Of a DNA stretch of 64,000 nucleotides, positions 1 through 64,000 are shown piece after piece. The notes beneath the pieces were generated by a model. The model made no database searches, was not told where the DNA came from, and was given only the letters and a program-made list of their open reading frames with translations. The DNA is from Dermatophagoides farinae. Its lineage: Eukaryota > Arthropoda > Arachnida > Sarcoptiformes > Pyroglyphidae. The position numbers and the translations under genes are program-made. Every line of letters begins with the position of its first letter. The first letter of the stretch is position 1. The stretch spans positions 186,001 to 250,000 of the forward strand of contig NC_134678.1 in assembly GCF_024713945.1 (NCBI RefSeq), written 5' to 3'.

Positions 1-3000
1 CGTTACAGATGGTGATTTCATTTCTTCTTGTTGTTGTTGTTTGTTTCGTAACATGGCTACAACATAAACTTCAGCCCATGCTTTTAATATGGCCAATTTT
101 TCCATTGTTGATGCACTTTCATTGTAGATTTTTGAATTGGAATGTTTATGCAATTTTTCCAGTGATGAAACCAGAAGTTGATGTACACGACGTAAATCAT
201 TCAGATCACGAGCAACACCGCTACCGATCCAAGCACTACAAACTTGACATGCCATAGCTGTCACATGTGATGGTGTATCCACAGCGAATGCTGGACGTAA
301 TGCAGCACCAACCTGTGCTTGATATTGCTCCAAAATTACATGATTTTCAAATTCCGGTTCTGGAACATGAGCGAATTTATCGATAACTAATTCAAGCGTT
401 TTCAAACCTTCCATACGTAATTGATCACAATCAGATGTAGCACCAATGAATGACATTCGAACTAAATCCGGTAAATGTAAACAAAGAAAATCTTGATCCT
501 GATGTTTGAGACGTTTTTCTCTTGCCATATTCAAATCAAAATGAATCGCAGCATCATTCAGCGATTGACTACATGTGGAAATAATCTTGTACAAAATATT
601 CATGATAAAAACTCGAGTTTGCCAACGATATGTTAGTTTAACATTCAATGAATCATTATGGTTAGATTTAAAACCACTTTCTTCAAAATCACCATCATCA
701 GCATCATGGTCATTTTCATTCGAATCAATGGTGGATGATCCAGCATCTGATGCACTTAAAACTTCTTTACACAATGTAATCCATAGATTGAGATTTTTTT
801 CATCCACATGTTGTACAAGACAATTCAATATTTTCTTAATGTTATTCATATTTGATGAATTTGTTTCATAATCAAGCAATGCGACTAGAATGCCTGGAAA
901 TTGATGATTAGCTCGAAGATTAAAATTTGATATGATTCCAATCTTTTGTTGGGATTTATTTTGAGCGACCCATTCTGATCCATATTCAATCAATGCTTTG
1001 GAATCTTTCTGTGCAATCTGTTGAAAACAACAAATAGATGCTTTACGAAGTAGATACCGTGAACTAATAAATCCATCACATAGAATGAATATCAATTCAT
1101 TCAATTCATAACAATTTCGATCAAACATATGAAGCTGTTGAAGACAAGCGATAGTTTCACTTTTGATGAGGAAATCACCATGTTCTTGTAGTATGGAACA
1201 TGCAATCATTATCATCAATCGAATTTCATTAATTGAATGTGTGGATGATGTTTGAAATTCCGGTCCAATCGTTGTAATAATAGCTGAAAGACATTTGGCA
1301 ATACTTTGATGTATATCAATCAATGATGGCGATAATGCCATCAAAATTTTTAAACATTGCGATAACGTTGGTTCAACATATGGTCGAAACATTGGTCCAC
1401 CAGATTCAACAATCAATGTCAGTGCATGTAATGCCCATAACTGGACCGATGGTGATGAATGATCTTCGGCCAATGCCAACAAAAGACTAATGTTATTCTT
1501 GAGTTGTGGAACCGAACCCATTCCTACGACATAATGATGTATACAACCAATAGCTAATGAATAACCCGTTCTAGTCAATGCATCACGTGCGGTACGTAAT
1601 TTTTCGAAACATTGTTGAGTAATAGTTGATAAAAATTTTGCATCATTAATCGTTTGTACACAACGTCCAAGACTTTCGGCTGCTGCATAACGAATCAATA
1701 TGTTCTGATGATCCAATACATTAAATAGTTGTGCAACGACTAGTTTACGAACTTCATCGATTCCTAGATTGATTTTATTCTCCACCAATGTCTATTTAGA
1801 GATTAAAAGTTGGTGAAAAAAATTATTTAAAAAAAACATTTCGAAAACATACTCTTAAAACGCCAAGCATAGCCGTTAATATGTTGATTTGAATGGCTTC
1901 TTGTCGTGAGGATTTAGCATGTTTCAAACATTCTTGAAAATGATTCAACATTTGAACACGATGTTTTTGTGCCACATAAGGAAAAACCAAGGCAAAGACT
2001 TGTGCCGATTTATTGATAACAGCAACGGCCAATGGTGGTGATGCTGGTACCAATAATGGATCATTGGCCGATTTATACAATATGGTTGGATCATATTCAA
2101 TTGAACCGACACCCGATGATAAATGATTTTGAATCTGCAAATTAGAAAAAAAAATTAGAATCACCAATCATATGAAAACAGAAAAATAAAAATTTAAAGA
2201 TATTCTAAACTCTAAATGAAAAAAATCAAGACAATAACAACAACAGGCCACACTCACAGAATCCTTTTCCAATTTCCTATTCGGTTCCATCTTTGATTCA
2301 GTATTGATAAATTGAAAATTTTAAAAAGAAAAAGTAAAAGGAAAGCCACCCTTAACCGAGATGAAATTTGTACGAAAAAAATCCTACCTGATCTTCTACC
2401 AAACTATGTTCAGTATCTTGAATCCATGAACCAAGTATAATATCAGCATTGGTTTGAATTAGATGACGAATCAATGAACTTGATGTGTTGACAACATTCT
2501 CTGTTAAAGTTAAATCGGAAACCAATAAACGAAGAAGATTTGCAAAACAATTTTCATAAAGTTGTGGTGGTAAACACAACAGGACTTGATATAACCGCAA
2601 TCGAACCATTGTATAGCTGCCTTTGATTGCCGGTCCTAATGTTTTAAAGTGACTATTCAATGATACAAGCATTGCAATAGCTGATTCAACTGGTGTGAAT
2701 AATCGTCGACGTATTTCATCGGTTACTAATTTTGAACAATAAGTTAAAAAACTGGACATTGCAGCCAATGCACCGGCACGATTTTCCAATGTTATCTGCC
2801 AAGTGAAAGCATCACCACGTGCTTTTTCTGAATCCAATTCTTTTGTATTACGTGGAAATGAATTCTTCCACAGTAATAATAAACGGGGAAGAAGATTTTT
2901 AATCTGACCCGGACCTAATGATAATACAGCGCCCATTAGTTGCCAACCAGCTTGTGTTCTTGGCATTGAAAGACGACTATTTTGTGATGCTGTTCGCAAT

Positions 3001-4776
3001 AAATCTTCAGCAATGTTGAATACTAATTTCGTTTTGTTTTGTGGAATGCCTAACGGCGTATAACGAACTGTTCCAAACAATGCGGATAAAACATATGAAT
3101 GACCATTTATTGATTCGGGACTTGTACGTAATGTTTCTAGCCTTTCTAGAGAACGTTCCATCAATGGTGTCAGTTGACTATTTACGGCTAAACATATACA
3201 TCGTAGACACCATGCTGCTGATAATCGTACAATATGCGCTGGATGATTGATTACAAAACAGACATTATCGATCAAACTTAAATGTGTATCATTCAATATT
3301 GCCAAACATGAAGCACCTAATTGATTGATTAATGTACCAATTTCCAACAGACAAACGACCAGAATATGTTGAGCGGTTTGTAAATCAATTGAATTTCGTA
3401 TAACAGAATTTTTTTCTATTTCAGCATTTGCTGAATCTTGAGATTTTGGATTCGTACTCATCACATGTCCAACACGTGAATATTGTGACATTATTTTCAC
3501 CAGTTCTTTGATTGCCATAAATTGCCCCTTTTCCGTAATGTATGTACTGATGATCATTTTCAAAATGAATGTTATACATCTGCGACTGTGGATAGCATCT
3601 AAATGTGTGGAGACGGCTTTTGAATTGCTTAGGATTTCGAAGAAATGATTTAATAAAACCGGACTATTTCGTTCGATCCATTCATAGCCCATACGATTAC
3701 CGAAATCTACATAGGAATGAATGACACCGATTCTGATTTCACGATTGGCCGTCGAACTACCTTTAATCATTTCGCCAGCTTTTAAGAATCCAATTCCACC
3801 TCGTAAAAATCCCGAAGCCAGGAGATTTAGTACTTCTTCAAGGGTAAAAATCTTCACCTTTGTCGAATTAGCCGATATTTGAAGTGATTGTAGACTTTGT
3901 CTAATCGAAGGCGTTTGTGTGATCGCTACAACCGTTCCAAGAGTTTGAGCTATAGCCAAACGAACCTCATAATTGGATCCATCCAATGCACGAAAACAAA
4001 GCGAGAAAACATTTTCAATTTCGGTCGTATACAAAAATGATGCTACTTCGATCAGTTTCTGCAGGCAACTAGCTGCATTAGCTCGAACTGACATGGATCT
4101 ATCCAACATTCCATGTTTCAGGCTTTTATAGACATCACGATGTATCGAATTTCCAGCTGAACCTAATCCAGAAATGATCATCCGTAGTGTGGAATATATT
4201 TCGAATCTTGTTTGAGACTGTTGTCGAAAAAGTAAAAAAAGTAATTATAAGGTAAATTGAGAAATATTACTATTTACATCAACATTTTTCAGTAGTTTCA
4301 AAAGCGATTGAACTGTTTCTTCGTATGTTCGACCCATCAATCGTCCAAGATTTTCGTACATAATACCTATGCAAATTATTGAAGATAATTTTGAATTGGA
4401 AATTACTGCAGAATCATCTTTATTTTTTAGAGTCTCGATGAATTTATTGACCGTATCAAACAGTAAAAAAGTATCACCAACAGTGAATATCATTGCCAAA
4501 CATTTTGCAATCAATCGTCGAGATGGATTGCCATTTTGACTAAACAATTGTTTTATCAGTTGATCGACTAAAGTCTTTTGAATATCTTTAATATCATCCT
4601 GTGAATGGTTGAAAATTAATACCGGATAAATCTGATTTGAATTTACAAACCTTTTCGGCTTTATGTAAAAGTTTCGACAAATGTCGCAACCAATCATAGA
4701 CATAAATAATTTTCTTTTCACCATTCAATTTATGGAATTCGGTTTCGTTGAGCAGATAATCACTTTGAGAGGCCAT
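1..4776 (-). CDS. HEATR5B: HEAT repeat-containing protein 5B (HEATR5B), 3' end beyond window
   Basis: Large alpha-solenoid protein that works with the AP-1 clathrin adaptor (aftiphilin/gamma-synergin complex) in endosome-Golgi trafficking; that role is family knowledge. Reconstructed exons on the minus strand are 4776-4651, 4598-4278, 4217-2388, 2134-1853 and 1791 to beyond base 1, all joining in phase 0 (about 1450 residues visible; human protein about 2070). Recognisable family stretches include VGDTFLLFDTVNK, DRSMSVRANAA, ILGSWIQDTEHSLVEDQ, HRVQMLNHFQECLKHAK, NHVILEQYQAQVGAALRPAF and LKAWAEVYVVAM. The start MASQSDYLLNE aligns with the human N-terminus (LLNEEAYNQLG). The open frame runs off the window edge, so the C-terminal third is missing here. 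Introns are 53-253 bases. It is divergent from FAM50. Family assignment is very secure. Confidence 0.95.
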
Positions 4777-5042
4777 TTTTTCGCTTTTTTAACAATTCAC
4801 CATAAACGATAAGATTTTTAATTAATTCATTACAATTGGAATCGAATATTTTTTAAGATTTAATAAAAAAAGATTCTATTTTTGTCAACGCGTCAATTTG
4901 TCATTCCAGTAGGGTCAAAATAGCCATCGCTTTATTGTTTACCAAGAATCGGGTCAATTTGGCTACATTCAAATTGATTTATTTTGGAATTTATTCAATT
5001 ATCTTGAGTGAAAATTGTTTTTTTTTTCATTCAACCAACAAA
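4777..5042. promoter_or_regulatory. Shared intergenic region between divergent HEATR5B and FAM50 (candidate bidirectional promoter)
   Basis: Only 266 bases separate the two start codons, which point away from each other. I see no TATA box at a convincing place and no ORF. The region is AT-rich. An upstream ATG at 4935 is in frame with FAM50 but gives a non-conserved leader, so the region is treated as 5' UTR plus promoter. Shared promoter use is inferred from spacing only. Confidence 0.5.
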
Positions 5043-6173
5043 ATGGCTCATTATAAAGGTGCAGCATCCGAAGGTGGTCGAGCACTTCAATTACAAAAAC
5101 AACGTGAAAAAGCTTTGGAAGAATTGGAATTACGAAAGAAAAAAATTGAAGATGAATTGAAATTATCAAACATCAGGAATAAATTCGCTGCACATTATGA
5201 TGCTATCGAACAGCAGATTAAATCATCGACAGTCGGTTTGGTCACACTGGGCGAGATGCGTGCCAAACAAGAAGGTCTGGTTAAAGAACGAGAACGACAA
5301 TTGGCATTGAAAAAAGAATCGATGATTAAAAAAGAGATTGAATTACGGAATGAGCAGAAAGAAAAACAAAAGAAACAAATCAAAGCATTATCATTCCGAC
5401 TTGATGAAGATGAAGATGAAGATGAAGAAGAAGAAGTGCAGAATGATGATGATGATGATGATGAATCCGAAACCGATAAAAACGAACCGAAATCCAATAT
5501 TATCAATGATGATTCGAAATCAGATTTAGATTCATCGGATAGCATTAGCCAGGACTCATTCAACAATCATAATGATGAACCACAAAATAAAAAACGTAAA
5601 ATGATGAAAAACCCAGATGTGGACACAAGTTTTTTGCCGGATAGAGTACGTGAAGAAGAAGAAAATCGTCTCCGAGAACAATTGCGTCAAGAATGGGCTG
5701 AAAAACAGGAAAAATTAAAAAATGAAGAAATCGAAATCACTTTCAGTTATTGGGATGGTTCTGGTCATCGACGATCAGTGATGATGAAAAAAGGCAATAC
5801 AATGTATCAATTCTTACAGAAAGCCTTGGAATTACTGCGTAAAGAATTTCATGAATTAAAAACAGTTACCACCGATCAGCTGATGTATATAAAAGAAGAT
5901 TTAATCATACCACATCATTATAGTTTCTATGATTTCATCGTGACTAAAGCGCGTGGTAAAAGTGGACCATTATTTAGTTTTGACGTACATGAAGATGTAC
6001 GGCTTGTGTCCGATGCGACCGTTGAACGTGATGAATCACATGCTGGTAAAGTATTACTGCGTAGCTGGTATGAACGTAATAAACATATATTTCCAGCCAG
6101 CCGTTGGGAACCATATGATCCAAATCGAAATTATGATAAATATACTATTGGTGATCGTGTTAATAAAAAATAA
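5043..6173 (+). CDS. FAM50A: FAM50/XAP5 family nuclear protein
   Basis: Single-exon CDS of 376 residues ending in TAA. XAP5/FAM50 proteins are nuclear, associate with spliceosomal C-complex components and affect mRNA processing (family knowledge). The start [14 protein letters not shown] matches the family start MAQYKGAASEAGRA, so the in-frame upstream ATG at 4935 is rejected. In order: a charged coiled-coil N-terminal part containing [18 protein letters not shown]; an acidic linker of Asp/Glu runs (about residues 120-180); a basic KKRK motif; then the strongly conserved C-terminal XAP5 domain with [65 protein letters not shown] and [13 protein letters not shown]. Length agrees with human FAM50A (339) plus a longer acidic linker. 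It is tail-to-tail with hth. Confidence 0.97.
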
Positions 6174-6230
6174 AATTTGAATTTGAATCAATCGGAATTT
6201 TTGTGTAAATTAAAAATTTAAAAATCACCA

Positions 6231-6246
6231 CCACCAGATGGCGCCA
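6231..6246 (+). promoter_or_regulatory. CTCF-like motif at the 3' side of hth
   Basis: CCACCAGATGGCGCCA lies 58 bases past the FAM50 stop and before its poly(A) signals. It matches the remembered CTCF core CCACCAGGGGGCGCTA at 13 of 16 positions and contains the AGATGGCGC form common in arthropods. Binding is inferred from sequence only, and the site would also sit in the FAM50 3' UTR. Confidence 0.45.
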
Positions 6247-6274
6247 TAATTGGCTTTTTTAAAAATTGTTTTTT

Positions 6275-6280
6275 AATAAA
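6275..6280 (+). terminator. Poly(A) signal candidate for FAM50
   Basis: AATAAA 102 bases after the FAM50 stop codon. A second AATAAA is at 6350-6355. Either would place the transcript end before the convergent hth 3' end. Confidence 0.5.
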
Positions 6281-6778
6281 AAAATTTGAAATTCAATCAA
6301 CCAAAGTCAACTTTACAGTTTTTTTTTCTTTTGTTACAAAGAAACAAAGAATAAAACATTAATTTTATTATTATTTAATAAATTGATTGATTGATTGATT
6401 TGATACTAACGACATCATTCAGTCTAAATTATTCATTAAATATTAATTTGTTTTGTCAATTTGATTATGAAAATGAAAATATCCATTTGGTGGAACAAGA
6501 ATGTTATGATTCGATGTGTGTGTGTGTGTGTGTTTGTTTGTTTGTTTGTTTGCGTATGGGTGATATATTTGCACTAAATAGTAATATTCTTGTGAATCTC
6601 ATTCATTCATTGATTCCAGTCGAATTTGATATTTCGTTTTTGCCTGGTGACAAATGAGGCTTGGTACAAAATAAAGACAGAGATAAAAGAATGTGGGAAA
6701 AAATGGGAAATCATTTTCTTGTTGTCGATTGAATATTATTATTGGTTAGATAGTTGATTGGTTTTGATTTGTATTTAG

Positions 6779-9700
6779 CTAGGTAGCATGTATGTCCATA
6801 ATATGTTGACCAGAACTATCATATAATGGTGATGGTTGATGTGTAATACCTGGATGATGATGATGATGGCCCATCATTGTATGTCCCATCATCATTGCAG
6901 CTGCAGTTGCCGCATGTGTATGGTGATGATGTCCCGATGATAATAGCATCTGTTGTTGTGTACGTAATTGTGCTTGATTAATGGCTGATGCAGAATATCC
7001 AGCCATCGCGTCCATCGTGGTGGTGGTGCCATCCGTACATCCTCCGTCTCCTTGTATGCCTAATAATAATAAACACCTAAGAATCAGATGAATTTAATAA
7101 TAAATAGTAAAAGTTAATGATAATAAATACTTACCAGGTGTACGAAATTGTTGGCTACTGTCCATCAGATAACCCATATTTGGATCGGGACTATATGCTG
7201 AACCGGCTGATCCTAATGAACCACCAAGATCTACAAATACAATAACGAGAAAAACAAATTATCGTTATATACACGACACTATGAAAAATTCAAACAAACC
7301 TGCTCGATTTGATTGATCAATCATTGGTTGAACGATTCGTCTTCTGGCATTGATAAACCTGAGAGAAAGAGAGTGGAAAAAGAATGGAAAAAGGTGTTAA
7401 AATCTCACATCAATAATGACAATAATAACAATAACATTTTTTCGATGATACACACACACACACACAAGGTTTGCGTGTTCGATTGGAATGGAAATTTTTT
7501 CACAATAATCACTTATCATTATGGAAATTCTACATTAAAATCACACTACCAAACAACAACAACAACAGTCGACAATCGACTCATCATCGTCATGCAAAAT
7601 GATTATCTATCATCATCATTATTATTATCCTGCGAATATCGTCGAATATTGTCGGATTTTCAAATGCTGAAATTTGAATCAAACAAACAAACAAACAAAT
7701 TAGCTGTCAACAACAGCACTGAATGAATGAATGGACACACACAACACACACATTGAGAGAGAGAGAACAACAACAAAAGGTTCAAATTATGGTGGTTCAT
7801 CATCTTCACACCAATAATTTTCTCTCGATCAAATTGTTGACTGCAATGGATGATCTATTCATCCAATCTATCTATCTGCTGTTAGGGTTCATGATTCGAA
7901 TGGTACGATGAATTTGCATGTTTTATTTTCTCTTTTGCTCTATCCACACACACACACAAACATTCCTAATGATCATTTCAAAAATGCATAACACACACAC
8001 AAAACATACGTGTTCAAAAAAACAAACAATGAAACACTAATTAATGATCCATAACCGTATGGTTCCATGTGTGATAAACACACACACACACACACATAAA
8101 TAATTCTCGTCATCATTATATAACGGGAATTTTGTCATTTACAATTAGGTAAACAGGAAAAACAAAATTCGAAAAGAATTCATACAGACAGATAACGGTG
8201 TATTATGAATTTGCAAGAATAGAAAAAAAACATTTTCATTCATAACATTCGGTTCAAAATAGAAACAAATTGATGATGAATAACCCCTGATGATGATGAT
8301 AATGATGATAATCACCATTATCAAACATACACACACGAGCACCATCACCAAACCAAAAAAAATAGATAGATTGCATGTTTTTTAGTTTCCCATGAATGAA
8401 TTAGTAGTTGAAAAATCTTTCGTGCTGAATCTCATCATATTCTACAAATGTCATATATACTCTGATGATGATGATGATGATGATCATTGATAATGATTAT
8501 TACATTCTTTTTCTGGTATATCTACCTTTTCATGAACCAGGAAAAAATAGATATTTTTGTCTGTAGAATGAAAAAAAAAAATATTGCATGAGAGTTCAAC
8601 CAAGTGTGCCCATTGCGAATCGAATTGTACACACGCACATCAGTGGATTGCAAACAAAACAAAACAGAAAAAAAAATCTAAATCGAAAACAACACATCCA
8701 CCACCACATTCAGATAATCACCTTTGAATGATTTTTATTCTGCGGTGGGTGAGGGGTAGAAACGAAAAAAAAATAGCAAATGGACCACCAGAAAAAAAAT
8801 CTAATATGGTTCCAACAACAACAACAACGAATAAAAAAATCAAAATGAAACAGGACATCATGACATTCGAATCTAATAATAAAGAACAATTAAATTAAGA
8901 TTAATGTACGACGACGATTCTTGAGTCAATATTTGCTGTGAAATGAAAAACATTCCCTTTCATTCTCTGTCTATTGAAGATTAAAATCGGTCAACAACAA
9001 CGACAGTGATTGACTTGGCTCTGGCTCTGAAGAGAAGAAAAAATCCAGCAGGTCATCATCATGATGTAATCGAAAATTAATTTGCAATAATAAAAAAAAA
9101 TGAACAGAATCGATCCAATGGCTAGTAATTACACATGGTGTGTGTGTGTGTGTTTAGTATCACCAGAGAAGAGAACGAAAACGATCCAACAGGGACAACA
9201 GATGTTTAGTATATAAAAAAAGTAAGTTGTGTTCTGGCTCTGATACCGAACCATTGGTGATCCATGATGATGATGATGATGATGATCATTTGATTGTTTC
9301 ATAGGCGCGAAATCTGTATATTTTGCTTGAAAGTTGAAAATAAAAAACAAACAATCCAGAATGTCTCCTGATGTCGAATGATGAAGAATGAGTGAATGAA
9401 TGAAAATGAAATTGTTTTTTCTCATTTTGCTTGGCGGTAGAGTATAGTATTCTAGTATTCTGTCATAAGATTCTACAAAATTGAAATCGATTCCATATTG
9501 GTGATATTTAATTGTCATTCGATTTGGAAAGCAGCAACAACAACAACAACGACAACGACAAAAACGTTTTTCTTTATCTTCAATTCGTTTCATTCATTCA
9601 TTTCTATTTCTATTTCTATTGCAAATGGCAGAAACTAATCTTTTTTTCTGGGTAGATTTTTCGATTCTATTTTATTTCATTTTCCGATCCCGTCAAAATG

Positions 9701-12700
9701 TTGTTAAAACATATAATTAAATTGGACAGTCAAATTTCTCTCGATTCAAGAATCAGGAATCAGAGAATTCTGTCAGTGTTTTTTTTTCTTTTTTGTTTGA
9801 AAAAGTACACTATCACTATTGTCAGACAAAACACACACACACACATGAAAAAAGCAAAGTTATAATTAAAAGATTAGTTTAGTGACTAAACTTTACCAGT
9901 GAACACACAAGAGAAAATAGCTTTGTGTATATGTGTGTGTTTGTCTTGTTCGTTTTGATTTTTTCACTGATTTTCGTTCAAACAATTTTTCCATTTTGTT
10001 GATATATGACACTTGAATTTTTTATTATTAAATTCCAACCAAAAACTACATTGTCATCGAATGAAAATTTTTTTCAATTTTAATTTTTCAAATTTGCATT
10101 TCAATCATTCACTATATAGTAGTGATGGTGGTGGGTTTTTCAAGAGTTCATCACTCATTCACTTCAGAATCGAATCTAATTCAGAGAAATAATTTGAAAA
10201 ATATTCTTTTTCTGGTGACAATTATCATTCGAAAAAAATATCGATCCAAATTGATTAGAATTGACAAAAAAAAACACAGTGTTGACAACTGAGTGAAAAT
10301 TTTTCAACGAAAGAAAAAATAATGAGAAACGATTACCATAACCACCAAAAAAAAGAGACATAGTTCATTATTATGATGATTGGCAAAATTGTTCATTGTT
10401 CGATATATAATACTTTATGTCTGGTGCCAGAAAACAGAGACAGAACACAACAAAACAACAACAACAGAATCCCCAAAGTTCCTTCAAAACACACACACAC
10501 AGTGGGCTGTAGTTGATAGATCACGTGCCATGGTTTTTTTTCATCATCATCATCATTGGTTTCAAACACAGAATATTCAAAAAACCAACACGTGGCCAAA
10601 TCTAAACTGTTTTCATTTAATGCTAAACAAACTTTAATTTGAATTTTTTTTTCTTTCTTTACAATTATATTTGCTTTGTGCAAAATAAAAAAAAAATAAT
10701 GAGACAAACAAGATTGTGTGAGAACAAACGGACAAAATCATCATCAATTTGAGATCAATAGATCGATCGATGATGATGAAATTGATTAATGTTGAAATTG
10801 GAATTGACTAAACCATTCTATTAAGAGTAAATTTTTCTAGGTAACAAAAAAAATGACCATCCTTTCCACATTTCAAAATATCAGTGACTTGTCTCAAAGA
10901 AACTAAATTTTATTTTTCGTCTCGTTGTTGAAAATCGGCCAATTTTCAAAATTCAATAATAATCATCCACATCATCATAATAATCATGTTAATAATAATG
11001 ATGATGATGATAAACGATATTTTGCATATATAGAGATATTAAAATGAAAATGGCCATGGGGAAAAAATCAGAAATTTTTTTGAAGACCTGTCAAAATCAT
11101 TCATTCATACACACACACACTAATTTCATGTCTGTCAATCAAAAAGGGAAAAATTTTGTTATTTTCGACTGGAATCAGTAATTATTGATATTCAGGATGA
11201 AGAGAAGAGGAAAAAAAATTACATTTTCTATCGATCCATGTATATGAATGAATAAAAAAACAAAAAAAAATTTCTGGACCTGTCATACACACACACACAC
11301 ACAAACAAGAGATTGGCCAGCGAACCTACTAGTAGTTTTCAGTTTTTTTTTACTTCTAGTAAAATGGATTTTCGAGATAAACAAAAAGTCACGTAGTGTG
11401 TGTGTGTGTGTATGTGTTTATTGATTGAAAAGATTCGTGCTTTACATACGGTTTTTTTTCGTGGAATCTAATCATCATTCAGGTAAAAATTCAACAATTT
11501 TAATTGCTACTGATTGCTATTTACTGACACACGCACAAAAAAAACAGAATTTTTGCTGTTGTTTATCAAAAACAATATGCAAAGTTTTGAATGAATGGAT
11601 TATCATCAAATAACCTTTCGCGTATACAAAGTCCATAGGTCACAAAAACGCACGAATATTATGAATGAATGAATCAAATTGAAACAAACTTACCAATTAT
11701 TCACTTGCAATATTGTTAGACCAGTATCTTGAGCTAGTTGCTTTTTTTGATCTTCAGATGGATACGGATGCTGTGTGTGCAAACCAATGAAACGAAAGAT
11801 AAACAATAACAACAACAAATCAATTAATCAATTTTGAAGATAATCAATTTTAAAACAAAATCATTACCGTTAAATGCTGAAATAGCCAAGCTCTCATTAT
11901 ATTCGTTGCTACTTTAGGAAATATGCCACGTTTTTTCTGCCGTTTTTTACTACGATCATCATCATCATCATCACCGGTACCATCACCCGATCCAATGCTA
12001 GCGTCGCCTAAAAAAGATCCTGTTTTTAACAACAAATCCAAATGAAATTAGTGAATATTGAGAAAAATGAACGAAATAAAAAAAATTGCTTGTATAAAGG
12101 CAAACTATCATCATCATAAAAATGACCATCGGTCAAATGAGGTGTGAACCATGTCTGTTTTTTTCCATCATCATCACATTATGATTGTGTCACAATTGGC
12201 TAATATCATCATCATTATTATATGATCATTTTCAAGATCAACTGGGATCTTTCAAGTGTGTGCATGTATAGAGAGATCATTCACTTGAATTACAATTGTA
12301 CGATAGCTACAAAAGCCGAATGACGAATATACAAGGAACTTTTTTTTTGTAGCAACTTGAACAACAATAACAATCCAGACACTTGTCAAATGACACTATA
12401 CTACTACTAGACACACAAACATTATTATTACCGATTTAGAGAAAATCCAATTATTCCACTTGTTTTCCTCGGGATTTTTCTCTCTGTGCGTGTGTTTGTG
12501 TGTGTGTATTTTGTTTTCAATGTTTTTTTTCTCATTCATTCGCGTATTGATGTTAATTTGACGTGTACACGATGATTTTTCATTGAAATTTCATTTTTTT
12601 ATAGTAACCCTTTTCAATGCCAATTGATTGATTTTTTTTCAAAAAACGCGAAAATACGACTTTGAACTATGAACTTTTTTTTCATTTCCAATTTTTTTTA

Positions 12701-15330
12701 TTTGTTTGAAGTTCAATATATCGATATATTGAAATCCATCCAATAGTTATTGTTGATTTTTGTTCCATCACACTCTTTTGAATTCTAAATATTAAAACAT
12801 TGACTGACTGACTAACTGATCATATACACACACACATTGAATGTTTTCCCAATAGCACACATGGGAATTTGATGATTGAATGTGCGAGTGTTTCTGAAGC
12901 TGAAGGTAAGCTTTAATGCACATTGAACGAGAAAAAACAAAAACGAACATTCAACTACAGAATAATTGATGTTCGTTTGAAATTTGACAGGCTAAAACAG
13001 CAATATAATATATATCTTACACACGCACTATGGTGTGCAATAAGAATATGCAAAGAACAACAAACGATGAAAAATATTCCGGATAGGTCCATTCTATGGA
13101 ATTCTTTTTTTTTTTTTTTGCTTGGTGTAATTCTCACCAACATATAATTCTAGTAGTGGTAGCAGGAAATTCTGCTGTTATGTGAGCGGCGTTAATAATA
13201 TGTGGCTGTTGTATCGTACACAAGCAAAAAAAAAAGAGCAAACATTAAAAAGTATTACTGCCAGTCTATAGTAGTGGTGGATCCAAAAAAAAGGTCCCTT
13301 TTGGTTTTTGTTTTCTTGCTGTTTTTCGGGATTATAATTCCACATGACAATGATGCGAGCAAGCAAAAAAAAAACATGACGATGTGTCATGGGACATTTT
13401 ATTCGTGTCTTTTGTTTTGTAATAGCGAGTAAAAGTATGTGCCAAGAGAATCCCTTGGAATCCAATGAGAGAAAGATAGAAAAACAAAAAAAAAATTTGG
13501 CGACGATTATTTCTGGGTAATAATGACCGAATAAAAAAAAACTGTCAATGAGTTTGAAGAATAAAGATTCACTCTTGGTGATTGTCTAATGGACCGTCAT
13601 CATCATCACCAAATGATCATTGTAACAACAACAACAACAACAATTATGGCTTATCTTCTGTTAATGATCCACCAATTGACCATTTTCTACTGAAGATTAC
13701 TTATTCCGGCCAAAAGGAAGAAAACGAAACTAATGAAATTTCAATATCTGATCAAAGATCAACGAAAGAAGATAAATTAGACAGATGGTAAAGAATGAAT
13801 GAATGAATGCAAATTTGAACCATAAAAGTCTACTATATCACAAAGTTTGTAATCTGAAAAAAAATCTAGCTTCAATCATTTTGGACCAAAAAAAAAGAAA
13901 GTTTTTTTTCACACAACTTTTAAAAAGCCAACAGTTCAACCACACAAGTTCATTGTGTGAATGAATATTTTTTTTTTTTTTTTTGGTGAAGATGAGACCC
14001 ATTTTTTCTCTCTTTTCATTCATTTGTGTTTGACACACAGACACAAAACATACAATGTATTATTGTTTGCAGCAAAAGAAAAACAAAACAAAACACCATT
14101 TCATTTCATTTCATTTCAATGCACATACACACACACACAATTCATCCATCCATCTAGAAAGATAATAATGTAAAGATAGTGTGTGTCTAGTAGTTGGTGG
14201 TGAATATTTAAATATACCAGATAGATAGATCTATTGGATAGATATGAAACACGAATGTATTGCCTGTATGTTCGATTTGGATGAACACAAAACGACAAGA
14301 AATTCGGGCGTATCCATCCACATTGACACATCACAATCGCACATTGTTTTCTTGTGTGTTGTGTGTGAATACAGTATACCCATTTTTTTGAATTCTAACC
14401 AGAAAAAAAAACTTTTATCCAACACACATGGATTCAAGAAGAAAAACTCTATAGTGTAAGGGTGGTTGTTCTTTTTTTTCACCAAAAAAAATTGTCGTGG
14501 AGGTGACATGGTTCAAACCATCGTCAACATCATCATCATCATCCATAGCCAGCCAGATGGATGTATAGTCGATTTGATGTTACACACACACACACATACA
14601 ATGAAAAAACCAAGTTTTAATAGTGAAAATGCCATGCGTTAATTGTGATTAATGTGACACTAATGCTTGAATCTTTTTTTTCCTTTCGAAAATTTCATTC
14701 ATTCATTCATTCGTTTGTTCGTTCGTTTCTATTCGCCTATTCGCCCCCATCATCATCATGATCATCATAGTTCAAACATCATCACACTGGCTTCGTTATT
14801 TATTAAAATGCATAACTAACACACACACACACACTATTTTTTTGGAGCTTTAATCTTTTGTGAAAAATTTTTAGTTGAGTACAGCATCGACACTAAAACC
14901 AGCCACCAACCAGCAGGCAAGAATATGAAGACTGTGTGTGGATGTGCCGTGTACACCACCATTGTATCATCAAACATTAAAAATGAAAACTTAAAAACAA
15001 AATAAACATAAAGATGTTGTTAGTGTGTGCGTTTGACTTTTGACGTTTATCAATTTCATTAGAAAATTTTCAAAATCGATACAAGAAACTAATTGATTGA
15101 CAGTTAGCGATATCGATTTCAATATCAAATGATAATTTCTGCTCATTCATTATATTTCAAATTGGAATTGCAATTACAATGTGTGGCTCATGTGGTTTTT
15201 TTTTGTTTCGTTTCTGGATTAATAAACAAACGTCTGGTTGTCGTTAATCCTCGATAATTTTATATTTATCAAACAATATGGTTTATATATGGACAAGACG
15301 ATTATTTTTGTTGACGTTTACCTTGAATAC

Positions 15331-15365
<35 letters not shown>

Positions 15366-18300
15366 TAATCCAATGGACCAGAGAATTTTTTTCATTTCGA
15401 AAAAAACACACACACACACACACACACACAACACGCGAGTGGAAAAAATGAATTATTACATAGATCAACATTATTCTCTACACACATCCTGACCAATGCT
15501 ATATATATGTACATTTGGCCATTTTATATTTAATCGAAAATTCAAGGGACAATCAACGAAAATTCATGCATTCATGTGTGTGTGTGTGTGTTTGAATGTG
15601 TCTCTGGGATCTATTTGCAGAAAGAGAAGCAAATACAAACGCAAACACAAATCTAGAGCAAACAATATTCGTAACTAAAATGAGAATGGTGATTTGAAAC
15701 AACAACAACAACAACAACAACTACTACGACAACAACAACGAAAACCAGTGATATCGCGAACAAGCCAGAAAAAAAAGTATAATCCTAAGGCAATTTGTCA
15801 ATGTCAAAAAAAAGGAAAAATAGAAAATCTCTCCAAAAATACACACACATTTATCGTTTGTTGGTAGTAGAAAATATCGAAATCTACTATTTATTTGTTT
15901 GACTCATCGTCATTATCATCATCATCATCATCCGGATTCTACAACGTTTTCATTCGGGTGTTATTATTAATTCCAGAAAGATAATTATGATAATGGTGAA
16001 TAGTGGTGGTTCAATTCCGAATGAACTGCAATGGATGCATTTAGGTGTGTGTGTGTGTTTGTATGTGATCAAATCAAGCGAAAATTGAACAATTCTTTCA
16101 TTTTGAAATGAGCAAAAAATCCTTTGATGGTCAAATGGTCAAAAAGTTGTTGTTGTCATTGTTATTGAGTAATGGATTAGATGGTTGGAAGAATTTATTT
16201 TCTGGATTCTTGTTGTTTTGTGTGTTTGTAGAAAATATTTTCTGGAACAACAACAACAAGCTTATGTGTCTATGTTGTTTGAACAATCAACAATCACACA
16301 CACAGAGTAAACAATCGTTCAAAATGATCATCATTTAATGAAAAATCTCAAAAGTGAATCGAAATTAATTTTTTTTTTGTTCTGTTTGAATAGTAAATTT
16401 TCACGATGATGAAAATCATCATCAAATGTGAAATTGATACTTTTGGCACACACGTACAATTCGGATAAGGCAATGTTTTTATTGCCTTGTTAATGGTCGA
16501 TCATCATCAATATTAAAAGTCATGATGATGGTGTGTTTATGGACAAATTGTTTGAATGTGTGTGATCCGAATGGCCAAATATCACAAGAACATCAAAAAA
16601 AAAAATTACAAAATACTGGCACGGAAATGATGAAATTTGATAGATTTACACACACACACACACACACTCACATTATGAATGTTATGTTGTTGTTGTTGTT
16701 GTTTGTGTGTTTTGAAATTGAATTAGATCATTTTCGATCTTTATTAATATGTCCATCATCATTTTTAATGATGATCATAATCATTTCTCTGCACCAATCA
16801 TTTATGGATGCATCACACACACACACACACACAGAGAAAGACACGAAAACTGAACAAATCAAAAGACGTGACGAGCATATTCTTCAGCAAAAAAAAAAAA
16901 AACAAACGAACGAAAAAAATGAATAAATTGATAGAGAGAATATTAAACAAACGAACATCATCATTAATCATCAATTAGAATAGGGGAAAAAAATTCCGGA
17001 TTTTAAAAAAAACCGATCGATAACCATGAAAATCCTCCGTGTTCAAGTAGTAGGAGGAGAAGTAGGTGGTTTTCCACCACCACCACCACAATTATAATTT
17101 AGAAAACAAAATTCGATTTTTTTTGGAGGTGGTAAGAAGCAGAAACAACAACAATGATCATCATTTAAATCGGAAAAAAATAGAAAAACGAAATCTTTAT
17201 CTTAATTCATCGTAGTTAACAAATTGAGAAACTAACTCATCATTAAAAATGATGATGATGACGATAATGATAATGATTACCTGTGCGTAAATGGCAATTG
17301 GTCATTCGCGGTAATTATACTTATAGTTATGGGTTCCGTTCAACTAATCATCATCATCATCATCATCATGATCATTTCAAGGAGCCTCACTCAATCTCTA
17401 TTTCACAATCTGTCAATGTCAATGACAAATTTTAAATAAAATTTGTACAAAGAAAAGGCCAAAGGACCATAAAAAATTTTTGGTTTCAAAAGCAGAGGAT
17501 GTTTGGTAGTAAAAAAAAAATTTAATTTGACGATTGTAAACTTTTCGTTGGTTGGTCCCAAAAGAAGATCTCACTGTGTGTGTGTGTGTGTGCGTCTGGT
17601 TTATGAGTGCAAAAAATTTACATAAAAAACGTATAAATATTTTTGCAAATTAGTAGGATTCAAAAAGCCAGAAAAACCCAATAATTATTATTATTATTGG
17701 ATACAATGAATGAAAAATAAATTGGACTTTCGATTTTTCACTGTATGTCTTTAAACGATCCATTTAAATGCCACGGATCAACCAAAACAACAATCGTCGT
17801 CATAAATATTTTTTTTTTTGGTTGTTGACCGAACCAATTTGTTGTTGTTGTTGAATGACCATTATTATTATCATCATCATCATGATCATCATAGTAATCA
17901 TCATCATCATCATTGTTAAGTGTCCAGTTCGTTTTTTTTTATTATTTTATGCAAATTTCTTTGTTGTTGTTGTTGTCGTGGAATACAACCTGACCAATTC
18001 TCTCATTCATCTGTCGTGGATTTTTTATTTTCATTCATTCATTATCATCATCTGATTTGGAAAACAAAACAAAACAAAACGAAACAAACATACACACACA
18101 CACACACAAACGATGAATGTGGACAATAAAAAGAAAAAAAAATTTAAATTTTATGAGCGCCTGGTCCACACAACAACTTGTGTCAAATTGAAAGAACAAA
18201 TTTTTTTTTTGTTCTCTCAAGAATTCTATTCACCATTTGATGTGATGAAACATTATCATCATCACTGAAATGGACAGTATTTTTTCGAATAAAAAAAAAG

Positions 18301-20394
18301 GAGCTCGTTTGGCAATCATCAAATAAAAATGATAATAGAATCATTTTTGCCAGAGTGCACAAGTCGAAATTTGAAATATCCTGATCATCATGTCAAGCGT
18401 GCGAAATATATTAGAAAAGTGTAACCGTGTACAAAATCTACTTATCGACACCAGTTTTGAATCAAACAAAAAAAAAGCATACAATTGAAATCCAATAGGT
18501 TTGTTCATTCTTTTCTTTTATTTATCGATGATGATGATTATGATTATGAGTGAGTGAATGAGTGAATCAAGCACAACAACAACAACAACAATTGAAAATG
18601 ACATCTGAAGCTTTTTATTTTTATACAGCAAAATAACCTCTTCAAAATTTGTCTCCCCCCCAAAAAAAACGTATGTTTTGTATTTGGGGCGGAGAGAAAG
18701 AGAGAGAGAGAGAGAGAACTAACACACTAAATTACTAATAAGTGATAATGCCCGTGAGACATTGGATTTTCGTTGGAAAAACATCTATTCGAAACTGAAA
18801 TGAATGAATGTGTTACAGTAAAACTTCAATGCTTTAAAAGAATTAAAGTGATACCCATAGAATGGATAGAATTTAGAATACAAATACACACATCTGGCGA
18901 GAATTGGCAGTAAATCGTATAAAAGGCACAGACACAATAAACAAGTGAATATGTGATATGCGTGTATTGTGGAAAATGTGATTATAATCGAGTTTTAAAC
19001 ATAATGATGATGATGATGATGATAGTGTTGTGTTTTTATCTATGAAAGTTCATCTGATAATCATCATCATCATGAATGGTGAATTAGAAAAAAATAATTC
19101 AGATTCTCGTATTACCAAAACAAAAAACGAAGCCTAGAAGCAAAATCTGAAATCCACTACTATGATTGTCTGTCGACGACGATAATAATACACCAAAATG
19201 ACAAAACCAGAATTTTTTTTTATTTTTCACGAATGAAATATGCACGTGCAATATTGTGTATGCTGGTTCGTGGAAAAACAAAAACAAAATGGCATATTGT
19301 TGTTGTTTTCCAACCAAACAACCAGCACCGCCACCACCTTCTAATGACACACGAAACGTTCGTTTCGGATTAAAGGATTATATTTTGAATGAAAATAAAA
19401 AATTTTCATTTCAAACTAAACTAAAATTTATAATCCCAATATATTCACAGATTCAGTGATTAGTAGTCATTAAAATTTGTAGCTATTGTTGTCGTTGCTG
19501 CTGGTGGTGGTGGTGGTGGTGGTGGTGGAAAAATCTTTGAAAAAGGAAGACACACAACACAACAGTAGCAGCAGAATCAAAATTTAAATAACAAGAAACA
19601 CACACACACACGAAAACATTGGAGATGTTTCTGGGTTCTTCTTGATGCTATAAAAGATGGAAAGATAAGATAAATGTGTGGTGTAATAATTTTCAAAGAT
19701 GAAAATTCTTTCAACTTTCCACAAAAAGGTTGTTGATGTTTGTCAAATTTACACACACACACACACAGTGATAAAACCTCAATCATCGTCATCATTATCA
19801 TTGGACATAACATATCATTTAGATTCTTGTTTGAAAATTCAGATTTTCAATTTCATTTCATTTGGTAATCTGTGATCGTGGTTAATAATGATCACCAGTG
19901 TGTTATGTAAATTGAAAAACGAAATTTTTCGAAATTTCTCAACCATTTTGGCCATAATAAAGATAAGATAAACGACGACAACGACAACAACTATAAAAAG
20001 AGAGATCATCATCGTTTTTGTGGTTGTTTGGCTGATTGACTTTTTTTCTTTTTTTTTTTGAACAACAAAAATATCCATCTGAAGTTGACAATTTATTTTT
20101 ATACAAAGAAAGAAAAATTGTCAAGTCATGTCTGTGCATGAATCGAATGGATGGCATGCACGCTTTTTCTGTCAACACTGATCATTGATCATCATCATGG
20201 ATTGAAAAGTTCAAGGCCACCAATTTCGGATGATAAGCATGTGTTTGTGTGAATTATGAATTTGTCATACCGTTTCAATCAAAAATTGTGATAAATTAAA
20301 GGTGTAAAGCCTGGCAACTTGAACGAATGAAAGTGATGAACACAAATTGAACTACTGAAATCGGCAATTGAAAACTAACAATTATCATTTATAT

Positions 20395-20431
<37 letters not shown>

Positions 20432-23400
20432 AGTAGGATTCACCATAACCCTATCATTAAAAATGATTCAAATAACAATGCGAACCAAGAGAAAAAAAAA
20501 CGTGTTTAACACACAAACACTAAATGGCCATTTATTCGGATTAGTTTTTTTCACAAATATCCGCCCACGTTTTGAATTGGTTTTAAATTTGATCAATCAA
20601 GAAAAAGAAGACTGTAATGCTGGCCACACGCTTAACTCAATGATCATCATCATCATGATCAAGATGATTATATATCTCATCATTTCATTTCATTTCGTTT
20701 TGAATGTCAGTCCAGATTGGCTACTCGTTACTGGACTGAAATGCTGGGGGTTCACAATCATCTTGTTGTTGTTTCCATTCAATGGTGAATCGTTTAAATT
20801 GTATACACTTGAAAAGCAAATCTAACACACACAGACACACCTACAATTTAGTAATAAAAAGTACCCATCGGCCAAAATTGATCATGATGATCATCAATTG
20901 TTCGATGAAGGGATGCCTTGAAGCACTTCTTTTCATTTCATTTTTTTTTGTCTGATGATAGAATTGGATTGTGAAGAAGAAAAACAAAGAAAAAACACAT
21001 ACCCGCTTCGCTATTATTATCGGTTGATTGTTGTGAACTAGGTTGTTGTGATAATGGTCCAGGTGTTCCAGTCGATCCATTCGGTGATCGTACATCATCA
21101 TGTATACCATGTCCATATGAATTAAGTGATTGTGATGGTGGCCGCTATATTTGGTGATTTTCAGTTGTTTTTTTTTGGTGAAAAAAATAAAAAAAAGCAA
21201 AGAAGAAAATTAGCTTAAAGAATTTGAAAGAAAGAAAAAAAAACAGAAAAACAAATTGGAAATGTTCAAGTTTAAGTTGTTTTTTCAAAAATGTTAATGT
21301 TGAATCCAATGATTTTCAAGAAAAAAAAAATTTCTTGTTTTTTTTACTGTCGACTTGATTTTTTTTTATTTTCGTTTATCGTTTTGGTGACATTTTGGTG
21401 TGTGGATCATAAAATTTTTTTTATCCGTTTTTTAATGATTCCAAAGAATCACATACACACACACAGCTGGTGTTTAGATCTATTTAAAATGATCAGATTT
21501 ATTTCGTCTTAACATTTTAAAAATCTACCAATTAATTGATAGATTTTTTCATTCCAAAATAACCAAAAAAAAAAAACAAACAAACAAACAAAAGGATTGA
21601 CAAGAAATTTTGAAGGAAAAAAAACTCATCTAACAAGGCGTTAACACACACACACACACACACATGACATGGTGGAAAATAATTCATGTCATTTTTGTTG
21701 TTGTTGCAAGCATATACAAAAAAGAAAAGGGCGATAAAAAAAAACCAAAACCTTAAACATTTTTTCCTCATCATCATCAAACATTTCCACTACACATCAC
21801 TGAGAAAGAAGAAGAGAAAAAAGACTAATAAAATGGCCAGGTATGGTAAAAATGAATTGCCAACACACACACAAACACATAAAGATAATGGTTGTGTGAA
21901 TTTTTTTTCTTATTTTAGAGAAAATGAAATGAAATGAAACGAAAAAAAAAAAAAACAGAACACCACCTAAAATAAAGATCTTGGTGATCGATTGGAGCAA
22001 TGTTGTTGTTGTTGTTGTTTTTAACGACTTTGATGATGATGATGATGAGATGTGAACAAGTTGTGACTACCCCAGTTACATCATTACCATCAAAATACAA
22101 ATGGCAATGATAACGACCAAACGAATTATTTATTGGTGATGATTCGAGGGCCAGAAAAAAAATTGGTAGATTCTAAAATTTGAAATTTTTTTTTCTTCAT
22201 TCGTTTGTCAATCATCATCATCTTCATAATCATCATGATATGAGTGTATGGATGAAATGGATTCGCCAGAATTTTGCCCAATGGCGAAATTCTGTCATAT
22301 TTTTTTTCCTTGTTCTATGAATATTATAAATGACGTGTTTGATATATAATCTGATTATTCTCTGGTTCGAGGTTTTTTTTTGTGCTCGAGAAAATTTTTT
22401 TTCTTTCTTATATTTCATAGGATAATGTATCGATGAGAAAGAAAAAAAAGATCCGTAAACCAAAACGACTACAGTCAAAGAGTTTTGTGTACAAAAATAA
22501 TGATGATGATGATGATCATGAAAATCAATAAAGACCACTACTGCTATACTAGTACTGCTACGTCATTCGCTTTCTATATATGGAACATTCACATGGATTC
22601 TATCTGGTATATCCGCTGTATGTTTCCAGTGTTGTCGTCGTTGTTCAAATTTTGAACCAGGAAAAAATACACAGCACACACAAGTTTTGGAGAACAAAAA
22701 AAAAGTGTTTTTTCTGAACCTATAAATGATGTATACAACACAACAGCATACATACACCCAAACAGTACAATAATAATAATAATAATGACAGCTCATATAT
22801 TATACAACCATATCAGCATCATCAGCATCATCATCATTGTACACATTGTGTGTGTGCTCCGTTTTTTCATCTATTCAACTTTCTGGGTTCCAGAAGAACG
22901 AAACGAAACGAAACGAAAAAAATGTGAAAATAAATTGAATGAACCAAAAATGAAATGAAATGAACACGCTTGAAAAAGCACGCGCTGCTGCTGTTGCTGT
23001 TGCCGATGCTTTGTTGTTCAATTCACAATTGCATATATTCAACAACAACAACGACTATGACGACGAATAAAAACGGACATTCACAATATAGAGAGAAGAC
23101 CAACCAAAACATAACACAAGGATATAGACATTTTTCATGTTTGGTCGCCCGAATATCAGCGAGAATGAAATTCTCTCGATGTCAGTATCATGTGTGTGTG
23201 TGTGTGTTTGTTGTAGATATATTCAGTGCCTCTCAATATTTTTTTTTTATTTTTTTATTTTTTGTTAAAATTCAACTTTTGGTCCGATATATCGTGTTGG
23301 CTGGATGGATGGCTGATTTCTCTTTCTCTATATTGGTTTTCATTTGGAGTTGTCTATAAGGAATAATAATATTGCACAAAACACACACACACACAGGACA

Positions 23401-26400
23401 TTCAGTTGACAGTTTCTAATTTTGAATCCCAAAAAAAACTGAATGTGAATTGAATATATGAACAGAGTATGTACTAATAAAAAAAATTGCAAATTCAAAA
23501 ATCAAATTCTAAATGATGACTACTTTTGCTGGGATGGATATAATAAAGATTCATAACTCTTTTTTTAGATCCAAAAATCCAAATGAAAAGCTAATAATCG
23601 TCTGGGTGTGTGTGACAGCAAAACAAAAAATTTGTAGTAATCAGACATGACATTGCCATTTCTCTTTTTTTTTGTTTTGCTTTGAACCTTGCCCTCAGAT
23701 TTTTCGTGTGTGTTGGTTGTATCAATAAAATATTTGATGAACACCAAAAAAAAAACATCATGTCATACACATACACACACACACGGACACAGACAGACAG
23801 ACATACAGTATTGATACACACAAGATCCAAAATGGGTCCTTAATGTATTGGATACAAGAACATTAGGTTTTTGCTTGTTTTGTGCTTACTACAACAACAA
23901 ACAACAACAACAACAACAACAGGATATCAATAACATACATATGACATGTCAACGACAATGAATTGCGCTAAAGCCAGGACACAAGCAAATTGGATTTGAA
24001 AACAAAAAACAACAACAACAACAACAACATTAACCGAATAATGTAAAATCCATTGACTTTTACTATCAACCAAGAAATATATACGAATATATCGTACTTG
24101 TGCATCATCCATCCAATGTCCGGATGAATCGGAAACAACAAAAACAACAACAACATTTTCGGACAACGAATTTTGATACCATCATGAAATGAATTCTTTG
24201 GAGAGAAGAAAAAAAAATTGAATTATTCGGCGAAATCCAAAAAAAAAAAAATTGGCTGGCTCTTTTTTCTTCTTCGAGAAAAAAAACACAAGAAAAGACC
24301 CATATATAAATAATGAGAAAAAAAATTCATTCAAGCGAACCATGAATATATGTATGTTATGATTAGTTCAGCGGAATTTTTTTTGTGGATTCATTTCATT
24401 TTTAGAAACAAAGTTCAGAATTCAAAATTCATTCATTCATTCATTTTTCGTCACGGCTATGGAAATAACAATGAAGATGATGATTTAAATAAACATACAC
24501 ACACACTCATCTAGCTATAGGGATCAATTCAAAAATTGGATTTTTCTTTTTAAATTTTGGAACCCTAAAAATGTTGGTTTTTCTTTTTCTCTTAACTTTA
24601 TAACTTTCAATTCATTAAACACTGAACCAAAAAAAAAAAAAAGAAAATTCAAAAATGTGAAATGAAATGTGAAATTCAGTTGAAAAGTCAGAAAAAATTC
24701 TCATTTTCATTTTCGTTTATTTTTTTTTTTTTTTGATTAAACGAAAAAGCATCAAAGAATCAAAGAAATACATGATCATGTATCGATACACAAACAGAGA
24801 GATAGAGATAGAGAAACATATCAATCGAAATCATGTTTAATTAAACCAAACAATCAAACATTCAAAAGCAAAACCAAATAGAATTAAATGAAGAAAATGA
24901 AATGAATTAATGTTAAGTGGTTACTACTTGCCATTGTGTGTGTGTGTGTGTGTGTCTTCTTCCCAAAGCTGAATTGGATGGAAACTTTTCATTCATTTTA
25001 CCAAATAACCAAACAACCAAACAACCACCACTCCCCAAATATAGCTGCTGCTAAACACAAAAACAAAATTACATTCTTTCTTTCTTTCTTTCTCTCTCTC
25101 ACTCTCTGGAAGATATCACTTTTGACATGTCTTGCTTGCCTGCCAAAAAAATAAAAAAAATAAAATTAAAATTGCATAGCATCACCAACCAGATATTATT
25201 CTGCCATATATAAACACACACACACACATAGACATTATCATTATCATCATCATCAGCTGCTTGTCAAATTTTCAGCCAAGAGAAACATCATTGAAATGAA
25301 TAAAATATACTTGGCTGATATTGAAGATGATGATGAGACCACGTGTGCATTCTTCATTTTTGTTATTGTTATTGTCGCAATTTCAACAGAAAAAAAAATG
25401 TTTTCAATAAAAAGTGTGCATGCGTCACACACACATTTCAAAGAATGGAAAAGGAGTATTTTATGCACTAATTACTTTTTTTTAGTTCATTGTATGACTC
25501 TCATTCTTGAATATTGGTGTTCTATTTCGAGTTTTTTTTGTTTTGTTTTTGTTTGAAAAGAAAAAAAAAAGATTCTTTTCAGAGATTTTGGTTGGCATGA
25601 TGATGATGATGATTGGAATAATTTGATCGGTTGCCCAGTAGACGAGCATTGAAAATATATTGACGATTCTTGAGTTTGGAATTAAAATTTTTAAATTTTC
25701 AATCTAGCCAAATAAATGAAAATGAAAATGTGTTTATGGCACGCAATCTCTCTCTGTGTGTGTGTCACTGACAGCCCCAAAGTATGAAAAATTGATTATG
25801 CGCATAATTTAATGCTTGATAAATAGACATCAAAAAAAAAAAAGAAATGATGATTCTCGAGGATCTCATTGTGGAATTTATGTATGGCCAATCATCATCA
25901 TGATCATTTATATACAGAATTTAAATTCAAATTTTAGAAACAAAAACCATCTTTGTGTGTGTGTGTGTGTGCGTCGATCGATTGATCGATCCTTTTTTTT
26001 CTCTGAAAGAATAATCAAATCATTCAAATTTCGTGATTTGACCATTATAATTACTGAATTTGTTACATAACCATAGGTGTGTCAAACACACAAATTGTTG
26101 TGATCAACAAAACAAAATGAAAACAAAAAAAAAATTGGCCCATTATGATGATTATGATTGACCCGGGTCAGGTGGTGAAGGTGAACCCCAAGTCAGTCAG
26201 AAAAACCAGCATGATATATACCAGAGATAGAAATAGAAAGCAAACTAATTAGAGAAAGAAAAAGAAAAATTTTGGTCTTTTTGGTTTACCATAAAACAAC
26301 AACAACAACAACAACAAGACGAAGACGAAAAAAAAAATCAATTTAAAATTCAACTTTTTAGCTTGAAATATAAATTATTTTCTTCATTCAACATTCTTTG

Positions 26401-29400
26401 CTTGTTAATATCGAAAACATAAAGGTAAGAAAACAAAAATGAAACAATTTTCTTCACTGGCTTGTGTTGTTTAAAGTTGAAAAACCACTGTGTGTGTGTG
26501 TGTGTGTGTTGATCACACATGGTATATATTCACTTTAAAGAAAAACAATTCAAAAAAAAAACGATCAAAGAATTCACCCAAAGTCTCTCTCAATCACTGA
26601 ATCGAATAGATAGATAAGATAGATAGATAGCAGAGAGCCACAGCAGGAGTTCAAAGTTTTTTTTCAGGCAGAAGATTTCATCTTTCTTTCTTTTTTTTTA
26701 CCATTGTCTCAATGGTAAAAAACATGCTTGATGATAATTCGCCATGGTCAAATTAGAATTTAAAAATTTGAACGAACAAAAAAAAAAAACTTTGGAGGTC
26801 CATTCACCGTAACCAAACAAATAGCGATTGAAAAAAAAAATTCGATCCCTACGTCTTTGTGTTCGTTGATTCGATAATCACAAAAAAAACTGGCTTCTCA
26901 TGTGACTTTTTCACATTCAAACAACACACACACACATAGAAAACATTTAGAAAAAAAATTGTCTCCAAAAACCACCACCACCACCACCAGAATGGATATG
27001 TGGCAAGTGCAAAAAATATAAATTTTAATGAATGACACATACACACATGTGTTCATTTGAAAGCCTTGATTGTGAATGAAAAAAAAAGAATCTCAAATTA
27101 CAACATGTGAACAAACAGACACAGACACACACACAGGAAATTTCATTCCAAATACATTTCGGATATAAATTTTCTCTTTTCTGGCCATATAGGCCATCAT
27201 ATACTCATACTCATCATCATTATTTTCATTCATTGACAGAGTGAATTTCCAAGTTATTTCCGATTTTCGCGGCTAATAATAATCATCATCGTTATTATAA
27301 ATAATCATAATCAATATCGGTTTTTTTTCTATGAAAATTGAAAATCCGGTTGAATGATCATGAGCAATTCTCGCATTTACATTTCAATGTCCAAGGATGG
27401 ACAATTCATATGAGAAAAGAAAGAAAAAAAATCTGGCCAATTTAGCCTATTGTTTATCCAGAAATTTTTTTTTCGTGCTGGTTTCTGATCGATTTTTGGA
27501 AAAAAACAGATTTTCGTTTAGTTCAATACAAATGAATTATAGATTGGTATATAATCATAATCATCATAATCGCCTTTATTTCAATCACAAATCGTTTTTA
27601 GGTGACTTTCGGTTTTCTGTTTTGTTTAAATTCTCTTTATTCAAATCTCACACACACAGAAAACGAATGAATGAATGAATTGAATAAATTGTTTGAATCA
27701 TTCGCTTTTGGTTGTCAAAAAAAAATTTTTGGTTTTTTTGTTTGTTTGTTTGAAATTGGGGTGTCCTGTGTGTATTGCTCATTTTTTTTCTTCACTGGAT
27801 CTGACTTGTGTGTGTGTGAATGTTGAATTTTTGTTGGAAACTAAACAACAAAAGACTCACAAAGAGAGAGAAAGAGAGAGAGAGAGAGGTGACGGCCATT
27901 CTAAATTTTTTGGCTTTGGCTTATTATTATTGGGTTAGGTCCTGGCCCGTTAGTTTAGTTTAGTTTTCAGTGAACGACTTTTTCCTCATCAATGAATTTC
28001 AACAACACATAGTACACATCAAACACGTATTTTTTTTTGCCTTGGTGTGTTTGTACATTTCGGGAAAAAAGCGACACGAGCATTTTCAGCCGCGCAAGTT
28101 CCAATTGTTTGTTTGTCAAGCGTCAAAAATCGTTGGCAATCATCATTCATTGATGATGATGATGATGATGAACATTGGAAAACTTAACTGAAGTGAACCT
28201 CAAATGACATATATTACAATGAATTAAAATCAATGAATGAATAGAGGATCCATGTGTTTGCCAATCTTTTGTTGTTGTTGTTGTTGATGGGTTGGGCAGC
28301 AAACCCGATTCTCCTAATTGGATTTGATCCTCGTTTCGTTTTTTTTTGTTTGTTTCTGGTTTTATACACCTTGATTCGATTCGGTATAGAATTCCAATTT
28401 TTCAGATTCATTCATCAGATGATGATGATGATGGAAGAGAAAAAATTGAATTCCTCAATTTTTTCTGTCAATTCATCGATCAAGTATTGATTTTTTGTTC
28501 ATTTCATCATGATTTATCAATAATTTATCTGTCTGTTTGGTGAAAAATTTTGTTTTGTTTTGTTTTGTTTCACTAGCGAATGATGACCTGTATAAAAAAT
28601 TCATGATAAATTCACCAAGAGATCGAGAAATTGACTAAATCGAACACAACGATTGCAAAGTGTTTCGTTCATAAACTTATGAAAATCAAATACAATTGTT
28701 GTGGTGGTGGTGGTGGTGGTGCACACAAGGTCAAGTCAAACAATAAAAAATGCAAAAAAATCAGTTTATTACGGTTTTTCTCCACCATTTAAACAATGAA
28801 GATGATATACAAAATTGAAAGAAAAAAAGTTCAAACGACAAAAAAAGAAAAATATCAAAATCAGAAAAAAAAGAAAGAAAGAAAACGTTAAATGCTCAGG
28901 AGGTAACCAAACCAAAAAAAAAAAAAAAAAATCAAACGGTATGAAACTAAACAACAAACAAATACATACATAGATTGAATGGGAAAATTGATGAAAGACA
29001 ACGTTTTAAACGTCAGTTTTCTACTTCTCCTGAATGAATATATTAACTGAACGAGAATCTGGCTAATCCCAATGACTTGACTGTGTGTTTGTGTATAATA
29101 AACGTCAATAAAGGTCAAACATGTGTTTGACACGACCAAAGAGAGAGAGAAAGAAAAACGAAAAAGATTTCTCTTCAACCAAAGAAACAAAACAGAAAAA
29201 ACGTTTGGTTGGTTGTTTATGGGGTGTTTTCACCATTCACCACCACGAAAAACGAAGAAAAAATTCCATCAAAATGAAAAAGGAAAAAAAATCAATCGAA
29301 TATGGTGAAGGAATTAAACCCCGAAACGAAACAGAGAAAAAAAACGTGAGACATTCATAAATAATATCCCACACACACACACACAATTGTACCAATAATC

Positions 29401-32400
29401 GATAAACAAGGGTTCGGTACACAATACATCCTGGAACACAATTGTGGAACAACAATATTTTGAGAAGAACAGAGGAAAAAAATGAAAAGCTTATTATTAT
29501 TATTTAAGATTGGAACGATTTTTCTCTCCATTTGTTTTTTTTTTACTGAGTGATCAGCACAAAACAAAACAAAACGAAAAGATTATTTTGGATTTGTTTG
29601 TGTCGTGAAATACCATCGGGAGACAACAACTAATATTTTGTGTCATTACTATATCAGTATTTTTTTTTATCCGATAAATTGACAATAAACGAATACAAAA
29701 AGCTCTTTTTTCTTTCTCTCTCTCTCTAACAAAAGCGGAATTATCATCATTATTATTAATCGACTTAAATTGTCTATATATTTAATAGATCTTTAATTGC
29801 TTTATATGAATGGCCAAAAAAAAACCGGACACACAGAGATTTAATTTGTTGTTTTCCGTTACCGGAAATATTTTTCACAATATTGATCGGATTTAATTAT
29901 GGAAAATTTTTAACCGAAAACACCAATTGTGTTAATCATCAGAGAAAAGAAACCAAGTATGTGTGTGGCCAGTGGAACCAACATCGATAAATCAATTAAC
30001 AATTTTTTTTTCTCGTTGGCAAATATAATTTCTGAATGAATTACAACACAGACAAACATTCAAATAGACTACTGTTCTGTTTGGTTACAATTTACAATCG
30101 GTTGGCAATAATAATAATGATGATGATGATGATAAGGCAAACAACCACCAACAATGAGATTTGGTCGAAAAAAAAAAATTTCTGGCACTATCGTTCACTT
30201 CAAGTTTTATGATGGGCCAATAAAAAAAAAAATTTCAAACACAAACAAACAAACAAACAAACAATCATCAAGTAGCCATAATGATGATAATTGTAAATTG
30301 TAATAGAACAAAATAGATACTTAGGCCCACTAATAATCGATAACAACAAGAACCAAAGTGATACATTCATTCATTCATTCAAAAAAAATTTTTATAGTTT
30401 TATGGACGATTAATGATTTCGAGAATCGAGAATTTTTTTGATCCAAGATCCCCCAAAAAAAATTTGCTCAGCTGTCTCTGTGTGCGTGTGGATTTTTTTT
30501 TTTGCTGTTGTTCATTTTCACAGGTGTTTGCACACCATATTCTTCAAATTCAATTCATTCCAAACATATTCGCCTTCTCACCAAGGTAATTTTCAATTTT
30601 CAGGTATGTTTTTCTTTTTCCATTATTACCACCACCATCACCACTTGACAATAAGTTGGCTAAATTTTTTTTTCAACAACAACAACAACAACAAATTTTC
30701 GTTGTTTTGTTCTCGAAGACAAAAAAAATGTTCGAGATACAATAACAACAACAACAACAACAACAGAACAGAACTTGAGTGAAATTTTTTCATTTTCTTA
30801 ACAAGAAAAAAAAACCTCTGAACGATTCACAACAAGACAGGCACTGAGAATCGTTCTCTATATACCTGACGAGGGTTACATTCGAAAAAAAACCACGCAG
30901 GTAACTTGTTTTTTTTTTCTTTTTTTTCATGATTGAAATTATGAAAAACCAAGCATACAAGTATAAGCAAACAACCGAGAACAAACGAGAAATGAAAAAG
31001 GAACAAAAAAGAAAAATTTCTGTTTGAAAATTGTCGATTCAATCAACATAGGTATGTATGTGTGTCTTCCATCATCATCATCATCATCATCAACAACAAC
31101 AACAACAAACAACAACGAAACAAAATGAAAAAAAAAATCTTGAACTAAAACTAAGAGAAAAAACTGGCCATCATCATCATCATCATCATCAACATCATCA
31201 TAAGTTATATATGAAGAGGATGAAAAAGATAAAAAAAAAGAAGATGATGGCCATCATTTTCATCTTTCGAGTTCATCATCATCATCATGTCCATCTTTGC
31301 GCGATGGGTTCAGTGTGTTTTTGGTTGATTCCACTGAATTATTTTTTTTTTCGTTTAAAAAAAGTGTATATGATGATGAAGCCAGTGACTGCGGGGCATT
31401 CTTTTCCTTTTTCATCATCATCATCATCATCATTCAAGCTTCATTCATTCATTCTTCCTTAACACACACACACACAAACAAACAGACAATTTATTCAATC
31501 TTCTCTAATCTTCAAACAGCATGTGCAAATGAAATATTTTTTTGAATTAAAATGGTGGAAACAAAAACGAAAAACAAAAAGAAAAAAAAATCATTTTCTT
31601 AACGAGAATGAAATATGAAATCTAGCCAGGTTTCATTCTCAAACGTACACATACATTAATCATCGTGTATCGAAGATAAACTTGTTGTGTGTTGATCATC
31701 GTCATTTTGATTCAAAGACGAAAAAGAAAAACACTTTGTTCATCATCATCATCATCATCATCATGGATGATCATACTACTGACTGATTGATTTTGTATAT
31801 ACTAGAATGTATAAATGAATAAATCTTTTTGTTGATTTTAGAGCAATCACTACTACAAACAAGTGAAATAGAAAATGAAATTCTCCAAATTTGAATTTTG
31901 TTTATGGTGCTGTTGGTCAGCCATCATTATTTTCAAAAACAAACACACACACACACACTTTTTGATAGTTAAGAGAGTTTTGGAGAAATGTTTTTTTTTC
32001 TATAAACAATTTTTCGGTTCAAATTCTAAGAATCAAGACTCTGTTAGTGTTTAATTTTCAAAAAAACAAAAACCCCATAAACATAAACAAAATCATCCAT
32101 CTCTCTCAAAAGATTTCCTGTAGAATGAAAATTCATTCACATCCAGATTAAATTCACAACAAAAACAAGACTAAAAAACATCCACCCACACACACACATA
32201 GATGTTTGTAACCACAACAACAGGATTTAGAATCGCCGATTTATTGAAATTAAACTGATGTGCAATAAAACCAAATGGATTGTGTTTTTTTTTTACAACG
32301 GATAACCGACAAACAAAACAAATGGCGGTATAAGTGTTTATGGATTTTTTTTTTCGTTTTGCAAATTGGCAAACGAAATAAATAAATAAATAAATTTTGG

Positions 32401-35400
32401 CTATGCGCTACCTGCTATGTTTGCCAACAACAACAACAACAACAACAAAAAATGTGACTATCAACTACTACTGTTTTTACCACCACAAAAATCATCATTG
32501 CACGGATATTATTTTGAATATAAATCAAGTAGTAGCCATATTAAAGAGGTTTTTTTTTGCCATTCGATTAATTTGCAAAATAAAAACAAAAACAAGGTGT
32601 GTTAATTGAAAAAGAATTTTTTTTCAATGCATGAAAAATTATCGATTTTTTTTCCTAGTGGATTCCGAATCGAATAAATCAGAAAATCGAACACTTGACT
32701 TTTTCTTCGTTCGATTCAAGTTTTGGATAGAAATTCTTTTTTAATCTGAGAGAAATTGTTATTACATCTCAGCATCCCGAACAAACAAACTATTTTTTTT
32801 TCTACATTTTCCATGATGATAAGATTTTGACTTTGACGACCTTTTTTTCATCATCTATGAACAGGGAGGGGGGCCACTACTAAAGGTAAAAAGTCGATAG
32901 ATTTTTCGGTTTATCGGTATTTTGATGTATTTAGACAAAACAACATTTCTTGTTGGTTTGTTTAAGTGTGTGTGTGTATGTGTGTGTTAACCTGCTAAAA
33001 ATGTTTGCCTATCATTTTGGCCTATCGAAAGCTTTTTACTTATGTGTTTGAGATTCAAACATAATCATCATCATCAATAAATAGAGAGAGAAATGAAATG
33101 AAATGATGATGGTGATGGTGATGATGATAAAATGCTGTTAGATTTATTTACGACATTTTAATGCATTGGTATTCACACACTCGCACACACACACACACAC
33201 TAAAATAATGGCAAACATACAACAACAAATAATACACAGAGCTCGTCATATACAAATCAAACAAAAAACCGAAATAACAACAAAAAAATGTCAACAACGA
33301 TATGGATCATCGGATTTTTCTTTTTTGCCTGTTGTTCGGCGGCTTAAAATTATGATTGAAATGGTAGTAGGTGTTGTATGTATTTTGTTTTGTTTGATCA
33401 CAATGTCGATGGATAAGAATAATAATAAAAAAAATTTCCAATTTACTTACCGAATAACAAACTTGATGATCAGGTGTTGATGCACTATCAGAATGATGAC
33501 CATGATCAGAACTACCACCACCATTACCACGTAAACCACCAATTCCACCATTAGATGATGAACCACCACCACCACCAAGACCAATACCAGGTGGTCCACC
33601 ACTACCATTACTTGAACTATTATTATTATCACCAAGATCGGGTTTTGTATCCCTTTCATCGATGACCAAATCAATGGGCATTTTCCCTTTTAAACAGCTG
33701 ATGTAACGTTGACAAAAATTGTCACATAATTCATGTACCTAAATTGTCAAAAATGAAAATGAAAATGATTCATAATTAATAAAGAAAAAAAATGTAAAAT
33801 TTTCAATTATCATCAATTATAAACGATCCGAAAACAGTCATTTAAACAAAAAATTGGCCCGATCATATCATCATCATCATCGAGCATAATATTAATATTA
33901 TCTCCCTCTATCATCATCATCATCAATTTTTTCATCGGCGATGAAATGAAAAACTATACTTAATAAGTTTCGAACAAAAAAAAATGATGATGATAACCAA
34001 CAAGACAAGACATCACATTTTCCGACATGTCAACAACATCGAATGGCCTATTCAAAATAAAAAAAAATCCCTGTTTCTCTATCTCATTCATATCGTTCAT
34101 CATTTCGTATTTTTTTTCTCGGTTGATCTTATTTCGATTTTTTTTGAAAAGCTTGTTTTCATCACCATGTTGTTATTTCATGAACAAATAACATACCTGA
34201 ATATCAGGCTAGGTAATAATAGAAAGAAAAACAGAAAAAAAGATTCAAATCACACACACACACATGGATAGACACAAGTTATCATCATCATATCAAATTG
34301 ACATTCACGAATCTTATGAATTTTTTTTCCATATGATGAGAATGATATGAACCATTCTATTTGACCTCTATTTGGATGAAAATTCTTGACAAGCAAAAGA
34401 AAAATCTAAATTGTCTTGTTCATCAAATAAAACCTTAAATTATAAAGCAAGAATCACAGAGATGAAAAAAAAGAATTCAAAATGAATGGTTGAACAAAAT
34501 CGACCACCACAATATCATTATTTTTGTTACAAACTTTTTTTTTGAAAAAATTGCTGGTCGTTTGAGCATCATAATAATAATCATTATCATAATAATCATC
34601 GGATGATGATGAGATGATGGACCTGACAAGTCAAATCTAGTGAACCACAACCAACCAAAGGAATTACGCCAGGCTTGTTGTTTTCGGGATCGTTAATCGG
34701 TGGTGGTATTGGTGGTAACGTTTTACACAAACGATTTGACAATGGAATCAAAAAAAAAAAAAAAAAAAATAAGCCTTATATAGTGGCGTTGTTGTTGTTG
34801 TTTTTTTCCACAGAACAACAACAAACCTAGTGATTACCCTATCTATCTAATAGGATGATAGACAATTTGATTGACAATGTAAAATGCTTCAATGAACCCA
34901 GAGAGCACCTTAACCTGCTATTTATGTGCAAAGTTCAAAGGTAACAATTGATTTGACATTGAATAAAATTGGAATTCAATCAATTTCGATCAATTATAAA
35001 AAGTTTTTTAAGAAAAAAAAACATCAATCAGGGTCTAATCAATTGTTGTTTGGCAATTAAAAGAACAGAAAAAGAAATTTTACACATACCTTTTCAAGTT
35101 CAAGAAGATGGAACCTTAACACTTGAATTGCTTGAACCATCTACATTATAATGATATGAATTCCATTTTAGAATGATAAAATTTGACAGTTATAAGACAG
35201 GACACAACTTACCAAACTATCTAATTCAGGATTCGGTACATAGTATGGTTTTTCTTGACGAATCTTGTTTGAAATCAAAAAAAATGAATGAATGAAATTA
35301 TTATTGATCTGGAAACAAATGACTGTTTACCTGTTTAGCAAATACAGCAATATCTTCATTAAATGATTCTGATGAGCAAACATCACCACCGGTAACACCA

Positions 35401-35869
35401 GGTTCTCTTGGTGTACAGGTGGCCAATTCACATTTTTCAAATATTAATGCCAATAATGGAAATAATGGATGTCTGTGAAAAATGAATGCAAATTTGTCAA
35501 TTCAATGCATTTGGATGGAATAAATGGATGAAAAAACATACCCATAGATTGCATCCTTGTCTCTTTTGTCTGCCATTTGTCCCAACATTGGACCATTGTT
35601 TGACATAACATGGTGATTATTATTATGATAAGAATTATGCATCGATGATGGTGGTGGTGGTGGTTGTGGCTGTGGTGTACCATGATTCGATAGATGAGCT
35701 GCTACATGTCCTGATCCTAAACCGGACATTGTTGCATATGGATTCTCCATCGATCCATAAAGCCCGTCATCATACTGTTGTTGGTCAAATGAAATAAACA
35801 TATGAAAAAATGACACCAAAATTCGTTATTCGTTGTTTGTTGTCGATGTCTTACCCTATGGGCCATCAT
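6779..35869 (-). CDS. hth: Homothorax/Meis TALE homeobox transcription factor
   Basis: Three-amino-acid-loop homeodomain protein that partners Extradenticle/PBX and Hox proteins. Twelve coding exons: 35869-35855, 35774-35542, 35472-35331, 35263-35213, 35140-35090, 33738-33451, 21144-21003, 12019-11868, 11770-11694, 7358-7300, 7230-7135, 7059-6779, giving 528 residues with every phase consistent. The start MMAHR-YDDGLYG fits the family start (MAQRYDDL). The MEIS/PBX-interaction domain is about residues 84-194: [76 protein letters not shown] Gly/Ser/Asn-rich linker follows. The homeodomain is about residues 331-393: [56 protein letters not shown], split by introns after FQHLT and inside the Trp codon of NNWF. 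The C-terminal tail is rich in His and Met. The gene occupies 29 kb because of giant introns. The number of 5' noncoding exons is unknown. Confidence 0.96.
7359..11693 (-). other. hth: hth intron inside the homeodomain coding region (4.3 kb; 7359-11693)
   Basis: Donor GTAAGT next to 11694, acceptor CAG next to 7358. It splits the Trp codon of NNWFINARRR. Content is AT-rich low-complexity DNA with (CA)n and (GAT)n tracts (for example 7450-7466, 8080-8096, 8463-8483, 9136-9151). I found no coding sequence that resists inspection. It contains one exact PBX/MEIS composite site at 11132-11141. Confidence 0.85.
11132..11141 (-). promoter_or_regulatory. Exact PBX/MEIS (Exd/Hth) composite site in hth intron
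   Basis: CTGTCAATCA on the plus strand is TGATTGACAG on the minus strand, the canonical PBX-MEIS/PREP decamer (established consensus). It sits in hth's own intron. Autoregulation is inference. Confidence 0.4.
12005..12022 (-). promoter_or_regulatory. hth: Tandem in-frame 3' splice acceptors just upstream of the homeodomain
   Basis: Two AG acceptors 12 bases apart open the same exon. One starts it at 12019 (adds Gly-Ser-Phe-Leu before Gly-Asp-Ala-Ser), the other at 12007 (starts with Gly-Asp-Ala-Ser). Both keep the frame from the preceding phase-1 donor at 21003. The proteins would differ by four residues in the acidic linker before the homeodomain. Use of either site has to come from transcripts. 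Confidence 0.6.
15094..15103 (+). promoter_or_regulatory. Exact PBX/MEIS (Exd/Hth) composite site in hth intron
   Basis: TGATTGACAG, an exact copy of the PBX-MEIS/PREP decamer, immediately followed by an AT-rich palindrome-like stretch containing GATATCGAT. It lies in the 9 kb intron of hth. Function is inference. Confidence 0.4.
15336..15434. repeat. Two long (CA)n microsatellites
   Basis: Uninterrupted CA tracts at 15336-15361 and 15406-15434 separated by 44 bases, both on the same strand. They are among the longest dinucleotide runs in the window and lie inside an hth intron. They are candidate Z-DNA-forming and length-polymorphic sites. Confidence 0.9.
18699..18717. repeat. (AG)n microsatellite
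   Basis: About nine AG units in the 9 kb hth intron, preceded by a short GA-rich stretch. Confidence 0.85.
19502..19528. repeat. (TGG)9 microsatellite
   Basis: Nine TGG units in an hth intron, unusually G-rich for this AT-rich region. A similar (TGG)n run is at 28701-28719. Confidence 0.85.
20396..20431. repeat. Compound (GT)n(GA)n microsatellite
   Basis: A GT run passes directly into a GA run of about ten units. It is intronic in hth. Confidence 0.85.
21145..33450 (-). other. hth: hth giant intron (12.3 kb) between linker exons
   Basis: Donor GTAAGT next to 33451, acceptor TAG next to 21144. The interior is low-complexity DNA: (CA)n, (ATC)n such as 31072-31091 and 31741-31764, (CAA)n, poly-T and pentanucleotide runs such as TTTTG at 28548-28569. 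Open frames inside are made of simple repeats (poly-His, Asn, Thr, Val) and are not supported as genes. Position in a Meis gene makes enhancers likely, but I can point to none with confidence. Confidence 0.85.
33739..35089 (-). other. hth: hth intron (1.35 kb) with a poly-A(20) tract and an unexplained higher-complexity island
   Basis: It joins LELEK to VHELC in phase 0. It holds an uninterrupted A20 tract at 34750-34769 and, beside it, about 130 bases (34621-34749) that look less repetitive than the surrounding intron and are open on the minus strand. No matching splice acceptor phase was found, so it is not called an exon. A near-match PBX/MEIS site (TGATTGACAA) is at 34868-34877. Confidence 0.75.
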
Positions 35870-37658
35870 TGATGATTTTTTCTTGTTGAATACAAAATCA
35901 AACGATGAAAATTATTAGATGAAAACAACAATCAACACAACACAACACAATATTCACTATAGTGATGAAGAAGAATTTTAAAAAAAAAACAAAACACAGA
36001 TTCACAGAAAATAAACTTGAACACATAAAACACAAATGATACACGTACTTTTTTGATTTGATTCAAAATTTGGAATGAAACCAAACAAAACAAAACAAAA
36101 AAAAAAAAAAAAAACACAAACACTGATTGATTGATGAAACAAAATGATCGTTTGATTGAGATCAACGGTAGTGAATCATTGATGATTTACTTTTTTTTTG
36201 AAAAATTTTCAAATTAAACCAAACACTACAAGTGTGATAATTTTCAATGGCAAGAAATTAAATGGTTGATAATTTTTTTTTCTCCAACAACAACGACTAC
36301 GACAATGACGACGAAACACAATATCAATGATGATCAATGATGATGATGATGATGTACGTGAAAAATAAATTCCAATCAACCAACCAAACAGAAAAATGCG
36401 TTAATCTCAATCATTAAAAAAAAATTGCTAGCGTGAAAAACAAGATGAAACCATTTAGTGGTTGTTGTTGTTGTCGTTGTTTGGTGGAATGAAACTAAAT
36501 CAGTCAGTCGCATATTACCAACATCATTTCTTATTACCATTTGTGAATGAAGATAATAATAAATGAATGATGATGATGATGATGATGATGAGGATTTTGC
36601 TTTGAAAAGAATAATATACGCATGTTCAATTTAGAAAAAAAGTAGCATTTTCAATGAATGGATGGCCTGCTGTTGTTGTTGTTGTATCGTTAGTTTGTGG
36701 TCTTCAATGGTTTTTTGCCATAACAATAATGATGATGGTGATCATCACGACGACGACGACAACGACGATTGGAAAGACCGCCTTGTTTTCAACATTTGTC
36801 CATCCCATTCAATGAGGAGTATCATTTTACCATTTGATCAATTGGATGTTCACGCCTGATGGGCCGTACAATGTATAAAACGAGAAGGATAAAAAAACCA
36901 ACGCCAAAAACAACAATATTCATTCATTCACCACATATATAAAACTTGACAATCTTTTTTCGCCTTTTTCAAAAACACAAACGGACTTGAATGATTGTGA
37001 GGATTCATGCGTCAAAAAACAACAAGCAGCAGCCATCGTTAATATATACACATACATTCCGTATATATAAATTGGTGGTGGCAATGTTTTTAAACGACGA
37101 GAATGATTCGAATTGAATTGAATTGAATTGAATGATGACGCCAATGAATGGTGTGTTTATCATCATCATCAATATGCAAATGGCAAAAAGAAAAAAAAAA
37201 TAAAAATAAGCAATCGTCGTCGTCGCCATCCTTGCGAAATGAATTTTTCTTTCTTTCGAATGTTTGTTGAGTTTGTTGAATTTCAATGATGATGATGGTC
37301 ATTCGGGCCTCTTGGAACATACAGGTATCCATCATTCATTCATTGATTTGTGTATGGCGCCATAAACCAAATGGTCAAATGTTTGTTATTTATGGCAATG
37401 AAAAATTACATTTTTCCACATTTGGGTGCGACAATGATGATCAAAAGCATAAAAAAACAATGTCGTCGTTGGCGTTTTTCCTTATAAGTGTGATCCAACC
37501 CATTAATTAATCATTCATTGATCGATGACAGATACTTTTTTCTCGGGATCCATGATCAAATACCTGATGCTCAAACAAATTGCAAAAAAAAACAGGAGAT
37601 ATCAAACACACACACACATCACAGACAAAAAAACAAAAACAATTTGGCGCTCAAACAG
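35870..37658. other. hth upstream region: 5' UTR/promoter space, no gene recognised
   Basis: About 1.8 kb between the hth start codon and the 3' end of CHCHD4. It holds poly-A (36098-36113), (GAT)n (36568-36590), (GAATT)n around 37113-37133 and short chance ORFs. The hth 5' UTR and promoter must lie here or beyond, but I could not place the first noncoding exon. ATGGCGCCATAA at 37354-37365 repeats a 12-mer found at 6238-6249. Confidence 0.6.
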
Positions 37659-37674
37659 TATCGCCATCTATTGA
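37659..37674 (-). promoter_or_regulatory. CTCF-like motif at the 5' side of hth
   Basis: On the minus strand TCAATAGATGGCGATA, 12 of 16 matches to the remembered core CCACCAGATGGCGCTA. It lies beyond the CHCHD4 poly(A) signal and points toward the motif at 6231-6246, so the two are convergent around hth. Weaker match than the first; inference only. Confidence 0.35.
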
Positions 37675-37693
37675 TGACGAGCAAGAATAAATT

Positions 37694-37699
37694 TTTATT
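37694..37699 (-). terminator. Poly(A) signal candidate for CHCHD4
   Basis: AATAAA on the minus strand, 63 bases past the CHCHD4 stop codon. Confidence 0.55.
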
Positions 37700-37761
37700 G
37701 ATTTGGAAATTTTTATTTCTACAAAACAAGATGATCATTTCATTTAGGATTCAACACATTT

Positions 37762-38193
37762 CTAAACATTTGATTTTAATTGTTCCATTTGATCAATGTC
37801 GAGTTGTTGTTGTTCACTAGATTGAATAAAATCAGCAGGTTCAGCATTCATAGCGGCATTTTCATTAGCATAAAGATTTGGATATCTGGTCATACAATTA
37901 TTCATTTCGATAAATTTATCCACACATTCGGAACCTTTAACTTCGTTGGTGGAATAATGAAAACAACTGAATGCTTGTCGAAATTCATAACCACAAGGTC
38001 CGGAAGCCATTCCACCTAAACATGGGCAATTGAAATTTAATTCACCATTCGGCATGATAAGACCACGACTTTGATCGCTTTCAGGCAATTCTGGTAGCTT
38101 CAATGACTCTGTGGATGGTCGATTATTTTCATAATCTTGTTTGGTGATGAAAACAATCTGATCCTTCGGTGATGCTTGCTCACACGATGACAT
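37762..38193 (-). CDS. CHCHD4: CHCHD4/MIA40 mitochondrial intermembrane-space oxidoreductase
   Basis: Single-exon CDS of 143 residues. MIA40 oxidises incoming cysteine-motif proteins in the mitochondrial intermembrane space and passes electrons to Erv1/ALR (family knowledge). The redox-active CPC motif is at Cys56-Cys58 (NFNCPCLGGMASGPCGYEF), followed by the twin CX9C pairs Cys67/Cys77 and Cys90/Cys100 that staple the helical hairpin. FSCFHYSTNEVKGSECVD is close to the human sequence. The start MSSCEQ resembles the animal form, which lacks the membrane anchor and presequence seen in yeast. The C-terminus is acidic and Gln-rich as usual. Length matches human (142). Assignment is secure. Confidence 0.97.
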   Translation of the reverse strand: MSSCEQASPKDQIVFITKQDYENNRPSTESLKLPELPESDQSRGLIMPNGELNFNCPCLGGMASGPCGYEFRQAFSCFHYSTNEVKGSECVDKFIEMNNCMTRYPNLYANENAAMNAEPADFIQSSEQQQLDIDQMEQLKSNV

Positions 38194-38806
38194 TTTTGCT
38201 TATTTATTTAGAGCTAACAATTCTAATCAATCAATCCGAAAACAAAAAAAAAACATGCATGAATCTTCCACTACATACACCTAACAATAACCACAAATGA
38301 CAAAATAGTAAATTCAAAATTCGAATGAAAATTTTATTTTTTCAAGAAATAAAAAATGATGATGATTGGTGAGCTTTTAGTGGTGCCAAATGATCATCAA
38401 TCAATGATATAAATACGAATAGTAAGCTATGAGAAAGAATGGATTGATTTGAAATCACATACAATTTCAATTAGAATGATAAAGAAGTAGGATTAGGGTA
38501 AAATGGACTAGTTTGGATATATTTAAAAAAAAAGATGAGAAATTCAAACAAAAATGTAAATATATCAGAGAGAAAGAGGTAAAATGTTTGTTTGTTTTCG
38601 AGATACACACACACACAAATAATGTAAAAATGGATAAAGAAATAATAATAAATTCGACAATCAACAATGGTAAAAAATGAAGTTTAAAAAAAACAAAAAT
38701 ATGTGTTATGTGGTTTACCAAAACAACGAAAAAAAAAATGTTTTTTTTCAAATAAAAACGATAAAACTAATCAATTATGGAAATTTTGGCTCATTTTTCA
38801 TGGTTA
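38194..38806. other. CHCHD4 5' flank and PACS 3' flank
   Basis: About 610 AT-rich bases between the CHCHD4 start and the PACS stop, both genes on the minus strand. It should hold the PACS 3' UTR and the CHCHD4 promoter. A (CA)n run lies at 38604-38617. No ORF with support was seen. Confidence 0.6.
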
Positions 38807-41800
38807 TTAATGATGTAAAACACGATGATGATGATAATTATCATTTTGGCTATTATTGTGCTGTTGTTGTTGGTGCATCACATGATTCGATGATGATGAT
38901 GATGAAGCGATATCTTTATCAATCATTGACGTCGTCGTCGTTGTTGTTGTTAATGACGATGATAATGGTGGTGGATTGTTTGAATAGATGACGATAGGAA
39001 AAAATTTTACCTGTGTTTGCCATTGTGGTGTTAGTTGGAAAAATTTTACTCCGGAATATTCAACACCATCAATTATCACTATGATGACGAGGAAAATTAT
39101 GAATGAAAAAAAATTACCGTAAATCAAAATGAAATAAAACTTACATTTAATTGGTGATTGTGAGGTTTTATACGAGCAAACTAGACGACAAATTCCTTCA
39201 ATTGTTTGCCTTGGACATTTATTGCCATCAACATCTTTTTCTTTTTTCTTACCTAATCTCATGACTGGAACAAAAAAAAATTCAAATAAATAAAAAAAAT
39301 CTCATCAATCAATCAAATACAAACTTTTCTGTTTCTTCTCTTTGGTAATGTACGAGAAAGTTAATGATGAACAAGTTGCTTCACCAAAATTTGGTAAACG
39401 AGTTATTTGTACATGACGGAATGAATTTTTCAATGTAAATTTACAATTATCGCTTTTTTTATTCGACGATGATGACGACGACGATGATGATGAAGCCATT
39501 GCTGATGATGAGGAAATATCGACAATTCTTGGCTGCAATGATGCTGTCCAATAATCAAATTGTAAATCCATTACTTCATTCATCATCATTGATTCTTTAT
39601 TCATCAATTGATTGAATACATGCTGATTATTAGCTGTTGTTGTTGTTGCAGTCATGCTGGGAGAATTTGGTGGCGTTGATATATGTTGTTGTTGCTGCTG
39701 TTGATCTTTTGAATTAAATGTCGGTGATGTAATAATAGATTTATCAATCATCATCATTGCTTGCGTTGTTGAAACTTGTGGTTGCGATTGTTGTTGTAGC
39801 ATTGAATTTGATGATAAATTAATACCAACCGTTGAGAAATTGAATAATTCTTCTTCCATTGAATGGCTGCCAGCGTGATCTGCAAGACCTAAATATTTGA
39901 AAATCATTACTTGAATGAAACGAAATTCAAAAGCCATACTTACCAATTTTAACATCACAAATAAATGGAATAAAAACCTGATTGGATTCATCATCAAAAT
40001 TTTTATCTTTATATGTGACCATTGCTTCAGCTATTGGTATCTGTATTACGGTTTGAGCATTATTTATAAAATTTACAATTTTCTGATAAAATTCATGTAT
40101 TCCTTGCAGATTATTATTATTATCAATCGATGATTGATTATTTTCAGCAATGGTGGTGGTGGTGATGGTGGTGTTGTTAATAAAGCGACTAGAATCATAG
40201 TCTTTTGTCGTTAATGATTTTGTTGTTGTTGTGGATGGAAAAAAATATTGTGAATATGTTTGATCTATACTAGCAATGTATTTATGAAGCATATTTGATC
40301 CATAATGATGATGCGGATGATGATAACCATGATGATACAGATAATTGATTGGAATGATGAAGAAACGGAAAAAATTTTGCCATTCCTGCGATTTATTGGC
40401 CAATGATTCAACATAATAACGTAGAAACGAATTGATGTATGGATCAGAACCAATCAATATTAATTTGATTGGTGTCGAGATTTTCAGATTATTATTATTA
40501 TTGCAATATTTTTGTATACGATTACAGAGGAAATTGAACGATAAACGTATATCATTCAATGTATTTGTTGTGATTATTCGATAATTTGTACGTTCAAACA
40601 TTTGTATGAATGATTGTTGTTCTTGTTGATTATTATGCATACATTCCGTTAGATTGATAAATATTATCTCTTCCGGTATAGTGGCCGTCGGTTCTTCCAC
40701 AAAAACCTTGTTCAATTGATCGAGAACAAATTCTTTCGACTATGTGGGATAAGTAAATAAATAAATTAATTAAAATTTCGAGGAAAAAAATTAAACATAC
40801 AGTATTTGTTGCTGCTGTGTCATCTTTATGATGATGATAATTTGTCGTCGTTGATAACAATGACATTGTTGCATGTAAAGATTTTTTCTCCTTTTCCCTA
40901 TGATTATGGTGATGATTTTTATTGTCTTTATCTCTGGGAAAAAGTTTTACACGTTTCGTTTCTTTATCAAAGCTCAATTTCTTCTTATTGTGTGCTGATG
41001 GTACGATTAATGTATCCACCAAATCCAAATTCATTTGTTTCTGGCTATTATCCGATGTTTCTGGTGTACCATCAGTACCCGAGGTTTCTTGACTTTCATC
41101 TAGTTTATTCGTTGAATTATTGTTATTGTGTTCAGCAATGGGAAACTATTCAATATAGATGAATGAATGTGAAAAATCATCATCATAATTATGAAATTAG
41201 AACTTACCTCATAGGATTTATCCTGTCCCACCAGTGTACAGGATGAAAAGAATGGCCTTAAACTTGGTTTAGGCGTGGAAGAGATACTAACATCATCAAA
41301 TTCTTGCCCACTATCTGTCATATAATCAAGATCATCGATTTCTTCATCATCAAAAAATTCATCAATATCTTCTGGCGGTTCCTGCGTAGACGACATTAAT
41401 TCTTTTTCCAATGCTTCCTGAAATTTTTCCTCCGAATCATAGGCTTCAGAATCGGGTAAACGAAATTTTTTCAATAATGATATGAATTTCTGTTTCAAAT
41501 TTCTTTGCTGTACATTCGTTGGAACAATCGAACGAAATTTATCATTTGTAGTGAATAGTTTTCGTGATTTATGATCATGATTCAGTTTACGACGAAACAT
41601 AACATTATTACCTTCTTCAATCGTTTCACTATCACTGCCATCTTCAGCAGAAGTGAAATCATCATCATCACTATAAACATCGGGACGATCAATAGAAACT
41701 TTTCCACGTCGTAAATTACCACTACTATTATCTTGATTATCGATTGGTTGACTTTTTAGCGATGAAATCATTATTCGTGCAATAATTTCATTTTTTCCAA

Positions 41801-42469
41801 TATCTTTTACACGGCCAATTAGATCAAGTGTTTTTTCATTGATGGTTGAACGTTGTAATACTTCAACCATATCAATTAGGCCACAAGCTAATGTTTTGTA
41901 ACCTTTTCAACAGTGGATATAGATGATAATTAATATAATAATAATATTAATGATTAATGATAATGATAATGATGATAATTAACACAGACAAACTTACCAA
42001 GTATTGCTTTATTTTTATATTTTTTTCTTCGCTGTAATATAATTTGTAGATAATTTCGATTTCTTTTTATAAAATGTGGATATTGTAATGTAAATGAAAG
42101 ATCTAATTCAATATCCAACATTTGATGCTGTTGCTGTTGTTGTTGTTGATCATTCGATTGATTAGTTGTCGATGATGGTATAGTTATTTCATTTGAACGT
42201 AAAATACGTTTTGAATTTTGCATTTTAACAGCAACCATAATGGCTGTAGCATCTGTCCATAGTGATTTATTCAATGTTAAACGTGTTATATTCAGTGAAC
42301 ATAATCTCGGTATACAATCTGATGGGGTTTTATCAATCTCCCAAGCGCCAAACAATTTCATTTTTACTGGTTTATTATTATTTGACCACATTGTTGTTGT
42401 TGTTGCTGTTGCTGTCATTGTCGATGATGACATTTGTTTGGTATTTGTTTTGTCTGCCATTTTTTGCAT
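38807..42469 (-). CDS. PACS1: Phosphofurin acidic cluster sorting protein (PACS1/2 homologue)
   Basis: Cytosolic sorting adaptor that links acidic-cluster cargo such as furin to AP-1 and coat proteins (family knowledge). Seven coding exons, phases checked: 42469-41998, 41902-41208, 41145-40801, 40739-39944, 39888-39325, 39264-39145, 39078-38807, giving 1087 residues (human PACS1 963). In order: a Thr-rich start; the cargo-binding FBR domain (about residues 36-175) with LFGAWEIDKTPSDCIPRLCSL, KMQNSKRILRSNEI, SFTLQYPHFIKRNRNYLQI, LQRRKKYKNKAILGYKTLA; acidic clusters (DEFFDDEEIDDLDY) followed by STPKPSLRPFF; then the conserved C-terminal region with PIAEAMVTYKDK, DDESNQVFIPFI, LQFDYWTA, YITKEKKQK, IIDGVEYSGVKFFQLTPQW. 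A poly-Gln run interrupts the FBR domain. The C-terminal 35-odd residues (Ser/Thr/His/Gln-rich) are lineage-specific. The start could also be the Met at 42460. Confidence 0.95.
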
Positions 42470-42488
42470 CAATAGATTTTGAGTTTTT

Positions 42489-42556
42489 CTGGGATGAATG
42501 ACAAAAAGAGAGAGAAAAAATAAATCACAACAATCGAAAAAAAACATCAACTTACT
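42489..42556 (-). other. Intron in the PACS 5' UTR and end of its noncoding first exon
   Basis: A consensus donor (CCA|GTAAGT) follows 42556 and a pyrimidine-rich acceptor ends at 42489, just before the start codon. This suggests an upstream noncoding exon ending at 42556. Its 5' limit is not visible. Confidence 0.55.
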
Positions 42557-43786
42557 GGAAAAATAATGTTGTTGTTTTGTTCACACGACAAACGACGATT
42601 GGATCATCATTTTTTGATTAAAAACATTGATTGATAATTGGCGAAATTTGAAAATTTAATGGACAACCATCATGGAAAAATTGAAATTATTAAAAACGAA
42701 AAACAACGGATTCAAATGATAAAAAAAAATAAATTTGTGCGTTTTTTATTCATTTTCGCATCTGTATGTTTGATTGTTGTGTGTTTTCGCCATTGAAATA
42801 ATGCCAAAAATTGATAATCATCATGTTCATCATTCATAATAATTGGATCCAAATGATGGAAAAATACATATTTTCATTTCATTTTTTATATTAAACGAGC
42901 GATGAATAACCCAGACACACACACACTCTAACATAAACAATTACATTGTCATAATAAATACTTGCTCTTTCTCTCTCTCTGTGGATGTGTGTGTGTAAGC
43001 AAATACCAGATTATTAAAACAAACAAATTGAATGAAAGAAAGAAATTCTCATGTAACATGACAATTTATGATGATGATGATGATGATGGCAACCGACGAA
43101 CGACGAACAAAACAGAAATAGAAATTCCAGTTGTCAAAAAAAAGAGGATACAACACACAAACAAAAAATTCAATCCATCCATGGATTGTAATAATGATGA
43201 TGGACGCAATGAAATATTTTGGTTCTCCCGTTCATTTTTCCATTGAAAAGAATCAATTGTTAGAGATATATCCAAATCCAGAAAAAAAAACAATTTTTAT
43301 TTACCGCTACAACAAACATAAACATAAACAAAACCAGAGAAATATATAACAGTAGCAGTTCAGTGAATGTTTTGTTTGTGTGCCTCGCCCCAAAAGAAAG
43401 ATAAATATCCGCATGTATTTTGCATGCACACATATGACAGTGTGAGAGAGTTGAGTTCAAGTTTTGGTTATATATGCGTTGTTGTTGCACCCAATACCGC
43501 CACCACGAATCAACGATCATTTGGTGAAATCCCTCTGCTGCCATCTTGGTTTTTCATTACGAAATTTGTATAAAATTAATAAATTTTTTATTTATTATTA
43601 TTTCCAATTCAAATTGAAATCGTCTTATTATTGTCCGTTCACATGTGTTTAATATATAGTTTAAAAAAAAATATCATGATGATGATTGGTACAATGGCAT
43701 GTAATGAAATGAAATAAATGAATGAAGATGATTCATCAAATTTGGATAATCATCATAACAAATTCACATGTCAATTTTGTGAATCA
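42557..43786. other. PACS promoter side and SMARCE1 3' flank
   Basis: Low-complexity DNA with (GAT)n at 43068-43087 and a (CA)n run near 42914. A YY1-like element CCAAGATGGCAGCA is on the minus strand at 43537-43550. Minus-strand ATTAAA near 43647-43653 and AATAAA near 43590 could end SMARCE1 transcripts. ORFs here overlap repeats and are not supported. Confidence 0.5.
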
Positions 43787-44913
43787 TCATTTGTTGTTGT
43801 TGTTGTCAGTATTTTCTTGCTGATTTTCATTAGATTTATTGTCATCAACACCATTTATATTATTTTGCTGTTGCGATGGTTGTTGTTGTTGTTGTCGATG
43901 ATGTTGTTCACCTTTCATTATTTCCATCGTTTTAATCAATGTACGACGATAATGATCTTTTAATGTTGAATCCAAATCATTCGGTGCAAAACGCTTATTC
44001 ATTTCATTCTGAAATTTTTCGCTTGATTCTATTAATGAATGTTTTTTCTGCTGAAATCTTTCCTCGATTTGTTGTAATTCATCCATCATTTTTTTCTGAT
44101 AAACTGTTAGCGAATCAACTTGACGACGTAATACCTGTACTTTAACATCGAATGCATGACGACTTTCCGGCACAATAGTCTCAGTGAATATGTCATTGAC
44201 AAGTTTATTATTACGATAATAACGCGCAGCGGCTAAATGTTTGGCCGAGAAATATTCATCATTTTCATCACTACCATCCATTGGTTGCACACTGAAGCGT
44301 CCATCCGATCGTTGTGGAGAATTGTGTGATTGATTACTATTACTATTATGAGATCGTTTATCTCGCTTTTTATTCATCATCATCATTATACCTTCACGGT
44401 CTTCGTTTTCTATATGTTTGTGGTCAAAAAAAACGAATCAATTAGAATGAATGAATGGAGACAGAACAAACCTTTGGTTTTCAATGATGCAATCCATGAT
44501 AGATATGCGGGAGAATCATGATATTGTTTCAATAATTCATTATATTCAATTTTTTCCACCTCAAATTCATCAATATATTTCTGTTTTTCATTCTCATCAA
44601 GATCACGCCACATTTGTCCAACAATTTTGCTGATTTCCCATACTTTTAAATCAGGAAATTGTGCTTTTACATCATCCCAAACTTTTTTACTATAACGCAT
44701 ATATGGTATTAATGGCTTATCCGGTGGTTTTGGTTGTTTCGTAGTTCGTGGCATATCCTAGTTTCATGTTTATATTAATTAATTAATAAAACATTAATCT
44801 TTGTCTAATTAATTTTGTAAACTTACAAATGAAAAGTTTTTTGTTGAAACACTTTTGGTTGGATTAAAATTTGGATGGCCATGTGTGGAAGGCATAAATG
44901 GATTTACACTCAT
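43787..44913 (-). CDS. SMARCE1: SMARCE1/BAP111 (BAF57) HMG-box subunit of SWI/SNF
   Basis: DNA-binding HMG-box subunit of the BAP/BAF chromatin remodelling complex. Three exons: 44913-44827, 44757-44472, 44409-43787, giving 331 residues. The HMG box is about residues 40-108, starting [20 protein letters not shown] and continuing [37 protein letters not shown], very close to human [20 protein letters not shown]. Next comes the conserved [18 protein letters not shown] region and a coiled coil ([29 protein letters not shown]) that mediates assembly. The last 45 residues are Gln/Asn-rich, replacing the acidic tail of vertebrate SMARCE1. The start [18 protein letters not shown] keeps the short Pro/Asn-rich leader of the family. 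It is upstream of and co-oriented with PACS. Confidence 0.95.
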
Positions 44914-45865
44914 TGTTTTCGAATGACAATCGTGAATCGATAAATGGTGAACAATAATAACAAAAAATTTATCCAACAAAATGAAACCTGAGAATTATAA
45001 TAAACATGGATGATGACAAAAAAAATTGAACAAAATTAATATTGAGTTTTACAAGAAAAAAAACATCAGTTTTTCGTTCAAATAACCGAATGTTGAATGC
45101 AAGCATGAATCAGAGACACTCATTATTGTTCCAATGGATCATATGAATCGACACAGTCAATTTACCTATTTTCAATCATCATCATAACCTTTAAGATGAT
45201 TTTAACAATGAACAAAACCAATGCACATGTATGAATCGAAAATTGACTGTATCAAAAGATAAGGGAGGAGCTTAATGCTATCACAAAAATTACCCAGTTG
45301 ATACATTGAAAGTATCATTGGCAAACTTTACAATCATTAAATTATTTGAAACAAAAAATTTCGCGCCGAAATTTAATGAAAACAAAGCTTTATTTTTGAA
45401 TCAATAAATAATGAATTCCATTGTTTTGGCTCCGTGTCTGTGTGTGTGTGCGTGTGTTTAATTATTTCAATGAAATCAATGATGAAAATTTTATTTCAGA
45501 AACGAAAACAGGAAAAATTAAAAATGAAAAAACGTGGTGTATAAATGGCCAAGGACAATTATCAAACAACAAACGATGACTAGGATCTCTTTGTTCACAC
45601 AATTAATGGTATTAATTCAATTTTTTTTTAATTTCATTTTCAATATTCAATTAGCAATCATGTTGATCACATTTGTGCACATGTCCGTATCTTTATCACG
45701 ATCTGATTGTGTGTGTGTGTGTGATGCAAAGACAATAATATGATTCTGTTTCGTGTCTTGTCGATGAATAGATCGATGGATGGTATCATCGGTATTTTGT
45801 GCAGATGATTTTTTTTTTCATTCATTCAAATTCATCAAAATAAAGGGACTGTAACCATCATCAAA
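44914..45865. other. SMARCE1 promoter region and upstream of the secreted-protein gene
   Basis: Roughly 950 bases between two divergently oriented genes. AT-rich, with a (TG)n run at 45436-45450 and another near 45709-45722. No coding sequence was recognised. Confidence 0.55.
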
Positions 45866-45874
45866 TATATAAAA
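45866..45874 (+). promoter_or_regulatory. TATA box of the secreted-protein gene
   Basis: TATATAAAA lies 95 bases before the start codon, a sensible distance for a TATA-driven start site with a short leader. The housekeeping genes nearby show no comparable element. Confidence 0.55.
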
Positions 45875-45968
45875 ATTTCTACTTTCAATTTCAAATTCAT
45901 TCATTTTTCTGGTGTTGTATGTGTTCGACGACCATCATTGAAGATTATTGAATGATTGAAAGAAAAAA

Positions 45969-47139
45969 ATGTTGAAATTAATATTGATATTTTTGATTGG
46001 AATTGCGTATGCAACACAAACTCGTATTAAAATCGGATCAAAATCATGGGCATATCAGATTGATCTGAATCATGGTCAACAAATACGTAATGAATTTAGC
46101 AATGAAGATGGCGTTACCAGTGGATTTTATCTATTTCGAAATGAACAAAATCAAACTAAAAAGGTTTGTTTGGTTTTTACAGATTTTTGTTCAATGTATT
46201 CATGATTTTTAACTTTTTCATAGCTACAATATACAATCGACCCAAATCGTAATCAACCAGATGTTGAATTCGATGTCATCAATATTGCCAATAATGATGA
46301 AATGATGGCCGATCATAATCAATCAGGATGTGTGAGGCCAAATTCAAATGTAAGCCAATTGATCAGTTGATGATTTGTGAAATTAAAAAATTTTTCCATT
46401 TTTTTCAAAGTTGACATTTGATTCAATTGATAGCAATGAAGATTTCAAAGGACATGTCACATTGAAAGTTGGTAATGCAACTTATAGTATAAATTTTGCA
46501 ACCGGTGATAAAAGCAATTCTCGTGAAGAGATACTCACACCAACGGGATTGCTATATGGTCGTTATAATTTTATGCCAAAAAATAGCCAAAACAAAATAG
46601 TGGTATGTTTTGTGTTCATATCTTTGCTCGGTTATTAATTTTCAATAATTCAAAATTATCAGATAAATTACAAATTCAATTCAACATCAGTGGATCCAAC
46701 ATTCGAAGTATCATTATTTAAATCATCCGAATTGGAAACGATAAGCCGTGATTATCATCCTCGTGAACGAGATTATTATCACCACAACAATATTAATTAT
46801 AATCCAAATCGGGTTAGTTCAATAATTTGCACTTATAAAATGAGCTATTTTACAATAAACAAAAACGATCATTAAACTATTCAGGCACCATATCAAAGAG
46901 GATACTTACCAGCAACATCATCATCATCATCATCATCAGGAACATCAGCAGCAGCAGTAGCAGGTGTTTTATCATCATCACATCGTGCAGCTATAGCCCG
47001 TGCACAAGAACAAGCACGACAAGCAGCTTTGGCTGAAAAATATCGAAATAATAAAAATCCACAATTCCAATACCATGATTCATTATCAACAACAATTCCA
47101 AGCTGGTATTATAATCGAAGCAAATCCAACGAGCCATGA
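45969..47139 (+). CDS. Secreted protein with two diverged cuticle-type (Rebers-Riddiford-like) repeats
   Basis: Not a protein I can name. Five exons: 45969-46163, 46224-46349, 46411-46602, 46663-46812, 46885-47139, all in phase 0, 305 residues. Residues 1-16 (MLKLILIFLIGIAYAT) form a clear signal peptide. Two related units follow, IKIGSKSWAYQIDLNHGQQI and LKVGNATYSINFATGDKSNS, each with the pattern Tyr...Gly/Asp...Arg-x-Glu...Gly-x-x-x-G-x-Tyr then a Lys/Tyr strand. This resembles the arthropod RR cuticle consensus, so a chitin-associated extracellular role is plausible but unproven. The tail is Tyr/His/Asn-rich, then Ser/Ala-rich with the AIARAQEQARQAALAEKY helix. Splice positions repeat between the two units. 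A TATA box precedes the gene and its stop is 16 bases from the convergent METTL13 stop. Confidence 0.75.
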
Positions 47140-47146
47140 AACATTC

Positions 47147-47152
47147 AATAAA
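47147..47152 (+). terminator. Poly(A) signal candidate of the secreted-protein gene
   Basis: AATAAA begins only 8 bases after the stop codon, ahead of the METTL13 stop on the other strand. Cleavage 10-30 bases later would put the transcript end inside the METTL13 coding region. Confidence 0.55.
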
Positions 47153-47155
47153 GAG

Positions 47156-49210
47156 TTAACAAAATGTTAGTTTCAGACACATTTTACGATATGTTTCAGC
47201 CAATAAATCAATATGAAAACATGATTTCCGTATATAATCATATCGACTATTTGAATTCCAATCTTTACGTAACCATTCCAACTGTTCTATATTTGTTGCA
47301 AATAAAATTTCATTTACATCTTCATCCACTTTCCAACGGAAACGATGATTAAATAAACATTTTAAACGTTCATAAATTTCTTGTTTTAAATCTTCATTTC
47401 TAGCCACTAAATTCAGAATGAAAATGCCTTCATCGCCAAGTAGTGATTGTACTTGATTTAAGCATTCATTTTCAACAAATTCTGTTGGTGGACAACTAAC
47501 GCCAAGTTCGAGATTTTTACTATCTACATCGAATATGATGAAATCAAACTTTTCATTTTCCTGAGATTTTGTTCGCAGATATTGTAGACCATCATCGATT
47601 ACAATATTAATCTGGACATTTTTTCGAGTTTTTCTATCGAAATCAAAATATTTTCTAGCAACTTGTTCCAATAATGGATCAATTTCCACTACTGTCACAT
47701 GTAAAATGATATCATCGTAGGATTTTAGATTATTAGCTAGAAAACTGATGAAACAACCACCACCTAAACCAATCATTAAAAGATTGTATTGATTTTTAAA
47801 TGGTCTATTAATTATGGCCAAACCAGCTGCAATATATTGATGATGATCACAGGAAAGAAAATCTTGTTGACATCGATATATTGATGATGGTCCGTGTTTT
47901 TTAGATTTCATTAATCTTGCTTCAGATTGAATGATATTGTGATTGCTAGCAAATACTAGACGTCTATACATTTGGCTATCGATACATACATCTTCCACAA
48001 ACATTTGTCCATTAAATTCACTGTTACCTTCCCATACTACAGTTCTTTCACCAATATCTTCACCAATGCTGAGGAAGGCAATTTTCTTCTCCGATGATGA
48101 TGACAAGGGGAAAAATTCCTGTAATTTATTGCCCAAATCATTTTTGATACTTTCCATATTTTCATAATGATGTTTACGACTTAGAAACACTACGATTAAA
48201 CGATCACAACGGCATTGTTTCAATAATTCTATTCTACCTTTGCCCGTGGCAAACATCCATTCATGTTCACGTCCTTGTGGAACAATGAATACTGAACACC
48301 TGATGTTGTTGTTGTTCGAGCGAACAATGATAGATTTTTGTACAAAATAAAACTTGTAACGGCAATCATTGCTGTTGCTGGAATCATCGAATAATTCAAT
48401 ATTGAAATTATCATCATCGATTTTACCATTTCGTATCATATATTTAAGTAATTCCATCCGTTGCAATGATCGTATTATGGTGGGCATTTCGCCAATTGGA
48501 TTATGAATTTTTTTAAATTTTCTTTCGCCATTCATATCCAATTCACAATACGGTTCTGGAAGTTTTGTTTTCATTTTTAAACAAGTTACAATGAATACAG
48601 GAAAATTGACAAAATCCAAATCTTGCTGCTGTTGTTGTTGCCGCATTATTTGCTGACAACGATGGATACGACAAATCCAGTTTGGATTTTCAATGATAAA
48701 CCAATGTAACAATCTTTCCAATACATGTTCCTGTAACAATGATATACAAACATAACGGCCAAAATATTTTAAAACTCTTGAAATTTCAGCAAACATTTTG
48801 TCAATGTCGATATCAGCATCGGAACAAACAGCATCCAATGTACCTTTATCGATAACAATATTGAATGATTCATTCGAATATTTCATCTGCATCATATCCA
48901 TACATTCAAATTGCAGTCGTTCACGAATTCCATTCGATTTATATTTGGAAATCATTTTATTGATAACAATTTCACTGATATCGATACTAGTGTTGTTCTC
49001 GTAGCCATCATCGAAAAGATCAACACTCAATGTTGAATTACCACAACCAATAATGAGAAAATTATCATTCGGTTTCAAATATTGTAACAATAGTGGTTTG
49101 ATTTCATCATAATTGCCATACCATTCGAATGAATCTTTTCGTTTTTGAAAAAATTTATCCCAATATTCTTTAGTTGCAAATTCTTTCGCTGATTTTGGTA
49201 AAAGATTCAT
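47156..49210 (-). CDS. METTL13: METTL13 (eEF1A lysine and N-terminal methyltransferase)
   Basis: Single-exon CDS of 684 residues (human 699). METTL13 carries two class I methyltransferase domains: the N-terminal one methylates eEF1A Lys55, the C-terminal one trimethylates the eEF1A N-terminus (family knowledge). The start MNLLPKSAKEFATKEYW matches human MNLLPKSSREFGSVDYW. SAM motif I of the first domain is LIIGCGNS at residues 52-59, with DISE at about 77-80 and DKGTLDAV at 121-128. The linker has FIVPQGREHEWMF and FLSIGEDIGERTV. The second domain has MIGLGGGCFISFL at about 478, VVEIDPLLEQVARKYF, IIFDVDSKNLELGVSCPP and GIFILNLVARN. Both domains look intact. It lies 223 bases downstream of the dynein stop, in the same direction, and is convergent with the secreted-protein gene. 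Confidence 0.96.
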   Translation of the reverse strand: MNLLPKSAKEFATKEYWDKFFQKRKDSFEWYGNYDEIKPLLLQYLKPNDNFLIIGCGNSTLSVDLFDDGYENNTSIDISEIVINKMISKYKSNGIRERLQFECMDMMQMKYSNESFNIVIDKGTLDAVCSDADIDIDKMFAEISRVLKYFGRYVCISLLQEHVLERLLHWFIIENPNWICRIHRCQQIMRQQQQQQDLDFVNFPVFIVTCLKMKTKLPEPYCELDMNGERKFKKIHNPIGEMPTIIRSLQRMELLKYMIRNGKIDDDNFNIELFDDSSNSNDCRYKFYFVQKSIIVRSNNNNIRCSVFIVPQGREHEWMFATGKGRIELLKQCRCDRLIVVFLSRKHHYENMESIKNDLGNKLQEFFPLSSSSEKKIAFLSIGEDIGERTVVWEGNSEFNGQMFVEDVCIDSQMYRRLVFASNHNIIQSEARLMKSKKHGPSSIYRCQQDFLSCDHHQYIAAGLAIINRPFKNQYNLLMIGLGGGCFISFLANNLKSYDDIILHVTVVEIDPLLEQVARKYFDFDRKTRKNVQINIVIDDGLQYLRTKSQENEKFDFIIFDVDSKNLELGVSCPPTEFVENECLNQVQSLLGDEGIFILNLVARNEDLKQEIYERLKCLFNHRFRWKVDEDVNEILFATNIEQLEWLRKDWNSNSRYDYIRKSCFHIDLLAETYRKMCLKLTFC

Positions 49211-49380
49211 TGTGGATTATCAAACAACAGGTTTCAATAATGAAAAAATTTTACAAAATTTGGCGCATTGTCCATCACATGTGATTCATCAGGATTTCAA
49301 TGGAACGACTAAACGATACAACTATCGATAATATCGTCTACAACGATTGTTAGCGCAATTTTCAATCGATATATTGAAAT

Positions 49381-49386
49381 TTTATT
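49381..49386 (-). terminator. Poly(A) signal candidate of the dynein heavy chain gene
   Basis: AATAAA on the minus strand, 48 bases past the dynein stop. The remaining ~170 bases to the METTL13 start must serve as that gene's promoter. Confidence 0.55.
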
Positions 49387-49433
49387 GAAATTAGAAAATA
49401 GAAAATTAAAAATTCAGAAAATAATCAAAATTA

Positions 49434-52400
49434 TCAGATTTGACTTGAACAAATGAATGCTACGCCTCGTTCATAAAACATATATTCTTCTTGTCCATCA
49501 CCAAGTTCTAAATCAACGGAGAATAATAATTCCGATCTTGTTGAATTCAGATAAACAGGTAATGTAACTTTGTTCATTGGATTTTTATCCATTTCAGTAT
49601 CAGATACACGAACCCATTTGAATGATGTCAGTTGCAGTGGTGATAAAATCTTATTAGTTACATAGAGTTTATTTTGTCGTACTTCGGCACCTTGAAGTTT
49701 TAAGCCAACAATACCGAATGAAGATTTATCAATCAATGTATCGGAATCAGAAATATGAATCTGCAGCATCAATTCTTCCAATGACCAACCATTAGCTTGA
49801 GCAACAAATTGTCGTGTAGCCGTTATATAAGCTTCCGGAACGAATAATCCACCAAGCCAAATATTAAGGTTCTAAATATGAAAAAATTATTTAAAATTAA
49901 AAAAAATGATGAATATTTTTCAATATCTTTACCTTTAGATTTGAAATAGATGATGATGAAATTTGTTGCATCTGCTTAATACGATCAGCGAAATCAGTTA
50001 TCCATTGAATCACAGTGAATGATTCTGGTGTACGATAACGTTTCCAATGGTTAGGTATCATACCTTTAGCCAGGTATTCGGTGATTTCTCGATGATAATT
50101 CGTCTGTTTCTTTTCGCCACGACAAATGGCAATAACATCTAGTAGATCTTGTCGTACGACTTGCAGCAATTTATTGGCATTATTAACTTCACGTTCAAAA
50201 TATCGATATAATGGTTCTTTGATATTGTCCGATGTACGCTTCATTGCGGCTAATTGATTAGGAATTAATTTGAGCCAATTTGATGCTGAATTCAATAATG
50301 TACGCATCCAAGCTGGACGACCATCTTCATTATCCTGTCTATTCGTATTCGTACTGGTGTCAATGCCATCTGAACCAATTACGACGATATCATCATCATC
50401 TTCAAGTAATTGTAATTTCAATAATTTGGAAATCAAATCCACACCATGATTTGTGAGTAAAACCAACTCTGCTTTATTTGGTAATCCAAGCCATGATGGT
50501 GTTTGGCGATCCGATAATGATTCTACCCAATTCAAAAATTCATCACGACGTATTATTCCTTCTGGTATGGTAATGTTAGGCATTGATGATCCGATGATGT
50601 TTTCATTATCTTGTTCCCGAGCTAGAACGAATTCTGGTTCAAAACTTTTTGGCGTAAACAATTTCTGAAGAAATGTGGTAAGTAAACGTTGATCAAAATC
50701 ATTATCAATTTTACCACCATAAATACATTGACCAAACAGAGTTCGTATAGCATCGAATGGTACTTTTTCTGGGGGCAGATTTGTACGACCCATTGATACA
50801 GCATCGATCCAGGTATCCAGTGTATCGAATGATACTTTCAAATCAGACTCATTAAATTCATAACGTTTGGACCATCCTAATGGACAATATCGAAGTCGTT
50901 CCTGGACGATTGCATGAAACCATGAAACCAAAAAATAAAGTCTCGAACGTTCATTTGGTGATTTCATCATTCTTGATGCTGGAATCGTTGAAAATGTTCG
51001 TAATAGATTGGCTCGTATACCTGGTGGTGGTTCAAAAACAAATATTCGTCCTGCTCGTAGCAGATTCACAGGAATTTTTGGATGAATTTCCAATGTTAAA
51101 AACAATCTGAATGATGGATTTGATTGTAAGGCATGTAATTTTTTCTCCAATTGTACTAGCCATTGGGGTGCTAGATGAACATTTTTGAGCATAACCCATT
51201 TTCCACTTTTTGATGCTGAATTGATAGCTTTTTCAGCCTGAGAAAACCCTTCAGCCGAACCAATAGCAATCGAGGTTATTGGACGATTCAATTCAGCGGC
51301 TAAGTCATCAACACGTCCACTTGCATCATAACCAGGTACTGAGCACATCAAAATTGGTGTACTAGCTTTGATCAATTTTTCTACAGCTGCACCTAAATCG
51401 TATTCACTTTCAGCAATATGTGAAAAATGTTCACCAAAAATAACGGCCACAACACGATTTATGATTGATATAACACGATCTGGACGGAAAGTATGTATGA
51501 CGAGTAATTGATGCATAACTTTACCAATTTCTGATAAGTTTTTATCATCATCCCAAACCACAGGAACATTATCTTCCGGTGTGCCAGTATTTAGCCATTC
51601 ATGAAATTCTCCGGAACAGTGATCAACATTTTTCTGTAAATTACGGAATGTCCGCAGTTTCGATAAAGCTGTGGCTGATTCTAAACGATCCGATTGTATT
51701 TGTGGTATATTGATTAATGGCTGTCCAGGCAGTATTCCTTCCAAGCCACGCATCAGATGATCAAATTCATTTTCAAAATTTCGTTCACTTGAAAAAAATA
51801 AAAAGGAAAATCAAATTTTAAAAGGATAAAAAACTTATCAGACTTACGTTGTAAAACCACGAATATAAATTTTACACAACAGTAATGCAAAAACCAACCA
51901 ATCCTGGTGTAACATTCCACGCGTAACACGAACATAGACAACTTCAAATAGTTTTTTCGTTATATTAGCTAAACGTTGATTATAATCAGTAATTTGTTGT
52001 TGATTACTATTTGCTAGAACATCATTGAAAATATCCAGAAAGAATTGCAATGAATATTGATATAGGAAATGAACTTGATTCAATCCTTCCAATGTGAAAT
52101 AAATGGAACTACAAGCCTGTGCCAATGGGTTATATTGTTGTGAAACGGAATCCACTTCTGCAATCACCTTGTCGGTTTCTTCGACTTTTTTCGATATTTC
52201 ACCAGCTTCATGTTTCAATTTTTCCAGTGTAGATATGATAGAATCATCATCTAGAATTCTTCCTTTTACATCATTCAATGCTTGCAGTAATGATTTTTCC
52301 AATCTTCGCAGTTTCACATGAAATTCACCTTGTAATTTCAACAAATCTGAACGTTTTTCATCAATATCTGGACGTTCACAACGTAAAACTTGATTCAAAC

Positions 52401-55400
52401 ATTGTGCCTGTAGACTGGAACGTGTTACAGTAAAATTGACGAATGTAACACGCGAACAAATGTCTGGAGGAAACTCAACTGTTGGATCACGTGTTGATAA
52501 AAATATACAAAATGATGGTGAAAGATCAATATCTTGATCTCCTAAAGTAATTAATACACGACCACCGGTTTTTCGCACTTCACGATTGAGAACGGGATTC
52601 AATATTGGATCATAATTTTCTACATCTTGAACCAACAGCGGATTACCAAATCGCAAGGCGGATTCTAAATTTTTACGGAATGAATCATCCAAGAAACTTG
52701 TTTTCGTTATACGTTTTTGATCAAATTCCGACAATAGGAAACGAGTAGCCTGTCCAGATGGATCAATAATCAATGGGAAACGATTGAAACGTTTCAACAT
52801 GATTGCATTTTCAACACATAAATCATCCGATGGTAATGAATTGGCTTGCCAACGTAAACGTTCATCAGCTGTGGATAGATATTCAGTGAGAGCCAAATCA
52901 GATCGATATTGAATCTTTGCTTGACTTAGATGTGTACACCATGAATTAAACAATGATTGTCGATATTGTTGATCGAAATAACCGGCATAAGCAAGGAATG
53001 CAGCCGAAAGTATACAATCACCAGCAATAGTTTGCATTTGATTTTTAAATGTTTCCGATGAATGTTCCCAACGTTCACGTTCATTACTAAGACTTTTTAA
53101 TAATGCAATTGATCGATCAACTTTTGATTGAACATTAGCCAAATCAGATTTGATTGCTTGTGCTTGTGATACAAGATTTGCATATTCTTCTTTATACGAT
53201 GCAATCGAACGTTCTAATTGTCCAACAATGCGATCTGTTTCCGCAGCTTTAGCTTTATTAGCATCCGCTTCGGTTTCTAGACTTTTCAATTCATTACGCA
53301 GTGGTTCAATTTTTTTCAACATATCCGCATAATTAACCTGTGCGATGGCCCATTTCACCAATGGTTCACAGGCTAAACTTGCATGTTTGATTTTTTCAAA
53401 ATTATAATCTGGATTTTGCATGTATTTAGTGATCATTTTTTGACGAATATCTTCACTATAAATGAAAAAAAAATCATTAGTCAATGATAAAAATTGGTGC
53501 ATTAAAAGAATAATTTCAAAGGAAAAGAAATCAAAGCAAGCGACTAAGCGATATATATTATTATTAAATTACGTGATATCTTCAGCGGTAAAACTAATTA
53601 TATTTGGTATGAAATTCTCTTTGATTATAATTCCACGTAGTACTTTCCAATCTGTGGTTGATTCACCCAACAACAGACATATTGATTCCAATACATTTTT
53701 AATTATCGATGGCGGATTGGACATTGTACGAATTTCGACCAAATGTTGTCGTTTGATTGATTTTACTCCTGTTGATTGATTGATTGATTGATTGGTGGCC
53801 AAAAATAAAAAACACACGTGCATAGGAAGCAAGCAAGCAAAGCGGTGGAAAGCAAAAAGAGAAAAAGAGAAAAAAATGTTTAGTATTTTTTCGCTTACGT
53901 AATATTATCGGTTTGAAAATTGACAATTGTAGAAATGAAATTTTCGCGCATCAAAATCGATCGAATCACTTTCCAATCGGTAGTGGATTCACCCAACAGT
54001 AAACAAATGGATTCTAGGGCCAATTTAACTGCCGGTGGTGGATTGGTCATAGATTTTACTTCCACCAAATTCTGTTTCTTGATCGATTGTACAGCTAATT
54101 TTTTTCAAAATAATTTTCAATTCCAAAAAAAAAGAAATACGCGCGAATCAAACGAAAAATGAAACCGAAATGAAAAAAAATGAAAACAAAAAAAAAATGA
54201 AAAAAAACAAAAATTAAAATCATGAAACGAAAATAAAACAAACGTAAAAGATAACGACATAAATGTGTTCAATTATTGTCCAGAAAACAACCATACCTTG
54301 ACGAGCTTCTTCAACTGCTGGTTTTACTTGTGCTAAATCGGCCATAACTGCAGCGGTTTTCTCTGCAATTTCCGTTTCTTGTTTCTATTGAATTGATTGA
54401 AAAAATGAATGAATTTCAGAACAAAACAAATCAATCGATTCACTTACTTTAAGCATTAATTGCAGCTCTTGTGATTTAACTTTTTCACGTTCAGCTTCTT
54501 GTTGATCTTTTAACATTTCTTTCAATTTAGCATTTGCAGCTTGATTTTTAGCTTCCAAATCATTTGATTTTGATGCCAATGATTTTTGCAACTCTTCCAC
54601 TTGTTCAACAGTTTCACGGATTTTCGTCAAGCCAACATTCAAATGAAGTTGTTCATCTTCTAATTCTGAACATTTTTCATAGAATAATTTCACATAATGA
54701 TTAATTAGGTCCAGATAATGACGTGGTGTTATTGTCGTGATGCGGCCACCACGACGTAAAAGACGTTCATTTGCATGATGTAAAGTTTGATGAATGTAAA
54801 CAAAGGAATTGATAACAGCATCACGATGTCTTGGTGATTGTGGAAAATTATGAAATGCTGCCGGAAATGTTTCTGGTGGTACATAACGAGCGTTTTCCAA
54901 ATCCAATTTACATGTGAATTCATAACCAACTTGAAATTGTGCTTCCGGGGTCCAATCACCGAACCAATTCAATACACAACGATTAAACAAAGCTGGCGAT
55001 GTGGCAGCACGATCTTTTAACCCTTCACTTGATGGATTCATAGTGAATACAACATGTAGATTTTTTATCACTTGTTGTGTAAACCATTTATACAATTCTT
55101 CATTTGAATCCAACATAAGACCTTCGCGTTGACTTGCATCTTTAATCTGTGTGATCAGTGTCGTGTATTCATCACCTTCAAACAAACCAGGTACTTCACC
55201 ATTTGCCAACAAGGTGTTCATTCGTTCCAAGAAACCAGAATCCAATACATTTGATTCATCGAGAATAAAACAAATTTTTTCATTTTTACAACCAGAACGC
55301 CGTAATACAGAACGTAAATCTTCATCGAAATCAGCACCGGAATATTTATTATGAACTTTAATCTGGAATATACTCAAACCATTCATCCAGGCAACAAAAC

Positions 55401-58400
55401 GTGATAACGTGGTTTTACCAGCTCCGGATACACCAATTAATAAAAGATGTCCTTGTGGTTGACGGAAAATACGATCAATACGTAAAACATGATCGAGAAC
55501 TTCATTGAATAAAACCAGTTGGACATCTAATTCTTCTTCATAGAAAACCTTTAAACGTGCTTTTACAAATTCACGCAATTGTTCACGATCAACGGGTAAA
55601 TAATCTTTTGAAAGCCAATTGCTATAAAGAATTGGACGATTTAGTGCTTGTTGACGATCAATATTGGGAAAATGTTTCAATGCAATCATATCGATATGTT
55701 CATCGGTCCATTGACGTTCATAATCTTCAACAAGACGATCCTGGAATAACCGGAGACCTTCATGTGCCCAAAGACGAACTAATCCCTCGACAGTGAGTGA
55801 ATCAAGTGGACGTATCGCCTCAACAATACCACGTACCCAACGTGTTAATTCACGAGGTGAATAAACATAATGTGGTTGCATATCTTGTGTAAAACGTTCC
55901 TGGGACATTAGATAAAATTCAACCATAGCTGATGTCAAGGGTTCAGCATATGCACGCAAGTTGGGCATAATTTTCAACATTGCACGATTAAATGTACCAT
56001 AAATTTGTTTCAACGAAGTTTCGCCAGGATAATCTACATAAATAATTGGAACATGACGCAAGAAGCGGTGTGATAATGGTTTACGGCCAGGATCCGTTGG
56101 TGGATTACATGCACCAACAAATTGAATTCTCTCTAGACGAACCCATGAATGATCCTGCGTTCGATAGAATCCTCCATATTCAACCAATTGTCGTAAAAAT
56201 GAAATGACACGTATCGTTCCATATTTATCCATTTGTGGTAGATTAATTTCATCACAAAATAAGATGAGCCATTTTCCAATCTGTATCGGCGACATAACCA
56301 GACCATTCGGTGTTTTACGACATTCACAATAATGATCAAATGTTTTCAATAGCAATTCCGGGGTTGTGGCGGATGAGAAATTCAAACCAACAACTTCCAT
56401 ATCTGGTAATGAACGTAATGAATTGAACAATGTCATTGTTTTACCAGAACCCGGTGGACCACAAAGTACCAATGGTTTATGTTCAGCTAGCCAGGTATTT
56501 AACAGCAATTCATGACGTACAGTATCCACCGTTGGTACAACAACATCAGGTGATGCCACTTTATGTGTTTCAATTTCAATCTGTGGTACTTTATTTTGCC
56601 ATAATGACCATTCACCATTCAATGTTATTTCATAGTCAATCAATGAATATGTTGGATTCGCTGGTGGTAACGCGATTGTCGTTATACTACGTATAAATTC
56701 ACCAAGATCTTGACGAACTTTTAGTTTTCCATCACCAGAAAATGACCACAGAATGCTATAAACCAATGAACATGGAACATATTTTTCCAATACATCCGAC
56801 GCGATTTGAAAATCCGGATGATTTTGATTATAAAGCAATATGTTTCGGCAACATTGATTTAATAATGAAAATAACGAACTTAGAGCACGTAAACGTGTAA
56901 AATCCATTATATGTTCTTGTTTCGATGCAAATTCCAATGCCCGTTTGACAAGACCATCGGGTGAGAAATAATTTTGTAAAATTTGTGCAAAATTTCTTTG
57001 AATTTGCAATGAATCACTAACGGCGTCATCTTGTTCTGGTTTTGTTGTTACGGTTGTTTTCGTTGTTGTCATGTATGCAGCTAATGACGATGATAAATCA
57101 TCATCCAAATCTTCCAATGGAATATTGCGTAGACGAGCGAAAAAATTTTCAAAAATCATTTCCGTTGTAAGAACATCTTCGGAGAACCAGATCATACCAC
57201 AACGTGAAACAGTGGCTAATGTTGCATATTTCAGATCTTGTACTTCAAACATAATTCTTACATTTGGCGGTATGCTAAGCCGTTCACCATTCGGCAATGT
57301 AAGCAGTTTATTATCATCCAAAACTGAATTTAAATTCTCAACCCATTCTGGATCCACATCGCCATCGAAAATAATCCACTGGCGTTTATTAATTTCACCA
57401 CGAACATTATCAATAATTTTTCTCAATATATGTGTAAATAGACCATCAGTCCATTCACGAGTGTTTGGATCCAGCGTACCATATAGGGCTTCTTTCGATA
57501 TTGCTTTTGGATTTATTACATGTGCAACACCTTCAAGACCATCAAAACGTTCTAAAGCGCGAAGTAATACTTTCCATGCTGTTGATTTGCCGCTACCAGA
57601 TGGTCCAACCATCATTAAACCATGATTAAGTTGTGATATTTGATATAATTGCAGCACTTTACCCAACCATGAACATTCATCTTGTTGTGAATCAGAGTCC
57701 GAATTCGATGTCATTGATTGATCATTTATCAGTTGGCAACCATCATCACCGTAATCACAAACAAGATACATCTCGCTACAAACATTACGTATTTCTTCGC
57801 GTAATTTTCGCATTTCTGCCCGTGTATATTTAATACCAGGAAATACATCGGATAATAATGAAAATAATAACGGTATATCTTCAGCAATTAATTTTGGTAC
57901 CATTGTTTCACAAATACTTTGTATAAGAATCTCTTGTTCCGGTAATTGTTCAGCAATGGTTGCTTCATCAATAGTTTGATCTGATTGACGTATACGTTGA
58001 ATACGATCACGTTTAATGTTACCAGCCGAAACGAGCACTGATTTTAATGCACGTAAACCAAAATCATAATGTGGTTGATTCGATAATTGTTCGTCACATA
58101 GCTTGAAAAATGGTACGATTTTCGTAGCCAATTTTTCAGCCATACGAAATCCTTGCGAGAAAAGCATCACTTGAGCAATCAATTGTCGATCCGGCTTATT
58201 CATTGCTAATGATCGGAATAATTTTTTCAAATTATCCGGCAAATTTGATCGGCCAGCATAACCGGGATTCATCGTGATGAATATTGCCATATCTTGATTG
58301 ATTCGAACTTGTTTACCGATTAATTCGACAACCAATTCAGATTTATTGGAATTATTTTTCAATGTTTCTTGAATTTGTTGTATTTGCTGCGATACGGCCG

Positions 58401-61400
58401 ATAACATACGTTCTTCCAAACGATTAAATTCATCAAAACAACCCCAAGCACCGACTTGACAAAGACCAACAAAAATACGTCCCATTGCTTGAAAATCAAA
58501 TGTTTCATCGCAATTAAATACCAGGACAAATCTTCCCAATTGATTTCCTAATGCTTTAACCGATTCGGTTTTACCAGTACCAGCTGGACCAAATGGTGAA
58601 CCACCGAGACGTGCTTCTAGCGCTTGTGTCATAGTAAGATAACAGCGATCAGTCAGTGGTGTTTGTACCAATTTTTCTTGGACACCAAGATATTCGAAAC
58701 CATAAAAAAATTTTGCATTTGCCATATGAATCGTCAATTGTTGTAGAATATCTGTTTGTTTTGGATCAAAATAGAAACGCATCTGCGAAAGCCAATCGAA
58801 TGATTTATTCGAATGAATTTGTTTCCTTATCAATTCCCTGGTTACATCACGCTTATGAACAAATTCCGTAATTAAATGTTCAAGTTTTTTTCTTCTTAAT
58901 GGTGGTTGTTCTTGCAGCACTGAATCAGCCAATATTTGTAACGTTGTCTCAACTGCTTCAAGAACTTGATCTAATTGTTTTTGTTGTTGTTGTTGTGATT
59001 GAATCAATGCGGTTTCAACCGATTCAGACCATGATATCTGTACAGCCAATACGACAATCTGTGCTTGATATCGATCCAACCATTGAATGAATTGATCCAT
59101 TTCAATTTTTTGTTGGCCACTCATACGAAATAGTGCCTGATCTGAGACAGCTTGTGCCAATAATTTTCCCAATGTATAACGCATCTCTCGTTCCAATAAT
59201 GAAAGCCATTTATTGATTTTCGGATTATCAATTATCGATATCGGATTGAAAAAATGTACTTCTTCACCTTCTTTTGAACACAAACCTAATACATGGGTTT
59301 GATCATCATTCAAAATGATTGAAGAGACGCCGGCAAACATTTTTTTGAAATGTTTTTGTAATCTTAGAATATTTTTCGAATTGCCAATAATTTCCAATAA
59401 ATCTTCATCGCCAACAAAATAAAAACGTGGAAATGATGAACGTTCTCGTTCCAGGTATTCACCTAATGCTTTTTGTATTTTACCCAATAAATCAGATAAA
59501 CGTTCCAATGATCGCTGTACACCAGGTATATTCATTACATCAATAATCATTGGATTTTTCGATACTTTTTTCATTAATTGTAAAAATTCTGAACTAATTG
59601 ATTGAAATCTTGATGTTTCCACCGGCAACAATGCCTGGATGTCTGAACTGCCACTAAATATTCCTTCGAGATAGACCCAACGGCGTTGTACATCGATCCA
59701 AACATCAAAAATTGCATTGATACGATTCAGCTTTTCTTCCCATGACAGGGCATCTTCTTCAAATTCTTTATAATATGGTGATAATTTCATTGCCGATATT
59801 GAATTAATATGTTCTTTCACCTTGGTGAACAGATCATCCCAACCACGTATGATACGACATTTATTCTGGTAATTTATCAATTCCAACTGATAAGTTTGCC
59901 AAAATTCACGAACTTGTTTCAGGAATTCTTCCAATGCCATTTCGCCTTGTGCAACTTGTATGATATCTTTAACTATAATTTCATTCTTCTGCAAGTCGAT
60001 ATCCCAAACTTGTCCTAATGTCAATTCAGATAGTATCCATTGAACACGTAATTGCTTACAAAGATGACGCCAATGACGTTCTTTCAAAGCATCGGATTTC
60101 AGTTCTACAATCAATACATTGGATTTTGTATATGATTGTAACACACGTTTCACATAATCATATGATGCATATTGTCGTAATCGTGCCGGCATTTCTTTCA
60201 GTTGAGCCAACAGACCATCTAGTTGTTGACGAAGTTTTCTTGGCTGTACCGATAACCATGGCATCTCTTTCAACGAGTCAATTTGTTCCCAAACTTTTGC
60301 CAATTCAGTCCAAACGAATTTCAAATCTTGAAGTTCTTCCAATGATACCTGTAATAATGGAAATGGATTAATTGTTTACTGCTTCGAATTCAAACTCAAT
60401 TTAATTTCATACCTGTAATTTTTCATCATTTGGACTTGATGCTGATAAGCCAGGTTCCAACAATTCTAATGCTTCTTTTGCACGCATTATATTGTCACGA
60501 TCTTCACGTAGATGATTAAATTTTGTTTCGAAAATTGTTAAACGGTTCAATGCCTCTTTTGGATTTATTGATCCCTGTACTGGTTTTCCACGTTCCCATT
60601 CCGTCAAAAATTCCACAGTTCTTGCTTCAACCAATTTATCTTCAGCAACAATTTTCACCTGCAATGATGTTACCTGGTGTTGTATCGATGCATCTTTACG
60701 TTTCATTATTTCATTAAAAGCTGACCATTCACCATCAATATTATCGACGTGAAGCCAATTATTTGGAAATTGAAAACGTTGCCTTTCGAGAATTCGTTGT
60801 CCTTCTTTATAAATTTCTACCTGTTTGCCCCATTGCAAAATTTTCGATTTTAATGATTGTACATACGTTATAAAGGTGACAGCATCTTTTGTATTAGCCG
60901 TGTCGATGGATTGTTTTTCCAATTCCAATCGACTATTCGATATGATTGAATGCAATGATGACATTTCTTGGCCAAGTAGTGAACCAAATTTACTCAATAC
61001 TTCTTTGTGCCATGAATCATATTTCAACGTAACTTTTGATTGTACTTTTGCATAATCCACAACAAGTGGTCCAATTTCTTTACGTGTATCAGCGGTATCA
61101 AAAGTTGTACGTGATTTTTTTATCTCCACCAATGTATTCATCCATTTCGTTATATCATCACCCAATTTCGTGTAAAGCATATCCGATTGTAGATCCCATA
61201 ATGATTGATATGTGAGCCATTGTTGAATGTAATCACGCATTTGTCGGATTTTCATTTCAATCGCTTCATATGCTTGATTCAATATTTGTGGTCCATCATC
61301 AGGCATTTTATTCAATAGATCACGATAGTGTCTCGATTGTGGACGATCCAAACCAACTTGATAACGACTTGATTCAATACGTTGCAATGTAAGTATAACA

Positions 61401-63932
61401 TTTTGCCATGCGAACAATTCTTGCAATAGATTGAATCTTGCCTCTTCAATCGATGGACTAACATACATCACTTGATTGGTAATGCGAATTTCATGTATTA
61501 AGATTTGTATTTGTGGATCACCACCTGGTCTGGCTATATTTGCGATCGGTGAATCTGTATCGGTCAATGTATCCGTATCAGTACCGTCTTTATTCGAACC
61601 ACCGCTACCATGACCACCAGCACCAACAGCATTACCATCCAGTGCACGTGTCCATGCTTTGATACCGGCTTGTAATCGTAGCGCTAAACGTTTTTCAACT
61701 TCTTTATCTAAACGTTGTACCCATTCACTTAGATTAGAATAACGATGCAACGATAGATCATCAACAGCTTTTTGTATCTTGTTCAATATTTCAATAAATG
61801 TGAATGATGAATATGTACAATCTTCGATGGATTTGACTTCCACATCAATCTGTTCGACGATATCCAATAATTCATCGACTTTTTCCTGGAAATTCAATAC
61901 AGTTTCACCCAATTTTTGTACATATGAATCACGTTTATATGATTCCCATACCATTGTAGCACCTTCAGAGATTAATTCTTGTACTTCAGATTTCAGACCA
62001 GCCACCAACAATGCCAATGAAGGCTTTTGTTCCACTTTTTCACATGCACGTTCATATGCCTTAACAGTTTCAATCAATGAAACGGCAAATGGAAAATGTT
62101 GATTTGCTTGATGTGCTTTATTCACAATACCCAATGGGACGCGAAATCCAAGACTACGTAGATTACGTACTTCTTTAGCCAATGTAATGATATCCGGCAG
62201 GAAATTCACTCTTAAACGAAAACCAGATCTTTGTTGTGTTCTTGTTGATTCAATAGTGAATATTCTTCCACTAACATTTAGCTGTTTTTGTTGTATATTA
62301 CGACACCATTCATCGAAAATACTTTGTGTATTCAGTTTCATACGAAAACTTTCAGCATCATTTTTCAATTTCTGGCCTTCAATATGGCTTTCCCAACCTT
62401 TACCCAATACATCTTCAACACGTTTCATATAAATAGATAATTTCCGTTCAATTTGCCGTGCCCATATTATCGAACCAGAAACCAGCGGCAGATCATAAAC
62501 ACGTGACATTTTACATGCCTTATTCTGTGGATATTGTATTTTGAATTTTTCATGTAAAGTTTCAATATCATCTTTTACACGTTGAATCAGTTGAGTTTGA
62601 TATTCACGAATCGCTCCACTAATATGTGGCCGAACAAACAATGCATTGAAACGAGAGAAAATACGAAACATTTCGTTAGCATTTTTAGCCATTCCAAGTT
62701 GATCACGAAGTTTTGCAGTAATACGTGCTTCAACACGATCAATACGTTCTTCATAACGTTTCAACGATGCTTCCCATGAATCGGTACCTTCTTTTGTCAT
62801 ATCTAATGCATCAACTTCTTTTACTAATTCATAGGCAATATTTACTTCTTCAATTTCATTTATATCTGCAGATGCCATCATTGATGTAGATGATTGCGAT
62901 GATAATGTGGAATCAAAACCGGACGTTTTTTCAGATCCAGTTTCCGTATCAGTGCCATCTTTTGTTTTGTTGAGTACAGCCGAAGAGGTGGATGGTCGTA
63001 AAACACGCAATATAACAGCACGTAATTGTTCATGTTGACGACGAAATTTACGCATCTGTTCCATACGTATCTGTAGTTTTTTATGAGCGAAATTTATACG
63101 CCAAATCATTTTCAAATGTTCATCACGTTTCTTTTTGACAATATCACGCAATAACGTCTGGAATTTTTCATATTCATCATCCCATGCAGTGAATACTTCA
63201 AAACATTGTGTTATGATTCGATCAAATTCTTCATATGGGATATGCATCATACGTCTGGTACCAAGTACTTTAAGCATTTGGGACATTAGATCCCTAGATA
63301 TGGCTTCCATCAGTTTCAATGCACGTTTCATTGGATATTTTGTATTACGAATTTTACGTAAATGTTGAAATAAAACTTGCAATGCAATACGAATTTTTTG
63401 TAAATCCGTTGCGGCCAATAAATCGTTGAGCGGAAAATCTTTCATCAATGGATTATAATCCGCTACGGTAGCCAATGCTTCTTTTAATCGTGTATCGGCG
63501 TCAAACGAAACCGTTGCATGAAATCGTTTGCCATTTTTCAATATTTCCAACGTGGTCACCACTTCAATACTTTCACGTTTTTCTTGGATTCGTAATAATG
63601 CACGTTCAAGATTTAGCCAAAAACTAATTTCTTGCATTGCTGTACCACTGCTGGCATCACGATCAAGTTTAGTTACTTTTTGTATTTCACGTATCCAACG
63701 ATTAACACCAGCTTGCAGTTGATTAAGAAACACTGAATCATTAACTTTATCACCAAAATGTTCCATTGTAATTTTCTGGCCATCTTCACGACATTTATTA
63801 ATCACCTGTTGAACATATGGATGTATTTGCAGCGTTATCTCGGGTATATCGATATTTTGCTGTAAATGTAATAGACCCATTTCAAGTTCAGCAATTTTTT
63901 TCTCAACATTTGGTGCCATTTTATCACCATCT
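49434..63932 (-). CDS. DYNC1H1: Cytoplasmic dynein 1 heavy chain, N-terminal ~170 residues beyond window
   Basis: Minus-end-directed microtubule motor subunit. Exons: 63932-60413, 60348-54448, 54384-54297, then either 54094-53899 or 53768-53573, then 53455-51848, 51787-49933, 49871-49434, about 4534 residues here. The first codon is split; AAAG at 64000-63997 followed by GTTTGA may be the end of the previous exon. The tail starts [19 protein letters not shown], nearly identical to human. AAA modules show Walker A motifs GPAGTGKT (AAA1, near 58580), GPSGSGKST (AAA2, near 57595), GPPGSGKT (AAA3, near 56450), GVSGAGKT (AAA4, near 55425) and Walker B-type [21 protein letters not shown]. Stalk helices flank the microtubule-binding domain; AAA5-6 and the C-terminal domain follow, ending [10 protein letters not shown]. 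The exon encoding the first half of the microtubule-binding domain is duplicated. Introns are otherwise 53-202 bases. Confidence 0.98.
53573..53768 (-). CDS. DYNC1H1: Alternative microtubule-binding-domain exon, distal copy (D2)
   Basis: 196 nt, entered after CAACAG and left at AC|GTAATT. It encodes a complete 66-residue segment containing [37 protein letters not shown] and [19 protein letters not shown]. It aligns without gaps to the mammalian dynein segment carrying microtubule-contacting helices H1-H3 and to the proximal copy. Relative to the mammalian sequence it differs mainly in H1 (IIKNV for AVKLA) and H3 ([10 protein letters not shown] for IRSIIMRENF). Its acceptor is preceded by a (TCAA)n repeat rather than a pyrimidine tract. 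Confidence 0.92.
53899..54094 (-). CDS. DYNC1H1: Alternative microtubule-binding-domain exon, proximal copy (D1)
   Basis: 196 nt, entered after AAATTAG and left at AC|GTAAGC, with phases identical to the distal copy 130 bases away. It encodes [40 protein letters not shown] and [17 protein letters not shown]. The H1 stretch [20 protein letters not shown] is identical to the mammalian one, so this looks like the more ancestral version. It shares 40 of 66 residues with the distal copy, including 17 consecutive ones. Confidence 0.92.
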
Positions 63933-64000
63933 CTGTTTGGATAAATTGATTAGAAACAAACAAACAAAAAAAAAACTTTGGATTTTTTTTTCAAACCTTT

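Follow-up and report, generated by a model that had tools for sequence, protein, structure and literature searches.

Homologous exons in motor protein genes

The closest described system comes from the flatworm Schistosoma mansoni, whose cytoplasmic dynein heavy chain gene SmDHC1 carries a pair of mutually exclusive exons, so called after more than 2000 heavy chains had been aligned (PMC3228551). Like the pair described here (exons A and B), these belong to a cytoplasmic dynein heavy chain, have equal lengths, are strongly homologous and split codons at both ends. However, they come from a flatworm, and the accessible portion of PMC3228551 neither names the encoded domain nor treats selection, contact residues or mechanism. 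In the same way, the muscle myosin heavy chain of arthropods is a motor tuned by swapping homologous exons, although the exchanged pieces are there elements of the motor domain such as the relay, not the track-binding domain of a dynein (PMC3228551, PMC2257972).

For dynein itself, the heavy chain genes of the arthropods studied in PMC2674883 had previously been neither analysed nor classified, and Dhc64C was described as having several maternally deposited isoforms, the accessible text not giving the site at which they differ (PMC5147784). In mouse and human, the dynein-1 heavy chain appears to exist as a single isoform, and the variety of dynein is otherwise credited to other subunits (PMC3824068). 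The Drosophila Dhc substitution S3372C differs from the A/B pair in being an induced mutation, located in the H6-CC2 loop, and not an exon swap; words starting with exon or splic occur 0 times in the main text of PMC11215527, in the portion accessible. Among the matches listed from the open-licence PMC literature, none describes an exon swap in the microtubule-binding domain (MTBD) of a dynein.

A dynein-1 heavy chain gene with two MTBD exons

The window, i.e. the whole stretch of 64,000 nucleotides analysed (C2:186001-250000), holds on its minus strand (63919-49434) a gene for the heavy chain of cytoplasmic dynein-1, which is intact and has 4530 codons. Its model, which starts at an assigned ATG (63919) and closes with a stop codon ending at 49434, has eight placed exons and seven introns, all of them GT-AG. 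The features are as follows.

60413-63919, minus strand: exon 1, open frame from the assigned ATG at 63919, donor GTATGA
54448-60348, minus strand: exon 2, motor domain to the start of the stalk, matching human DYNC1H1 1319-3266 with 3440 bits
54297-54384, minus strand: exon 3, stalk, 88 nt, with the donor common to A and B (gene model)
54095-54296, minus strand: intron before A, 202 nt, whose only AG is its last two bases
53899-54094, minus strand: exon A, MTBD, the version closer to mammals (mouse DYNC1H1 MTBD, E 1e-28, 52/64 identical)
53769-53898, minus strand: intron between A and B, 130 nt, with a 123-nt AG exclusion zone
53573-53768, minus strand: exon B, second version of the MTBD (mouse DYNC1H1 MTBD, E 8e-27, 45/64 identical)
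53456-53572, minus strand: intron following B, 117 nt, whose best branch-point-like motif lies 25 nt before the acceptor
51848-53455, minus strand: exon 5, remainder of the MTBD with H6, stalk CC2 and beyond, with the acceptor common to A and B
49933-51787, minus strand: exon 6 (gene model)
49434-49871, minus strand: exon 7, with the stop codon (gene model)

With the window ending at 64000 and the frame still open slightly upstream of the assigned ATG, an additional 5' exon may lie beyond the edge. The match of exon 2 listed above compares with at most 999 bits for axonemal chains and at most 922 for dynein-2 (best 60 of 85 matches), whereas exon 5 gives 880 bits (E 3e-264) against human DYNC1H1 3363-3894, versus 326 and 282 bits for axonemal chains and dynein-2. 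By these searches, which used exons 2 and 5, the gene is best read as that of the cytoplasmic dynein-1 heavy chain (DYNC1H1), ranked above dynein-2 and the axonemal chains, as the preliminary description had proposed in speaking of a cytoplasmic dynein. This description had also spoken of a mite, which agrees with the presence in the genome of the Pfam family Blo-t-5 at three loci (best E 2.6e-53; none in 14 control genomes), which we take to be a mite-allergen family and a marker of astigmatan mites. Genes seen elsewhere in the window include one for a PACS sorting protein (39927-42580) and one with an XAP5 domain (4857-6173).

Resemblance of the two exons and frame lock

Exons A (54094-53899) and B (53768-53573) both measure 196 nt, that is two bases, 64 codons and two bases, and share the same phase. 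Their products align without gaps, with 40/66 residues identical, 17 of them consecutively. A comparison of the window with itself (blastp, E<=1e-4, low-complexity filter on, 1173 stop-to-stop frames of at least 30 codons) returned three pairs, namely A/B (E 2.7e-21, 60.6% over 66 residues), its antisense shadow and a single 19-residue match between distant places. Chance is excluded as the origin of the resemblance between A and B.

An artefact of assembly or haplotype could also duplicate an exon, but the two copies are identical at only 127/196 positions in their DNA and their introns differ, and a search of the 62.4-Mb, 22-contig genome with exon A scored three places, which are A, B and dynein-2; the probability of such an artefact is negligible. 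The same whole-genome search revealed no third copy of the MTBD exon and no retrocopy. No relative of the MTBD exons, or of a 200-residue piece of exon 5, was confirmed in collections of prokaryotic and viral contigs, a result uninformative on other animals.

With A alone or B alone, the coding sequence measures 13593 nt (4530 codons plus stop) and is open from start to end. When A and B are joined, the frame shifts and a stop appears inside B, 129 nt before its end; when both are skipped, a stop is met 20 nt into exon 5. Thus, only the inclusion of one of the two yields a motor. The preliminary description, which had presented two consecutive and interchangeable exons of 196 nt, was exact in its coordinates, AG/GT borders and counts; the junctions that it gave (54297, 54094, 53899, 53768, 53573 and 53455) fit a model open from ATG to stop with either exon, and the interchangeability agrees with a frame kept only by one of two and with the constraint that both copies seem to be under.

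With a probability of about 0.86, A and B can be read as homologous exons that exclude each other in the transcripts of this dynein-1 gene. A given mRNA would carry A or B, never both, the choice being made, as we infer, at splicing. The reading frame and the conservation of the sequences suggest that one exon is used at a time, so that the mite can probably build two dyneins differing only in their grip, i.e. two motors of 4530 residues whose differences would all lie in one stretch of 66 residues of the MTBD. The early stops caused by double inclusion and by skipping could also trigger decay, as would be expected if the exons were independent cassettes, or if one of them, as a poison exon, reduced the amount of dynein through a frameshift and gave no second protein. 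However, a poison exon need not keep 64 MTBD codons under protein-level constraint, and A alone or B alone gives an open full-length frame, which makes this explanation very improbable.

Position of the duplicated segment at the tubulin interface

Both exons match the same MTBD segment of mammalian DYNC1H1 (E 1e-28 and 8e-27), human residues about 3295-3360, which runs beyond the last H3 contact (human 3344). In yeast dynein, six residues form salt bridges with tubulin: K3117, E3122 and R3124 in H1, R3152 and R3159 in H3, and R3201 in H6, and mutating the tested positive ones lowers the affinity more than twofold (PMC7042235, whose helix names H1, H3 and H6 are used here). Mouse R3334 and R3342 are the named equivalents in H3 (PMC7042235), the mammalian residue at the place of R3334 being a Lys in the alignments made here, and mouse K3299 adjoins D427 of beta-tubulin, the partner of yeast K3117 (PMC6629372). 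Five of the six salt-bridge positions fall by alignment inside the exon, where A and B have K/R, E/E, K/R, K/K and R/K. The charge of the contact is kept at 5/5 positions in both exons while the side chain is altered at 3/5 by K/R swaps, and the K, R, D and E residues sum to a net charge of +1 in A, in B and in mouse.

Seven of the A/B differences lie at exon residues 2-16, in or near H1 if its limits are those that we assume, and H2, H3 and the residues after them also carry changes. On tight binding, H1 alone among the helices moves (PMC6629372). Altogether, the differences between A and B look like tuning rather than loss of binding, and the Drosophila S3372C mutation shows that a changed MTBD can act on a subset of functions (PMC11215527).

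The preliminary description had aligned both exons with the part of the stalk tip (helices H1-H3) that touches tubulin. This holds for the gapless MTBD match and for the H1 and H3 contacts, which are inside the exon; the H6 contact is located in the constitutive next exon. In this exon 5, and hence in both isoforms, human R3384, presumably a tubulin contact of H6, aligns with a histidine of the mite (window 53383-53385; KHASLAC versus NRASLAC). The human change R3384Q is linked to disease, and flies with the equivalent R3370Q fail before adulthood (PMC11215527).

Selection on the two copies

Between A and B, about 74% of the synonymous sites differ (dS about 3, saturated, an estimate obtained from 43.5 sites and near saturation) versus 24% of the nonsynonymous sites (dN 0.28), these pairwise values giving no separate rate per branch. 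Among the fourfold sites that they share, 3/12 are identical. Relative to mouse DYNC1H1 (52/64 residues identical for A, 45/64 for B), A agrees with mouse against B at 14 positions, B agrees with mouse against A at 7, and both copies differ from mouse at 5. The one-sided changes are distributed as 14/21 in B versus 7/21 in A (binomial P 0.19). In a three-way comparison, the point where the branches of A, B and mouse meet stands 3/64 residues from mouse, with branches of 9 residues for A and 16 for B. These distances describe an unrooted tree, with mouse as the single outside sequence.

The constitutive neighbours give a scale for these values. Compared to human, the remainder of the MTBD is identical at 24/37 residues and the first and second match blocks of exon 5 at 63/101 and 77/101, so that B at 70% is inside the 62-76% range of the constitutive neighbours on that side, although A and the 77/101 block are both better conserved. 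A neutral simulation, starting from A and allowing substitutions only, without selection or indels, produced open sequences with at least 45/64 mouse identity in 370/4000 runs at 0.1 substitutions per site, in 1/4000 at 0.2 and in 0/4000 at each of 0.3, 0.5 and 1.0. Given this simulation and the saturation of the synonymous sites, B is, as judged from its sequence, neither a recent nor a freely decaying copy.

These results bear on the proposal that the gene makes a single dynein, one of the copies, more probably B than A, being a relic or a duplicate that is never spliced. The differences from mouse are more numerous in B than in A, and B has a weak donor (GTAATT) and a weak sequence adjoining its acceptor, as a relic might. 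Against this, the frame of B is open and in the right phase between AG/GT borders, its five contact charges are preserved, and its mouse identity is one that 0/4000 neutral runs reached at 0.3 substitutions per site or more, while the synonymous sites are saturated. Such a relic is thus unlikely. Both members of the pair look constrained at the protein level, and B reads as a second working grip, in keeping with mutually exclusive use of the two exons.

Putative mechanism of exclusion

The three introns around the pair (202, 130 and 117 nt) are longer than the other four, which measure 60-64 nt. Upstream of both A and B, the AG exclusion zone is at least 100 nt long (200 nt for A and 123 nt for B), versus 28, 56, 86, 44 and 53 nt for the remaining five introns. 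Long stretches without AG are not exceptional in this window: at 20000 random places, 198 nt without AG were met 116 and 134 times on the two strands (0.6-0.7%), and 120 nt without AG 749 and 552 times (2.8-3.7%). The 20 nt adjoining the acceptor hold 7 pyrimidines for A and 10 for B, versus 13-19 for the other five introns. Directly before the acceptor of B, at about 53771-53794, lies an ATCA tandem repeat, whose variation in length between individuals could alter splicing.

The best branch-point-like motif of the intron before A, TTTTAAT (A at 54214), is 119 nt upstream of the acceptor and is followed by a long U-rich tract. In the intron between A and B, the branch-point-like motif TACTAAA (53885-53879) has its A at 53880, i.e. 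at intron nucleotide 19 and 111 nt from the acceptor of B, with a pyrimidine tract directly after it (about 53878-53847). This motif is imperfect, without the last pyrimidine, and a weaker conventional candidate, CACCAAT, lies 23 nt from the same acceptor. The weights used were set by hand and are noisy, the top candidates of the short introns being at +45, +32, +10 (implausible) and +36.

Large AG exclusion zones with big remote pyrimidine tracts are also features of alpha-tropomyosin and of exons 4a/4b of OGDH, where the branch point lies within about 50 nt of the upstream donor, as the putative one of the mite would (PMC7969005, PMC1431707). For this distance, a steric threshold of about 50 nt from donor to branch point was proposed (PMC7969005, PMC1431707), although its role in OGDH is described as unclear and the donor was not always freed by lengthening it (PMC7969005). 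Branch points were mapped in human OGDH (25-41 nt from the donor) and rat Tpm1 (41 nt) (PMC7969005, PMC1431707), whereas the mite has one imperfect predicted motif, at 19 nt. The mite gene also differs from this comparison in its ordinary introns of 60-64 nt. New relative to the preliminary description, which named neither a possible mechanism of exclusion nor the flatworm pair, are the long AG-free zones with distal pyrimidine tracts and the branch-like motif near the donor of A, for which a role as in tropomyosin and OGDH is predicted.

If this prediction is right, the distant branch point of B would be too close to the donor of A for A to be joined to B, and remote pyrimidine tracts would serve both acceptors. 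This arrangement is the likeliest means of enforcing exclusion, at about even odds. The exclusive use of A and B is also compatible with competing RNA structures of the Dscam type, with regulators, or with decay of the wrong products, an explanation only slightly less probable. The branch-point reading is a motif match, and decay alone would lead to the same protein outcome. Nevertheless, all seven introns are GT-AG, and a search for RNA pairing in 53456-54296 (seed 8, length at least 10) found one inverted repeat, of 13 nt and 92%, with an arm inside B. No docking/selector pattern of the Dscam type was seen in this region of a single sequence, from which weaker pairing could escape.

Dynein and tubulin complement of the genome

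Each of two family searches of the genome returned this dynein-1 gene together with a dynein-2 gene and no axonemal heavy chain, so that the genome has at least two dynein heavy chain genes, the counts being lower bounds. The dynein-2 gene matches human DYNC2H1 with E 7e-81; its MTBD lies inside a single frame of 2974 codons, and a second copy of it was not seen.

Twelve tubulin loci were found, four of which (L011-L014) look beta-like, their frames being read by eye. L011 and L012 have IREEYPD, the divergent beta-like L013 has IGEEFPD and the divergent beta-like L014 (G000:C19:277334-277699) has IRSEYPD, where Ser replaces the first Glu of REEYPD. By the numbering that we assume, this Glu is the partner of dynein H3. 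A matching of the two grips to tubulin isotypes, one of the uses suggested in the preliminary description, may be imagined; A and B being alike in charge at all five contact positions, no such match is claimed.

Implications

Judging from the three-way comparison with mouse, the A/B split could be old. It is even conceivable, although doubtful, that the pair is an ancient splice switch which perhaps predates the mites and may have a common origin with the flatworm pair, so that one animal would run two retrograde motors, each suited to its own tracks, loads or cell types. The two grips would tune affinity, load response or track preference according to tissue or stage.

A and B form a natural pair of grips with the same charge at five salt-bridge positions and different residues at 26/66. 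If they are used as proposed, this pair would be a ready-made experiment on what the MTBD contributes to affinity, load response and track choice in an otherwise unchanged motor, and the exon swapping known from muscle myosin would extend to the track-binding surface of dynein.
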